Shown: piece after piece, positions 1-52,772 of the stretch
Layout: every line of letters begins with the position of its first letter
Numbering within the stretch: the first letter of the stretch is position 1
NCBI GenBank assembly: GCA_003818285.1
Contig: RPRB01000015.1
Coordinates: 1-52,772 of the forward strand
DNA: 52,772 nucleotides
Direction: 5' to 3'
Origin: Myxococcaceae bacterium
GTDB taxonomy: Bacteria; Myxococcota; Myxococcia; Myxococcales; Myxococcaceae
Notes under the pieces: generated by a model
Seen by the model: the letters and a program-made list of their open reading frames with translations, nothing else
Database searches by the model: none
Told to the model about the DNA's origin: nothing
Made by a program: the position numbers and the translations under genes

Positions 1-1
1 G

Positions 2-798
2 GCCACCGGTCAGGTCGCGGCCGCCCGGGCAGCCGCGGAGAAGGCCCGGCTCGATTTCGAGCGAGCCCAGCGCCTCTTCGCTACCCAGAGCATCACCCGC
101 CCGGAGATGGAGAACGCGACCGCCCAGCGCGACGGCAGCAGAGCGCAGCTCGCCGCGGTCCAGGCCCTTCTGGCCGAAGCGCAGGTGGGGCTCCGGGACA
201 CCGCGCTGACCGTCCCCGTGGACGGCGACGTGATGAAGAAGAGCGTCGAGCCGGGTGCGTACACCGGCCCGGGATTGCCGGCCTTCGTCATCGGCGACGT
301 CAGCAGCGTCAAGGTCGTGCTCGGCCTGCCCGACATCGCCCTTCACGGGGTCCAGCTGGGACAGGACGTGGTCGTCACCACGGATGCCCTCCCGGGCAAG
401 AGCTTCGCGGCCAAGGTGAGCCGGATTGCCGCCGTCGCTGATTCCGTCACACGCAACTTCGACGTGGAGGTGGAGATCCCCAACCCCGACCGCCTCTGGA
501 AGCCCGGGATGATCGCGGGGGTGGAGCTGAAGTCCGGAGGAGGCCACGCCCCCATCCCCCTGCTCCCGCTCACCGCCTTCGTTCCCAGCGTCAAGAACAA
601 GGAGCAGTTCGCGGTGATGGTCATCGACGGCGCGGGCACGAACACCCGGGCCAGGATCCGGGACGTCGTGCTCGGGGACGTGGTGGGCAACCGCGTGGCG
701 GTCACCCAGGGCCTGAACCGCGAGGAGCAGGTCATCACCACCGGCGCGACCATGGTCATCGACGGTGAGCGCGTCGAGGTCGTGCCCCAGGAGCAGCC

Positions 799-802
<4 letters not shown>
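2..802 (+). CDS. RND efflux periplasmic adaptor (HlyD/MFP family), 5' end missing
   Basis: Periplasmic adaptor that links an inner-membrane RND pump to an outer-membrane channel. The open frame runs in from the window edge. An ATG at 107 exists but lies inside a coiled-coil hairpin (A/E/R-rich, with ERAQRLF then ITRPEMENA), so the true start is upstream and outside the window. After the hairpin come the second half of the lipoyl-like domain (LTVPVDGDVMKKSVEPGAY), a beta-barrel domain and a membrane-proximal domain ending near EVVPQEQP. The stop overlaps the ATG of the pump gene (ATGA), so the two are almost certainly co-transcribed and translationally coupled. Substrate unknown. Family assignment is confident. 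Confidence 0.9.
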
Positions 803-4425
<3,623 letters not shown>

Positions 4426-4457
4426 GGTCACGCAACGCCGTCACTGGAGTGCTGCCA

Positions 4458-4790
4458 ATGCGTACGATGCTCTCGCTTTCGGATCTCGCCCTGCTGTCCG
4501 CGTTGCCGCCGCGGCCACTCTCCAGACCGGAGCTGACCCGACGGGCCCTGGCCGTCGCCGAAGGTCCGACCTTCGATCGAAGGGTTGCGCTGGCGACGAT
4601 CGACCGTCTGACGACCCTCGGCCTCCTCCGCCGGGTGGGAGCGCGATACGAGCTGTCCCGCGAGGGGCAGTGCGCGTTGGTGCTGGCCCTGGAGGAATAC
4701 CGCGCGGCGATCGAACAGATGCGGCAGACCGCGCTCCTGCGGCTCGTCGACGACCAGTCTGCGAGCGACCACGGGCTCGCGGCGGCATGA
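4458..4790 (+). CDS. PadR-like winged-helix regulator (small)
   Basis: A 110-residue protein starting at ATG 4458, 32 bases after the pump stop. It has the PadR-type order: an N-terminal helix (SLSDLALLSAL), a helix-turn-helix with RVALATIDRLTTLGLLRRVG as recognition helix and start of the wing (RYELSREG), and a C-terminal helix for dimerisation. PadR proteins are usually ligand-responsive repressors, often beside efflux genes. Its stop overlaps the next start (ATGA), so it sits in the pump operon and may sense a pump substrate. A larger open frame extends upstream across the pump gene, but that part is a shadow. Family call by eye. Confidence 0.75.
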   Translation: MRTMLSLSDLALLSALPPRPLSRPELTRRALAVAEGPTFDRRVALATIDRLTTLGLLRRVGARYELSREGQCALVLALEEYRAAIEQMRQTALLRLVDDQSASDHGLAAA

Positions 4791-5458
4791 CGATGGCAAC
4801 ACACCGCAAGAGCGCACGCCCCAGGGACGCAGCTGCAACTCGCGAGGTACTCCTGGACGCGGCGACTCTGGTGTTTGCCGAGAAAGGCTTCGCCGGAGCG
4901 CGCGTGGACGAGATCGCCGCGCGTGCCCGTGCGAACAAGGCGCTGATCTACGCCTACTACGGAGACAAGAGGGGGCTCTACCGCGCCGTCCTCTCCTCTC
5001 GGTTCGGAGAGTTCGCTGACCCCTCCTTTGCCGAGGCATTCGCCGCGGAACTGAGCCCGCGTCGAGCGCTGGAAGAGATCGTTCGGCGGTTCTTCCGACT
5101 GCTCATCAAGGACCGGCGATTCTCACGCCTCCTCCCCTGGGACCTGCTCTCGAACGGGCGGAGCGGTCGCGACGTCATTCTCGACAGCTCCGGTCCTCTG
5201 CTCCAGCTCATCTCGGAGCTGGTCCGGCGAGGACGCGCGGCAGGGGAGCTGCGCGCCACGACGGATCCTGAGCTGTTCCGTTCGACGCTGGTCTCGCTGG
5301 GCCTCGGATACCCGCTCCAGCACTCCGTGATGACTCTGGCCCGGGAGAAGAGCGGCCTGCACTACACCGACGAACACTTCGTCGACTACGCCTGCCGCAT
5401 CCTCCTGGAGCCGGACAACCTGAAGCCGGAGAACGCGCTCGAGCGGCGCACGGCGTGA
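4787..5458 (+). CDS. TetR-family transcriptional regulator
   Basis: A 223-residue repressor of the TetR type. The N-terminal DNA-binding domain shows TREVLLDAATLVFAEKGFAG, then the helix-turn-helix VDEIAARARANKALIYAYYGDKRGLYRAVL, a close match to the family signature. The remainder is an all-helical ligand and dimerisation domain. The start chosen is ATG 4787, which overlaps the PadR-like stop by four bases; an open frame reaches further upstream but inside that gene. Encoded last in the adaptor-pump-PadR-TetR run, it is a natural candidate for the palindromic sites at 5574-5593 and 6617-6636, and possibly for a site upstream of the adaptor outside the window. That link is inferred. Confidence 0.92.
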   Translation: MTMATHRKSARPRDAAATREVLLDAATLVFAEKGFAGARVDEIAARARANKALIYAYYGDKRGLYRAVLSSRFGEFADPSFAEAFAAELSPRRALEEIVRRFFRLLIKDRRFSRLLPWDLLSNGRSGRDVILDSSGPLLQLISELVRRGRAAGELRATTDPELFRSTLVSLGLGYPLQHSVMTLAREKSGLHYTDEHFVDYACRILLEPDNLKPENALERRTA

Positions 5459-5555
5459 CACCCGGAGTGCTCTCCTCCGGTCGCGGGGTCTCCGGGCCGC
5501 GCTGATCCCGGGCTGCCTGAAGGGCTCCTCTTGCCAGCCGAGCGCCCCCGTCGCC

Positions 5556-5593
5556 TTGACTTCGAGACCCTATATAACTAACTAGTTTGTTGT
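5556..5593 (+). promoter_or_regulatory. Sigma-70-like promoter overlapped by TetR-type operator (site 1)
   Basis: TTGACT (5556-5561) and TAACTA (5579-5584) are 17 bp apart, a good housekeeping promoter. The -10 lies inside an imperfect inverted repeat centred on CTAG at 5582-5585; the arms 5574-5583 and 5584-5593 match at 8 of 10 positions. The core TATAACTAACTAGTT recurs at 6616-6630 upstream of the ECF sigma gene. A repressor bound here would block the -10. It lies 31 bases upstream of the channel ATG. Confidence 0.7.
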
Positions 5594-5623
5594 CGTGTGT
5601 CTTGTCCCGGAGGTCATCTGGCG

Positions 5624-6457
5624 ATGAAAGTTCCCCCGTCCGCCCGGCATTTGACCCTCGGCAGCGCCTACCGCCGCCTCCTCTCGGCACCCCCGGGGGT
5701 CGTGCTGGCGGTGATCGCCGGGCTGTTCCTGGCGGTGAACCTGGTCTTTGCCGTGCTGTACCTGACCGTGGGCGGGATCGCGCACGCCCGACCGGGCTCG
5801 TTTGCCGACGCCTTCTTCTTCAGCGTGCAGACGCTGGCCACCATCGGCTACGGCGAGATGCATCCGGTGTCGCTGGTCGCGAATCTGATCGTGACCATCG
5901 AGGCGCTGCTGGGGCCCATATTGACCGTCATGGGCACAGGGCTGGTCTTCGCGCGGGCCTCGGCGGTCCATCCCCGCGTGGCGTTCGCCCGGGTGGCAGT
6001 GGTGACCCCGCTGGAGGGGGTGCCCACCCTCATGGTCCGGGTCAGGAGCGAGCAATGGAGCTCCATCGCCGGGGCCCTGGTCCGTCTGACCCTGATCCGG
6101 ACGGAGCGCGACGCCGAGGGCCAGACGCTCCACCGGATGCGCGACCTGGCGTTGACCCGCGAACTCTCGCCGCTCTCCGCGGGCGAACTGACGATGATTC
6201 ACAGCATAAATGCTTCCAGCCCCCTGCACGGTGCCACCCCTGGTTCCCTCCGGGCCAGCGGAGCGGAGCTCTTCGCCACGGTGGTGGGCATCGATGGCCC
6301 CACCGGGCAGCTCGTCCAGGCGGGCCATCGGTACACTACCCATGACATCCTCTTCGGCCGGCGCTTCGTGAGCCGGGTCACGGAACTGCCCGGGCCGAGG
6401 ATGCGCCTCGACCTCCAGGGCTTCGATGAGGTCGGGCCGGACTCGGCCCGCTCCTGA
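5624..6457 (+). CDS. Inward-rectifier potassium channel (KirBac family)
   Basis: A 277-residue two-TM potassium channel. An outer helix (about 25-50) is followed by a pore helix, the selectivity filter TIGYGEM (73-79), an inner helix (about 82-110), and a long cytoplasmic immunoglobulin-like domain beginning SAVHPRVAFARVAVV, typical of Kir channels. A GTG at 5597 is in frame, but ATG 5624 is preferred: GGAGG lies 10 bases upstream and the predicted promoter at 5556-5584 places transcription start near 5591. The gene stands alone between two copies of the same operator, so channel expression is probably tied to the TetR regulon. The physiological role (potassium or membrane-potential response) is inferred. 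Confidence 0.9.
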   Translation: MKVPPSARHLTLGSAYRRLLSAPPGVVLAVIAGLFLAVNLVFAVLYLTVGGIAHARPGSFADAFFFSVQTLATIGYGEMHPVSLVANLIVTIEALLGPILTVMGTGLVFARASAVHPRVAFARVAVVTPLEGVPTLMVRVRSEQWSSIAGALVRLTLIRTERDAEGQTLHRMRDLALTRELSPLSAGELTMIHSINASSPLHGATPGSLRASGAELFATVVGIDGPTGQLVQAGHRYTTHDILFGRRFVSRVTELPGPRMRLDLQGFDEVGPDSARS

Positions 6458-6594
6458 CCCTTCGGGGGTGGACGGTCCGCCCGACCGCAGCCGGGCCCCG
6501 CGGCGCCCCGCGGACGCGGCTGATCAGAACCCACCGGTCCCGGCTCCCCGTCAGGTCCTGTAACTCACTGAAAAGAGGCCACCTGCACGGGGAC

Positions 6595-6636
6595 TTGACG
6601 CCGACCAGCGTCGGTTATAACTAACTAGTTAGATGC
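6595..6636 (+). promoter_or_regulatory. Second copy of the promoter/operator (site 2)
   Basis: TTGACG (6595-6600) and TAACTA (6618-6623) are separated by 17 bp. A perfect 12-bp palindrome CTAACTAGTTAG (6621-6632) overlaps the -10. The longer arms 6617-6626 and 6627-6636 match at 7 of 10 positions. The 15-base string TATAACTAACTAGTT is identical to site 1. It precedes the ECF sigma gene by about 45 bases and probably drives the operon up to 12340. Confidence 0.7.
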
Positions 6637-6678
6637 ATCGGGTTTGAAGCACGCGCACTGCATTCGAAGGAGAAGACG

Positions 6679-7296
6679 ATGTCGCCCCGCTTCCAGAGAC
6701 CCTCCACCGCTGCTCCGGAGCTCCCGCTCATCGAGCGCCTTCGCGCCGGCGATCGCGCTGCACAGACCGAGCTGGTCCGGCGCTACCAGGGGCGGCTGCT
6801 CCGGCAAGCGTTCGAGATCTTGCACGACCGCGGGCTCGCCGAGGACGCGGTCCAGGACACCTGGCTGGTGGCCCTCACCCGCTTGGACCGGTTCGAGGGC
6901 CGGGCGAGTCTCCTGACCTGGCTCACGGGGATCGTCATCAATCGAGCACGAGACTGCCGACGGAAGGAGTCCCGCGTCCGCCCACTCTCCAGCCTCCCCC
7001 AGCACCCGAGCGCGCCGGACCTGCCGACAACGCCATCCGCGAGCCAGCCCTTCCCGGAGCCCGTGACCGAGGCGACCGCGGAACGCGTGGTGCTCGCCCG
7101 GGAGCAGAGCTGCGCGCTGAACGCCGCGGTGCGGGCGCTTCCTGCCACGCAACGGTCCGTCGTTCTTCTCGAGCTGGGTGGCTACAGCGCCGCGGAGACG
7201 AGAGAGACCTTGAAGATCACCGATCTCGCCCGGCGGGTCCGTCTCTCGCGAGCGCGATCCCGGCTCCGCACCGAACTCGTCAGGTCCGCTGCCTGA
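6679..7296 (+). CDS. ECF-type RNA polymerase sigma factor
   Basis: A 205-residue alternative sigma factor. Sigma region 2 covers about residues 17-100: ERLRAGDRAAQTELVRRY, then the -10 recognition helix with LAEDAVQDTWLVAL and WLTGIVINRARD. A Pro/Ser-rich linker follows, then region 4 (about 130-200) with ALPATQRSVVLLELGGYS and the DNA-contacting RRVRLSRARSRLRTEL. The region 4 turn reads KITDLARRVRL where most ECF factors have a G..TVKSRL-like sequence. AAGGAGA lies just upstream of the ATG. No anti-sigma gene is adjacent; the next gene is the transporter 17 bases away, so control may come from the operator at site 2 or from the downstream gene products. Confidence 0.88.
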   Translation: MSPRFQRPSTAAPELPLIERLRAGDRAAQTELVRRYQGRLLRQAFEILHDRGLAEDAVQDTWLVALTRLDRFEGRASLLTWLTGIVINRARDCRRKESRVRPLSSLPQHPSAPDLPTTPSASQPFPEPVTEATAERVVLAREQSCALNAAVRALPATQRSVVLLELGGYSAAETRETLKITDLARRVRLSRARSRLRTELVRSAA

Positions 7297-7313
7297 GGGG
7301 TCCGCAGGCCTCC

Positions 7314-9989
7314 ATGTCTGGCAACGATCGCCTCCCCGCGCCGGTCCAGCCCCGGGTCGAGCCGGCAACCACCAGCGGTATCGCCCTCCGGCGGACCTTG
7401 CCGTTCGCCGCGCTCCTCCTCTTGCTGGCCGCTGCCCACACACTGCTGGAGACCGCGCGCGACGGCCTCTTCCTGACCCAGCAACCGATCAGCCACCTTC
7501 CGTTCGTCTTCCTCGCAGTGACCGCCACGGTGCTGGCGCTCACCCCGCTCCAGCGCCTCCTGTGGTCCACCGGGCACCGCGGTGCGCTTCCCATCACGCT
7601 CCTCGGCACGGGGATCGTCACGCTGATCTTCTGGCTGGTGACGGGTCAACGGGGCGCCGTCGTGGCCTTCTACGTCTGGACCGCCCTCTTCTCCTCACTG
7701 GTCTTCGTCCAGTTCTGGCTCACCGCGGACGAGGCCTTTGCGCTGGGTGACGCCAAGCGGACCTTCGGGTTCATCGCGGCCGGCGGACTGCTCGGCACGG
7801 TGGCCGGAAGCGCAGGCGCTCGGCTCCTCCTCCAGACCTCCTCGCCCGTCCTGCTGCTCCCCGCGTCCGCCGGCGTCACGTTCGCGGCGATGCTCCTCGC
7901 GGTCGTGGCCGTACCGAAGGTCGGCACGGGCTCCCCGACCGAACCCGGGGCCGTCATCAACAGGGCGGTCCCCGTGGCGCTCCGGGAGGATTCCTATCTC
8001 CGGCTGCTGGCAGGGCTCACGCTGCTGACCGCCGCGAGCGCCACGCTGCTCGACTACCTGTTCAAGGCCACAATCGTGGCCGGCAGCGCGCCGGCTCGCA
8101 TCCCGCAGCTGATCGCGAACGTCCAGCTGGGTCAGAGCCTCCTGGCGCTCGTCGCGGAGCTCGTCCTGGTGCGCGTCCTGCTCCGACGAGCGGGCGTCAC
8201 CCGTAGCCTGGCAGTGCTCCCCGCCCTGGTGCTCGCCGGTACTGCCGGGTTCGCGCTGGTCGGAAGCATGGCGCTCCTCTTCCTCCTCAAGATGCTGGAC
8301 GGCGGCGTCCGCCCGTCCATCCACCGGGTCGGCACCGAGCTGCTGTACATCCCGGTGGCCACCGCGGAACGGCGGCTCATCAAGCCGTCGATCGATGTCG
8401 TCGGGCAACGAGGGGGACAGGCGGCCGCGTCCGTCGTCCTCCTCGTGACCGGCTGGGTTCCAGCGACAGCCAAGCTGCATATCGTCACCACGCTGCTCGC
8501 GACCGTCGCGCTCCTCTGGGTCCTGGCCTCACGCGCGCTCCGCTCCCGATACCTGGCCCGTTTCCAGGCGCAGCTCCGAGCGGGACGGCTGGAGTCCCCC
8601 GTTCCGGGCCAGCTCGACGTGGCCTCGGCGGAGATCCTGGTGGCCGCGCTCGGCTCGACACGAACGGTCGAGGTGCTCACGTCTCTCGAGCTGCTGTCAC
8701 GGGTCGGACGGGCCGACCTCGTACCGACGCTCGTGCTGAACCACCCCGAGCCTTCGGTGGTTCTCGCTGCGCTGCGTGTGCTCGCTCCGGTCCGGCGACC
8801 GGACGCCGAGGCGATGCTCCTGCGGCTGCTACGACATCCCGCTCCGGAGGTTCGCGCCGCGGTTGCCGAATGCTGGACCCGGGCCCGCCGGCCTGCGCTC
8901 GAGCTCGCCGCGCTCCTCGACGATCCGGAGCCGGGGGTCCGAGCGGCGGCTCTGGTCGCGCTCGCGGGAGAGCACCGCTTCTTCCGCGGAACGCTCGTCT
9001 TCATCGCCCGCAGGGGCGAGCTCGAGGAGCGCCGCGCGCTTGCCCGGGCCATCGCCTGCGCCCCCCGACCGGATCTGTTCCGGGTTGCGCTCAGGATGTT
9101 CCAGTCCGGAGACACGGAGATCCGGCAGGAGTTGCTGCGGGCGGCCGACGCCTTCACCGGCCTGCCCGCGAGGTTCGTGTCGCGGACGGTGGGACTGCTC
9201 GTCGATCCCACCCTCCGGCCGGGAGCGCGGAGGGCACTGCGGGCGATGGGGACGCCGGCCCGCGAGCTGCTGGAGACGCTGCTGCTCGGAGAGCGGACAC
9301 CGTTCTCGCTGGCCCGCGAGCTTCCCGCGGCGCTCGCCGAGTTCCCACCAGCGGAGGCGGCGCCCGCACTCCTCGGCCGGATCGCGCAGCCGCGGGGCGG
9401 GCTCGACCGGTTCCGGTCGCTGCGTGCCCTCAACCAGCTGAGACACGCGCACCCGCACCTCTCGCTGGACGCGGAGTGTCTCGCCCGGGCGCTGGAGATC
9501 GAGCTCGCTGCGGCCCGCCGGGACCGCGCCCTCCGCCTCACCGGGGAGCGCCTCGGGATTGCCCGGGATGGAAACCCCGCCGGTGGACTGCTGCTCGACC
9601 TGCTCCAGGACAAGGAGTCCCGCGCGCTGGAGCGGGTGTTTCGCACGCTCGACCTCCTCTTCCCGGGTCGCCGGCTGGAACAGGCGTTCCACGCCACCCG
9701 GTCCGGCAGTCCTGCGCGGCGCGAGGCCGCCCGGGAGGTGCTCCTCGAGCTGCTCCCGGGGCGCTGGCGCGACCGGGTGATGGAAGCCCTGCGTTCCCCG
9801 CACGCGGTCCCGGTGGACACGAGGTCGCTGCTCGGTTCCCGCTCGACCCCCGCGGGTTTCCTGCCGGCCCTCCTGCAGCAGCGGAGCGAGACGGTCCAGC
9901 TGCTCGCCGGCCGGCTGGCCCGGGACCGTGGGTGGCTCCACGACGCTCCCGGGCTCGGCCACCAGCTCCTCTCGCCGGTGAGGCCGTGA
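7314..9989 (+). CDS. Npt1/Npt2-like (ATP/ADP translocase-type) membrane protein fused to HEAT repeats
   Basis: An 891-residue protein in two parts. Residues about 25-410 form some 10-12 hydrophobic segments, with the early motif LLETARDGLFL seen in bacterial relatives of the nucleotide transporter (Npt/NTT) branch of the major facilitator fold. Residues about 430-880 are a soluble series of helical HEAT-like repeats (for example LLRHPAPEVRAAVAECW, LLDDPEPGVRAAALVAL). Classical Npt proteins exchange ATP for ADP in intracellular parasites. In free-living bacteria the substrate is unknown, and the HEAT tail suggests a regulatory or scaffolding role. It lies 17 bases after the sigma gene and abuts the CNB gene. 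Confidence 0.8.
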   Translation: MSGNDRLPAPVQPRVEPATTSGIALRRTLPFAALLLLLAAAHTLLETARDGLFLTQQPISHLPFVFLAVTATVLALTPLQRLLWSTGHRGALPITLLGTGIVTLIFWLVTGQRGAVVAFYVWTALFSSLVFVQFWLTADEAFALGDAKRTFGFIAAGGLLGTVAGSAGARLLLQTSSPVLLLPASAGVTFAAMLLAVVAVPKVGTGSPTEPGAVINRAVPVALREDSYLRLLAGLTLLTAASATLLDYLFKATIVAGSAPARIPQLIANVQLGQSLLALVAELVLVRVLLRRAGVTRSLAVLPALVLAGTAGFALVGSMALLFLLKMLDGGVRPSIHRVGTELLYIPVATAERRLIKPSIDVVGQRGGQAAASVVLLVTGWVPATAKLHIVTTLLATVALLWVLASRALRSRYLARFQAQLRAGRLESPVPGQLDVASAEILVAALGSTRTVEVLTSLELLSRVGRADLVPTLVLNHPEPSVVLAALRVLAPVRRPDAEAMLLRLLRHPAPEVRAAVAECWTRARRPALELAALLDDPEPGVRAAALVALAGEHRFFRGTLVFIARRGELEERRALARAIACAPRPDLFRVALRMFQSGDTEIRQELLRAADAFTGLPARFVSRTVGLLVDPTLRPGARRALRAMGTPARELLETLLLGERTPFSLARELPAALAEFPPAEAAPALLGRIAQPRGGLDRFRSLRALNQLRHAHPHLSLDAECLARALEIELAAARRDRALRLTGERLGIARDGNPAGGLLLDLLQDKESRALERVFRTLDLLFPGRRLEQAFHATRSGSPARREAAREVLLELLPGRWRDRVMEALRSPHAVPVDTRSLLGSRSTPAGFLPALLQQRSETVQLLAGRLARDRGWLHDAPGLGHQLLSPVRP

Positions 9990-10919
9990 ATGATTGACGC
10001 GAACCACTCCGAAGCGACGGGTCACCTGCTCGCGTTGACCCAGCTGGCGCCTTTCCAGATCTTGCCCGCCGCCGAGCTCACCCTGCTCGCGCTCGCCGGG
10101 CGGGAGCAAGTCGTCCCCAGGCGGACAGTCCTGGTCGAGGCCGGCGCGTTGCCGGGCGCGCTCTACGTCCCGCTCCGTGGGCAGCTCGAGCTATCGACGC
10201 TTGGCCCGCAGAGACCCCCGGACTGGAACCCGGCGCGCCTCGGCGGACTCGCCCTGCTGGGCCAGTCGGAACTGGCCGGGGACCTCGTCGCGCCTGCCGG
10301 AGCCGAGCTGCTGGTGGTGGACCGGGACGCGCTGCTCACCCTCCTCGAGGAGCACGGGCAGCTCTGCCGGCATCTCCTTCGCGCGCTCGCCCTGCAGCTC
10401 CGGACCGTCCGGCCGATCGGCGGGCCCACCTTCCGCGCCCTCCCGGGCCCGGCCCCGGAGAGCACCGATCTCGTCTCCAGGATGCTCGTCTTCCGGAAGC
10501 TACTCGGTCCCGGTGGAGGCGGGATGGCTGCGGTCGCGCGGCTGGCTCGGGTGGCCCGGGACCTGCGCCTGGCGACCGGAATGGTGCTGGAGCCCTCGAG
10601 CAGGAGCGCAGACCTCCTGGTCATCACCCACGGCTCGCTCCGGCTGCTGCCGGTGGAAGGCTCGACCCGGCTGGCCCGAGCCGGAGAGGTCGTCGGTCTC
10701 CCCCAGGCGGTGGCCGGGTTGCCGCTCCTGCTCCGCGCCATCGCGACCACCCCGGTCTCGGCACTGGTCATCTCCGGGCCGGAGCTGGCCGCGGCCATCG
10801 AGGACGAGGACCTGCTCTGTCTCGATCTCATCCGTGGTTTCGCCGCCGAGCTCCTGGCCGAGAGCACCGCCCAGTTCTCCGAGCGCGCAACACCCGAGCA
10901 CGTCGAAAGGACGAATTGA
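9990..10919 (+). CDS. Cyclic-nucleotide-binding-domain protein without DNA-binding domain
   Basis: A 309-residue cytosolic protein starting immediately after the transporter stop. Residues about 20-135 fit the cAMP-binding roll: a helix (LAPFQILPAAELTLLAL), strands with VPRRTVLVEAGALPGALYVPLRGQLELS, then a GQSELAGDLVAPAGAELLVVDRDALLTLL segment equivalent to the core and C-helix. The phosphate-binding cassette is not canonical. A second beta-rich half (about 190-300) with TGMVLEPSSRSADLLVITHGSLRLL looks like a second, degenerate cyclic-nucleotide-binding fold. No helix-turn-helix is visible, so this is not a Crp-type transcription factor. It may regulate the adjoining transporter. Ligand unknown. 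Confidence 0.72.
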   Translation: MIDANHSEATGHLLALTQLAPFQILPAAELTLLALAGREQVVPRRTVLVEAGALPGALYVPLRGQLELSTLGPQRPPDWNPARLGGLALLGQSELAGDLVAPAGAELLVVDRDALLTLLEEHGQLCRHLLRALALQLRTVRPIGGPTFRALPGPAPESTDLVSRMLVFRKLLGPGGGGMAAVARLARVARDLRLATGMVLEPSSRSADLLVITHGSLRLLPVEGSTRLARAGEVVGLPQAVAGLPLLLRAIATTPVSALVISGPELAAAIEDEDLLCLDLIRGFAAELLAESTAQFSERATPEHVERTN

Positions 10920-12340
10920 TGCTCTCCCCCAGCGACACCGGATCTCGAACCCATCGCAAGACAGTCGAGCTCAACCTCGATCCCAGGACCTACGGGACCT
11001 TCGCCGAGATCGGCGCTGGCCAGGAGGTCGCGCGCTGGTTCTTCCAGGTGGGCGGTGCCTCCCGCACGGTCGCGAAGTCGATCTCCGCCTACGACATGGC
11101 GGTGAGCGACTGGCACTACGGCTCCACGCGGCGCTACGTCGGCCGGCAGCGTCTCGAGGCGATGCTCGATCGCGAGTTCCAGCAGCTCGTCGAGAGCCTC
11201 GGCTCCATCCGGGGCGATCGAAGCACCTTCTTCGCCTTCGCAGACACGGTCGCCACCCGGAAGCGAGAGGGCGACCAGCACGGACGCGGCTGGGTCGGAC
11301 TGCGCTTCCAGGCCGAGCCACGCCAGCCACCCTCCTCCCTCATCCTGCACGTGCACCTGCTCGATCGCGATCCGGTCCAGCAGCAGGAGGCGCTGGGAGT
11401 CCTGGGAGTCAATCTCCTCCATGCCGCCTTCTTCGGGCGGGAGGATCTGTCCCGGGCACTCGAGTCACTGCTCGATGATCTCTCGCGCGAGCGGGTCGAG
11501 ATCGACGTGTTGAAGGTCTCCGGCCCGGCCTTCGTCGGGGTGGACAACCGGATCGTCAGCCTTCAGCTGGTCGAGCGGCGGCTGACCGATGCGGCCATGT
11601 TCACCGCAAGCGGCGACGTCGTGCAGCCCTCGGAGGTGCTGTACCGGAAGCCGATCCTGGTCGAGCGCGGCAGCTTTCGGCCGGCCACGAGACTGACGCT
11701 GGATCTCCTCGAGCGGGCAAGAGAACGCTTCGTCCTCGAGCCGGAGGTCAGCGGCGTGGAGCCGGTCGTCGTCGCCGAGATGACACTGCACAACCTGCGG
11801 CAGCCGGACCAGGATCTCGCCGGGCCGGCGGACTTCCTGGCCCGTGCGGAGATCCTGCACGCGCTCGGTTTCGACGTGCTCGTCTCGCGCTTCGGGCCCT
11901 TCTACCAGCTGGCGGACTACCTCTCGGCCTACACCGACCAGCTGATCGGAATCGCCCTGGGCGTGGACACGCTGAACGATCTCTTCGACGAGCAGTTCAG
12001 CAAGAAGCTCGACGGTGGCGCTCTGGAGTCCGTGGGCCGGCTCTTCAAGCGCTCGGTCAAGGTCTACGTCTACCCGACCCTCGACACGGCGACCGGAAGA
12101 CTGATCACCGTCCTCGACCCGGCACCGACGAAGCCTGCCGAGTACCTGCGGCAATTCGTGCTCGGCTTCGATCACCTGAGGGCGCTCGAGCCGTCCGACC
12201 CGGCGCTTCTGTCCATCCGGGCCGCGGACGTGCTGAAGCGTATCCAGGCCCGGGATCCCGGGTGGATGTCCATGGTGCCCCCGAGCGTCGCGGAACGCAT
12301 CCAGGCGAAGCAGTTGTTCGCCCCGACCGCCGCGGCATGA
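10919..12340 (+). CDS. Conserved protein of unknown function (ELNLDPRTYGTFAEIGAG family)
   Basis: A 473-residue soluble protein. The ATG at 10919 overlaps the previous stop; a TTG three bases earlier is less likely. The N-terminal stretch NLDPRTYGTFAEIGAGQEVA followed by RWFFQVGGASRTVAKSISAYD is very similar to what I recall of a widespread family (notably in Bacteroidetes) that databases sometimes label nicotinate-nucleotide adenylyltransferase or TonB-dependent receptor. I see neither a nucleotidyltransferase HxGH motif nor a signal peptide or plug, so those names look wrong. The second half is alpha/beta and includes ARAEILHALGFDVLVSRFGPFYQL. It closes the transporter-CNB operon, so a shared task is likely. 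Confidence 0.7.
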   Translation: MLSPSDTGSRTHRKTVELNLDPRTYGTFAEIGAGQEVARWFFQVGGASRTVAKSISAYDMAVSDWHYGSTRRYVGRQRLEAMLDREFQQLVESLGSIRGDRSTFFAFADTVATRKREGDQHGRGWVGLRFQAEPRQPPSSLILHVHLLDRDPVQQQEALGVLGVNLLHAAFFGREDLSRALESLLDDLSRERVEIDVLKVSGPAFVGVDNRIVSLQLVERRLTDAAMFTASGDVVQPSEVLYRKPILVERGSFRPATRLTLDLLERARERFVLEPEVSGVEPVVVAEMTLHNLRQPDQDLAGPADFLARAEILHALGFDVLVSRFGPFYQLADYLSAYTDQLIGIALGVDTLNDLFDEQFSKKLDGGALESVGRLFKRSVKVYVYPTLDTATGRLITVLDPAPTKPAEYLRQFVLGFDHLRALEPSDPALLSIRAADVLKRIQARDPGWMSMVPPSVAERIQAKQLFAPTAAA

Positions 12341-12519
12341 AACGAGCCCCGGCCCGGCGCAGGGCGGAGCGGTGAGCCCCCGCCCCCGAGGAGGTGCCGA
12401 CACACGACACACCCCGAGCGTGCTGACGAGGCTGTGTCGGGCAGCCCGGTTCGGCCGCGGAACCCCCTGTCGAGGCACCCTTGGAGTGGCACACGGCGTG
12501 CTCAGACGGGCGGGTGCCC

Positions 12520-13260
12520 ATGCACCGTCCAGCCCTCGCCACCCAGCTCTCCGTCGAGCCGCCAGTTCCGCTGGTGGACCGCGCCGCCCTCGTGCTCCAG
12601 GACCTCCGCAAGCGAGTCCGGCGGGCGACCGCCGAGGAGGTGGAGGTCAGGTCAAGGCTCCTGGTCGGACAGCTCCAGCGACTCGCCCGCCTCACCACCC
12701 TGGAGCTGGCACGGTGCGGTGCACCTGAGCCGGTGACGTTCCGGACGGAGATCGACGCCCTCGAGCGACGTCCGGAAGAAGCCCCGGAGTCGAAGGTCGA
12801 GCTTCTCGCCTGCCGCATCGCCTGCGCCGAGCTGTCGCGGCGGAGCACGCGTCGAGGCCGACGACGAGGCGGAAGAGCGGTGGCGGCGGCGTCCCTGAAG
12901 GACCTCCGCCTCGACGCCCGAATGTTGTTCGAGTGGGCGAAGGCCGACCTCTGGAGCAGCATCGCCCGGAGGGCAGTCGCCGAAGCCAGCCGTACCGCGT
13001 CTTCGATGAAGCTCGAAGGTCCGGCAGTGGCCCCGCGCCTGTGCCGGATGTGGGCCCGCTTCCGGGGCCTCCGGATCCTCGGAGACGAGCTGGCGCAAGT
13101 GGCCGAGGACCTCGCGATCAGCGAGCTGAACCGTCTCCTGACCCGGCCCAGGACGGCTGCCGCTCGAACCGCCGACAGGAAGCTGCTGGAAGAGCAGACT
13201 CACCAAGCACGGACCGACGCTCTCCTCCAAGGCTTGGGCCTCCGCGCGTGCGCCCCCTGA
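12520..13260 (+). CDS. Hypothetical helical protein
   Basis: A 246-residue protein that I do not recognise. It is rich in Arg, Leu, Ala and Glu and predicted almost wholly helical, with pieces such as LVLQDLRKRVRRATAEEVE, LRLDARMLFEWAKADLW and MWARFRGLRILGDELAQVAEDL. The many basic helices resemble CHAD-like or DNA/polyphosphate-binding helical bundles, but no diagnostic motif supports either. The start is uncertain: the frame is open from 12481 (TTG) and ATG 12520 is chosen; no strong ribosome site is visible. It follows the CNB/unknown operon after a 179-base gap in which I see no feature. Confidence 0.5.
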   Translation: MHRPALATQLSVEPPVPLVDRAALVLQDLRKRVRRATAEEVEVRSRLLVGQLQRLARLTTLELARCGAPEPVTFRTEIDALERRPEEAPESKVELLACRIACAELSRRSTRRGRRRGGRAVAAASLKDLRLDARMLFEWAKADLWSSIARRAVAEASRTASSMKLEGPAVAPRLCRMWARFRGLRILGDELAQVAEDLAISELNRLLTRPRTAAARTADRKLLEEQTHQARTDALLQGLGLRACAP

Positions 13261-13309
13261 GCGCGGCGCAGGTCACTCTCGAGCTTCGAGCGTCCGTCTG
13301 GAGCAAGTC

Positions 13310-14248
13310 ATGACCTCTTCCGTCGACGCCGGTCTCGCAGCCGTCGTGCACCGCTTCGGCCCGCCCGAGGTCATCCAGATCGAGCTTGTGGGTACGCCAC
13401 CCCCGGGCTCCGGCCAGGTGCGCCTCCGGGTCCAGGCGGCCGGCGTGGGATCCTGGGATGCGCAGGTCCGCTCCGGAAAGGGCCCGACCGCGCTGTCGCT
13501 TCCGCTGGTGCTCGGGGGCGACCTCGCCGGCGTGGTCGAGTCGGTGGGGCCGGGTGTCGCCGCGGTGGGAGTCGGAGACGTGGTCTTCGGGGTCACCAAC
13601 CCGCAGCTCACCGGGGCGTGCGCCGAGCTTGCCCTCGCCGATGCGGCAAGGATCTGTGTCCGGCCCACCATGCTCACCTCCATCGAAGCGGCGGCGGTGC
13701 CGGTCGTCGCCTGCACGGCGCTCCAGATGGTCGAGCTCGCCGGCATCTCGGCAGGGATGCGGATACTCGTGCTCGGCGCGGGTGGGAATGTCGGTCAGTG
13801 GACGACGCGGCTCGCCCTGCGACGAGACGCCGAGGTGGTCGCGGTGGTGCAGGAGCCCGAGGTGGGCGGGGCGCGTCTGCTCGGAGCACGCCGGATGCTG
13901 ACCGCTCTTCCGGCGCGGGCTCCGCTGTTCGACGTGGTGCTCGACACGGTGGGAGGCCTGATGGCCGGGTCGTCGCTCCGTCTGCTCCGACCGGGAGGGC
14001 GGCTGGTCTCCTCGGTGCAAGGCATCGAACCGACATCCTTCGGGCGCCACGACGTGTCGGCAAGCTGGCTCCGGGTGGACGTCACCTCGGATCGCCTGCG
14101 CGTTCTGTCCGGCTGGATCGATGGGGGTGGATTTCCGGTGCCACTCGGGGAAGTGCTGCCACTCCGGGACGCAATTCTTGCGCACCGGAAGGTGGAGGGA
14201 CTGGAGCCGAAGGCCCCAGGGCTTCTCGTCCTCCGGGTCTCCGACTGA
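13310..14248 (+). CDS. Zinc-independent medium-chain dehydrogenase / quinone-oxidoreductase-like protein
   Basis: A 312-residue member of the MDR superfamily, quinone reductase branch. The GroES-like N-terminal half carries GSGQVRLRVQAAGVGSWDAQVR and LVLGGDLAGVVESVGPGV. The Rossmann half carries LVLGAGGNVGQWTTRLA, the NAD(P)H-binding glycine motif. The Cys/His ligands of the catalytic zinc in alcohol dehydrogenases are absent, as expected for this branch. It probably catalyses NADPH-dependent reduction of a quinone or enone; substrate unknown. The downstream neighbour on the same strand is the FHA activator, 27 bases away, so the two may share a transcript, although 14299-14304 reads TATAAT. 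Confidence 0.85.
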   Translation: MTSSVDAGLAAVVHRFGPPEVIQIELVGTPPPGSGQVRLRVQAAGVGSWDAQVRSGKGPTALSLPLVLGGDLAGVVESVGPGVAAVGVGDVVFGVTNPQLTGACAELALADAARICVRPTMLTSIEAAAVPVVACTALQMVELAGISAGMRILVLGAGGNVGQWTTRLALRRDAEVVAVVQEPEVGGARLLGARRMLTALPARAPLFDVVLDTVGGLMAGSSLRLLRPGGRLVSSVQGIEPTSFGRHDVSASWLRVDVTSDRLRVLSGWIDGGGFPVPLGEVLPLRDAILAHRKVEGLEPKAPGLLVLRVSD

Positions 14249-14275
14249 TCGCCAGGGCAAGGGACGGGGAACCTC

Positions 14276-15688
14276 GTGTCGACCGTACGTGCGTCCGATA
14301 TAATTGCCGCCGTGGCTCGCAAGGGCGAAACTCTGTCCCAGGTCGAGACCCCATCCCGGGAGGTCGCGCGAGGGCCGCACCTCTTCCTGGAAGTCGAGTG
14401 CGAGCGTGCCCTGGCCGGCCCTGCACTCTGGCGGCTGGCGGGGATCGAGCAGGTCACCATCGGACGAGGCACCCGGCGCAGCACACGCGCGGTCTCTTCC
14501 CAGGTGCTCGCGGTGGAGATTCCGGACGGCTGGATGTCCTCGGAGCAGGTGGTGCTTCGCCGCTCAGAGGGACGGTGGACCCTCCGCGACTTGGGCTCGA
14601 AGAACGGAACGCTCGTCGATGGCCGGCGGGTGGAGCAGGCCGAGCTCGACGACGGTGCGCTCCTCCAGCTGGGACACACGTTCCTGCGCTTCCGCGAGGA
14701 CGTTCCGAACGACGGACCGGCAGTTCGCAATTTCGACGGCGCCGAGGGGAGCATCGGCCGACTGACGACGTTCTCGCCCGTGTTCGGCCTGGTCCTGGAG
14801 CGCGCCACCAGGGTCGCCACCGGCCGGGTGCCAGTGCTGATCGTGGGGGAGAGCGGAACCGGCAAGGAGGTGCTCGCCCGCGCCATCCACGGGCTCTCCG
14901 GCCGCCATGGCCCACTGGTGGCGGTCAACTGCGGCGGGATCCCGCCCACCCTGGTGGAGGGCGAGCTCTTCGGGCACAAGAAGGGCGCCTTCTCCGGCGC
15001 GGACCAGGACCGCCTGGGGCTCGTGCGGGCCTCGGATGGAGGCACCCTCTTCCTGGACGAGATCGGAGACCTCCCGCCCGCGGCACAGGCGGCGCTGCTC
15101 CGGGTGCTCCAGGAATCGGAGGTGCTGCCGATCGGCGGCCATCGCCCGCAGGCGCTCGACCTCCGCGTCCTCGCCGCCACCCATCGCGATCTCGACCGGC
15201 TGGTGCGAGAGGACAAGTTCCGTCACGACCTCCTGGCCCGGCTGGAGGGGGTCACGCTCGAGCTGCCGCCGCTGCGGGACCGGCAGGAGGACCTGGGGCT
15301 CCTCATCTCCCTGCTGCTGCGCAAGCTCGCTCCCGAGCGACCGGACGTACGGCTCACGCCGGCGGCAGCGCAGGCGCTCCTCAGCTATCGCTGGCCACTC
15401 AACATCCGGGAGCTGGAGCAGGCGCTGTCCGGAGCCCTGGCCCTCAGCGGAGCCGGAGCGATCGACCTCGCTCACCTTCCCGTGGACGTGGTCGGCCGGG
15501 CCGGCGAGGAGCCATCTCGGGAACTGACGCCGGACGAGTCCCGCCACCGCGACGAGCTGGTCGCGCTCCTGCGCGAGCACGGCGGGAACATGGCCGCCGT
15601 GGCCCGTGTGCTCGGCAAGGGCAGAACGCAGATTGTGCGCTGGGTCACCCGCTACGGCATCGACCTCCGGTCCCTCGGCTCGGGGTGA
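14276..15688 (+). CDS. FHA-domain sigma-54-dependent transcriptional activator
   Basis: A 470-residue enhancer-binding protein. Residues about 35-145 form a forkhead-associated phosphothreonine-binding domain (IGRGTRRSTRA, SEQVVLRRSEGRWTLRDLGSKNGTLV). Residues about 165-400 are the AAA+ domain: Walker A GESGTGKE, sigma-54 loop GAFSGA (a variant of GAFTGA), Walker B GTLFLDEIGDL, and an Arg-finger region FRHDLLARL. A C-terminal Fis-like helix-turn-helix (GGNMAAVARVLGKGRTQIVRWV) follows. GTG 14276 is the longest start; GTG 14312, just after a TATAAT at 14299-14304, is an alternative. It is transcribed toward the four kinases, and FHA domains bind phosphothreonine, so it is a strong candidate output partner. 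Confidence 0.92.
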   Translation: MSTVRASDIIAAVARKGETLSQVETPSREVARGPHLFLEVECERALAGPALWRLAGIEQVTIGRGTRRSTRAVSSQVLAVEIPDGWMSSEQVVLRRSEGRWTLRDLGSKNGTLVDGRRVEQAELDDGALLQLGHTFLRFREDVPNDGPAVRNFDGAEGSIGRLTTFSPVFGLVLERATRVATGRVPVLIVGESGTGKEVLARAIHGLSGRHGPLVAVNCGGIPPTLVEGELFGHKKGAFSGADQDRLGLVRASDGGTLFLDEIGDLPPAAQAALLRVLQESEVLPIGGHRPQALDLRVLAATHRDLDRLVREDKFRHDLLARLEGVTLELPPLRDRQEDLGLLISLLLRKLAPERPDVRLTPAAAQALLSYRWPLNIRELEQALSGALALSGAGAIDLAHLPVDVVGRAGEEPSRELTPDESRHRDELVALLREHGGNMAAVARVLGKGRTQIVRWVTRYGIDLRSLGSG

Positions 15689-15785
15689 GGCCGTGCGCTG
15701 GCCGACTCGACGGCGTGTGGATCCAGCCCCTCGGCGATAAGCTGGCCGGCCATCACGTTCGCTCGCCTCCACCGAGGCCGTGCCG

Positions 15786-18700
15786 ATGGACGACAGGAAT
15801 CTCATCCTTGGGGTGCTTGCGGCCCAGGCGGGGTTCGTATCTCCGGCGCAGGTGATGGCCGCCGCCTCGGCGCGGATGCTCGCGCACGACGGGCGGTCGC
15901 TGCTCGATCACCTGGTGGACTCGGGCGCGCTCACCCCGGCGCGGCGGGACCTGGTGCTGACGCTCGCTGCGGAAGCGCTGGTCGCGAAGGGCGGAAGTCC
16001 CGAGCGGGTCCTCGATTCTCTTCAGGAAGCGCGGCCGCTCTCGCGCACGCTCGGCTCGGCGGCGGCTCCGGAGTCCTCGGCCCGACCGCCAGCCGAGGGC
16101 ACGCAGCTCGTTCCCCTCGAGCGAGAGGGTCAATACGAACGGCTCGACGAGCTGGGGCGCGGCGGCCAGTCCATCGTGTGGCGCGCGCTCGACCGCTTCG
16201 TGGGCCGCGAGGTGGCCCTGAAGGAGCTGACCTCGCCGGGAGCGGGCGGCTCCCCCGGGAGCCCCACCGCGGCCAGGGGTCGCTTCCTCCGGGAGACACG
16301 ACTCACGGCGCAGCTGGATCACCCGGGCATTGCCCCAGTGCACGAGCTCGCCCAGCGGCCGGACGGGACGCTCTACTCGGCCCAGAAGCTGGTGCGGGGT
16401 CGGACCCTCAAGGCGGCACTGGCCCAGTGCCGGACGCTGAAGCAGCGTCTCGAGCTGCTGCCGCACCTCCTCAACGCCGCCCAGGCCGTGGCCTATGCGC
16501 ATGGTCGATCGGTGATCCATCGGGACCTCAAACCGTCGAACGTGATCGTCGGGCCATACGGCGAGACCGTGGTCGTGGACTGGGGGCTGGCCAAGCGCCG
16601 CGGCGAGCCCGAGCCCGCCCGCGCCAAGCAGACAGACGAGCCCGGGCCCGACCTGACCCAGGAAGGCGTGGCGCTCGGAACTCCGTCGTACATGAGCCCG
16701 GAGCAGGCAAGGGGCGAGCTCGAAGCCATCGACGAGCGAAGCGACGTCTTCGCCCTGGGAGCAATGCTCTACGAGCTGCTGACCGGGAGATCTCCCTTCC
16801 AGGGCGCAGACAACGCCCAGGTCATCGAGGCGGTGCTTCGCGGTCGTCCGGTCCCGATCCGGACGTTATGTGAGGACGCTCCGCCGGAGCTGGCCGCCAT
16901 CGCCGAGCGCGCGCTCCGGAGCACCCGGGCCGAGCGCTACCCGGACGCCGGCGCCTTCGCTGGGGAGCTCCTGACCTACATGGCGGGAGGGCGCGTCGAG
17001 GCCTACACCTACGGCCCGCTGGAGCTGGCGCGGAAGTTCGTGAGGCAGAACCCGGCGCTGAGCGTGGCCATCGCCATTTCGGCCCTGATCCTGCTCGCCT
17101 CGGGGCTGGTGGTGTTGGTTGAGCTCCGGGAGGCACGGGTGAGCCTCGCGTCCGCGCTGATCCAGCGTGCCCGGCGTGCGGAGGACGTCAGCGATTGGGC
17201 TCGCGCGGCCGCTTACTTCGCCGCGAGCCGCGCGGAGAACGACACCATCGCGGCGCGGTGGGGAATCGCCCTCGCCAGGGAGCGGCTGCCCGAACGAGGC
17301 AGCACCCAGACCGGGCCGCCCGGGGCGTTCACGGACGTGGACGTCTTTCCCGAGGGGACCGTCGTCGCGCTCGAGACGCGGGACAGGGCGGCGCGACTGT
17401 ACGAGGTCGCCACGGGGCGGACCCTCTGGACGGTGGAGACGGTGGACCGCATCCGCGACGCGCGGATCACCTCGGGGGCTGTCCGTCTCTCCTCGGGTCG
17501 CCTCATCCGCATCCTCGACGAGCGCACGGGCCAGGAGCGGTTCACCTCCGACCCCGACCGCGAGACGCTCTGCAGGAACGGGCCGCCCACCCGGCAGGGC
17601 TCGATCGACCGTCCGGGCGTCCTCCGCGTGGCGGGGGCCGAAGGCCCGCTCATCGCGGCGGAAATCGGGGATCCATGCGCCGTGTCCGAGCCCGGCGACC
17701 GGCTGGCCATCCGGGATCTGCATGGCGTCGTGCGCCTCCGGGACCTCGACGAGGGGCGGGAGCTCACCTCCCGGGCCGCTCCTGATACGCAGGACATCGT
17801 GTTCACCGCGCACGGTGTCGCGCTCGTGCGCGGGGCCTCGCTCCAGCTCTTCGGCGGCCCGGAAGGAGACTATTCTCTCGAGGTTCCTGGCCGGTCCGTC
17901 TACGGATTCGCCTATGCGCCAGGGCGGCGCGGCGTGACGGTCAGCGCGGACGGACACCGGGTGGTGGTCGACAACCCGACGCTGAATCGCGCTGACGTGG
18001 TGGACCTCCGGGATCGCGCCGTGTTCGTGAGCCTCACCCGGCCTCCCGGCGAGCCGAGCTACGCCTTCTCACCGGACGGCTCGAAGCTCTACGCGGCGGG
18101 GCTGTCGGGAGGACGGGCGCTGATCGCGTGGAATCTGCGACGCCCCGTGGCGAGCGCGGGGGGCCCGGTCGAGGGCCATCTCCACCTGGAAGTCGCGCGC
18201 GGTCGCTTCATCTTCTTCGAGAACCGCCGTCGCGTGGAGGTGCGCTCCGATGACGGGAAGGCTCTCCGGACGATCGTCGATGGCGAGGTGTTGGACGCGG
18301 CTCTCTCCGCGGACGGTTCCACGCTCGCCATCGCCCATCCCGAGGACATCGCCGTGCAGCGGGTGGAGGATGGCCAGGAGCTTGCCGGGATCCCTTGCGA
18401 GACGTGCGTGGTCGTCCTCCTCTCCGCGGATGGCTCTCGTCTGGCCGGCCTCTCCCGGGAGAGGCGGCGAGTCTGGGACGTGCGGGGAGGTGCGGTCGTC
18501 CTCGACGAGCCGATGGGAGCCGCGGAGCTGAGCGTTCCGTTCGTTCTCTCGCCGGCCGGAGATCGGCTGGGCTGGATCGAGGCAGATGGGTTCGTGCTGC
18601 AGGATCTCTCCAGCGGCGCGCGCAGCCGCCTTCCCCTGCCGGAGAGAGCCGATGGGGCCAGCATCAGCCCGGACGGCACCCGGGTGGTCGTCTCCCTCCC

Positions 18701-19082
18701 GGCCAGATTCGGACTCTGGAAGGTGCCCGGGCTGGAGCCGGTCTGGACCGTCCCCAATCCTTCGTCCGTCCGCGCGACGGTGGGCTGGTCCGCGGACGGG
18801 TCGATCGTCACCGTGGCCTACCAGGGCGCCGGAGCGCTCCTGCTCGACGCCCGCACGGGAGAGGCGCTGGCCCGCATCGTCGCGGGGCGGGCAGGAGTCG
18901 GGGCCTCGCAGGTGAACGTGCTGCCCAGCCTGCGGTCGCGCATTTCTCGCGGCCCGCGCTTCTGGGCGCTGCTCCCGCTCCCCGGGCCGGACACGACCCT
19001 CCCCGAAGAGAGCCTCCGCCGCGCGCTCGCCGAGGGCGGGTTCCGGCTCCGGGGTGTGGAGATCGAGGCGGTCTCGCCGTGA
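15786..19082 (+). CDS. Membrane Ser/Thr protein kinase with C-terminal propeller, paralog 1
   Basis: A 1098-residue kinase. Order: an N-terminal helical domain (about 1-100, starting MDDRNLILGVLAAQAGFV) like one I recall from planctomycete kinases; the kinase domain (about 118-400) with GRGGQSIVW glycine loop, VALKEL lysine, VIHRDLKPSN catalytic loop, VVDWGLAK in place of DFG, and GTPSYMSPEQA; one membrane helix (about 425-446); a short helical stalk (RARRAEDVSDWARAAAYF); and a WD40/PQQ-like propeller with repeated S(A/P)DGS strands. All catalytic residues are present, so it should be active. The propeller probably faces the periplasm. ATG 15786 is preferred over GTG 15780 because paralogs share MDD. 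Its stop overlaps paralog 2. Confidence 0.93.
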   Translation: MDDRNLILGVLAAQAGFVSPAQVMAAASARMLAHDGRSLLDHLVDSGALTPARRDLVLTLAAEALVAKGGSPERVLDSLQEARPLSRTLGSAAAPESSARPPAEGTQLVPLEREGQYERLDELGRGGQSIVWRALDRFVGREVALKELTSPGAGGSPGSPTAARGRFLRETRLTAQLDHPGIAPVHELAQRPDGTLYSAQKLVRGRTLKAALAQCRTLKQRLELLPHLLNAAQAVAYAHGRSVIHRDLKPSNVIVGPYGETVVVDWGLAKRRGEPEPARAKQTDEPGPDLTQEGVALGTPSYMSPEQARGELEAIDERSDVFALGAMLYELLTGRSPFQGADNAQVIEAVLRGRPVPIRTLCEDAPPELAAIAERALRSTRAERYPDAGAFAGELLTYMAGGRVEAYTYGPLELARKFVRQNPALSVAIAISALILLASGLVVLVELREARVSLASALIQRARRAEDVSDWARAAAYFAASRAENDTIAARWGIALARERLPERGSTQTGPPGAFTDVDVFPEGTVVALETRDRAARLYEVATGRTLWTVETVDRIRDARITSGAVRLSSGRLIRILDERTGQERFTSDPDRETLCRNGPPTRQGSIDRPGVLRVAGAEGPLIAAEIGDPCAVSEPGDRLAIRDLHGVVRLRDLDEGRELTSRAAPDTQDIVFTAHGVALVRGASLQLFGGPEGDYSLEVPGRSVYGFAYAPGRRGVTVSADGHRVVVDNPTLNRADVVDLRDRAVFVSLTRPPGEPSYAFSPDGSKLYAAGLSGGRALIAWNLRRPVASAGGPVEGHLHLEVARGRFIFFENRRRVEVRSDDGKALRTIVDGEVLDAALSADGSTLAIAHPEDIAVQRVEDGQELAGIPCETCVVVLLSADGSRLAGLSRERRRVWDVRGGAVVLDEPMGAAELSVPFVLSPAGDRLGWIEADGFVLQDLSSGARSRLPLPERADGASISPDGTRVVVSLPARFGLWKVPGLEPVWTVPNPSSVRATVGWSADGSIVTVAYQGAGALLLDARTGEALARIVAGRAGVGASQVNVLPSLRSRISRGPRFWALLPLPGPDTTLPEESLRRALAEGGFRLRGVEIEAVSP

Positions 19083-22000
19083 CCGCTCCGCTGCCGGACC
19101 GGGATATCGTCCTCGGGGTCCTCGCGGCCCAGGCGGGGTTCGTCACCCCGGCTCAGGTGATCGCGGCGGGCTCGGCGCGGATGCTGGCCCGGGACGGTCG
19201 CTCGGTCCTGGACCACCTGGTCGACTCGGGAGCGCTCACCCCCGAGCGAAGGGACATCGTCGTCACCCTCGCCAACGAGGCCCTGGCCGCGAGCGGAGGG
19301 ACGCCGGAACGGATCCTGGAGTCGCTCCCCGGGGCTCGGGCACTCGCCCGCACTCTCGGGTCGGAGCTGCCCGCCGACGCTGCGGCGGCGTCGCCCTCGC
19401 CCGGCGAGGGGGACCTCGTTCCAGTCGAGCGCGACGGACAGTATGCCCGGCTCGACGAGCTGGGCCGTGGCGGCCAGTCGATCGTCTGGCGCGCGCTCGA
19501 CCGGTTCGTGGGGCGGGAGGTGGCGCTCAAGGAGCTCACCTGGCCGGGAGCGGACAAGTCCTCGGGAAGCACCCGAGCTGCCCAGGCCCGGTTCCTCCGC
19601 GAGGCGCGGCTCACGGCACAGCTCGACCATCCGGGGATCGTCGCGGTCCACGAGCTCGCCCGGCGCCCGGACGGCACGCTCTACTCGGCCCAGAAGCTGG
19701 TCCGGGGCCGGACGCTCAAGGCTGCGCTGGCCCAGTGCCGGACCTTGAGCCAGCGGCTCGAGATGCTCCCGCACCTGGTCGCGGCGGCGCAGGCGGTGGC
19801 CTATGCCCACGGCCGGTCGGTGGTGCACCGGGATCTCAAGCCCTCGAACGTGATGGTCGGGCCCTTCGGCGAGACCGTGGTCGTCGACTGGGGCCTGGCC
19901 AAGCGTCGGGGCGAGGCCGAGGCAGCGAGCCCCACGCCCACCCCCGAGTCGAGTCCCGAGCTGACCCAGGCCGGCGTGGCGCTGGGCACGCCGTCGTACA
20001 TGAGTCCAGAGCAAGCGCGGGGCGATCTCCAGGCGATCGACGAGCGGAGCGACGTGTTCAGCCTCGGGGCGATGCTCTACGAGCTGCTGACGGGAAGCCC
20101 TCCCTTCCAGGGACTGGACAACGCACAGGTGATCGAGGCGGTGCGTTCCGGGCACATCGTCCCGGTCCGGGTGGTCTGTCCGGAAGCGCCCCCGGAGCTG
20201 GCCGCCATCGCCGAGCGCGCGCTCCGGAGAAACCCGGCCGAGCGCTATCCGGATGCCGCGGCCTTCGCCAGCGAGCTCCTGGCCTACCGGGCCGGTGCCC
20301 GAGTGGAGGCCTATGCCTATGGAAGCCTCGAGCTCGCGCGGAAGCTCGTGCAGCGGAACCCGGCGCTGAGCGTGGCCATTGCCGCCTCGGTGCTCATTCT
20401 CGTCGGTGCCGCCATTGCAGTGGCGCTCCAGCTCCGGCAAGCGCGGGTCAATCTCGCGTCCGCGCTGATCGAGCGTGCCCGCCGCGCCGAGGACGTGAGC
20501 GACTGGGCCCGTGCAGCCGCGTACTACGCCGCGAGCCGCGTTCAGAACGACACCGCGGCCGCGCGGTGGGGCATCGCTCTCGCCCGAGAGAAGATGCCGG
20601 AGCGCGGGACCGTCCTGACCGGCGAGCCCGGCGCGTTCGCCGACGTTGACGTTCTCCCCGACGGCACCGTGGTCGCGCTCGAGAGCCGGCGCACCAACGC
20701 ACGGCTGTACGAGGTCGCCTCAGGTCGCACTCTCTGGACGGCACCGACCGAGGAACCGATCAAGCGCGCGCGGATCTCCGGCGGAAGCGTCCGCCTCAGC
20801 GTCGGACATTTCGTACGGGTCCTCGACCAGCGGACGGGACTGGAACGTTTCACCTCGGACCGCGATCGGGAACGCCTCTGCAGGGTTGGCCCGGCAACCC
20901 GTCGCGCTCGTGTCGACTTTCCGGGTGTCCTTCGGGTGGAGGAGATCGAGGACCCGGGGATCGAGGTCGAGCTGAACACTCCGTGTGCCATCTCCCCGGC
21001 AGGGGACCGGATGGCCTTCCGCGACCGAAACGGTCTGGTGCGGCTCTGGGACCTGGAGGCGCGACGGGAGATCACCTCCCGGTCTGCGCCGGACGCGCAG
21101 GAGATCGACTTCACCGGACATGGTGTGGCGCTGGTCCGCACGGGGTCACTCCAGCTCTTCGGCGGCGCGGACGGAGACTTCTCCATCGAGCTTCCGGGCC
21201 GATCCACGTCCGGACGCGCCGACCCGTCAGAGGGCCGGCCCCTGGCGGTCAGCGCGGACGGTCACCGGGTGGTGGTGGACACCCCCACGCTGAACCGAGC
21301 CGACCTGGTGGACCTCCGCGACCGTTCCGTCTTCGTCAGTGTCAGCCGCCCGCCGGGCAGCCCGAGCTACACCTTCTCACCCGACGGCTCGACGCTCTAC
21401 GCGGCGGGACTCGCGGGAGGGAGCACGTTGATCTCCTGGAGGCTCCGCCGCGCGGCGCCCAGAGCCAGTGGGGCGTTCGGCTCGCACTTCGGCCTCTGGA
21501 TGGTGCGAACGCGGTTCCTCGTCTACGACTCCAAGGGACTGGAGCTGCGGTCCGAGGACGGGACACTTCTCCGGACCGGTACCGACCCCGAGTTTATGGG
21601 CGCGGGTATCTCCGATGACGGATCCACCCTGATCGTCGCCCATCGTCGAGAGTTCGTCGTCCAGCGCGCGGCCGATGGTCAGGAGCTCGCCAGGCTTCCC
21701 TGCGAGATGTGCTGGGCCGCCGAACTGTCCGCCGACGGAGGTCGCGTGATGGCCATGAACAACCAGAGACGGCGTGTCTGGGACGTGCGGGGCCCCGCGC
21801 TGATTCTCGACGAGCCGATGGGAAGCGACACGACCAGGGCCTGGCACGCGTTCTCGCCGGACGGAAGTCAGATCGCCCGCTTCGAGGAAGGTGCGCTCGT
21901 GCTGGAGGAGCTCCCGGGGGGAAGCAAGAGGCGACTTCCGGTCCCCGACTCTCCGAACAACAGCGCCGGCTTCAGCCCGGATGGTGCTCGCCTCGCCATC

Positions 22001-22390
22001 TCCTTCCCGGGGCGGATCGGCGTCTGGAGGCTCCCCGATCTCGAGCCGGTCTGGACCATCTCCAATCCTTCCTCCGTGAAGGCGTCGCTGGACTGGTCGG
22101 CGGATGGTTCGATCATCATCGTGACCTACGAGGGGACGGGGGCAGGGCTGCTCGACGCGCGCACCGGGGAGTCGCTGGCCCGGATCTACGAGGGTCGCTC
22201 GGGATCCGCGGCTCCCGACGTCAACGTGCACCCCGGCCTCCGGTTCCGCATGTCCCGCGGAGAGCGGACCTGGGCTCTCTTCCCCCTGCCCGGGCCGGAC
22301 ACCAGCAGTCCGGTCGAGAGCCTCCGCCGCGCGCTCGAGGAGGGTGGCTTCCGGCTCAAGGGCGTGGAGCTCGAAGTTGTCTCGCCTTGA
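19079..22390 (+). CDS. Membrane Ser/Thr protein kinase with C-terminal propeller, paralog 2
   Basis: A 1103-residue kinase of the same architecture. The start is GTG 19079, overlapping the stop of paralog 1 by four bases (GTGA); the frame is open upstream only as a shadow of that gene. The N-terminal domain (DRDIVLGVLAAQAGFVTPAQV) and kinase front are nearly identical to paralog 3, whereas the catalytic loop block (bases 19601-19915) is nearly identical to paralog 4, a mosaic. Motifs: GRGGQSIVW, VVHRDLKPSN, VVDWGLAK, membrane helix SVAIAASVLILVGAAIAVAL. The propeller contains CEMC at 21701-21712. Translational coupling to paralog 1 implies a defined expression ratio between the two. Confidence 0.92.
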   Translation: MTAPLPDRDIVLGVLAAQAGFVTPAQVIAAGSARMLARDGRSVLDHLVDSGALTPERRDIVVTLANEALAASGGTPERILESLPGARALARTLGSELPADAAAASPSPGEGDLVPVERDGQYARLDELGRGGQSIVWRALDRFVGREVALKELTWPGADKSSGSTRAAQARFLREARLTAQLDHPGIVAVHELARRPDGTLYSAQKLVRGRTLKAALAQCRTLSQRLEMLPHLVAAAQAVAYAHGRSVVHRDLKPSNVMVGPFGETVVVDWGLAKRRGEAEAASPTPTPESSPELTQAGVALGTPSYMSPEQARGDLQAIDERSDVFSLGAMLYELLTGSPPFQGLDNAQVIEAVRSGHIVPVRVVCPEAPPELAAIAERALRRNPAERYPDAAAFASELLAYRAGARVEAYAYGSLELARKLVQRNPALSVAIAASVLILVGAAIAVALQLRQARVNLASALIERARRAEDVSDWARAAAYYAASRVQNDTAAARWGIALAREKMPERGTVLTGEPGAFADVDVLPDGTVVALESRRTNARLYEVASGRTLWTAPTEEPIKRARISGGSVRLSVGHFVRVLDQRTGLERFTSDRDRERLCRVGPATRRARVDFPGVLRVEEIEDPGIEVELNTPCAISPAGDRMAFRDRNGLVRLWDLEARREITSRSAPDAQEIDFTGHGVALVRTGSLQLFGGADGDFSIELPGRSTSGRADPSEGRPLAVSADGHRVVVDTPTLNRADLVDLRDRSVFVSVSRPPGSPSYTFSPDGSTLYAAGLAGGSTLISWRLRRAAPRASGAFGSHFGLWMVRTRFLVYDSKGLELRSEDGTLLRTGTDPEFMGAGISDDGSTLIVAHRREFVVQRAADGQELARLPCEMCWAAELSADGGRVMAMNNQRRRVWDVRGPALILDEPMGSDTTRAWHAFSPDGSQIARFEEGALVLEELPGGSKRRLPVPDSPNNSAGFSPDGARLAISFPGRIGVWRLPDLEPVWTISNPSSVKASLDWSADGSIIIVTYEGTGAGLLDARTGESLARIYEGRSGSAAPDVNVHPGLRFRMSRGERTWALFPLPGPDTSSPVESLRRALEEGGFRLKGVELEVVSP
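19601..19915 (+). repeat. Near-identical kinase block, copy in paralog 2
   Basis: These 315 bases, encoding the helix before HPGI through WGLAKRRGE, align without gaps to 28823-29137 in paralog 4 with about a dozen mismatches by eye. The adjacent paralog 3 differs much more here. The pattern fits recent gene conversion between kinases 2 and 4. Confidence 0.75.
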
Positions 22391-22417
22391 CAGTTGGACA
22401 AGGCTGAGCCCGTTCCG

Positions 22418-25400
22418 ATGGACGACCGGAATTTCATGCTCGGAGTTCTCGCGGCCCAGGCGGGGTTTGTCACGCCGGCTCAGGTGATCGCGGCGGGCTC
22501 GGCGCGGATGCTCGCCAGGGATGGTCGCTCGGTCCTGGACCACCTGGTCGATTCGGGAGCGCTCACTCCCGAGCGGCGGGACATGGTCGTCACCCTCGCC
22601 AACGAGGCGCTGGCCGCGAGCGGAGGAATGCCGGAACGGGTCCTGGACTCGCTCCCCGGGGCTCGGGCACTCGCACGCACTCTCGGGTCGGAGCTCGCCA
22701 CCGACGCTGCGGCCGCGTCGCCCTCGCCCGGCGACGGGGACCTCGTTCCGGTCGAGCGCGAAGGACAGTATGCCCGGCTCGACGAGCTGGGCCGTGGCGG
22801 CCAGTCGATCGTCTGGCGCGCCCTCGACCGCTTTGTGGGACGGGAGGTCGCGCTCAAGGAGCTCACCTGGCCGGGAGCGGAAAAGTCCTCGGGAAGCACC
22901 CGAGCTGCCCAGGCCCGGTTCCTCCGCGAGGCACGGCTCACTGCCCAGCTGGATCATCCTGGCATCGCCACCATCCTCGAGCTCGCCCGGCGTCCGGACG
23001 GCACGCTCTACTCCGCCCAGAAGCTGGTCCGGGGCCGGACGCTCAAGGCTGCGCTGGCCCAGTGCCGGACCTTGAGCCAGCGGCTCGAGCTCCTCCCTCA
23101 CCTCGTCAACGCGGCCCAGACGATGGCCTACGCCCATGCCCGGTCGGTGGTGCACCGCGACCTCAAACCCTCCAACGTGATGGTGGGCCCGTACGGCGAG
23201 ACGGTGGTCGTCGACTGGGGGCTGGCCAAGCGCCGCGGCGAGGCCGAGCCGGCGACCGACACGCCCACCCCCGACCTCGGGCCGGAGCTGACCCAGGCCG
23301 GGGTCGCGCTGGGCACGCCGTCGTACATGAGCCCGGAGCAAGCGCGGGGCGATCTCCAGGCGATCGACGAGCGGAGCGACGTGTTCAGCCTCGGGGCGAT
23401 GCTCTACGAGCTTTTGACGGGAAGGCCTCCCTTCCAGGGACTGGACAACGCACTGGTGATCGAGGCGGTGCGTTCCGGGCACATCGTCCCGGTCCGGGTG
23501 GTCTGTCCGGTAGCACCCCCGGAGCTGGCCGCCATCGCCGAGCGCGCGCTCCGGAGAAACCCGGCCGAGCGATATCCGGATGCCGCCGCCTTCGCCAGCG
23601 AGCTGTTGGCCTACCGGGCCGGTGCGCGAGTGGAGGCCTATTCCTACGGAAGCCTCGAGCTCGTGCGGAAGTTCGTGCAGCGGAACCCGGCGCTGAGCGT
23701 GGCCATTGCCGCTTCTGTGCTCATCCTCATCGGCGCCGCCCTGGTCGTGGCGCTCCAGCTCCGGCAAGCGCGGGTGAATCTCGCGTCCGCGCTGATCGAG
23801 CGTGCCCGGCGTGCCGAGGACGTGAGCGACTGGGCGCGTGCGGCCGCGTACTACGCCGCGAGCCGGCTGCAGAGCGACACCGCCGCGGCGCGGTGGGGAC
23901 TCGCCCTCGCCAGGGAGCGGATGCCGGAGCGGGGGAGCGCCCTCACCGGAGGACCCGGCGCCTTCACCGACGTCGACGTCCTCTCCGACGGGACCGTGGT
24001 CGCGCTCGAGAGGCGGGCCAACCTGGCGCGGCTGTACCATGCATCCACTGGCCAGAGCCTCTGGACGGCGCAGATGGAAGAGCCGATCCGAGCCGCGCGA
24101 ATCACCTCCGGCGCGGTTCGTCTTGTCTCCGGACATTTCCAGCACATCCTGGACGAGCGCACGGGGCAGGAGCTCTTCACCTCGGACGAGGAACGCGAAA
24201 CGCTCTGCAGGAACGGTCCAGCCACGCGCCGCGGTCGGATCGACCGGCCCGGCGTCCTTCACGTCGAGGGGGCGGAGGGCCCGCGCATCGAGGTCTACCC
24301 TCGCGATGCGTGCGCCATTTCCCAGGAGGGGAATCGACTGGCCATCCGAGATCTGCATGGGGTAGTGCGCCTCTGGGACCTCGACGCCCGAGGGGAGATC
24401 ACCTCCCGACCCGCGCCGGATGCGCAGGACATCGTCTTCACCGCGCACGGGGTGGCACTGGTCCGCTCGGGATCCCTCCAGCTCTTCGGCGGCCCGGAGG
24501 GAGACTTCTCGGTCGAGGTTCCCGGCCGGTCGGCGGCGGGATTCAGCAACACGCCGGCCGGGCGCGGACTGGCGGTCAGCCCGGACGGGCACCGGGTGGT
24601 GGTGGACAGCCCGACCCTGAACCGCGCCGACGTGGTGGACCTTCGCGACCGTGCCGTATTCGTCAGCGTGAGCCGCCCTCCGGGCGACCCGAGCTACGCA
24701 TTCTCACCGGATGGCTCGAAGCTCTACGCGGCAGGGCTCTCCGGAGGACGGACGCTGATTTCCTGGAACCTGCGCCGTCTCGAGGCGAGCACGAGCGGCT
24801 CGGCCGGCTCCCGGATCTACCTGCGTGCGGCGCGCGACCGGTTCATTCTCTGGGAGTACCACCGTCGGGTGGAGTTGCGTGCGGAGGACGGAACACTCCT
24901 CCGCACGCTGGATGTTCCGGGAGCCCAGGAAGTGACGATCTCGCGGGATGGGTCCACGCTTGCCATCGCCTATCCCCAGGAAATTGTCGTGCACCGGGCC
25001 GACGATGGACGGGAGCTTGCCCGGGCCTCCTGCAAGCTGTGTCTGGTCCTCTTGCTCTCCGAGAACGGATCTCGTGTGGCCGGTTTCTCGAGGGAGAGGC
25101 GGCGCGTCTGGGATGTGGATGGGTCCAGGCTCGTTCGCGACGAGCCCTTGGGGGGTGCGTCGTTGACCGCGCCGAAGACCCTCTCTCCCTCCGGAGACCG
25201 GATGGCCTGGTGCGAGAACGATGGCGTCGTGCTGGAGGACCTTTCGACAGGCAGCCTCACCCGCCTCGCGCTGCCCGAGACGCCGAGGTCGACCAGCATC
25301 AGCCCGGATGGGACCCGGCTCCTCGTCTCCCTCCCCTCGAGCTTCGCGGTCTGGAGGCTGCCGGGTCTCGAGCGGGTCTGGGCCGTCCCCAATCCTTCCT

Positions 25401-25717
25401 CAGTGCCAACCGCGGTAGGATGGTCAGCGGACGGCTCCATCGTCACTGTCGCTTACGAGGGGGCAGGCGCGCTGCTGCTGGACGCGCGCACCGGAGAAGC
25501 CCTGGCTCACATCGTCGAGGGTCGCGCGGGAGCGGGGGCTTCCCAGGTGAACGTGCTGCCCAGTCTGCGCTACCGCCTCGCCCGGACCGGGCATTCGTGG
25601 TCGCTGTTCCCGCTCCCCGAGCCGGAACGCACTGCTGCGCCAGAGAGCCTCCGTCGCACGCTCGCGGAGGGCGGGTTCCGGCTCCGTGGCGTGGAGCTCG
25701 AGGTCGTCTCGCCCTGA
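22418..25717 (+). CDS. Membrane Ser/Thr protein kinase with C-terminal propeller, paralog 3
   Basis: A 1099-residue kinase of the same architecture, 27 bases after paralog 2. ATG 22418 is chosen because it gives MDDRNFMLGVLAAQAGFV, matching paralogs 1 and 4; the frame is open from TTG 22394. Kinase motifs are intact (GRGGQSIVW, VALKEL, VVHRDLKPSN, VVDWGLAK, GTPSYMSPEQA). The helix after HPGI reads ATILELARR where the others have VHELA, so interlobe contacts may differ. The membrane helix is followed by the propeller with CKLC at 25031-25042. It is the last gene of the tandem run and is convergent with fabI. Confidence 0.92.
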   Translation: MDDRNFMLGVLAAQAGFVTPAQVIAAGSARMLARDGRSVLDHLVDSGALTPERRDMVVTLANEALAASGGMPERVLDSLPGARALARTLGSELATDAAAASPSPGDGDLVPVEREGQYARLDELGRGGQSIVWRALDRFVGREVALKELTWPGAEKSSGSTRAAQARFLREARLTAQLDHPGIATILELARRPDGTLYSAQKLVRGRTLKAALAQCRTLSQRLELLPHLVNAAQTMAYAHARSVVHRDLKPSNVMVGPYGETVVVDWGLAKRRGEAEPATDTPTPDLGPELTQAGVALGTPSYMSPEQARGDLQAIDERSDVFSLGAMLYELLTGRPPFQGLDNALVIEAVRSGHIVPVRVVCPVAPPELAAIAERALRRNPAERYPDAAAFASELLAYRAGARVEAYSYGSLELVRKFVQRNPALSVAIAASVLILIGAALVVALQLRQARVNLASALIERARRAEDVSDWARAAAYYAASRLQSDTAAARWGLALARERMPERGSALTGGPGAFTDVDVLSDGTVVALERRANLARLYHASTGQSLWTAQMEEPIRAARITSGAVRLVSGHFQHILDERTGQELFTSDEERETLCRNGPATRRGRIDRPGVLHVEGAEGPRIEVYPRDACAISQEGNRLAIRDLHGVVRLWDLDARGEITSRPAPDAQDIVFTAHGVALVRSGSLQLFGGPEGDFSVEVPGRSAAGFSNTPAGRGLAVSPDGHRVVVDSPTLNRADVVDLRDRAVFVSVSRPPGDPSYAFSPDGSKLYAAGLSGGRTLISWNLRRLEASTSGSAGSRIYLRAARDRFILWEYHRRVELRAEDGTLLRTLDVPGAQEVTISRDGSTLAIAYPQEIVVHRADDGRELARASCKLCLVLLLSENGSRVAGFSRERRRVWDVDGSRLVRDEPLGGASLTAPKTLSPSGDRMAWCENDGVVLEDLSTGSLTRLALPETPRSTSISPDGTRLLVSLPSSFAVWRLPGLERVWAVPNPSSVPTAVGWSADGSIVTVAYEGAGALLLDARTGEALAHIVEGRAGAGASQVNVLPSLRYRLARTGHSWSLFPLPEPERTAAPESLRRTLAEGGFRLRGVELEVVSP

Positions 25718-25798
25718 TGGACGACCTCGAGCAGCTTCAGGTCGCCATCCGCGGCGCTCGCAGCGGGCGCAGGGACTGGATGAGGTTCTCTCCCTCGC

Positions 25799-26578
25799 TC
25801 AGCCGACGACGTTCGCGCCGCCGTCGACGTACACCGTGCCGCCGGTGATCCGCCGGGCGAAGGGGGTGGCCAGGTACGCGCAGGCGAAGCCCACGTCCAT
25901 GATGTCCACCAGCTCGCCCAGGGGAGCCTTGTGCGCCGCCTCGTTCAGCAGCGCCTCGAAATCCTTCAGTCCGGAGGCCGCCCGCGTCTTCAGGGGCCCC
26001 GGCGAGATGGCGTGGACCCGGATGTGGGCCGCACCGAGCTCATGCGCCAGGTACCGGCAGGATGCCTCGAGCGCTGCCTTCACCGGGCCCATCACGTTGT
26101 AGTTGGCGACGACGCGGTTCGCGCCGAGGTAGCTCATTGCGAACATCGTCCCGCCCTGGGTCATCAGCGGCGCCGCCAGCCGGGCCATGCGGATGAAGGA
26201 GTGGCAGGACACGTCCATCGCCCGTGCGAATCCCGCGGCCGAGCAGTCGAGCAGGCCGCCCTGGAGATCTTCCTTCGGAGCAAAGGCGATCGAGTGGATG
26301 AGGCTGTCCAGCTTGCCCCAGCGCGAGCGGAGAAGATCGAACAGAGTCTCCATCTGCCCCGGAGCTTCGACGTCGAGCGGTGCAGTGAGGGTCGCGCCCA
26401 GTTCCCGCGCCAGCGGCTCCACGTGGACGCGCGCCTTCTCGTTGAGCCAGGTAATGGCCAGCTCGGCGCCGGCCTCGCGGAAGGCGCGGGCGCAGCCGTA
26501 GGCAATCGACCGGTCGTTGGCGATGCCGACGATCAGCGCGCGATGACCGGCGAGAATGGGAGGGATGCTCTCGCTCAT
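25799..26578 (-). CDS. fabI: Enoyl-[acyl-carrier-protein] reductase (NADH), FabI type
   Basis: A 259-residue short-chain-dehydrogenase-type enoyl-ACP reductase, which performs the last reduction of each fatty acid elongation cycle. Seen: the FabI-specific nucleotide motif VGIANDRSIAYGCA, the catalytic tract SYLGANRVVANYNVMGPVKAALE split as SYLGA...NYNVMG..K (both tyrosines and the lysine kept), and the C-terminal ITGGTVYVDGGANVVG. ATG 26578 (MSESIPPIL) is chosen over upstream in-frame codons because it starts right at the conserved domain. It lies antisense between kinase paralogs 3 and 4. In other bacteria a fabI of this kind often accompanies pta, ackA and DUF3141, which sit 19 kb away here. 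It may be a second, non-housekeeping reductase. Confidence 0.93.
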   Translation of the reverse strand: MSESIPPILAGHRALIVGIANDRSIAYGCARAFREAGAELAITWLNEKARVHVEPLARELGATLTAPLDVEAPGQMETLFDLLRSRWGKLDSLIHSIAFAPKEDLQGGLLDCSAAGFARAMDVSCHSFIRMARLAAPLMTQGGTMFAMSYLGANRVVANYNVMGPVKAALEASCRYLAHELGAAHIRVHAISPGPLKTRAASGLKDFEALLNEAAHKAPLGELVDIMDVGFACAYLATPFARRITGGTVYVDGGANVVG

Positions 26579-26657
26579 GTTCGAGACCGAGCGCTGCAGG
26601 CGCCGACCCAGCACGCCTGGACCGGTCCAACGGGGTTTGTCGGCATTCCGTTCACTC

Positions 26658-28016
26658 CTAGAAGTGGAAAGCAAACCGGGCGAGCAAGTACGCGACCGTG
26701 GTCGAGACCGAGACCCCGATCAATCCCGGCACCATGAAGCTGTGGTTCAGCAGGTACTTGCCGATGTGGGTGGTCCCGGTCCGGTCCATGTTGATGGCGG
26801 CGAGATCGCTCGGATAGAAGCAGAAGAAGAAGTACGCGTAGCTCGCCGGGATCAGCCCCAGCATCAGGGTCGCGGGTAGACCGAGCACGATCCCGAACGG
26901 GATCATCACCGTCAACGTCGCCGCCTGGCTCTTCACGAATGCCGAGACACAGAACATCGCGATGGCGAAGGTCCAGGGTGCCAGCTGCACCATTGCCTTG
27001 ATCTTGCCGATGAGCAGGACCTGGTTCGAGGTGACGAAGGTGTCGCTCATCCAGGCGATGCCGAAGATCGAGACTACCGCGATCATCCCCGCCTTGAAGA
27101 CGGTCGCGTTCGCCACGTCCGCTGCCTTCACCTTCGTAGCGAAGAGGATGAACGCGCCGAAGGCGAGCATCACCATCTGCACCACCGTGGTCATCGGAAC
27201 CGGCTTTCCGCCGACCAGCGGAAGGAGCTGCGGGAGGTGGTAGCCCGCGTTCGCGAACGTGTCGCGGAGCGCGAGTCCGACGATGAACAGCACACCGCCG
27301 AAGAAGAGCGCCACCGAGAGCTTCGCGGACGCCGGCAGCTTCTTGTCGAGGGTCGTCACCGTCGTCTCGAGCTGGGCCCGCAGAGCTGGGTCTGCCATGC
27401 GCCGTTGGAACTCGGGGTCCCTCTCGAGCTCCACGCCGCGCTTCAAGCTCCAGGTCGCGGCCGCGATCACGCCGACGATCCCGGCCGGCAGCGTGATCTT
27501 GAGGATGTCGAAGATCGTGAGGGCCGCGCCCATCCTGGACGAGTAGCCGAGGAAGGTGGTCACCGCCGCTGCGACCGGGCTGGCGGTGATGCCCATCTGC
27601 GCGGCGACGCTGGAGACCGCCATGGGCCGCTCCGGGCGGATCCGCGTCTTCAGCGCAACGTCGGCAATGACAGGAAAGAGGGCGTACACCGCGTGCCCGG
27701 TGCCCACGCAGACGGTGAGAAAGAAGGTGCAGAGCGGCGCCAGGAGCGTGACGCGGTTCGGGTGCGCGCGCAGCAGCCTCTCGGTGAGCTGGACGAGATA
27801 CTCGAGGCCGCCGGCGACCTGCAGCGTGGCGGAGGCGGTGACCACCGCGAGGATGATCAGCATGACCGCGACCGGTGGCTCGGAGGGCGGGGCGCGGAAG
27901 ACGAAGACGAGCAGCGCGACTCCGAGGCCGCCGATCAGCCCGAGCGCGATCCCACCCCGGCGGATGCCCAGGAGGATGGCGGTGAGCACCATCGCGAACT
28001 CGATCCAGAAGATCAT
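26658..28016 (-). CDS. dcuB: Anaerobic C4-dicarboxylate transporter, DcuB type
   Basis: A 452-residue inner-membrane carrier with about ten or more hydrophobic segments. In enteric bacteria it exchanges fumarate for succinate during fumarate respiration. Seen: GGIALGLIGGLGVALLVFVF, SATLQVAGGLEYLV, RPERPMAVSSVAAQMGITASPV and the C-terminal YPSDLAAINMDRTGTTHIG with NHSFMVPGLIGVSVS, all close to E. coli DcuB as I recall it and closer than to DcuA. AAGGAGGT lies a few bases upstream of ATG 28016. It is upstream of fabI on the same strand, with 79 bases between them, so they may be co-transcribed. Its presence suggests growth without oxygen. Confidence 0.92.
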   Translation of the reverse strand: MIFWIEFAMVLTAILLGIRRGGIALGLIGGLGVALLVFVFRAPPSEPPVAVMLIILAVVTASATLQVAGGLEYLVQLTERLLRAHPNRVTLLAPLCTFFLTVCVGTGHAVYALFPVIADVALKTRIRPERPMAVSSVAAQMGITASPVAAAVTTFLGYSSRMGAALTIFDILKITLPAGIVGVIAAATWSLKRGVELERDPEFQRRMADPALRAQLETTVTTLDKKLPASAKLSVALFFGGVLFIVGLALRDTFANAGYHLPQLLPLVGGKPVPMTTVVQMVMLAFGAFILFATKVKAADVANATVFKAGMIAVVSIFGIAWMSDTFVTSNQVLLIGKIKAMVQLAPWTFAIAMFCVSAFVKSQAATLTVMIPFGIVLGLPATLMLGLIPASYAYFFFCFYPSDLAAINMDRTGTTHIGKYLLNHSFMVPGLIGVSVSTTVAYLLARFAFHF

Positions 28017-28315
28017 GGACACCTCCTTCCCGCGGTCCGTGCCGGGCGCTGTCGCGCCGACCTCGTCACGGACCAAGCGCAATCTCGGGCGGTGGAGGCC
28101 TTGCTCTGAACCTTCACGAATCTGTCGCAGCAATCACCGGACCCGTTACCGGCGGAGAGGGGGGTCGCGCGGTGGGCAGGAGTCCCCGCCCCAGCTGACC
28201 CTCGGGTGACCATCGCGCGCGCTGGGGGCAGTCGAGGGCGCATCGCAGTAGGCTCGGGCGATGCACCTCGTCCCATGCGCAAGGGCAGTTCTCCGTCGGC
28301 CCTGAGCCCGCGCCG
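28017..28315. other. Divergent intergenic region between dcuB and kinase 4
   Basis: About 300 bases that must hold the promoters for dcuB (minus) and kinase 4 (plus). I see the dcuB ribosome site (28020-28030) and no convincing Fnr- or Crp-like palindrome, sigma-54 box or short gene. The last 15 bases before kinase 4 resemble those before kinase 3 (CTGAGCCCG..CCG then ATG), so the duplication included the start region. Confidence 0.5.
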
Positions 28316-31300
28316 ATGGACGACCGGAATCTCATTCTCGGGGTCCTGGCCGCGCAGGCCGGGTTCGTCACCCCGGCGCAGGTGATGACCGCGGCCTCGA
28401 TGCGCATGCTGACGCGCGACGGCCGGTCGCTGCTCGATCACCTGGTGGACTCGGGTGTGCTGACTCCCGAGCGGCGTGACCTCGTGATGGCCCTCGCCAA
28501 CGAGGCTCTAGCCGCGAACGGTGGAAGCCCGGAGCGAGTGCTGGAGTCGGTGGACGGAGCGCGGGCCCTCTCCTACACCCTCGGCGCGCTCCCTGGCGAC
28601 TCCGAGGCGCGAGCACCTGCCTTCGAGGGCGCAGAGGTCATTCCGGTCGAGCCGGAAGAAAAGTACGCCCGCCTCGACGAGCTGGGCCGTGGCGGACAGT
28701 CCATCGTCTGGCGCGCGCTTGACCGCTTCGTGGGTCGGGAGGTGGCGCTCAAGGAGCTCACGTCTCCCGGAACAGGGGATTCTCCCGGGAGCGCCAGCGC
28801 GGCCAGGGCCCGCTTCCTCCGCGAGGCGCGGCTCACGGCACAGCTCGACCACCCGGGGATCGTCGCGGTCCACGAGCTCGCGCAGCGACCGGATGGCACG
28901 GTCTACTCGGCCCAGAAGCTGGTCCGGGGCCGGACGCTCAAGGTGGCGCTGGCCCAGTGCCGGACGTTGAGCCAGCGGCTCGAGATGCTCCCGCACCTGG
29001 TCGCGGCGGCGCAGGCGGTGGCCTATGCCCACGGCCGGTCAGTGGTGCACCGGGATCTCAAGCCCTCCAACGTGATGGTCGGGCCCTTCGGCGAGACGGT
29101 GGTCGTCGACTGGGGCCTGGCCAAGCGTCGGGGCGAGACAGAGCCAGCGGGCCCCACGCCCAGCCCCGACTCGAGTCCCGAGCTGACCCAGGCCGGGGTG
29201 GCCCTGGGGACGCCCTCGTACATGAGTCCCGAGCAGGCCAGAGGCGACCTCGAGGCCATCGACGAGCGGAGCGACGTGTTCAGCCTCGGGGCGATGCTCT
29301 ACGAGCTGCTGACGGGCAGACCACCCTTCGAGGGGGCGGACAACGCCCAGGTCATCGAGGCGGTGCGTTCCGGGCGGCGGGTACCGGTCCGGGTGCTGTG
29401 TCCGGAAGCGCCCCCGGAGCTGGCCGCCATCGCCGAGCACGCGCTCCGGAGCATTCCGGCCGAGCGCTATCCGGACGCCGCCGCCTTCGCCAGCGAGCTC
29501 TTGGCCTATCGGGCGGGTGGGCGGGTCGAGGCCTATGCGTACGGAACCCTCGAGCTGACGCGGAAGCTCGTGAGGCGAAACCCGGCGCTGAGCGCGGCCA
29601 TCGCCGCGTCGGTCCTGATCCTGATCGTCGCTGCGGTGGCGGTGCTGGTTCAGCTCCGGCATGCCCGGGTGAATCTCGCATCGGCGCTGATCGAGCGTGC
29701 CCGGCGCGCCGAGGACGTGAGCGACTGGGCGCGTGCTGCCGCCTACTACGCCGCGAGCCGGATCGAGCACGATGCCGCCGTGGCCCGCTGGGGCAGCGCC
29801 CTGGCCATGGAGCGCATGCCGGGGCGAGGCAGCGTCCTCACCGGCCCCCCGGGCGCGTTCACCGACGTCGACGTCCTGCCCGACGGGACCCTGGTCTCGC
29901 TCGAGACCCGAGGAGACATCGCGCGTGTGTACGAGATCGCGACGGGCCGTACGCTTTGGACCGCACGGCTGGAGGAACCGATCAGCAGGGCGCGCATCAC
30001 TGGTGGGGCCGTCCGCGCCACGTTCGGACATCTCACCCGCGTCCTGGATCTCATGACGGGACAGGAGCGCTTCACCTCCGACCTGAAGGAGGAGTGGCTC
30101 TGCTGGAGCGGGCTCCCGACCCGTCGTGCTCGAATCAGCAAGGGTGTCCTTCTGGTGGATGGCGCCGACGCGCACCCGGAGGTCGCCCTGAACGCTCCGT
30201 GTGTCATCTCCCCGGCAGGAGACCGGCTGGCGTTCAAGGACCAGGGAGGAATCGTTCGACTCTGGGACATAGCGTCGGGGCGGGAACTGGCCTCCCGGCC
30301 CGCGCCCGATGCGGCGGAGATAGTCTTCACCGCCCATGGCGTGGCGCTGGTGCGCTCGGGCTCGCTGCAGCTCTTCGGTGGGCCCGAGGGGGACTTCTCC
30401 ATGGAGCTCCCCGGCAGGTCCGCCTCCGGGTTCGGCGTGATGTCGGATGGCCGCGTCCTGGCGGTCAGCGCGGACGGGCACCGGGTGGTGGTGGACAGCC
30501 CGACGCTGAACCGCGCCGACGTGGTGGATCTCCGCGACCGTGTCGTCTTCGTCAGCGTCAGCCGCCCCCCCGGCGTCCCGAGCTACGCGTTCTCGCCCGA
30601 CGGGGCGACGCTCTACGCCTCGGGGCTCTCGGGAGGGCGAACCCTGATCTCCTGGAACCTTCGCCGCCCGGCGCCGAGCACCAGCGGCTCGTTCAGCTCG
30701 CGCCTCGTCTTCCGCGCCGGGCGCGCACGGTTCCTTCTCGTCGAGAGGTGGAAGCGGGTGGAGCTACGCTCGGAGGACGGCACGCTGATCCGCGCGCTCA
30801 CCGACCCGGAGGTCGGGGACGCAGCTCTCTCCGCCGACGGATCCACGCTGGCCCTCGCCCGTCGCCCGGACGTCGTCATCCAGAGGGCGGACGACGGACA
30901 GGAGCTGGCCAGGCTCGCCTGCGAGCAGTGCCTCAGCATCCTGCTCTCGCCCGACGGAAGTCGCCTCCTGACCCGCTCCGACCAGAGGCGTCGCGTCTGG
31001 GACGTCCGCGGAGCTTCGATCCTTCTCGACGAGCCCATGGGGAGCGTTCGGCGGAACGACCACCACGCGATCGCGCCGGGCGGAGAGTGGATCGCCTGGC
31101 TGGAGGCGGATGGGTTCGTGCTGCAGCAGGTCTCCACCGGAACGAGGAGTCGCCTCCGCCTGCCGGACCGCCCCGAGACGATGGCGATCAGTCCCGACGG
31201 CGCTCGCGTCGTCATGTACGTGCCAGGGCAGATTGCCGTCTGGAGGCTCCCCGGATTCGAGCCGGTCTGGAGCACGCCCAACCCCACCTCCATCGGCTCG

Positions 31301-31606
31301 ACGGTCGGCTGGTCCGCGGACGGTTCCGTCGTCACCGTCTCTCACGAGGGTGCCGGCGCAGTCCTGCTCGACGGGCGCACCGGGGAGGAGCTGGCCCGGA
31401 TCGTCGAGGGCCCCTCGGGAGCGGGGCTCTCGCAGGTGAACGTGCTCCCCAGCCTCCGGTACCGCCTCGCCCGGGGAGCGCATTCGTGGGCGGTCTTCCC
31501 CATCCCCGCGCCGGACTCCACGGCGCCCGCCCAGAGCCTCCGCCGCGCGCTCGACGCGGGCGGGTTCCGCCTTCGCGGCGTGGAGCTCGAGGTCGTCTCG
31601 CCCTGA
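28316..31606 (+). CDS. Membrane Ser/Thr protein kinase with C-terminal propeller, paralog 4
   Basis: A 1096-residue kinase of the same architecture as the tandem three, separated from them by fabI and dcuB. ATG 28316 begins MDDRNLILGVLAAQAGFV. Kinase motifs: GRGGQSIVW, VALKEL, VVHRDLKPSN, VVDWGLAK, GTPSYMSPEQA. The membrane helix is SAAIAASVLILIVAAVAVLV. The propeller has the conserved pair CEQC at 30920-30931 and the other conserved cysteines (WLCW, APCVIS). Bases 28823-29137 are nearly identical to paralog 2. There is no Shine-Dalgarno sequence right before the start, as with paralogs 1 and 3. Confidence 0.92.
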   Translation: MDDRNLILGVLAAQAGFVTPAQVMTAASMRMLTRDGRSLLDHLVDSGVLTPERRDLVMALANEALAANGGSPERVLESVDGARALSYTLGALPGDSEARAPAFEGAEVIPVEPEEKYARLDELGRGGQSIVWRALDRFVGREVALKELTSPGTGDSPGSASAARARFLREARLTAQLDHPGIVAVHELAQRPDGTVYSAQKLVRGRTLKVALAQCRTLSQRLEMLPHLVAAAQAVAYAHGRSVVHRDLKPSNVMVGPFGETVVVDWGLAKRRGETEPAGPTPSPDSSPELTQAGVALGTPSYMSPEQARGDLEAIDERSDVFSLGAMLYELLTGRPPFEGADNAQVIEAVRSGRRVPVRVLCPEAPPELAAIAEHALRSIPAERYPDAAAFASELLAYRAGGRVEAYAYGTLELTRKLVRRNPALSAAIAASVLILIVAAVAVLVQLRHARVNLASALIERARRAEDVSDWARAAAYYAASRIEHDAAVARWGSALAMERMPGRGSVLTGPPGAFTDVDVLPDGTLVSLETRGDIARVYEIATGRTLWTARLEEPISRARITGGAVRATFGHLTRVLDLMTGQERFTSDLKEEWLCWSGLPTRRARISKGVLLVDGADAHPEVALNAPCVISPAGDRLAFKDQGGIVRLWDIASGRELASRPAPDAAEIVFTAHGVALVRSGSLQLFGGPEGDFSMELPGRSASGFGVMSDGRVLAVSADGHRVVVDSPTLNRADVVDLRDRVVFVSVSRPPGVPSYAFSPDGATLYASGLSGGRTLISWNLRRPAPSTSGSFSSRLVFRAGRARFLLVERWKRVELRSEDGTLIRALTDPEVGDAALSADGSTLALARRPDVVIQRADDGQELARLACEQCLSILLSPDGSRLLTRSDQRRRVWDVRGASILLDEPMGSVRRNDHHAIAPGGEWIAWLEADGFVLQQVSTGTRSRLRLPDRPETMAISPDGARVVMYVPGQIAVWRLPGFEPVWSTPNPTSIGSTVGWSADGSVVTVSHEGAGAVLLDGRTGEELARIVEGPSGAGLSQVNVLPSLRYRLARGAHSWAVFPIPAPDSTAPAQSLRRALDAGGFRLRGVELEVVSP
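28823..29137 (+). repeat. Near-identical kinase block, copy in paralog 4
   Basis: Partner of 19601-19915, with the same 315-base length and no gaps. Flanking sequence in the same genes is clearly less similar, which marks it as a conversion tract or selected core rather than simple recent duplication of the whole gene. Confidence 0.75.
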
Positions 31607-31685
31607 TCCCGCCGAGGTAGCCACCGACGGCGGCGTACGACTTGGCCACGACGTCTTCCCAGCGCGGTCGGTCACCGACCCGCCG

Positions 31686-31874
31686 TCAGGTCCGGGCCTC
31701 GCGCGCGAGGCTCTCGAATGCCTCGTCGATGGCGCGGGCCAGCACTGGCTCCACGCTCGGCTCGCCCAGCCACGGGAGCCGGATGATGCGCTCCACGAGC
31801 CGGGCGAGCAGCGGTGCCCTCGGGGAATGTTCGGTGGCGATCGGGGCGCTCGGGACGATGGTCAGAGTGGTCAC
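31686..31874 (-). CDS. Small hypothetical protein, 62 aa
   Basis: GTG 31874 is preceded by a strong GGAGG eight bases upstream and gives MTTLTIVPSAPIATEH..., a short protein with an amphipathic C-terminal half (LARLVERIIRLPWL, then VLARAIDEAFESLARE). No known domain is recognised. It lies 166 bases downstream of the PqiC-like lipoprotein on the same strand and is convergent with kinase 4. Its upstream region shares TGCGGTAACA and ACTCCTGGAGG with the lipoprotein gene that starts at 37395. The good ribosome site and shared upstream element are the main support; it could still be spurious. Confidence 0.5.
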   Translation of the reverse strand: MTTLTIVPSAPIATEHSPRAPLLARLVERIIRLPWLGEPSVEPVLARAIDEAFESLAREART

Positions 31875-31883
31875 GGCTTCGGT

Positions 31884-31926
31884 CCTCCAGGAGTAAGTCG
31901 GTCGATGACGACGGTCTGTTACCGCA
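31884..31926 (-). promoter_or_regulatory. Upstream element shared with the gene starting at 37395
   Basis: On the minus strand TGCGGTAACA (31926-31917) is followed by ACTCCTGGAGG (31894-31884), the latter containing the ribosome site. The same two strings occur at 37466-37457 and 37412-37402 before the frameshifted lipoprotein gene. The first may be a promoter -35 or operator element. Confidence 0.35.
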
Positions 31927-32040
31927 CTCGCCTGCTCCGCCACGCTCGCTGGAAACGGGCTGATGCGTCCTGTCACCGCCCCTTCCGCGTGCCGAGCGCC
32001 GAGGTCGCACGTGACCTGCTGTTCGCGAGAATCCGCGGTC

Positions 32041-32679
32041 TCACCGCGCCTTTGCTACCTGCTTCGCCGCCGCGATGCTGTCGGCCATCTGCTCACCGAG
32101 GCGGACCAGCGCCCTTTGCATCGCCGCGACGAGCGCGTCGTAGTCGGGGCCGTTGATCTGCTCCGTCACCGACGCCTCCTTCACGCCGAGCGACTCTTCC
32201 TTCCCGCCACTCTGCGTGCACAGCTCCCACCTGGCCTGAAGGACGACCGAATGACCGGGCACGCCGTCGAAACGCGAGACGTTGACCGTCATCCGGTAAG
32301 GAGTGCCGCTCGACAGGACGGCCGATTTCCACGGCACGACCGCGATCTGCCGGGGTGCCAGGCGATCCCGAAGCGTCGCGACCAGCGAGCCGCTGATCTG
32401 CTTCTCGAGCGAACCACCCCAGCGCTCGAACTCTGCGATGACCAGCTCGTTGGTGCCGGAACGCGTGACGATCTGCGGGCGGTCGACGTAGTCCGGGAGC
32501 TCGACCGGTCCGACCGCCAGGGTCGCATCGGTGGCGGTCGCGCCCGGACCGTCCCGGACCTGAAGCGGCTCCAGCGTGTAGAACCGCGAAGGGCGCGAGG
32601 TCCCGAAGCAGCCCGCCAGCGCGAGGAACCACGCGTAAGCGAGGAGCGGCGGCAAGCGAAGATGGTTCGTCCCGGTCAC
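32041..32679 (-). CDS. PqiC/ABC-transport-auxiliary-type lipoprotein
   Basis: A 212-residue lipoprotein with lipobox LALAGC (Cys about 24). The mature part begins with SRFYTLEPL, the typical start of the PqiC/YmbA family (membrane-integrity transport auxiliary component), followed by AVGPVELPDYVDRPQIVTRSG and SLVATLRDRLAPR. Such proteins work with MCE-type lipid transporters at the outer membrane. It is the last core gene of the operon; its ATG overlaps the stop of the MlaD-like gene by four bases. Some Cys content in the mature part (WELCTQSGG) is unusual but of unknown meaning. Confidence 0.85.
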   Translation of the reverse strand: MTGTNHLRLPPLLAYAWFLALAGCFGTSRPSRFYTLEPLQVRDGPGATATDATLAVGPVELPDYVDRPQIVTRSGTNELVIAEFERWGGSLEKQISGSLVATLRDRLAPRQIAVVPWKSAVLSSGTPYRMTVNVSRFDGVPGHSVVLQARWELCTQSGGKEESLGVKEASVTEQINGPDYDALVAAMQRALVRLGEQMADSIAAAKQVAKAR

Positions 32680-33635
32680 TGCTTCCCCTTCAGGATCGCT
32701 TCGGGATGGAGCTCGAGGTACTCGGCCAGCGAATGCACCGAGCGCGCCGCGGAATCGAGATCCCCGAGCATCCTCGTCAGCTCGTGTCCCAGGGCGCCGT
32801 TCGGTTGGGCCAGCCTCTGGTAGGTCTCCAGCGTCGAGCGCATCTGGTCGAGGGATCCGCTGGCCTTCTTCATGGTATCGGTGAAGCTCGCCGCCATTTC
32901 CGCCGACGGTCCCTCCTTCATGGCCAGCGTCTTCTCGCCTTGCGCGAAGGCGCGGCGCGCGGCCTCCAGCGTCGACCGCGTGCTCGCGCTGAGAGGCCCG
33001 ACCTCCTTGGTGGCCGACCGGATCAGGGCGGCGAGGTCGCGCAGGCTGTCCTGCGCATCGGGAGAATTGACCAGCCGTTCGATCCCGTCGGCAACGGCGA
33101 TGATCTTCTCGGGGAGCTTCTGCAGCGTCTTCACGATCTCTTCTTGAAGCGAGGGGATGGTGGGGATCTCCGGATACCGAGGGTCGAGTCCGAGTAGCTT
33201 CGGGGGACCGGGGTGGAAATCCATGTTGATGTAGAGCTTCCTGGTCACGAAGCTCTCGATGTCGAGCTGCGCCTTCAGCCCCTTCTCCAGAAGGGGTTCG
33301 TAGAAGTGGTTCGTGGAGAGCACCTTCGACGCGTCCTCGTCGCCGAGGACGATCAAGCTCTTCGGGTCGACCTCGATGTAAACGGGAATGTGGACGCTCA
33401 CGGCCTTCGGATCGAGCACGGCGGCGATCTTCGTGACCTGCCCGATCTTGACCCCTCTGAACTCGACGGGCGAGCCGATCGACAGCCCGGTGATCGAGCC
33501 GGAGAAGTACATCACGCAGGTGAAGCGCTTCTGAAAGAGCCTCCCGGAGCCGAAGGCGGCGATGCCAAGAACGGCCAGCGCCACGGCGCCCACGACGAAC
33601 GCTCCGATGAGCGTCTTGCTCGGTTGCCTACGCAC
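32676..33635 (-). CDS. MlaD/MCE-family lipid-transport protein
   Basis: A 319-residue inner-membrane-anchored periplasmic protein. One N-terminal membrane helix (about 9-29) is followed by a single MCE domain (about 38-120) with FSGSITGLSIGSPVEFRGVKIGQV, the hallmark of the MlaD family. The C-terminal half is a long helical, coiled-coil-like segment (TLQKLPEKIIAVADGIERLV, TLEAARRAFAQGEKTL, LDQMRSTLETYQRLAQ) like those that form tunnels in MCE hexamers. It should pass phospholipids between membranes together with the neighbouring permease, ATPase and lipoprotein. Its start overlaps the end of the ATPase gene. Confidence 0.92.
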   Translation of the reverse strand: MRRQPSKTLIGAFVVGAVALAVLGIAAFGSGRLFQKRFTCVMYFSGSITGLSIGSPVEFRGVKIGQVTKIAAVLDPKAVSVHIPVYIEVDPKSLIVLGDEDASKVLSTNHFYEPLLEKGLKAQLDIESFVTRKLYINMDFHPGPPKLLGLDPRYPEIPTIPSLQEEIVKTLQKLPEKIIAVADGIERLVNSPDAQDSLRDLAALIRSATKEVGPLSASTRSTLEAARRAFAQGEKTLAMKEGPSAEMAASFTDTMKKASGSLDQMRSTLETYQRLAQPNGALGHELTRMLGDLDSAARSVHSLAEYLELHPEAILKGKQ

Positions 33636-34425
33636 GGCTGGTTCCTCCCCGGGTGAGGAAAGCGAGCACCCGCGGGTCCTTCGACTCGGCCAGGAGCCGC
33701 TTCGGGTTTCCCGACGCGATCATCGCCTTGCTCTGCCCGTCGAGAAGCACCGAGTTGTCGCCGATGGCGAAGATGCTCGCCAGCTCGTGGGTCACCACGA
33801 CGATCGTGGCGCCGAGGCTGTCGCGCAGATCGAGGATGAGGTCGTCCAGGCGCCGCGAGGTGATCGGATCCAGACCCGCGGACGGCTCGTCGAAGAAGAG
33901 GATGTCCGGTTCGAGCGCCATCGCGCGTGCCAGGCCAGCCCGTTTTGTCATGCCACCACTGATCTCCGCTGGGTAGTAGTCCTCGAAGCCGGCGAGACCG
34001 ACTAGCCCGAGCTTGAGCGACGCGAGCGCGGAGATCTCCTCCGCGCCGGCGATGGCGTACTCCTGCATCGGAAGGGCCACGTTCTCCCCGAGGGTCATCG
34101 AGCTCCAGAGGGCGCCCCCCTGGTAGAGGACTCCGAAGCGTCGCAGGAGGCGCTCGCGTTCGGGCGTGGCCATCTCCCAGAGACCGGAGCTGGCGCCCTG
34201 ATAGAAGATCGTCCCCCGGGCAGGCTCCTGCAGTCCGATGAGGTGCCGGAGCAGCGTGCTCTTTCCGCTGCCGCTCCCGCCCATGATGATGAAGATCTCG
34301 CGCTCTTTCACGCTGAAGTTGAGGTCTCGAACGACCACCGAGTCGCCGTAGGCCATGGTGAGATCTTTCACCATGATCTTCGGGCGCGGCTCGCTGGTCG
34401 CATTGCTTTCAGATGCCGAGGACAT
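33628..34425 (-). CDS. ABC transporter ATP-binding protein, MlaF type
   Basis: A 265-residue ATPase for the MCE lipid transporter. Walker A GGSGSGKST (about 49-57), Q-loop VLYQGGALWSSMTLGENV, signature SGGMTKRAGLARA, Walker B ILFFDEPSAGLDP and switch histidine VVVTHE are all present. The signature SGGM(T/R)KR is characteristic of the MlaF/Ttg2A group. ATG 34425 (MSSASES) lies within the end of the permease gene (17-base overlap); the longer frame from 34455 would overlap further and is less likely. Part of the four-gene Mla-like operon. Confidence 0.92.
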   Translation of the reverse strand: MSSASESNATSEPRPKIMVKDLTMAYGDSVVVRDLNFSVKEREIFIIMGGSGSGKSTLLRHLIGLQEPARGTIFYQGASSGLWEMATPERERLLRRFGVLYQGGALWSSMTLGENVALPMQEYAIAGAEEISALASLKLGLVGLAGFEDYYPAEISGGMTKRAGLARAMALEPDILFFDEPSAGLDPITSRRLDDLILDLRDSLGATIVVVTHELASIFAIGDNSVLLDGQSKAMIASGNPKRLLAESKDPRVLAFLTRGGTSRA

Positions 34426-35536
34426 AGGAGATGAACGTGATGATCGCAGTGGCAACCACGATGCTGACGATCCCGGTGACCACGGCGGAGGTGGTGGCCT
34501 CCCCGACGGCGGAGGCGCTGCGCCCGCTACGGACGCCGCGCATGCATCCGGTGAGCGCCACCAGCACTCCGAAGACGAAGCCCATGAACAGTCCGAGGAA
34601 CAGGTCGTTGAGGCCGACCGCGTGCCTCGTCTCGAGCAGGTATTGCACGGGGCTGATCCCGAGCATCGAGGCGGAGACGACGAGCCCGCCGGCGATTCCC
34701 ACCAGATCGGCGTAGAGGCAGAGCAAGGGCATCATCAGGGAGAGCGCGAGCAATCGGGGAAGGACCAGGAAGTCCATTGGCGCAATGCCGAGCGTCCTCA
34801 ACGCATCGATCTCCTGGTTTGCCTCCATCGTGGCGAGCTCTGCCGCGAAGGCCGCGCCGGTGCGGCCAGCGACGATGATCCCGGTCATGATCGGCGCGAT
34901 GTCCCGGAGCATGCCGATGCCCACCAGGTGCGCGACGTAGATCTGTGCTCCGAAGGTCCGGAGCTCGATCGCGCCGACGAACGCGAGAATGATTCCCACG
35001 AGGAAATTGATGAGCGCGACGATGCCAACAGAGCGCGCGCCACAGCCCTGAAGGACGAGCAGCAGGTCCGAACGCCGGAACCGGGCCTTTCCCGTGAAGA
35101 GGCGTACCAGCGCGAGGAAGGCTTCACCGATGAAGGCGAGCGTGTCCCGACACCCACGTGACCAGGTGATCGCGGCATCGCCGACGCTCGCGAGAATGGA
35201 CTCCGACCGCGGGCTTCGGGAGTTTCGCCTGGCTGGCACCGCGGTGGCGAGCGCGAGGAGCCGCTCCACGCCCTTGGGCAGCCCCTGGCGATCGACCTCG
35301 ACGCCAAGCTGCATGCATCGCGACAGCACCGCCAGAAGGAACGTGAGCAGCCCGCTGTCCCAGCCGGCGAGGACACTCGTTTCGAGAACGACTCTTTGCG
35401 GAGGAGGCTGCTTCTCGATCTCTTCGAGCACACCTCGGAGCGCCGGGATTCCGCGCGCCAGCTTCCAGTCGCCGCCCAGCGCGACGTGCAGGGTGCCGTC
35501 GGGTGTTCTTCCGTACTCCAGATCGACGTGCTCCAT
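34409..35536 (-). CDS. MlaE-type permease with N-terminal STAS domain
   Basis: A 375-residue protein from ATG 35536. Residues about 8-95 resemble a STAS domain (LHVALGGDWKLARGIPALRGVLEEIE, ETSVLAGWDSGLLTFLL). The rest is an MlaE permease: RRSDLLLVLQGCGARSVGIVALINFLVGIILAF, HLVGIGMLRDIAPIMTGIIVAGRTGAAFAAELATM and EIDALRTLGIAPMDFLVLPRLLAL. In the classical system the STAS protein (MlaB) is separate and stabilises the ATPase; here it is fused to the permease, which explains the lack of an mlaB gene. A GTG at 35572 would add 12 residues. First gene of the operon. Confidence 0.9.
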   Translation of the reverse strand: MEHVDLEYGRTPDGTLHVALGGDWKLARGIPALRGVLEEIEKQPPPQRVVLETSVLAGWDSGLLTFLLAVLSRCMQLGVEVDRQGLPKGVERLLALATAVPARRNSRSPRSESILASVGDAAITWSRGCRDTLAFIGEAFLALVRLFTGKARFRRSDLLLVLQGCGARSVGIVALINFLVGIILAFVGAIELRTFGAQIYVAHLVGIGMLRDIAPIMTGIIVAGRTGAAFAAELATMEANQEIDALRTLGIAPMDFLVLPRLLALSLMMPLLCLYADLVGIAGGLVVSASMLGISPVQYLLETRHAVGLNDLFLGLFMGFVFGVLVALTGCMRGVRSGRSASAVGEATTSAVVTGIVSIVVATAIITFISYVLGI

Positions 35537-35848
35537 GGCATCTCGTCCCGACGTCCCGGCCTGCCCGATCACGCACGGGTTCGTGCGCTGTGATCGGTTG
35601 TCAGCTCGCGTGCTTGCGAGCGTTCTCGGTGTTTATGGATCCTTGGTCGTACTCGTCCGTTCATCTCCCGAGCCGGGGCGCGCGACGCGTCCCCGGGCCC
35701 CTTCATCCAGGTGGTGTCACGGCTGCTGCCGAGTGTTTCCGCGACACTTCAGGCCATGGGTCGCCGGCAGCGCGGCCATCGGAATGCGCCGGCGCGGGCT
35801 GGCCTGGACGTATGGAAACATCGAGCCGCAGAGCGACACAGCTCTGAC
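35537..35848. other. Divergent intergenic region, no clear gene
   Basis: About 310 bases between the Mla operon (minus) and the GH19-like gene (plus). It should hold the Mla operon promoter. I see no credible short gene, hairpin or repeat. An open frame from 35711 runs into the GH19-like gene, but its N-terminal 46 residues do not match the paralog and look non-coding. Confidence 0.4.
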
Positions 35849-36352
35849 GTGACCATCACGCTCACCACCGCCCAGCTCAGGGCCATCTGTCCCGGCGCAC
35901 CTGCGGGCGCCGTCGCGGCACTGAACGTCATCCTGGCCCGCACCCAGAGCGTCACCGACCTGCGGGCGGCGATGCTAGTGGCGCAGCTCGCCGTCAGGTC
36001 GGACTCCTTCACTCTCCTCGAGGAGGAGGACGGCTCACGCCGCGCCTTGACACCCTATTTCGGTCGAGGGTGGATCCAGCTGACCGGCCTCCGGAACTAT
36101 CGAGCGGCGGGGGCGGCCCTGGCGCTCGATCTGGTGAAGCACCCCGAGCTGGTGGTGCCGCACAACGCCGAGGTGACGGCCTGGTTCTGGAGCGCTCACC
36201 GGCTGCATGCCTTCTCCGACGTGGGCGACGTGCACGGTTGCACCCGGGCCATCGACTGGACGGCGACGAGGCCGCGCCAGCTGGCGCTGCGCCGAGTGGT
36301 GTACGAGCAGGCCCGGTGGGTACTCGCCGGGTCGCGCCACTTCGCTGCCTGA
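35849..36352 (+). CDS. GH19-like (chitinase/endolysin fold) protein lacking catalytic glutamates, copy A
   Basis: A 167-residue protein whose order matches bacterial GH19 endolysins: an N-terminal LTTAQLRAICPGAPAGAVAALN, then RAAMLVAQLAVRSDSFTLLEEEDG, PYFGRGWIQLTGLRNYRAAG, LDLVKHPELV and EVTAWFWSAHRL. In active members the helix reads like AQ.AHES, where the Glu is the catalytic acid; here it is AQLAVRS. The downstream YEGR segment with the second Glu is deleted, and the NGG.NG loop is missing. It probably binds peptidoglycan or a partner rather than cutting. GTG 35849 is chosen by alignment with copy B at 43931; the ribosome site is weak. About half of the residues match copy B. Confidence 0.7.
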   Translation: MTITLTTAQLRAICPGAPAGAVAALNVILARTQSVTDLRAAMLVAQLAVRSDSFTLLEEEDGSRRALTPYFGRGWIQLTGLRNYRAAGAALALDLVKHPELVVPHNAEVTAWFWSAHRLHAFSDVGDVHGCTRAIDWTATRPRQLALRRVVYEQARWVLAGSRHFAA

Positions 36353-36506
36353 GGCCGGTCGAGTCGATCCTTCCCGGCGCCGCGGCCTAACCCGGCGTCG
36401 CCCTACTGCGCTCGAGCTCCCCGGCCGGCGAACCCTTCTCACCCTCCGCGAAGGAGACGGGAGGAGAGCCGCCTGGGGCTGCCGTGCGTCTCGACCCTGC
36501 CGCGAG

Positions 36507-37395
36507 TCAGGGAAACGACGAACTCTGCTCGAGAGTGGCGCGGAACTCGACCGGGATGGGAGTGCCTTGCGGTCCGGCGAAGGTGACCCGCGTGATCCGG
36601 GAGAATCTGGCACCATGATCCACCAGGGTTCCCGGCTCGAGAAGCAGCTCTTCGTGGTATTCGAGCTCAGCGTCGAGCACCTCTGCCTCGGCAGGGTTCA
36701 CCCCACTTCGCTCCAGGAACGCCTTCCCAGAGCGCATTGCGCGCACCACGCCCTTCGAGCTCATCTGGTACCGAGCCGTGACCCGGGCGCACTGGGCAAC
36801 CCCGCAGGGCTCGAGCCGGTCGACGCTCATGCTCTTCCGGTCGACTGCGGGGTCCGGATCGCTCGCGACCCAGGTCGATCCCGGTGCAGTCGGATGGCCC
36901 ACCACGTCGCGCACCGCCATCTCGAACAGCGCCACCGCGATCTCCCTCACCTGGTCGGGTTCAAATGGCCGGTCCGGAGGTCGCGTCCGATGCCGCGGGG
37001 GCCAGGCTCGACAGGATCTGGGCGGCCCGCTCTGCGCCCCGGACCTCGAGAACCCGGGGCTCCGAGCTCACCAGGAGGTCGACCGACAATGCCTCCCTGG
37101 CCGCTCGCTCTCCGCCAAGTACCTCGGCGTCGTTGACCCGGAGCGTCAGCCGCTGGAGCTGGTGCGTGACCAGGGTGAGGTCCCCCTGGCGGGTGAACGC
37201 CACCTTCCACACGAATTCCTGCTCCTCTCGCTGACGGAGCGGGCTCCCGATCACGATGGTCTCATTCACCATCTTCACCGTCCGGACGTAGTGGGTCCCG
37301 GTGCGGGGCGCATAAGTGAACGTCGGGGCGACGGTGGGAGTGGTCGCGCACCCCGTTGCAAGCGCCGCTGCCCACAGCCACCTCATGTGCGCCAT
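36507..37395 (-). pseudogene. Lipoprotein gene split by a frameshift
   Basis: Two open frames read as one protein. From ATG 37395 (GGAGG six bases upstream) a lipoprotein signal (MRWLWAAALATGC) leads to a beta-rich mature part (TPTVAPTFTYAPRTGTHYVRTVK, TLVTHQLQRLTLRVNDAEVL) and stops at 36961. The next frame, which carries DRPFEPDQVREIAVALFEMAV, stays open to 36507 and has no ribosome site of its own. Joining them near 36965 gives about 295 residues with continuous character (SSLAPAAS then FEPDQVREIAVALFEM). Either a recent one-base indel or a sequencing error explains this. Function unknown. The second half includes a Cys pair (EPCGVAQC). Confidence 0.6.
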
Positions 37396-37401
37396 CTCGA
37401 A

Positions 37402-37466
37402 CCTCCAGGAGTGGAGCCACTGGCCCCACCGGCTGAGAGGCACCAGCGGTCACGTGTGTTACCGCA
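37402..37466 (-). promoter_or_regulatory. Upstream element shared with the gene starting at 31874
   Basis: TGCGGTAACA (37466-37457) and ACTCCTGGAGG (37412-37402) recur before the small gene at 31874, with the ribosome site inside the second. In that copy the two strings are 22 bases apart; here they are 44. Confidence 0.35.
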
Positions 37467-37659
37467 GCCAGTCCCGGCAACGCGTGTCGCGCGAGGCAGC
37501 GCGATTCATCGTTCACGCTCGCCCGGATCCGGCGGGCGTGAATTGCCGCCACGCAACGCCCCGCCTCCGAAACGACTGCCCGCGCGGCGCCCTGACGTTG
37601 GCCTCCGCATTGCTAGGTGGGATCCGCGCGATCGCGGAATCATCACCGGACGCGACGTG

Positions 37660-37776
37660 ATGCAGAACGTCGGAATCATTTACCGGGAGTTCGGCGCCCG
37701 CTGTCTCGTGCGGTGCCTCTGGGTGCTGGCGATCGGTAAGCGGACGACGTTCCTTGACGTCATCAGCCAGCACTGA
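37660..37776 (+). CDS. Repeat-borne micro-ORF, copy A (shortened)
   Basis: A 38-residue frame, MQNVGIIYREFGARC..., that matches copy B at 43562-43708 except for a few residues. The ATG that starts copy B is lost here through a one-base deletion, so the first 10 residues cannot be made from the same start. The next ATG is at 37660. The protein frame is better conserved than a random frame would be (some third-base changes are silent), but the copy may be inactive. No function recognised. Confidence 0.35.
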   Translation: MQNVGIIYREFGARCLVRCLWVLAIGKRTTFLDVISQH

Positions 37777-37823
37777 CCCCGTGCACTCCGCTCCGGCACT
37801 CCCAGGGTCGTCACCACGCTCGA

Positions 37824-37842
37824 GACACAGCTTCTCTGTGTC
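37824..37842 (+). other. Hairpin in repeat copy A
   Basis: GACACAG and CTGTGTC form a perfect 7-bp stem around the loop CTTCT. The same stem with a different loop occurs at 43755-43773. No T-run follows, so it is not a classic terminator. Confidence 0.5.
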
Positions 37843-37856
37843 GACACCGGGCTGGC

Positions 37857-38075
37857 GAGCCCTTCCAGCAGCCCTCTTCCTACGTTTCGACGGCTGGATC
37901 TTGACCCCTCCACCAGCTCCCGCACGAAGTCTTCGAGCTTGTCGGGGTTGGTGGTCTCGCTACCAAGGAGCACATCCAGCCGCGACCAAGGTGGCCTGAC
38001 GCGTAAAGACGCTGAAGTTGACCCCGTCGGGGAGACGGTCGCGCCGCCACGAAAGCTCGTAAGCGTGGTGGGGGA
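37857..38075 (-). pseudogene. Decayed coding fragments, part resembling a GlgX/isoamylase N-terminus
   Basis: On the minus strand 38028-37984 encodes DGVNFSVFTRQATLV, and the bases just before it (38045-38028) encode GATVSP in a frame one base off. Together they resemble the GATV.PDGVNFSVFS.. N-terminus of glycogen-debranching (GlgX-like) enzymes. After it another frame reads LLGSETTNPDKLEDFVRELVEG, coding-like but unrecognised. All pieces are short and out of frame with each other, so this is debris rather than a gene. Confidence 0.35.
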
Positions 38076-38480
38076 TCAGCGACCGCTGCCGCCGGCACCG
38101 GGCAGGCCGTTGGGCACGCAGGCCGCCGGTTCACCGGGCGGACCGCTCCGGCAGACGCCGGCGAACGGCTCCCCTCGAGGGCCGGCGATCCCACAGGCCG
38201 CGCCATCCTGCTGACCCTTGCAGGCCTCGACCGCCTCCGGGGGAGGCCCCGGTCGCGGCGGTTCGGGGGCGCAGGCGACGGTCCCGCCGGGCAGCTGCCG
38301 GCAGCTCCCGGTGACGCTCCGGCCCTGGTGCTGCAAGGGACAGGACGCCCCGGACTCGCGACCGACGCAGGCAGCCACGGCCTCCTGGGAGGGGGAAGGC
38401 GGCACGGGCTCCTGGGCGATCGCGAGCGGGGCGATGAGGAGTGAGAGGGAGAAGCAGAGGGAGGCAGCGCGAAAGTTCAT
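38076..38480 (-). CDS. Secreted Cys-rich protein with two tandem repeats
   Basis: A 134-residue protein with a clear signal peptide (about 1-22, SLSLLIAPLAIAQ). The mature part is two copies of a four-cysteine unit: EAVAACVGRESGASCPLQHQ...GSCRQLPGGTVACAP and EAVEACKGQQDGAACGIAGP...GVCRSGPPGEPAACVP. Spacing is C-x7-C, then C and C at conserved distances, so each unit probably forms two disulfides. Similar short Cys repeats occur in other myxobacterial secreted proteins as I recall. It follows the kinase-like lipoprotein by 18 bases on the same strand, so it is likely the last gene of that operon and perhaps its substrate or partner. Confidence 0.75.
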   Translation of the reverse strand: MNFRAASLCFSLSLLIAPLAIAQEPVPPSPSQEAVAACVGRESGASCPLQHQGRSVTGSCRQLPGGTVACAPEPPRPGPPPEAVEACKGQQDGAACGIAGPRGEPFAGVCRSGPPGEPAACVPNGLPGAGGSGR

Positions 38481-38498
38481 CGGAAAGGAGTCCGCCTT

Positions 38499-40187
38499 CT
38501 AGAGCGCCTGGCCCGCGGATTCCGGTCGTCGCAGCCCGGCCACCCGTCCGGCCGACGCCTCCTGAACGTGAACCCAGAGGGGTCCCTGGCCTGGCCTGCC
38601 GGTGGACAGCTCCACGATCCCCTGGCCGGGAGGCAGCGCCGGGAGCGCGGTGCACAGCTCGCCGTCACTCCGGCGCTGGACCGGGAGGTCGCCGAAGCTC
38701 GTCGACGAGTACCAGATCCGGGCGGAGAAGGCGGGGGCGGTGGGTACGGCGGCCTCCACAGCCCGGTCGCGGACACAGAGGGTGCGATCCTCGACCCGCG
38801 CGTCGGTGAGCGAGGACACCCGCAGGAGGTATCGCTGGAGGATCCGGTCGCGCCTGCCCCGAAGGATGCGCACGAGCTCGCTCCGGGCCACCGGGCTGGT
38901 GAGGCGCGCCTCGCGGACCACGCCAGAGATGCTCTCGTCGTCGAAGCGGGCGATGATCCGCGCCATCCAGGCGCCGTCCTCCTCCAGCATGTTGGAGAAC
39001 GCGGGATTGGGGTATCCCGCCTTCCAGTCCTCGGCGACGAACTCCTCGTCGTTGAAGTAACCGAAGATCTTCCCGGCCGGCCCGTAGTGAGCGCGCTCCC
39101 AGGGGCGCTCCAGCGCGCCGAAGGTGAAGAAGTCGGTCGCGATCGCCCCGAAGTCGATGTAGTAGGTGTAACCGACGCGGCGAGAGAGCCTGTCCATCCT
39201 GGCATCGGTGTCGCTCCCGATCTGGATCAGGCCGCCGAGGGTATCTCCCCAGTCGATCATGTAATGCTCGACGTGCCCCCGTCCGCCCCCATCATCGGCC
39301 CAGAGCGCCAGCGTGTTCTGCGAGCGCGCATCGTGATGGCTGATCCAGGCGGCGAGGAGCCGCGAGCCGCGGAGCTCTCGGCGGTCCTGGTGCGGGACCG
39401 CGTCGTTCGGGTCGTCCCCGCGCACGCCCTCGTAGAGCCACGGCCCGATCGGCTTCCCTGGCAGGAACTCGCTGGCCAGGCCACGGAGAGTGCCATCCTG
39501 CTCGCGTGGGAGGTCCTTGAGCATCACCTCGATGCTCTCACGGGTGAGCGGCTTCCCATCCGAGCCTGAGATCGGCTTCTCGGGGAGCTGAAGGTCGGCG
39601 GAGCGGAAGTAGACCACGCGGTTGCACGGCGCCTGGAATCCGGCCGCGAAGTAGAGCCGGCTCCCCACCACGTCCGCCGCCGATGCCCGCTCCCACTGGC
39701 TCTTGTTGTCGAACTTCAGGAGGTACCTGGTCCCGGATCGGGTCGTGATCTGAAATCCCGGGTTGTCGCCATCGGCCTTGGCCGCCACGACCTTCCACGG
39801 CAGGTCCGCCTCGGGCGATGGCCGCGAGCACGCGCCGCGAGCGATCTCCTCCGCGGTCATTCGCTGTCGAGAAAGCCGGTTCACGAACCAGCTCGAATCC
39901 GGGACCTCGTCGAAGGCGTTCACGTTCACTGCCGCGCGCGACGTCTCGAGCAGAAACATGTGGGAGACAGGCCGGAAGAGGATGTGGTCGGCGCCGTCCC
40001 AGTACTTCGGGATGTACGAGGTCTCCGGGGGGCGCTCGAACGGCCGGCGGTCATCGTCTACCCAGAGCGTAGGTGCGGCCGTGAACTGGCGCGGACCGGA
40101 GGCGCAGCCTGTGAGGCCCCCCCACACGAGGAGCGCCAACACCGCGACGGCCACGATCCAGATGCGGGTGAGATCCTTAGACTCCAT
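38499..40187 (-). CDS. Lipoprotein with protein-kinase-like motifs (unknown family)
   Basis: A 562-residue lipoprotein (lipobox GLTGC, Cys about 28). Its middle carries motifs in kinase order: SGTRYLLKFDNKS with Lys 158, SWxxE-type helix QWERASAADVVG, then SHHDARSQN (284-291), which has the H-x-D-x4-N spacing of a catalytic loop, and MIDWG (311-314) in the place of DFG. This resembles HipA/Fam20-like atypical kinases and a family I recall beside BamA-like barrels in Acidobacteria and Myxococcota. Because of the lipid anchor it would act outside the cytoplasm, where ATP is scarce, so activity is uncertain. Its start overlaps the barrel gene by 11 bases. Confidence 0.72.
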   Translation of the reverse strand: MESKDLTRIWIVAVAVLALLVWGGLTGCASGPRQFTAAPTLWVDDDRRPFERPPETSYIPKYWDGADHILFRPVSHMFLLETSRAAVNVNAFDEVPDSSWFVNRLSRQRMTAEEIARGACSRPSPEADLPWKVVAAKADGDNPGFQITTRSGTRYLLKFDNKSQWERASAADVVGSRLYFAAGFQAPCNRVVYFRSADLQLPEKPISGSDGKPLTRESIEVMLKDLPREQDGTLRGLASEFLPGKPIGPWLYEGVRGDDPNDAVPHQDRRELRGSRLLAAWISHHDARSQNTLALWADDGGGRGHVEHYMIDWGDTLGGLIQIGSDTDARMDRLSRRVGYTYYIDFGAIATDFFTFGALERPWERAHYGPAGKIFGYFNDEEFVAEDWKAGYPNPAFSNMLEEDGAWMARIIARFDDESISGVVREARLTSPVARSELVRILRGRRDRILQRYLLRVSSLTDARVEDRTLCVRDRAVEAAVPTAPAFSARIWYSSTSFGDLPVQRRSDGELCTALPALPPGQGIVELSTGRPGQGPLWVHVQEASAGRVAGLRRPESAGQAL

Positions 40188-41685
40188 AGGTGACCCCGAG
40201 GGCGAAGCGGAAGGAGTTGATGCTGAAACCCTTGGAGAACGGCTCGCTCCCCATTCCGAAGACCATCTGGAAGCTGCTCCGTCCGAAGGAGGGCTGGGTC
40301 CGGAGGCCGACCTCGAACGATCCCCGGAGCGAGTCCCAGCGGAAGTTGCTCAGGTGCTTGTCGAAGACGTTCCCGAACCCGACCGCCACGACTCCGTCCA
40401 GGTAGTCGAACACCGGCCATCGCCAGGAGAGCTGCGCCGCGGCGGCGCTCCGGTCCCGGAGCCGACCGGCCATGAACCCGGCAAAGGGCTCGGTCCCCCC
40501 GACCACGACGAGCTCGTTGAACGGGACCGGCTGGTCGCCCATCGGGTCGGAGAAGGCGGTGAACACGCCGAGGCTGAGCACCCGGCCCTTGCCGGTCACG
40601 TCCCAGGAACCCTCGACGTGCGCGCCGTAGTGGATCCAGGAGCGATCGAAACCCTGGGTGGCGTCCACGGCGGGCGCGACCTCGACTCCGATCCGGACCC
40701 CGCTGCGGTTGGTGTACCCGGCCGGTCGCGTGTCGAGCACCGCCCGCAGTCCGACCTCCGCCGCGGTGGTGTTCTGACCGTAGCCGGGGGGAGGGGCCAG
40801 CTCGCCGCGCTCGACCCGCTCGGCAACGGTGGGGTCGCCGCAGCAGTTGTAGTCACGGAACACGGTGCGGTACACGCGGCCGTGGCTCTCCAGCCGGAGC
40901 GGGCCCATCCGGTGCATGTAGGTCAGTCGCCCCTCGATCTGGTCGGTGCCGTAGCGGGAGCGGAAGTCGTCGGAGGTGTCCGGCCCGATGCCGAAGTAGA
41001 CGTAGTCCGGGCGGCGCTGCCACTGAGCCTGGAGCGCGATCCAGTCTCCCCCGGAGAACGTGTACCGATCCCCGACCGCCACCCGGACCCAGTCCGAGCC
41101 GCCCCAGGCGGCGTCGGCGGTGAAGGTGTTCCTGGCGACGAACGTGTCGTCCCAGAAGAAGTGGGCCCCGATGGTCGGCCTGAACCCGGTGTTGAAGGAG
41201 AACGTCGGCAGGATCCCGCCGCGGTGGTTGGGGCCGAAGGCGAAGAAGTCGTAGAGGGACCCGGCCCAGTTGTTCTTCTCCGCGACGGTGCTGATCCCGC
41301 CCACCGGGGCGCGCAGCGCGTACTCGGTGACCAGATATGCCGGAAGGAGGATGACCCGGGGCACCCAGATGAGGACGTCTCCCGCCGTGGTCGCCTCGGA
41401 GTCGAGCTGACGGTAGTTCGGGACGTCACGCCGGGGCGAAAGCTCCGCGGGCGGGGTCGTCGAGTCGGATGCGGAGGTCGCCGCGTCCGAGGGCGGCGGT
41501 GCCGGCTGAGAGGGCGCGGACATCGGCTCCGAGGACGGAGGCGTGGGTTCCGGCTTCTCCTCGGCACCAAGAACGGGCACTGCCCATCCGAGCGAGACGA
41601 GGAGAAGGAGAGCTCTCCCCAGCCTTGCCCCGACCACATCGGCCCGCGGCACCGGGGCCATGCGACGGGTTCTGGCGACGTTCAT
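40177..41685 (-). CDS. BamA/TamA-like outer-membrane beta-barrel protein
   Basis: About 502 residues from ATG 41685 (GTG 41703 is possible; neither has a strong ribosome site). A signal peptide (GRALLLLVSLGWAVPVLGA) leads to a Pro/Ser-rich linker (about 45-85). The remainder has alternating amphipathic strands typical of a 16-strand Omp85-type barrel (TFTADAAWGGSDWVRVAVG, GVEVAPAVDATQGFDRSWIHYG, NSFRFALGVTYGV), with the motif NELVVVGGTEPFAGF. No POTRA domains are visible. First gene of an operon with the kinase-like lipoprotein and the Cys-rich protein, suggesting a dedicated export or display route. Confidence 0.82.
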   Translation of the reverse strand: MNVARTRRMAPVPRADVVGARLGRALLLLVSLGWAVPVLGAEEKPEPTPPSSEPMSAPSQPAPPPSDAATSASDSTTPPAELSPRRDVPNYRQLDSEATTAGDVLIWVPRVILLPAYLVTEYALRAPVGGISTVAEKNNWAGSLYDFFAFGPNHRGGILPTFSFNTGFRPTIGAHFFWDDTFVARNTFTADAAWGGSDWVRVAVGDRYTFSGGDWIALQAQWQRRPDYVYFGIGPDTSDDFRSRYGTDQIEGRLTYMHRMGPLRLESHGRVYRTVFRDYNCCGDPTVAERVERGELAPPPGYGQNTTAAEVGLRAVLDTRPAGYTNRSGVRIGVEVAPAVDATQGFDRSWIHYGAHVEGSWDVTGKGRVLSLGVFTAFSDPMGDQPVPFNELVVVGGTEPFAGFMAGRLRDRSAAAAQLSWRWPVFDYLDGVVAVGFGNVFDKHLSNFRWDSLRGSFEVGLRTQPSFGRSSFQMVFGMGSEPFSKGFSINSFRFALGVTYGV

Positions 41686-42072
41686 TGTTTGCAGGGGGCT
41701 CACGGTTGATCGTTCGGTTGCGCCCGGGCGCCGCGGTGTTTCCGGTGCCCCACCAGATCACCGCCGCGAGCGGCTCGTTCCATTGGTCCGGGCCGCTGCC
41801 GTGAGCCAGGCCGCCGTCGCCAACCTCATGGGATGCTGCAGAAATGCGTCGGAGCCCTTCCGCGGCACGAGATCGAGGCCGCCGCCTCGATCGCCCGCCG
41901 ATCGTGCGAAATGAACGGCCGAGGATCGGCGCCGAGGCCAAGGAGCGCGAATCCCGGGCCGAGGACGTCATCGCCCAGGGGCGAAGGTGCCCGCGCCATC
42001 GAAGCGCGGCGGATAGCCCCCGCCAGCCGCCGGTAGAAACAAAATTCTGGCCGGGCGCGTCAGTTCTTCAGA
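41686..42072. other. Intergenic region between barrel gene and chaB-like gene
   Basis: About 390 bases between divergent genes. It should contain the promoter of the barrel operon. Open frames exist on both strands but have no ribosome sites and look like composition artefacts (Arg/Pro/Ser-rich). An AT-richer patch (42035-42050) lies shortly before the chaB-like ATG. Nothing else seen. Confidence 0.4.
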
Positions 42073-42369
42073 ATGAAACACGGGCCATTTCCGACCAACG
42101 CGGACCTGCCCGGGACGATCCAGCGCCGGCTCCCCGAGCGGGCGCAGGACATCTTCCGGGAAGCATTCAACCACTGCCTCGACCAGCACAGGGACCAGGA
42201 GCACGCCGTCCGCATGGCATGGGGTGCCGTGAAGCGACGGTACGAGGAGGTGCCCGACGGGAACTGGGTGGTCAGCCCACGCGAGGGTGGCGGCGGCGGT
42301 GGCTCTCGAAACGCCCGAGCGAAGAGCGTCTCGAGCTCGGCGGGCACACCGCCTCAAGCTGGCCGTTGA
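42073..42369 (+). CDS. ChaB-domain protein
   Basis: A 98-residue protein. The first ~65 residues match the ChaB fold: LPGTIQRRLPERAQDIFREAFNHCLDQHRDQEHAVRMAWGAVKRRYEEV. ChaB is a small protein linked historically to the cation antiporter ChaA; its biochemical role is not settled. The tail (GGGGGGSRNARAKSVSSS) is low complexity and lies in the overlap with the next gene, so it may owe its sequence to that frame. The downstream AI-2E-type permease starts inside it (83-base overlap), implying coupling. Confidence 0.88.
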   Translation: MKHGPFPTNADLPGTIQRRLPERAQDIFREAFNHCLDQHRDQEHAVRMAWGAVKRRYEEVPDGNWVVSPREGGGGGGSRNARAKSVSSSAGTPPQAGR

Positions 42370-43498
42370 CGCCGTGCGCTCGCAGCTGACACTCAGGACG
42401 GCGTTCACCGCCTGCTTCGCGGTGGTGGCCACCGCGGGGGCGGTGCGGTTCGTCCTCGAGACCCGGGTGGCCCTCACCCTGACCGTGGCGGCGATGATGG
42501 TGGCCATCGCGCTGGACCACGTGGTGCGGCACATGGAGATGCGCGGGCTCGGACGCGGCCGGGCCATCGCCCTCACCATTCTGGCGGTGACCCTGTTGAT
42601 CATCGGGCTGACGCTGGTCGTCGTGCCTGCGGCGGTCCGTCAGCTCCAGGAGCTCATCGCCGCCATCCCTCGCATCCTCGACGACCTGCGCCACTCGTCG
42701 TGGTTCGCATCCTGGAACGGGCGCTTCGGGGTCGAGGAGCGGGTCAAGAACCGGTTCTCCGGCGCCTTCGGGCTCACCCAGAGCGCGGTGGATCCCATCC
42801 TGGGCGCGGTCACTTCGGTACTGGGCGCCGTCGCTGGGTTCGTCACCGTGCTCGCCCTGACCGTCTTCATGCTGGTCTTCGGTGGTGGACTGGTGCGGCG
42901 GCTGCTGGCGGTGGCACCGGCAGTGGACCGGCCGCGCTGGGAGGACGTGCTGGCCAAGTCGTACACCGCCGTCAGTGGCTACCTCGGCGGGATCCTCTTC
43001 ATCTGCTCGATCAACGCGACTCTCACCATCGCGGTGCTGGGGCTGATCGGCGCCCCGTACTTCCTGCCGCTCGGGCTGCTGAGCGGCTTCTCCAGCCTCG
43101 TGCCCTACGCCGGGCCCATCTTCACCGGAGCATTCATCACCCTTGTCACGCTGGCCACCGGCGGAGCAGTCAAGGCGCTGATCGCCCTGGGCTACTTCCT
43201 CCTCTACGGCCAGCTGGAAGGGAACGTGCTCGGCCCCTTCGTCGTTCGCCGCACGGTGCACCTCAATCCACTGGTGGCGCTGCTTGCGGTTCTCTTCCTC
43301 GCCGAGCTGCTGGGTGTGGCCGGCGCGGTGGTGGCGGTGCCGGCGGTCGCGGTGGCGCAGATCTTCGTCCGAGAGCTCCTGGCCGCCCGACGCGACCGCC
43401 TCTCGGCCGACGCCTCGGTCTTGCCACCGCTCTTCGGGCCCGCATCGTCTCCGACGGCGCCGCCGCCCGTGCTGGTGGAGCGACCCTCGTCCCGCTAG
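42287..43498 (+). CDS. AI-2E-family (YdiK/PerM-like) membrane transporter
   Basis: A 403-residue inner-membrane protein with about eight hydrophobic segments. The family features are present: an N-terminal pair of helices (LALTVAAMMVAIALDHVVRHM-like), the long amphipathic region after VVVPAAVRQLQELIAAIPRIL, YLGGILFICSINATLTIAVLGL, FSSLVPYAGPIF and LEGNVLGPFVVRRTVHLNPLVALLAVL. Members have been assigned varied substrates (autoinducer-2, sodium/proton exchange, peptides); none can be chosen here. GTG 42287 is the longest start and overlaps the ChaB gene; a GTG at 42299 or the GTG at 42374 are alternatives. Confidence 0.88.
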   Translation: MAAAVALETPERRASRARRAHRLKLAVDAVRSQLTLRTAFTACFAVVATAGAVRFVLETRVALTLTVAAMMVAIALDHVVRHMEMRGLGRGRAIALTILAVTLLIIGLTLVVVPAAVRQLQELIAAIPRILDDLRHSSWFASWNGRFGVEERVKNRFSGAFGLTQSAVDPILGAVTSVLGAVAGFVTVLALTVFMLVFGGGLVRRLLAVAPAVDRPRWEDVLAKSYTAVSGYLGGILFICSINATLTIAVLGLIGAPYFLPLGLLSGFSSLVPYAGPIFTGAFITLVTLATGGAVKALIALGYFLLYGQLEGNVLGPFVVRRTVHLNPLVALLAVLFLAELLGVAGAVVAVPAVAVAQIFVRELLAARRDRLSADASVLPPLFGPASSPTAPPPVLVERPSSR

Positions 43499-43561
43499 CG
43501 ACCGAACTGCCCGCGCGGCGCCCTGACGCTGGCCTCCGCATTGCTAGGTGGGATCCATGCG

Positions 43562-43708
43562 ATGCGCGGAATCATCACCGGACGTGACGTGGTGCAGAAC
43601 CTCGGAATCATTTACCGGGAGTTCGGCGCCCGCTGTTTCGTGCGGTGCCTCTGGGTGCTGGCGATCGGTAAGCGGACGACGTTCCTGGACGTCATCAGCC
43701 AGCACTGA
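43562..43708 (+). CDS. Repeat-borne micro-ORF, copy B (48 aa)
   Basis: ATG 43562 gives MRGIITGRDVVQNLGIIYREF followed by GARCFVRCLWVLAIGKRTTFLDVISQH. It is short, with a basic, hydrophobic middle (CFVRCLWVLAIGKR) and two cysteines. Copy A encodes almost the same residues with partly silent base changes, which suggests a protein constraint. No ribosome site stands out (GGTGGGATCC lies upstream). Possibly a repetitive myxobacterial small protein; no function recognised. Confidence 0.5.
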   Translation: MRGIITGRDVVQNLGIIYREFGARCFVRCLWVLAIGKRTTFLDVISQH

Positions 43709-43754
43709 CCCCGTGCGCTCCGCTCCGGCACGCCAGGGTCGTCACCACGCTCGA

Positions 43755-43773
43755 GACACAGCCCCTCTGTGTC
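43755..43773 (+). other. Hairpin in repeat copy B
   Basis: GACACAG and CTGTGTC pair perfectly around the loop CCCCT. The stem is identical to copy A while three of the five loop bases differ (or fewer, depending on alignment), the pattern expected of a maintained RNA or DNA structure. Confidence 0.5.
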
Positions 43774-43930
43774 GACACAGGGCTGGGCGTGCCTCCGGGC
43801 CGTCTGGAGCTGGTGGGGACGGCAGGAGCGACGCCGTGTTCCACGGCTGGCGTGGCCCTTGCTCCGGACCCTGGAGGAAACGCCTTCCCCGACCGGGGCA
43901 ACTCAAGCAACAGAGAAGGAAGTCACCGTC

Positions 43931-44434
43931 ATGCCCATCTCGCTCACGCCGCGCCAGCTGAAGGCAATCGTTCCGGAGGCGCCCGCCAGCGCAGTCCTCA
44001 CCCTGAACTCGATCCTCGCCCGGACCAGCGCCGTGACCCATCTCCGCGCCGCAATGCTGGTGTCCCAGCTCGCGACCTCCTCGCGCGATTTTCGGCTCCT
44101 GGAGGAGAAGGACGGCCGGCTCAGGCCCAGCGCGCCCTACTTCGGCCGGGGCTGGATCCGGCTCACCGGAAAGCGGGCGTACCGGGAGGTGGGCGAGGCG
44201 CTCGACCTGGACGTGGTTCGCAATCCTGATCTGGTGCTGCTCCACAACACCGAGGTCACGGCCTGGTTCTGGAACGCTCACCACCTCCACCGGTTCAGCG
44301 ACGACGGTGACGTGGACGGCTGCGTGCGCGCCATCTCCGGGGAGGGCGGGAGGCCAGAGGCGCTCTCCCTGGCCCGCACTTTCTACGACCGGGCCTGTTT
44401 CGTGCTCGCGGGCGCACACGAGCTGGCTGCCTAG
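43931..44434 (+). CDS. GH19-like (chitinase/endolysin fold) protein lacking catalytic glutamates, copy B
   Basis: A 167-residue paralog of the protein at 35849. ATG 43931 has a GGAAG ribosome site. Alignment to GH19 endolysins: LTPRQLKAIVPEAPASAVLTLN, RAAMLVSQLATSSRDFRLLEEKDG, PYFGRGWIRLTGKRAYREVG (70-89), DLVLLHNTEVTAWFWNAHHL. Active enzymes have HE at the place of Thr49-Ser50 here; the second Glu region is deleted and the NGG.NG motif is absent. No signal peptide is seen. A role in cell-wall hydrolysis is therefore unlikely; binding, decoy or immunity are possible. It follows repeat copy B and precedes a 16-bp palindrome. Confidence 0.72.
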   Translation: MPISLTPRQLKAIVPEAPASAVLTLNSILARTSAVTHLRAAMLVSQLATSSRDFRLLEEKDGRLRPSAPYFGRGWIRLTGKRAYREVGEALDLDVVRNPDLVLLHNTEVTAWFWNAHHLHRFSDDGDVDGCVRAISGEGGRPEALSLARTFYDRACFVLAGAHELAA

Positions 44435-44438
44435 AGGC

Positions 44439-44454
44439 GCTCTGGATCCAGAGC
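44439..44454 (+). terminator. Perfect 16-bp palindrome after the GH19-like gene
   Basis: GCTCTGGATCCAGAGC starts four bases after the stop, between convergent genes, where a transcription terminator is expected. No T-run follows, so a Rho-independent terminator is only possible. Confidence 0.4.
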
Positions 44455-44539
44455 CGAGCGGTTCCGTGCCCCGCGACGATCCGCCGGCTGATCGCTCGTC
44501 CTGACGCCGCGCAGTTCCCACCCGGGCCCAGGCTGGAGC

Positions 44540-45721
44540 TCAGCCGGCGATCACGTTCCTCGTATGCCTGGCGATCATGAGCTCCTCGTCAGTGGGGATC
44601 ACATAGGCCGGGACCCGGCTGGTCGCGCGAGTGACCCTCTGATCGCCCCGGGCGTTGGCGACGGGGTCGAGCTCGAGCCCGAGCCAAGCCGCGGCCTGGA
44701 TCACCCGCTCGCGGATCGGGCTCGCATGCTCGCCGATGCCACCCGTGAAGACCAGCGCGTCCAGGCCTCCGAGAGCCGCGGCGAGGGAGCCGAGCTCCCG
44801 ACCGACGCGGTACGCGAACAGCTCCACCGCGAACCGAGCGCGAGGCGCATCACTGGCGAGCAGCGAGCGCATGTCGCTGGAGGTCCCCGAGACGCCGAGC
44901 AGCCCCGACTTCTCATAGAGCAGCTTCTCGATGGCCCGGGGGTCCATCCGCAGCTCGTTGAGGAGGTAGAGCACCACTCCGGGATCGATGGACCCGCATC
45001 GCGTCCCCATGGGAAGCCCATCCAGTGCGCTGAAACCCATGCTGCTCGCGACGCTCCGACCGCCGCTGATCGCGCACATGCTGGCGCCGTTCCCGAGATG
45101 CGCGACCACCACCCGTCCCGCCGCGGCCTTTCGATCGACCGTGGGCAACACTCCGGCCACGAATTCCAGGGAGAGACCGTGAAATCCGTAACGGCGCACG
45201 CCGCGGGCAGTCACCTGCTCGGGCAGCGCATAGGCCTGGGCCAGCTCGGGCTGAGCGCGGTGGAACGCCGTGTCGAAGCAGGCCACCTGCGGAAGGGTGG
45301 GCATCTCCTCCAGCGCGCGTCGCGCCGGGGCGAGGTTGTGGGGCTGATGCAGAGGTGCGAGGGGAACGAATGCCTCCAGCCTCCGCAGCACCTCGGGGGT
45401 GATCCGGACCGGCTCGGAGAAGTCAGGCCCGCCGTGCACCACCCGGTGGCCAATGCCTACGAGCCGGTGCGAGCCCATGCTCCCGCGCAGGAAGTCCACC
45501 AGATGGGCGATCGCGCCCTCGTGCCCGAAGGACTCTGCATTGTCCCACCGTCGCTCCGAGACCGTCTTTCCCTCCGCGTCCTTGGCGGTGAAGACAGGCG
45601 TCGTGGACAGGCGCTCCGTCTGGCCATGGAGCCAGAGCTCCAGCTCCTTCCCGCGGAGGAGGAACAGGGAAAACTTCACGCTCGACGAGCCGGCGTTGAG
45701 GACCAGGATGGCATCCGACAT
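44540..45721 (-). CDS. ackA: Acetate kinase
   Basis: A 393-residue enzyme making ATP and acetate from acetyl phosphate (or the reverse). Seen: LVLNAGSSSVKFSLF near the N-terminus, VGIGHRVVHGGPDF, ACFDTAFHRAQPE (with the catalytic Asp), VVAHLGNGASMCAI and SMGFSALDGLPMGTRCGSIDPG. Length is close to the E. coli enzyme (400). Its ATG lies three bases after the pta stop, so the two form the standard Pta-AckA pair. A propionate preference is possible. The 3' end is convergent with the GH19-like gene. Confidence 0.95.
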   Translation of the reverse strand: MSDAILVLNAGSSSVKFSLFLLRGKELELWLHGQTERLSTTPVFTAKDAEGKTVSERRWDNAESFGHEGAIAHLVDFLRGSMGSHRLVGIGHRVVHGGPDFSEPVRITPEVLRRLEAFVPLAPLHQPHNLAPARRALEEMPTLPQVACFDTAFHRAQPELAQAYALPEQVTARGVRRYGFHGLSLEFVAGVLPTVDRKAAAGRVVVAHLGNGASMCAISGGRSVASSMGFSALDGLPMGTRCGSIDPGVVLYLLNELRMDPRAIEKLLYEKSGLLGVSGTSSDMRSLLASDAPRARFAVELFAYRVGRELGSLAAALGGLDALVFTGGIGEHASPIRERVIQAAAWLGLELDPVANARGDQRVTRATSRVPAYVIPTDEELMIARHTRNVIAG

Positions 45722-45724
45722 GGC

Positions 45725-46666
45725 TCAGCCCACCGCCCGCCGCGTACTGGTCCGCCTTGCCTCGGCCAGCAGGCTCGCCACGGCGCAGGAGGCGAGCCGC
45801 GCGACGCGCGAGTCGGCCCGGCTGGTCAGGACGATTGGCACCTTGGCCCCGACGACGATGCCCGCGGCGTCCGCCCCGGCGAGAAAGGTCAGGCTCTTGG
45901 CGAGCATGTTGCCCGCCTCGAGGTCGGGAACGACGAGCACGTTCGCGCGGCCCGCCACCAGCGAGCTGATGTGCTTGATCCTCGCCGCCTCCAGATCGAT
46001 GGCGTTGTCCAGCGCCAGTGGGCCGTCCACCAACGCTCCGGTGATCTGCCCGCGGTCCGCCATCTTGCACAGCGCCGCGGCCTCCAGCGTCGACGGCACG
46101 TCCGGATTGACGGTCTCCATGGCGGAGAGGATCGCCACCCGGATCTCCGATGCACCGAGGTCCCGCAGCAGGTCGATCGCGTTCTGGACGATGTCCACCT
46201 TCTCCGAGAGCGTGGGCGCGATGTTCACCGCGGCGTCGGTGATGATGAGCGGCTCGGCGTGACCGGGGACGTCCATGATGAAGCAATGGCTGAGCCGGCG
46301 CGCCGTCCGAAGTCCGGCGTCGCGCTTGACGACCTCCGCCATCAACTCGTCGGTGTGGAGGCTGCCCTTCATCAGCACCTCCGCCTGCCCGCTCCGCACC
46401 AGCCCCACCGCCCTGGCCGCGGACTCGTGGCTGAACGCCGAGTCGACTTGCCGGAACGGCGACAGGTCCAGGCTGGCTCGGCCGGCGACCTCCCGGAGCC
46501 GGGATGCGGGGCCGACGAGGATCGGCTCGATGAGGCCCAGGCGTGCGGCCTCGATCGTGGCCTGCAGCGAGGACTCGTCGCAGGGGTGAGCGACGGCGGT
46601 CACGGTGGGCTGGACCGCCTTCGCCCGGTTGATCAGCCATAGGTACTTCTCGTGCTGCGTCTCCAT
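45725..46666 (-). CDS. pta: Phosphate acetyl/butyryltransferase (single-domain Pta)
   Basis: A 313-residue acyltransferase that converts acetyl-CoA and phosphate to acetyl phosphate and CoA. Seen: AVQPTVTAVAHPCDESSLQ, IEPILVGPASRL, VRSGQAEVLMKGSLHTDELM, FIMDVPGHAEPLIITDAAVNI and VLVVPDLEAGNMLAKSL. It corresponds to the catalytic part of the proteins annotated as bifunctional enoyl-CoA hydratase/phosphate acetyltransferase but lacks the N-terminal MaoC-like hydratase domain. ATG 46666 has GAGGAAG upstream. It sits between an unknown gene and ackA. Confidence 0.9.
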   Translation of the reverse strand: METQHEKYLWLINRAKAVQPTVTAVAHPCDESSLQATIEAARLGLIEPILVGPASRLREVAGRASLDLSPFRQVDSAFSHESAARAVGLVRSGQAEVLMKGSLHTDELMAEVVKRDAGLRTARRLSHCFIMDVPGHAEPLIITDAAVNIAPTLSEKVDIVQNAIDLLRDLGASEIRVAILSAMETVNPDVPSTLEAAALCKMADRGQITGALVDGPLALDNAIDLEAARIKHISSLVAGRANVLVVPDLEAGNMLAKSLTFLAGADAAGIVVGAKVPIVLTSRADSRVARLASCAVASLLAEARRTSTRRAVG

Positions 46667-46716
46667 GGTGCTGCTTCCTCCACTCGAAAGAGTTCCGGCT
46701 CGGGGCGCGTCGGCGC

Positions 46717-48105
46717 TCACCAGGCCCGCAGCCGTCGCCGATCGACGATGGCGAACCTGGCGAGGAGCCTGTCGCTGTCGTAGCCCACCCCGACGCCGAC
46801 CAGGTCCTGCACGCCCCCGTACCGGACGTCGCCACCGACGAGCGCGAGCAGCTTGCGCTCGCGTGTGGCCAGGTAGCCGTCCAGGTGTGTCCAGATCTCG
46901 TTCCTTCCCCAGCCGCGGCGCTCGCCGAGAACGCCGAAGAGGTCCGGCGGGACGGAGACCAGCCGGAACTTCCAGGGATCGAGTCCCAGCGACTCCACGA
47001 TCCCTGGCCCCCGGGTCTGCAGGAGGCGCTCGAGCGCGCGGCGGGCGAGACCCCAGCGGGACTCGAGACCGAGCGCCTCGGCGAGGCCGTTCTTCCCCAC
47101 CGGCGTACCTGCCGGTCCCTCCTCGAAGGTCTCGACCAGCATGTCCTCTTCCACGAGCGGAGGGACGAAGCGCGCGCCCCCGGAGGTCAGGATCGGGCGC
47201 GTGACGAGCATCACGATCCGGTCGCGCAGCGCATCCGGCGTATCCCCGGGGAGCATTGCCCTGACGCGGGCCTCCGGGCCCGAGTTGCCCTCGAAGAACA
47301 CCGGCCGCCAGAGGTAGGGAAGGAGGAACCGGAATCGGTCGCGAACGTTGTCCAGATGCTCGGCCTCGAGCCCGAGCGCGCGCGCCTTCCGCAGCGTCTC
47401 CGACTCGAAGGTGCCGGTGAGCGGCGTGGGGTCGACCTCGGGGACCGTCTGGGCGGAGCTCGGTTCCGTCGGGCCGGCTCCAGTGGCCTCGATCCGTTCG
47501 GCGATCTTCTGCAAGGCGGAGAAGCTCCCCGCGGCAAGCGCGTCCCTCGCCTGCTGCTCCAGGTCCAGGCTCGTTTTCGGTGCCGAGCTCTCGCCGAGCC
47601 GCACCGACCTGAGGGCCTCTTCCCGCTCCTGGTAGAGCCGCCGCCAGTCCGGGTCGAGGCGCGCCGCCTGGCCGAACTTGGCGGCGGTGGCATCCCGCAG
47701 TGGTCCGACCTCCCGCTGCTCCCGCCGCTGGAACCAGTGGAACCCCGGCGAGAACGGGTCGACGTGAATCTCATCCTTCTCGTGGAGCTTCTCGCCGAGG
47801 CTCCTCAGAAAGCCGCGGTCATCCAGCAGCCGCTTTTTCGCGTCCAGCTCCTCGGCGAGCGCGCGAACCTCGCTCCACTTCCCGCCGTCGATCGCCTGCT
47901 GGATGCGCCCAGGTAGAGAGTGAGCTCCCTCGTCCGCCAGCTTCAAGGCCCGGTAGTCCACCGGGGAGAGCCCGGCTGCGGCGAGCTGGCGTGCACGCCT
48001 GAGATAGAGGTCGGCGTAAGCGGTGTCGAGCGCAAGGAGCTCGAGGAGCAGCTCCGCCTGCTTTACCCAGGACTCGGAGGAAGGGAGAGGTTGGTGTTGG
48101 GTCAT
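46717..48105 (-). CDS. Conserved hypothetical protein upstream of pta
   Basis: A 462-residue cytosolic protein that I do not recognise. The first half is helical and charged (WVKQAELLLELLALDTAYADLYLRRA, ALAEELDAKKRLLDDRGFLRSLGEKL). The second half is mixed and ends in a distinctive segment: WTHLDGYLATRERKLLALVGGDVRYGG followed by VARFAIVDRRRL-like LLARFAIVDRRRL. No catalytic motif is visible. It is the first gene of the run with pta and ackA (50 bases to pta) and is divergent from the DUF3141 gene with only 113 bases between, so both transcripts may share control. No strong ribosome site is seen before ATG 48105. Confidence 0.7.
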   Translation of the reverse strand: MTQHQPLPSSESWVKQAELLLELLALDTAYADLYLRRARQLAAAGLSPVDYRALKLADEGAHSLPGRIQQAIDGGKWSEVRALAEELDAKKRLLDDRGFLRSLGEKLHEKDEIHVDPFSPGFHWFQRREQREVGPLRDATAAKFGQAARLDPDWRRLYQEREEALRSVRLGESSAPKTSLDLEQQARDALAAGSFSALQKIAERIEATGAGPTEPSSAQTVPEVDPTPLTGTFESETLRKARALGLEAEHLDNVRDRFRFLLPYLWRPVFFEGNSGPEARVRAMLPGDTPDALRDRIVMLVTRPILTSGGARFVPPLVEEDMLVETFEEGPAGTPVGKNGLAEALGLESRWGLARRALERLLQTRGPGIVESLGLDPWKFRLVSVPPDLFGVLGERRGWGRNEIWTHLDGYLATRERKLLALVGGDVRYGGVQDLVGVGVGYDSDRLLARFAIVDRRRLRAW

Positions 48106-48218
48106 TAGCGAGGGTTCCGACCGGTGAGTCGCTCGCCGGGGCAGATCCGTTTCCCGCCGAGCGCGGGAGCGTCCGCGTGCAACGGATCGCGGTTCTGAAG
48201 CGACAAACCGGAAAGACC

Positions 48219-50414
48219 ATGACCAATGCCATCCGAAATCCCGTTCAGGAGTACCTGGTGGATGCCGCCCAGCGCTGCGTGCTGCTGCTCGACACCCTCC
48301 GCCAGCGCGGCAACCGCTCGCTCGAGGAGAGCACCAAGGTTGCCCCGCATGTGCTCGAGTTCGAGTTCGAGCACATTCTCGACGGAAAAACCCTTCCCCG
48401 GCCGACCAACTACCAGCTTGTCCGGATCATCCCGCCGCCCGGAACGCGGATCGATCCCACCCGGCCGCCCTTTGTCGTGGTGGACCCACGGGCCGGCCAT
48501 GGCCCGGGCATCGGAGGGATGAAGCATGACAGCGAGATCGGCGCGGCGTTCGCCGCCGGTCACGCCTGCTACTTCATCGGGTTCCTCCGCGAGCCCGTGC
48601 CCGGTCAGACGGTGGAGGATGTCTGCCGGACGGAGGCGCGCTTTCTGGAGGAGGTCATCGCCCGTCACCCCGAGGCGGAGGGCAAGCCGGTGGTGATCGC
48701 CAACTGCCAGGCCGGCTGGCAGATGATGATGACGGCCGCGCTCCGACCCGAGCTCACCGGGCCCATCCTGCTCGTCGGCTCGCCGCTGTCGTACTGGGGG
48801 GGGGTGCGCGGCAAGAATCCGCTCCGCTACCTCGGGGGCCTGCTCGGGGGCACGTGGCTCACTGCGCTGGCCGGCGACATGGGAGCGGGCCGCTTCGACG
48901 GCGCGAACCTGATCTCCAACTTCGAATCGATGAACCCGGGGAACACCTACTGGAAGAAGCTCTACAACCTCTATTCGAAGATCGACGAGGAGGCGCCGAG
49001 GTACCTCGAGTTCGAGACCTGGTGGGGCACCCCGGTCCTGATGAACGCCGAGGAGATGCAGTGGATCGCCGACGAGCTCTTCATCGGCAACAAGCTGTCG
49101 ACCGGCCAGCTCCGGGCGTCGGATGGGACGAGGATCGACCTGCGGAACGTCACCTCACCGATCATCGTCTTCTGCTCGTGGGGCGACGACATCACTCCGC
49201 CCCAGCAGGCGCTCGGCTGGATCACCGACCTCTACGATCACGAGAGCGAGATCGTCGCCGCCGGTCAAACCATCGTCTACACGATGCACGACTCGATCGG
49301 ACACCTCGGAATCTTCGTCTCCGGGAAGGTTGCCAACAAGGAGCATACCGAGTTTGCCCGGTGTATGGAGATGATCGACCTCATGCCGCCGGGGCTCTAC
49401 GAGGCGGTGATCACCGAGGAAGCGTCCGGAAGCGACCCGGGTGTCAAGGACGACAAGTACCTCCTCCGGCTGGAGGTCCGCACGCTCGAGGACATCCGGA
49501 AGCTGGGAGTGAACCCTCCGGAGGACGAGCGCCGCTTCGCGACGGTGGCCAGGGTCTCCGAGGTCAACAAGAGCCTCTACCGCACCTTCGCCGCGCCGGT
49601 GGTGCGCAGCCTCTTTCCGAAACCGGTGGCCAGGGCCGTCCAGCAGCTCCACCCCAACCGGCTGCGGTTCTCGCTCCTCTCCGACCGGAACCCTCTCCTC
49701 CGGCCGGTGAAGGTGCTGGCGGATTCGGTGCGCACCCGCCGGCAGAAGGTCTCGGCGGACAATCCCCTGCTCTCGGTGGAGCGGGCCGCGTCCTCGTGGA
49801 TCGCCTCCGCGCTCGATGGCTGGGGAGCCATGCGGGGCAGGCTTCAGGAGGCGACCTTCCTCGGCGTCTACGGGCTCCCCGCCGTCCAGGCCCTGGCCGG
49901 CTTCAGCCCCGGAACGAGCGAGCGCCGGCACGCGGAGCGCGATCTCTCCCGCGAGATTGCCCAGGAGCGGAGCCGATCGGAGCTCCGGACGCGCTACTCG
50001 AGCGGGGGCTTCCTCGAGGCGGTGGCGAGGGCCCTGGTGTACATTCGCCTGCCGGAGGGAAGGATCGACGAGCGCGGCTTCGCGATGCTGACCTCGCTCC
50101 GGGCCGAAGCCCCGCCGGAGGAACGTCGGTCGATGACCGAGCTGAAGCAGCTCCTGAAGGAGCAGTTCTTTCTGGTCCGGCTCGACGAGGATCGCGCGCT
50201 GGAGAGCCTCCCCGCGCTGCTGCCTCTTGACCCCGAGACGCGGCGCCACGGGCTGGCCCTCGTCCAGCGCATGCTGGGTGCAGAGGACGCGCTCTCCCCC
50301 GAGGGCGTGCGGCGGCTCCAACGGATCCAGGCCCTGTTCGAGCCCCGGCCACTCCTGGCGGCCTCCAGCGGGACCAGCCCCGAGCGAGGCGGCGGCGGGC
50401 GGGCCGTGGGATGA
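48219..50414 (+). CDS. DUF3141 protein (PHA-synthase-like alpha/beta hydrolase)
   Basis: A 731-residue protein. The N-terminal ~430 residues are an alpha/beta hydrolase related to polyhydroxyalkanoate synthases: FVVVDPRAGHGPGIGGMK, FIGFLREPVPGQTVEDVC, the nucleophile elbow ANCQAGWQ with Cys about 163, SWGDDITPP with the acid and DSIGHLGIFVS with the histidine. The C-terminal part is helical. A Cys nucleophile is what PHA synthases use, but this DUF3141 group has no proven activity that I know of. ATG 48219 (GGAAAG upstream) is preferred over GTG 48177. It is divergent from unknown-pta-ackA; in other bacteria this domain, Pta, AckA and FabI are often neighbours. Confidence 0.88.
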   Translation: MTNAIRNPVQEYLVDAAQRCVLLLDTLRQRGNRSLEESTKVAPHVLEFEFEHILDGKTLPRPTNYQLVRIIPPPGTRIDPTRPPFVVVDPRAGHGPGIGGMKHDSEIGAAFAAGHACYFIGFLREPVPGQTVEDVCRTEARFLEEVIARHPEAEGKPVVIANCQAGWQMMMTAALRPELTGPILLVGSPLSYWGGVRGKNPLRYLGGLLGGTWLTALAGDMGAGRFDGANLISNFESMNPGNTYWKKLYNLYSKIDEEAPRYLEFETWWGTPVLMNAEEMQWIADELFIGNKLSTGQLRASDGTRIDLRNVTSPIIVFCSWGDDITPPQQALGWITDLYDHESEIVAAGQTIVYTMHDSIGHLGIFVSGKVANKEHTEFARCMEMIDLMPPGLYEAVITEEASGSDPGVKDDKYLLRLEVRTLEDIRKLGVNPPEDERRFATVARVSEVNKSLYRTFAAPVVRSLFPKPVARAVQQLHPNRLRFSLLSDRNPLLRPVKVLADSVRTRRQKVSADNPLLSVERAASSWIASALDGWGAMRGRLQEATFLGVYGLPAVQALAGFSPGTSERRHAERDLSREIAQERSRSELRTRYSSGGFLEAVARALVYIRLPEGRIDERGFAMLTSLRAEAPPEERRSMTELKQLLKEQFFLVRLDEDRALESLPALLPLDPETRRHGLALVQRMLGAEDALSPEGVRRLQRIQALFEPRPLLAASSGTSPERGGGGRAVG

Positions 50415-50629
50415 CCGGCTCGGTCTCGAGAGGTCTGGAGATGGCGCGTGGGTGGCTCTGGGCCGTGGTACTGAGCGCGGCCCACGCGTGCGAGGCCCCG
50501 CGACCCTCCCCTGGTCCACGGCAAGTCGAGTAGCGTGGCGACGAGGCTGCGCCTCGCAGCGAGAGGGCGGCCACCGCAGCGATCAGCACACTCCGGTCGG
50601 AGCACTGGTTTCTGCTACACACCGGACGC

Positions 50630-52387
50630 ATGACCGAAGCGGTCCGCTACCGCGTCTCGATGCCCCGCCCCCACTCTCACCTGTTCGAGGTGGAAGCGCA
50701 GTTCCCCCCCGCCGATGTCCTGGACCTCGTCCTCCCGGTCTGGACCCCCGGCAGCTACCTGGTCCGCGAGTTCGCACGGCATGTCCAGGAGCTCTCGGCA
50801 TCCGACGACCGCGGCGACCGCGTGCCGGTGGAGCGCGTGGACAAGCGTACCTGGCGGCTGCGGCCCCACGGCCGCCCGGTGCGGGTGCGCTATTGCGTCT
50901 ACGCGAACGAGCTCACGGTCCGGACCAGCCACCTCGACGGCACGCACGGGTTCTTCAACGGGGCGACCCTCTTCCTCTACTCCGAGGCGCTCCGCGACAG
51001 GCCGCATCAGCTCGCGGTGGATGCGCCTCCCGGATGGAGCGCCTTCACCGCGCTCGACCGCACCGACGGGGGCTGGCAGGCACCGAGCTACGACGTGCTG
51101 GTCGACAGCCCGGTGGAGGTCGGCCCGCACCGCCCCATCCGGTTCGAAGCGGGCGGCGTTCCCCACGAGGTCGTGGTGTGGGGCGGCGCAGTGGACGCGA
51201 GCAAGCTCGCCGCGGACCTGGCCGCGGTGTGCGATGCCGAGGCAGCCCTGTGGGGCGGGCTGCCGATGCCCCGCTACCTCTTCCTCCTCTACCTCGTGGA
51301 CAAGGGGCGCGGCGGTCTCGAGCACGCCGCGTCGACCGCCCTCATCTACCCCCGCGCGCAGATCTCCACTCCCAAGGGCTGGGAGGACTTCCTCACCCTC
51401 GCCTCGCACGAGTACTTCCACCTCTGGAACGTGAAGCGGCTGAAGCCGCGCGCCTTCGTTCCCTTCGACTACGCGGGCGAGAACTACACCCGGTTGCTCT
51501 GGGCCTTCGAGGGCATCACCTCGTACTACGACAATCTCCTCGTGCGCCGGTCCGGGCGGATGAGCCCGGCGCGTTACCTGGTGCGGCTGGGCGAGGCGTT
51601 CTCCACGCTCGCCGCCACGCCGGGACGCCGCGTGCAGACGCTGGAGGACGCCTCCCTCACCGCCTGGGTCAAGTACTACCGGCAGGACGAGCACACCCCG
51701 AACAGCGCGATCTCGTACTACCTCAAGGGCGAGCTGGTCGCGCTGTGCCTGGACCTGGAGATCCGGCGCCGCACCCGTGACGCGAGAAGCCTCGACGACG
51801 TGATGCGCCTCCTGTGGAGCCGTTACGGGGACGGCAAGGGTGTCCCCGAGGATGGCGTGGAGGCGGCCGCGTCCGAGATCGCGGGCTCGGACCTCAAGCC
51901 GTTCTTCGACCGCGCGATCCGGAGCACCGACGAGCTCGACACCTCCGTGCTCGAGCATGTCGGTCTGCGGTTACGCACCCGGATTCGCGAGTCGGTGGGC
52001 GACAAGGGCGGGACCCCGCCGCGGCTGAAGGAGGGGGACACCCGTGCCCGCGCCTGGACCGGAATCGTCGCGCGGGGCAGCACCATCGGCACCGTGCTGG
52101 AGGGTTCGCCGGCCCAGTCCGCGGGGCTCTATCCCGACGACGAGGTGATCGCCGTGGACGGAGTGAAGGGTGACGCCGCGGCGCTGGTCTCGCGTGCGGA
52201 CGAACGGAGCCCGGGAGAGGTGCTGCGAGTGTCGGTGTTCCGGCGGGAACTCCTGCTCGAGGTGCCGGTCACGCTCGAGCGGCGGCCCGAGGACGCGGTC
52301 TGGCTCGCTCCCCTCGAGTCGCCGAGTGACGTCCAGCGCGCCGCGTTCGAGCGATGGGCAGGCGCGCCTCTCGACGGCGCAACCTGA
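50630..52387 (+). CDS. M61-family metallopeptidase with PDZ domain
   Basis: A 585-residue glycyl-aminopeptidase-like protease. Seen: an N-terminal beta domain (LPVWTPGSYLVREFARHVQELSA), the zinc site HEYFH at residues 260-264 within LASHEYFHLWNVKRLKP, and the downstream glutamate in LLWAFEGITSYYDNLLVRR, as in M61 peptidases. A C-terminal PDZ domain (about 475-545; GTVLEGSPAQSAGLYPDDEVIAVDG) follows. No signal peptide is visible, so it is probably cytosolic. The 215 bases upstream contain no other gene that I can support. A single-gene unit. Confidence 0.93.
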   Translation: MTEAVRYRVSMPRPHSHLFEVEAQFPPADVLDLVLPVWTPGSYLVREFARHVQELSASDDRGDRVPVERVDKRTWRLRPHGRPVRVRYCVYANELTVRTSHLDGTHGFFNGATLFLYSEALRDRPHQLAVDAPPGWSAFTALDRTDGGWQAPSYDVLVDSPVEVGPHRPIRFEAGGVPHEVVVWGGAVDASKLAADLAAVCDAEAALWGGLPMPRYLFLLYLVDKGRGGLEHAASTALIYPRAQISTPKGWEDFLTLASHEYFHLWNVKRLKPRAFVPFDYAGENYTRLLWAFEGITSYYDNLLVRRSGRMSPARYLVRLGEAFSTLAATPGRRVQTLEDASLTAWVKYYRQDEHTPNSAISYYLKGELVALCLDLEIRRRTRDARSLDDVMRLLWSRYGDGKGVPEDGVEAAASEIAGSDLKPFFDRAIRSTDELDTSVLEHVGLRLRTRIRESVGDKGGTPPRLKEGDTRARAWTGIVARGSTIGTVLEGSPAQSAGLYPDDEVIAVDGVKGDAAALVSRADERSPGEVLRVSVFRRELLLEVPVTLERRPEDAVWLAPLESPSDVQRAAFERWAGAPLDGAT

Positions 52388-52590
52388 GCCCCGACCGCGG
52401 GGTGAAGCGACGTGTTCCTCACCCACGGCGGATGGGACGTTCCCGCCGCCGGCTCACGCCTTGGAGCAAGGCGCCATCGGCCGCGCCTTCCCGGTCCGGG
52501 GGCGAGTGTGCCGCACGCAGGACGACGGACCGGGACGCCCGGCCACTTCCAGTCTGTCGGCCCACGCGTGTAGCGTTCCACTCCGCCACG

Positions 52591-52772
52591 ATGTCCGATC
52601 TCGAGCGGTTCCTCGCCCAGCCCATCGGTCAGCTCCGCGAGCGGTTCCTCACCCGAGGGCGCCCCGTCCCGGAGGGGCTCCTGGAGGCCCTCGAGCAAGA
52701 CGGGCGGCGCGCGGCGCGCGAGCTTGCACGCGCGATCCGGGGCCGGCGAGAGAAGAACCGCTCGGAGGGCCA
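52591..52772 (+). CDS. N-terminus of a gene, possibly ribonuclease HII (truncated by window end)
   Basis: ATG 52591 opens a frame that is still open at the window end (60 residues seen): MSDLERFLAQPIGQLRERFL then RPVPEGLLEALEQDGRRAARELARAIRGRREKNRSEG. This helical stretch resembles the N-terminal extension that I recall on RNase HII proteins of Anaeromyxobacter-type bacteria, ahead of the catalytic domain. The catalytic DEAGRG motif would lie outside the window, so this is only a suggestion. Confidence 0.5.
   Translation, partial: MSDLERFLAQPIGQLRERFLTRGRPVPEGLLEALEQDGRRAARELARAIRGRREKNRSEG

Follow-up and report, generated by a model that had tools for sequence, protein, structure and literature searches.

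The last gene of the four-gene locus described here, found in a window of 52,772 nucleotides (the whole stretch of DNA that was analyzed), most likely encodes a member of an unrecognized family of pyridine-nucleotide-type binding proteins, either a pseudoenzyme or one with a new chemistry, as judged from its predicted structure. High-confidence models predict that this protein, the product of gene 4, combines a PncC/HcgF-like domain with a NadD/NMNAT-like domain, the folds of two consecutive enzymes in NAD recycling. Together, genes 2 and 3 represent the NTT-HEAT/cNBD family, a pairing already on record in Major et al. 2017 (PMC5381601); the new part is gene 4. For the locus as a whole, we favor, with some reserve, a combination of the described pair, acting as a carrier for something other than ATP, with a separate gene 4 family that is coupled to it here only.

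Table 1. Genes of the locus and predicted domains of the gene 4 product (window positions)
Feature	Coordinates	Strand	Length and remarks	Basis
Gene 1, putative ECF-type sigma factor	6679..7296	+	205 aa	ORF; Pfam/NCBIfam
Gene 2, NTT-HEAT protein	7314..9989	+	891 aa	ORF; Pfam TLC/HEAT
Gene 3, tandem CNB-fold protein	9990..10919	+	309 aa	ORF; Pfam cNMP_binding
Gene 4, CinA/PncC-like and NadD/NMNAT-like	10919..12340	+	473 aa counted from ATG; catalytic residues altered in both parts	
Gene 4 residues 7-178, predicted CinA C-domain (PncC) fold	10937..11452	+		Predicted model vs PDB
Gene 4 residues 243-470, predicted NadD/NMNAT fold	11645..12328	+		Predicted model vs PDB

All four ORFs lie in phase on the plus strand and show coding-type GC by codon position (0.84 to 0.88 at the third position). 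Their spacing is 17 nt between genes 1 and 2, 0 nt between genes 2 and 3, and −1 nt (an overlap) between genes 3 and 4, just as an earlier note on this DNA had described: gaps of 17 bases or less, with two junctions abutting or overlapping. The last junction reads TTGATG and offers two possible starts for gene 4, TTG at 10916 and ATG at 10919, of which the ATG, sharing one base with the TGA of gene 3, is likelier. No sigma-70-type promoter or terminator was detected between positions 6300 and 12700, which says little for a genome of this type, and no RNA elements or tRNAs were found.

The product of gene 4 had been called an unknown protein. This holds for family membership, as gene 4 has no match in Pfam or NCBIfam and only chance matches to solved structures by sequence, but it does not hold for the predicted model, in which two folds are recognizable. 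The AlphaFold2 model reached a pLDDT of 89.7, one of two confident models obtained (89.7 and 90.9), from an alignment that drew on 36 of the 84 gene 4 sequences compiled. The compilation consists of 78 of 80 related loci recovered by a motif rule, L019 and L064 added by coordinates, and the window, L017, L014, and L098; an additional short ORF in L031 was left out. The modeled N-terminal domain matched the CinA structures 6l19, 5v01, 5vu3, and 2a9s with Z scores of 15.5 to 15.6, followed by HcgF (3wvc) at 9.9 to 10.0 and the next match at 6.5. The modeled C-terminal domain matched 1nup (Z 16.8, 3.3 Å over 199 residues) and 2h29 (Z 16.3, 2.7 Å over 175 residues). With hhalign, the N-domain aligned to 30 CinA domains at a nonsignificant E value of 0.43, with AEIGAGQ paired to AESCTGG, and the assignment of a CinA fold rests on predicted structure because sequence support for it is nil. 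The C-terminal stretch aligned to NadD at an E value of 3.9e-4 and a probability of 36% (the NadD set omitted the partial match L195 as well as L205 and L206). The CinA model of Pfam (PF02464) did not match gene 4 and was absent from the seven families listed for 38 members at E values up to 1.

Catalytic residues are altered in both domains. The AtCinA study (PMC5384747) gives Ser31 and Lys63 as catalytic; at the positions located through the hhalign N-domain alignment, gene 4 carries Ile31 and Ser63 and retains Tyr58. Among the members listed, Ser31 and Lys63 each occur in 0/84, and Tyr58 in 84/84. Gene 4 thus shares with the CinA C-domain/PncC NMN deamidase (2A9S, 4CT8) the predicted fold and the tyrosine but differs in the Ser/Lys dyad and in escaping the Pfam model. 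HcgF, an archaeal protein of the [Fe]-hydrogenase cofactor pathway, is a weaker match than CinA; its structure, bound to guanylylpyridinol, combines a fold like that of the N-domain with a pyridine-type nucleotide ligand.

NadD/NMNAT enzymes are marked by the motifs (H/T)xGH and SSTxxR, and these strict patterns are present in 16 and 19, respectively, of 24 canonical NadD proteins of the host phylum. The C-terminal domain of gene 4 shares its predicted fold with 1nup, 2h29, and 1yum and resembles NadD/NMNAT in a GSFxP loop and a W..VP..VA..I C terminus, but among the members listed HxGH (apart from one stray His) and SSTxxR are each found in 0/84. A PncC-type domain joined to another pyridine-nucleotide domain is likewise seen in the COG1058-PncC fusion of Thermus thermophilus CinA (PMC4246079); there, the partner is an N-terminal, active pyrophosphatase, whereas in gene 4 it is C-terminal, NadD-like, and motif-less. 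No paper on a PncC-NadD-type fusion was found in a search of the open-access literature.

We then considered whether gene 4 belongs with the transporter genes. The earlier note had proposed a module of three families, and gene 4 could be a working part of it: NTT-HEAT would import NMN or NAD, gene 4 would handle or sense the pyridine nucleotide, and the ECF sigma factor would exert control. The genes abut, with TGATG coupling; coupled genes usually have a functional link; and both predicted gene 4 folds belong to enzymes of the NMN-to-NaMN-to-NaAD route. According to Major et al. (PMC5381601), moreover, PamNTT4, a transporter outside the main NTT clade, carries NAD. The neighborhoods of gene 4 relatives (flanks up to 8 kb, less at contig ends) contradict this idea. 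In tblastn searches at 1e-4, NTT-HEAT or cNBD was near gene 4 in 0 of the 80 loci listed, and with iterated profiles, NTT was found in 0/80 and cNBD in 1/80 (L024, on the opposite strand at a distance of 2 kb). Conversely, contig C55 and 20 NTT-HEAT loci from the phylum contain no match to gene 4, and of 32 gene 4 genomes searched for an NTT domain, only 6 yielded one. The three families thus fail to co-occur, the outcome named beforehand as refuting the module, and a place for gene 4 in a conserved transporter module was rejected. Given also that gene 4 lacks the catalytic residues, a working module of this kind is unlikely. The coupling has been seen once only, and the functional link between gene 4 and the transporter may be accidental.

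Nor does gene 4 have another common neighbor: an all-against-all comparison of neighboring ORFs at the 80 loci listed returned none except gene 4 and its shadow frames, with the largest other groups present at about 10 of the 80. Pfam, run on 86 of 125 adjacent ORFs listed, showed TPR proteins, DapF, and PilM, each in at most nine members, and the 25 families displayed out of a total of 112 included no NAD-biosynthesis enzyme.

Gene 2 carries an NTT/TLC (MFS-like) membrane part (about residues 1 to 424) and a HEAT-repeat tail from about residue 475, as had been supposed; it matched Pfam TLC (7e-6, 25.5 bits, cutoff 21), HEAT_2 (4e-9, 37 bits), and HEAT (3e-7, 30.8 bits). A profile of the NTT domain matched the solved ATP/ADP translocases 9j3n ("ADP,ATP carrier protein 1"; 1.4e-36) and 9j3j (chloroplastic; 2.7e-28) over the membrane domain; relative to these canonical carriers, the HEAT tail of gene 2 is an addition. 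Gene 3 matched Pfam cNMP_binding in two stretches (2.2e-8, 34.4 bits, cutoff 27.5) and no DNA-binding (HTH) domain in Pfam, again in line with the earlier description, and the pairing of NTT-HEAT with a cNBD, linked or fused, is conserved in 19 of 21 related loci. The cNBD is fused in six of these loci, adjacent on the same strand in eight, adjacent and convergent in one, separated by two intervening genes within a same-strand cluster in four, and absent from two. Major et al. (PMC5381601) describe NTT-HEAT proteins from free-living bacteria, in which a cNBD either comes next as a protein of its own or is fused on, and assign them no function. Our locus agrees in having an NTT with a C-terminal HEAT tail, a cNBD gene directly behind it, and a host that is probably free-living, as are the bacteria in which that family is broadly found. 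It differs from the family as portrayed there in its tandem cNBD with degenerate phosphate cassettes, the ECF sigma gene before, and gene 4 after; neither flanking gene is conserved across the NTT-HEAT loci examined. Of 189 genomes of the phylum queried with NTT-HEAT, 141 gave a match, and the genome of the window carries a paralogous operon on contig C55.

The fold-level homology to solved ATP/ADP translocases and the CNB fold of gene 3 could suggest an ordinary transporter of ATP/ADP or NAD whose regulator is gated by cAMP, along the lines of the earlier note and of Major et al. The residues that define such functions are not kept. ATP/ADP-type NTT transporters reportedly carry the charged residues K155, E245, E385, and K527 (AtNTT1 numbering, attributed to Trentmann, 2000), K155 and K527 being the substrate-site lysines, and these numbers fitted the 9j3j chain exactly in an index check. 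In the alignment, their equivalents in gene 2 are Phe66, Ala124, Asp247, and Gln369, and those of K155 and K527 are Lys in 0 of 16 NTT-HEATs compared (18 rows minus two single-domain NTTs). The phosphate-binding cassette of CNB domains is marked by Glu and Arg. Both are absent at the aligned positions in the two domains of gene 3, and the Glu is absent from both domains in all seven tandem-CNB forms, gene 3 included; single-CNB relatives, by comparison, keep the Glu in 10/13 and the Arg in 12/13, a point in favor of cAMP gating. These substitutions weaken, at the level of sequence, the nucleotide transport and cyclic-nucleotide sensing that had been proposed, and an ordinary transporter with a cAMP-gated regulator now appears improbable. 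Nucleotides may be the substrate despite the loss of these residues: PamNTT4, outside the main clade, carries NAD. The earlier note had named lysine loss together with a different, proven substrate as decisive against its reading; the lysine loss is found, and a proven substrate is not. An open-access literature search found no paper giving NTT-HEAT a function.

Gene 4 has at least 84 family members in about ten bacterial phyla, one relative lying in the complete-genome record CP036526, but within the host phylum the search of 195 genomes turned it up in only 2. In a quick tree, in which the window forms a long branch, it groups with Phycisphaeraceae and Rokubacteria sequences (SH-aLRT 99) and not with the three other sequences of the phylum; gene 4 was thus probably acquired horizontally from outside the phylum. 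Plasmid and phage collections held no gene 4 relative, and viral contigs gave two matches, one of them a short fragment. The host genome carries its own canonical CinA and NadD, which rules out, for this genome, that gene 4 replaces either. A reading of gene 4 as a degenerate enzyme that lacks a specific function and has drifted since its transfer was already disfavored and is very improbable: both canonical active sites are lost and the gene is rare in the phylum, but across the 84 sequences listed, 57 of the 172 positions in the N-domain reach at least 95% identity (27 of these positions are polar) and the frame is intact across 473 codons, which indicates purifying selection rather than decay.

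In the arrangement that we favor, a described pair next to a separate family, gene 2 would be an MFS-like carrier in the membrane whose HEAT repeats form a scaffold on the cytosolic side, and the CNB-fold subunit would dock on this scaffold as a regulator; we infer the docking because NTT-HEAT-cNBD fusions exist in relatives. The tandem-CNB branch lacks the residues that define ATP/ADP exchange and cAMP binding, and the carrier is therefore expected to move some other metabolite, probably an anionic one; the CNB subunit may gate it by protein-protein contact or in response to another ligand. Gene 4 would represent a widespread, stand-alone, and unannotated bacterial family outside the transporter module. 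Its predicted pockets appear to preserve the fold and part of the contacts (Tyr58 of PncC and the GSFxP loop) with the catalytic residues swapped, and it would most likely bind NMN, NaMN, NAD, or a related ligand of the pyridine-nucleotide type, either to signal the ligand level or to perform a new reaction on it. After its transfer, gene 4 would have come under translational coupling (TGATG) with the transporter genes, which the ECF sigma factor gene precedes. A bolder version, in which the tandem PncC-like/NadD-like family is a pyridine-nucleotide receptor or new enzyme coupled here to the NTT-HEAT/CNB carrier in a membrane module that imports and reports a pyridine-nucleotide-like compound, strikes us as doubtful.

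The carrier-regulator pair is part of a large family without an assigned substrate, for which the residue survey gives reason to doubt ATP transport and separates single-CNB forms, with a mostly intact cassette, from tandem-CNB forms that have lost it. For gene 4, the model offers a putative structural identity to a family missed by Pfam and NCBIfam and narrows the candidate ligands to a small set. A highly conserved NAD-recycling double pseudoenzyme or a new pyridine-nucleotide reaction, if true, would be of real interest.

The putative ECF sigma factor has no conserved place beside NTT-HEAT, a sigma factor being near it in only 1 of 21 related loci (L144), 1.4 kb distant. Gene 1 clearly matches region 2 (Pfam Sigma70_r2, 3.1e-14) and NCBIfam TIGR02937 (8.4e-19, above the cutoff), whereas its Sigma70_r4_2 score of 23.6 bits lies beneath the 25.7 cutoff; it also matches PF07638 at 21.2 bits (cutoff 21.1).

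The earlier note had read the four genes at 6679-12340 as an operon for nucleotide sensing or transport. The run itself was borne out, since all of its members lie on the plus strand with gaps of 17, 0, and -1 bases, and GC by codon position agrees with coding status for 4/4 genes. As a single contig (C40), the window belongs to a 502-contig, 5.77-Mb genome, whose character and relatives indicate Myxococcota as its probable phylum. For the fourth gene (gene 4), an ATG start at 10919 is the better placed and is preferred, overlapping the gene 3 stop by one base; such an overlap is a usual mark of translational coupling. Gene 4 is the most interesting element of the run, and its window protein matched no Pfam or NCBIfam model. 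The features are collected in the table, together with flanking genes of the window.

Features of the window and of the related loci compared
Sequence	Feature	Position	Strand	Remark
Window (C40)	Inward-rectifier potassium channel	5597-6457	+	IRK_C 1.8e-16, Ion_trans_2 1.6e-10; just upstream of the run
Window	ECF-type sigma factor	6679-7296	+	First gene of the run
Window	NTT-HEAT protein, 891 aa	7314-9989	+	Second gene
Window	CNB-fold protein, 309 aa	9990-10919	+	Third gene
Window	Gene 4, 473 aa	10919-12340	+	Fourth gene
Window	Zinc-type alcohol dehydrogenase	13310-14248		
Window	FHA + sigma-54 activator protein	14276-15688	+	Behind the alcohol dehydrogenase
C55 (L013)	Paralogous operon	7388-12451	+	Single-domain NTT, NTT-HEAT, tandem CNB protein; PAP2 protein further downstream
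C370 (L014)	Second own-genome gene 4 copy	260-1567	-	43% identical
L098	Gene 4 relative	3001-4368		On a 58-kb contig catalogued as viral in IMG/VR, close to its end

An AlphaFold2 model of gene 4 (36 sequences; pLDDT 89.7, pTM 0.89) was compared with known structures by Foldseek and VIA-align. Residues 243-470 of the predicted model fell on NadD/NMNAT (1nup, Z 16.8, rmsd 3.3, 199 aligned; 2h29, Z 16.3, rmsd 2.7, 175 aligned), and residues 7-178 were placed on the CinA C-domain. Modelled alone, the N-terminal half reached a pLDDT of 90.9 and matched ten CinA entries at Z 13.6-15.6, followed by HcgF at 10.0 and, after a gap, the next entry at 6.5. At the sequence level, 2/38 gene 4 members gave a weak NCBIfam match to archaeal NMN adenylyltransferase (0.0073), and hhalign of the C-terminal stretch against 24 NadD sequences returned an E value of 3.9e-4 with a probability of 36%. 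PncC converts NMN to NaMN and NadD converts NaMN to NaAD. Since the product of the former is the substrate of the latter, the pair of domains looks like two successive enzymes of NAD recycling.

The active sites of both domains are altered. Among 84 gene 4 sequences, the position of the PncC nucleophile is Ile in 83 and Ser in none, and that of PncC Lys63 is Ser in 83 and Lys in none. Tyr58, described in PMC5384747 as touching the NMN phosphate, has its equivalent Tyr in 84/84. Neither the NadD HxGH pattern nor SSTxxR was found in any of the 84, a lone His at the second HxGH His position occurring once. As a control, the strict patterns were recovered in 19/30 (CinA), 16/24 (HxGH), and 19/24 (SSTxxR) canonical sequences of the phylum; several misses were small variants, e.g., HxAH and EACTGG, so the strict patterns underrate the canonical families. 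With identity of at least 95% at 57/172 positions of the N-domain and 28/228 of the C-domain, the family is not decaying. The N-domain holds 27 conserved polar positions (E30, Q35, E36, Y58, D59, S63, D64, and T110 among them), and this conservation pattern speaks more for a remodelled ligand pocket than for a dead one. Canonical CinA and NadD are present elsewhere in the genome. Gene 4 thus stands for an unrecognised family, predicted to be PncC-like/NadD-like and changed at its active sites.

A scan of genome contigs yielded at least 577 gene 4 relatives among the 596 pattern matches listed, and the best 80 were analyzed. These came from Verrucomicrobiota, Planctomycetota, Acidobacteriota, Rokubacteria, Nitrospirota, Eisenbacteria, Kapaibacteria, Elusimicrobia, Sericytochromatia, and a Myxococcales, plus one filed as Klebsiella, probably mislabelled. 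Within its own phylum gene 4 occurred only in the window's genome and one other (G086) among 195. In a quick tree, gene 4 of the window forms a long branch that groups with one Phycisphaeraceae and one Rokubacteria sequence (SH-aLRT 99), apart from the other own-phylum sequences (L017, L014, and L097). The second copy, L014, has a frame that ends before the similarity does (one TGA within the match); it sits on a small contig with a long tree branch and is possibly contamination. No conserved neighbour was found around the best 80 relatives, and NTT-HEAT stood beside 0/80. Whole-genome searches of 32 of these 80 carriers detected an NTT domain in six. In five of them the frames span 438-476 aa, which leaves no room for a HEAT tail; the remaining one, G225, gave several matches, one in a 1097-aa frame. 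The proposal that gene 4 is the third family of a conserved module therefore failed: by conservation it is no member of the NTT-HEAT/cNBD module. Cooperation with the transporter in this one genome is possible, given the coupled start, the pyridine-nucleotide theme, and the existence of NAD-carrying NTTs.

The pairing of NTT-HEAT with a CNB-fold protein does recur. The window NTT-HEAT was matched in 141/189 genomes of the phylum (E ≤ 1e-20), and 20 loci from the upper part of this match list were surveyed together with the C55 paralog of the window's own genome. The cNBD was fused at 6 of these 21 loci, adjacent on the same strand at 8, adjacent and convergent at 1, and two genes away in a same-strand cluster at 4 (19/21 in all); it was not seen at two, one of which is cut by a contig end. 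The C55 NTT-HEAT and tandem CNB proteins are 56% and 46% identical to those of the window, and that operon contains neither gene 4 nor a match to the window sigma factor. Major et al. (2017; PMC5381601) describe NTT-HEAT fusions as broad in free-living bacteria and of unknown function, with a cNBD gene in some cases immediately behind in the same operon or fused. The window pair is thus of a known, uncharacterised kind.

The note's suggestion of nucleotide transport was weakened. The membrane-domain profile matched solved ATP/ADP translocases (9j3n, 1.4e-36; 9j3j, 2.7e-28). Four charged residues of AtNTT1, K155, E245, E385, and K527, reportedly matter (Trentmann, 2000); these positions land on K, E, E, and K of chain 9j3j with a single constant offset. 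Their window equivalents are F66, A124, D247, and Q369, so that both substrate lysines are gone, as in all 16 NTT-HEATs compared. The K155 position is Tyr in 15 and Phe in the window alone, K527 is Lys in 0/16, and E385 is Asp in 16/16; at E245, eight proteins have Glu, two have Asp, and six have Ala or Gly. The substrate site of the whole fusion family therefore differs from the AtNTT1 type.

Among 13 single-CNB relatives, the phosphate-cassette Glu is kept in 10 and the Arg in 12. The seven tandem forms (L129-L133, L013, and the window's), a subclade, have lost the Glu from both domains, which sets them apart from most single-CNB and fused forms. For single-CNB forms the cAMP proposal of Major et al. 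may therefore hold, but for the window tandem it is doubtful. In the window branch of NTT-HEAT/cNBD, canonical residues for nucleotide binding are lost from the one partner as well as the other. In one family of the phylum, f11 (L136, L137, L141, L142, and L144), NTT-HEAT genes form tandem doublets. Behind each doublet lies an unknown gene and then, as judged by eye for L136, L141, and L144, a gene for an ASKHA-like 'AIDVGVxNVK' protein; a single-CNB protein comes next in 4/5 loci, the L144 contig ending before that point.

Follow-up and report, generated by a model that had tools for sequence, protein, structure and literature searches.

What does a three-gene operon of a Myxococcaceae bacterium (Myxococcota; GCA_003818285.1, contig RPRB01000015.1) do at the cell envelope, and if it includes a kinase, from where would that kinase draw its phosphate donor? 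Access to ATP is the obvious difficulty for any extracytoplasmic kinase of a Gram-negative cell. The operon lies at positions 38076-41685 of the window, the whole 52,772-nt stretch of DNA that was analysed. On the minus strand, in order, are genes for an Omp85-superfamily beta-barrel (40177..41685), a kinase-fold lipoprotein (38499..40187) and a small secreted Cys-rich protein (38076..38480). A preliminary description of this DNA had reported the three genes as overlapping or 18 bases apart; they are placed as it claimed, with an 11-nt overlap between the first two (40177-40187) followed by an 18-nt gap. No sigma-70-like promoter was found in a promoter scan, and a terminator scan gave two terminator-like sites, against 1.9 expected by chance.

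The central question is whether the lipoprotein (562 aa) is a kinase. An AlphaFold2 model of the full-length protein was confident (pLDDT 90.7, pTM 0.90), as was a model of the core (pLDDT 93.3, pTM 0.92), and the protein divides into a kinase-like core at about residues 123-456 and a C-terminal beta-rich domain at about 460-553. When the core was compared with the PDB using Foldseek, the top 50 matches listed were all kinase-fold structures, including RIO2, CtkA, Fam20C, PI4KII-alpha, HipA and CotH. The best matches were to RIO2 (6e-5), CtkA (1e-4, TMt 0.47-0.51) and Fam20C (1.3e-4), with a Foldseek probability of about 1.00. TM-scores to known kinases were low, at about 0.2-0.5, so the lipoprotein would represent a distant branch of the kinase fold. 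The predicted two-lobe architecture therefore places it, at a distance, in the protein-kinase-like superfamily, and the kinase-like core that the preliminary description had set as a test of its proposal was found.

Further support comes from the conservation of candidate catalytic residues, counted over 33 aligned sequences (the window lipoprotein and its homologues), some sharing as little as 32-35% identity. The candidate strand-3 (VAIK-type) lysine, K158 (codon 39714..39716, minus strand), lies within "YLLKFD" in model strand 154-159 and is identical in 33/33 sequences. The candidate catalytic loop, H284-x-D286-x4-N291 (codons 39315..39338, minus strand), falls between model helix 270-282 and strand 292-298; D286 and N291 are each present in 33/33 and H284 in 30/33. 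D312 of the candidate metal-binding (DFG-like) motif D312-W-G (codons 39246..39254, minus strand) is found in 32/33. The K, H-x-D-x4-N and DWG motifs picked out in the preliminary description are thus all present, and the near-invariance of K158, D286, N291 and D312 argues that they did not arise by chance. Together they supply the residues expected of the kinase superfamily: a strand-3 Lys, a catalytic-loop Asp and Asn, and a metal-binding Asp. Three observations count against a kinase. No conserved alpha-C Glu was identified, the sole candidate being E166 (27/33), where helix 167-182 begins; the third position of the DFG-like motif is Gly in 19 sequences and Ser in 14; and there is no sequence-level homology to characterised kinases.

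The same bilobal fold, strand-3 lysine, D-x4-N loop and D-x-G metal site occur in the atypical kinases Fam20C, CotH, HipA, CtkA and RIO (PDB 4kqa, 5jda, 3tpv, 3akk, 4gyi), and Fam20C works outside the cytosol, in the secretory pathway. The lipoprotein differs from this group in showing no significant sequence or profile similarity to it, in being a lipoprotein of bacteria that carries an additional beta domain at its C terminus and is partnered by a barrel, and in having invariants specific to its own family (D259-P-x-D262, H266, R269-R270, R273, W281 and H308). Membership of the HipA family was rejected: the profile alignment was weak and not significant alone (hhalign E 0.07), yet the lysine and D-x4-N fall in register. 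No match to Pkinase, APH, HipA_C, Fam20C, CotH or PI3_PI4_kinase in Pfam or NCBIfam exceeded the curated cut-off. More broadly, no model in Pfam, NCBIfam, PHROGs or PADLOC matches the window protein, the 32 other family members gave only chance matches to Pfam, and PDB sequence searches with the single protein and with a 33-member profile likewise gave chance matches and no relative. A contig scan with alignment-derived patterns yielded 27 loci, and no relatives were found in plasmid and viral collections. Proteins resembling the family, with a motif of the form H-E-H-R-R-E-L-R-G...W...D-x4-N, may also occur in Acidobacteriota, Gemmatimonadota and Bacteroidota. Judged from these searches, the lipoprotein family appears to be uncurated, with no database entry of its own.

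The barrel (502 aa, ATG at 41685) matches the PF01103 Omp85 model over residues 242-497 (3.7e-7, 30.4 bits, curated cut-off 24). A GTG at 41703 could serve as the start instead. Upstream of the barrel domain are about 100 residues, made up entirely of a signal peptide and a linker rich in Pro, Ser and Ala. No POTRA domain was matched in the protein, and the N-terminal stretch is too short for a signal peptide plus POTRA. The sequence thus bears out the description of a barrel without POTRA domains, and the protein is probably an Omp85-superfamily member of the noNterm type. The noNterm-Omp85 subfamily was defined by an Omp85 barrel lacking the N-terminal POTRA domain (Heinz and Lithgow 2014, PMC4104836); the window barrel resembles it in this respect, a placement made here at the Pfam level, and pairing with a kinase-fold lipoprotein was not found in the parts of that paper available to us. 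In an alignment of 23 barrel homologues, many carry a loop-6-like motif, "GG..PMRGF..GR", which reads "GGTEPFAGFMAGR" in the window barrel.

The pairing of barrel and lipoprotein extends well beyond this operon. A barrel gene lies immediately upstream on the same strand for 31 of 45 lipoprotein genes, and immediately downstream for two; half of the gaps between them fall between -19 and +20 nt. About a quarter of the lipoprotein genes have no recognisable barrel alongside, which counts against a conserved two-protein module. The barrel and lipoprotein nonetheless form a conserved pair, linked across the phylum Myxococcota. The same genome holds a second operon copy, with a barrel 61% identical to that of the window, and this copy has all four gene types that recur at such loci: lipoprotein, barrel, PAP2 and NTT, the last as two genes.

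Those additional neighbours bear on the question of donor supply. Of 39 homologous loci, 18 contain NTT-type transporters and 12 contain PAP2 phosphatases. The 423 kb of homologous loci contain 24 NTT genes, where about 0.4 would be expected at 1 per Mb, and 17 PAP2 genes, where about 0.5 would be expected; in 24 cases an NTT or PAP2 gene directly adjoins the barrel or lipoprotein gene, 17 of them on the same strand. This linkage is far above background and is new here. Nine transporter genes from related loci were tested against PF03219, and seven score above the cut-off; the NTT-type neighbours match solved ATP/ADP carriers at 7.5e-8. They share two lysines, a "D...R.G" motif and other positions with canonical NTTs, and lack the "AELWGS" Glu. 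Since identity to canonical ATP/ADP carriers is only about 20% and the canonical subfamily motifs are not all kept, the cargo may not be ATP. The PAP2 neighbours match PF01569 at 1e-12 to 7.6e-21, like lipid phosphatases of the LpxF and undecaprenyl-diphosphatase types, but they are found in a minority of loci and belong to more than one subtype.

Within 4.5 kb of the window operon there is neither an NTT nor a PAP2 gene, which counts against the overall reading proposed below. The window does encode an NTT-HEAT protein, a TLC ATP/ADP-carrier relative with HEAT repeats (7314..9989, plus strand; PF03219 7e-6, PF13646 4e-9), of the same family as the transporters adjoining homologous operons. 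It sits 28 kb from the operon and is only a possible functional partner. Directly after it, at 9990-10919, is a gene for a cyclic-nucleotide-binding protein. NTT-HEAT fusions with such a gene next door were surveyed by Major et al. (2017, PMC5381601), and the portions of that survey available to us report the function of the fusions, and the role of NTT proteins in free-living bacteria, as unknown. The neighbours described here resemble those proteins in their PF03219 matches, HEAT extensions and adjoining cyclic-nucleotide-binding protein gene; the same portions of the survey contain no kinase or barrel context. Among the papers available for searching, none was found to describe a kinase-fold lipoprotein associated with an Omp85 barrel or a nucleotide transporter.

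Taken together, these computational results make it reasonably probable that the lipoprotein is an extracytoplasmic kinase-fold phosphotransferase working with the outer-membrane barrel as a conserved two-protein module. By pattern, the lipoprotein has a lipobox, LTG-C, at Cys28 with Ala at +2, and at least 25 of 32 homologues have a similar pattern-based motif; with its signal peptide, this marks it as a putative bacterial lipoprotein. It would be exported and lipidated on Cys28, and, as there is no Asp at +2, its anchor would most likely lie in the outer membrane beside the barrel. A nucleotide-metal complex would most likely be bound via K158, N291 and D312, with D286 as the catalytic base, and phosphate or another group would pass to an envelope protein, glycan or lipid. 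The barrel may anchor the lipoprotein, place it at the surface, or export or receive the modified product. Because ATP is not known to be present in the periplasm, the donor would have to be delivered, and the linked inner-membrane NTT-type carrier is the best candidate. The linked PAP2 enzyme may act as a lipid-phosphate phosphatase on the substrate or a by-product. A more speculative extension, to which we give a rather low probability, is a cross-envelope phosphorylation system in which the NTT protein exports ATP or another nucleotide and a kinase lipoprotein of an undescribed family, coupled to the Omp85 barrel and balanced by PAP2, modifies envelope or surface molecules. Since the lipoprotein family is repeatedly linked to ATP/ADP-carrier relatives, the ATP-supply question becomes directly testable in a few genes. 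The linkage may also help to place the NTT proteins of free-living bacteria, and POTRA-less Omp85 barrels, in context.

Catalysis has been lost in many kinase-fold families, and the lipoprotein could instead be a non-catalytic scaffold, or a sensor of nucleotides or phospholipids, with a role in chaperoning or gating the barrel comparable to that of accessory lipoproteins in barrel machines. The tight pairing with the barrel, the variable DFG Gly, and the presence among the structural matches of Fam20A, a pseudokinase, are consistent with this reading. We consider it unlikely, because the residues that would handle metal and phosphate hardly vary, even at identities where this would be unusual for a pseudoenzyme, and because linkage to NTT and PAP2 genes suggests phosphate chemistry. 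A somewhat less doubtful proposal is a sub-case of the phosphotransferase reading, differing in the substrate or transferred group: an active enzyme that is not a protein kinase and that transfers AMP, glutamyl or phosphate groups to a glycan or to an envelope lipid, lipid A among the candidates, and that is opposed by PAP2 acting as a phosphatase. The PAP2 neighbours, with weak LpxF and undecaprenyl-pyrophosphatase-type matches, argue for this proposal, as does the lipid-acting kinase fold of PI4KII among the structural matches; the low frequency and mixed types of PAP2 argue against it.

It is comparably doubtful that NTT and PAP2 genes are linked for reasons unconnected with lipoprotein function, as members of a co-inherited envelope gene cluster with no shared biochemistry. 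In its favour, the loci, all of a single phylum, are not independent of one another, the window copy lacks both genes nearby, and the NTT cargo may not be ATP. However, NTT genes of two architectures (single-domain and NTT-HEAT) flank the pair on one side or the other, overlapping by 4-8 nt in several loci, which argues for repeated recruitment. Far less probable is the version in the preliminary description, in which the lipoprotein modifies the Cys-rich protein and the barrel then displays or exports it. That protein (134 aa) does have a signal peptide and the two repeats ascribed to it, of the form AC-x4-G-x2-C...G-x-C...AC, and its gene is adjacent, across the 18-nt gap. However, the repeat pattern is missing from every other lipoprotein locus examined, and no such gene accompanies the second operon copy. 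The expected linkage of three families across genomes therefore holds for barrel and lipoprotein and fails for the Cys-rich gene, which was rejected as a conserved third member; the suggestion that it encodes the substrate, resting on adjacency in one genome, is thereby left without support. The NTT and PAP2 neighbours may be more informative about mechanism than the Cys-rich protein, which is a neighbour specific to its lineage; its sole other copy in the genome, a 71% paralogue, lies on a different contig with no barrel or lipoprotein near.

All three genes are on the reverse strand. The barrel gene (40177-41685) comes first and overlaps the lipoprotein gene (38499-40187) by 11 nt; an 18-nt gap then separates the latter from the gene for the Cys-rich secreted protein (38076-38480). 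The coordinates of the operon (38076-41685) were checked, and its make-up and spacing are as stated in the preliminary description. The barrel product matches the Omp85 family (PF01103, 3.7e-7, exceeding the cut-off). Nothing but a signal peptide and a linker rich in Pro, Ser and Ala precedes the barrel domain, so the protein lacks POTRA domains, as had been proposed; Heinz and Lithgow (PMC4104836) described barrels of this POTRA-less type as "noNterm" Omp85. The lipoprotein and the Cys-rich protein matched no Pfam, NCBIfam, PADLOC or PHROGs family.

Computational analysis of the lipoprotein finds a lipobox (Cys28), conserved active-site residues and a kinase fold, bearing out the kinase-like motifs reported earlier. 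In an alignment of 33 sequences, all have K137, G140, G144, K158, D286 and N291, while 32 have D312 and 30 have H284; residues specific to the family are likewise invariant (D259-P260-x-D262, H266, R269-R270, R273, W281 and H308). AlphaFold2 models of the full-length protein (pLDDT 90.7, pTM 0.90) and of the core alone (residues 123-456; pLDDT 93.3, pTM 0.92) have high scores. The elements of the full-length model follow kinase order: strands 131-136, 144-148 and 154-159 (the last holding K158) are followed by helix 167-182, then by strands 189-194 and 234-240 and by helix 270-282; after the H-x-D-x4-N loop come strands 292-298 and 303-310, and finally D312. A separate beta domain follows after about residue 460, and the weaker Foldseek matches of the full-length protein include a filamin-type Ig domain. 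When the core was compared with the PDB using Foldseek, kinase-fold structures were found throughout the top 50 matches listed, including RIO2 (6.1e-5), CtkA (1.1e-4), Fam20C (1.3e-4), PI4KII-alpha (2.9e-4), HipA (1.1e-3) and CotH (1.3e-3); the best full-length match was Fam20C (9e-4). TM-scores to known kinase-fold structures are low, about 0.2-0.5, and the lipoproteins are therefore a distant kinase-fold branch assigned to none of these six families.

The genome containing the window (5.77 Mb in 502 contigs) has a second full-length lipoprotein, on contig C55, 62% identical to the first. A third copy (C82, 5627-7380) is degraded to C-terminal fragments, lacking the N-terminal part where all catalytic motifs sit; a GH19-like gene splits these fragments, and the adjoining PAP2 gene looks intact. 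The family was absent from all 39 near relatives searched and present in 7 of 195 genomes sampled across the phylum, and a profile scan of GTDB genomes gave 27 loci (35-44% identity), all in Myxococcota MAGs. In a maximum-likelihood tree, the two copies from the window's genome pair with full support, clearly apart from other sequences. Across the window's own bacterial family the lipoprotein occurs only patchily, which suggests that it was acquired horizontally.

Pairing with the barrel and linkage to other genes were surveyed for 45 lipoprotein genes across 41 loci, using gene calls from a codon-usage script and labels from lipoprotein, barrel, NTT and PAP2 profiles. A barrel gene lies immediately upstream on the same strand for 31 of the 45 and immediately downstream for 2; no recognisable barrel adjoins 10, of which 2 are at a contig edge. 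In some loci (L041 6196-9449, L037 3388-9678, L029 1241-9374, L045 1154-7692) either the lipoprotein gene or the whole barrel-lipoprotein pair is present twice, and one very divergent lipoprotein (L045 1157-2803, branch 2.6) still keeps K158, D286, N291 and D312.

The survey supports the barrel-lipoprotein pairing of the preliminary description, fails to support conserved linkage of the Cys-rich gene, and adds a layer not visible to its author. Outside the window's genome, 18 of the 39 homologous loci contain genes of the NTT family (PF03219, the ATP/ADP-carrier family), some with HEAT repeats and some without, and 12 contain PAP2 phosphatase genes (PF01569). These are often direct neighbours, with gaps in many cases of -8 to +86 nt. 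The 423 kb of loci hold 24 NTT and 17 PAP2 genes, where about 0.4 and 0.5 would be expected from densities that we estimated at about 1 and 1.2 per Mb; Poisson values serve as a guide only because the loci are related to one another. On C55, NTT, NTT-HEAT, lipoprotein, PAP2 and barrel genes are grouped with a gene occupying the position of the cyclic-nucleotide-binding protein. In the window, the nearest NTT-HEAT gene (7314-9989) is 28 kb from the operon, and a cyclic-nucleotide-binding protein gene directly follows it (the two together span 7314-10919), the arrangement described by Major et al. (PMC5381601). Their survey covers NTT-HEAT fusions in free-living bacteria and reports that it is not known how the fused domains work together.

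The lipoprotein is most likely an extracytoplasmic kinase-fold enzyme cooperating with the barrel; we infer its activity, substrate, membrane side and donor. Once exported, it would act outside the cytoplasm together with the barrel. ATP, if it is the donor, would have to reach the periplasm, for which a linked NTT-type carrier would be the natural candidate, a route that we consider rather unlikely. One neighbouring transporter matches solved ATP/ADP carriers (9j3n, 7.5e-8; 9j3j, 1.9e-6). As a group, however, the putative carriers of these loci are only about 20% identical to canonical NTTs. Two invariant lysines are common to both, as is a "D...R.G" motif towards the C-terminus, whereas the canonical "AELWGS" glutamate is missing from the putative carriers. 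Our literature search, which covered sources outside subscription journals, found no description of the kinase-fold lipoprotein or of its combination with a barrel or transporter.

The Cys-rich protein had been proposed as the third member of the system and its substrate. Its repeat pattern was not found in any other lipoprotein locus examined, and its only relative in the same genome (71% identical, contig C194) is flanked by ORFs that look unrelated. It is best regarded as a neighbour particular to this lineage, and its gene may be co-transcribed.

A 300-bp direct repeat (37557-37855 and 43488-43786; up to 96% identical, 5.93 kb apart) flanks the operon and an AI-2E-type transporter gene, with partial copies on C120, C255 and C104. 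GH19 chitinase/lysozyme-like genes lie on either side of the operon (35849-36352 and 43931-44434), with additional copies inside the degraded C82 lipoprotein gene and on C120. Since the repeat is just upstream of the GH19-like genes at 43931 and on C120, repeat and gene may together make up a mobile cassette; the repeat left beside the operon would then be an orphan. Elsewhere in the window, 15876-31606 encodes a set of four related proteins, each about 1,070-1,100 aa long, and three of the genes are arranged head to tail. Two of the four proteins were scanned, and both are Ser/Thr protein kinases that also give weak matches of the beta-propeller type.
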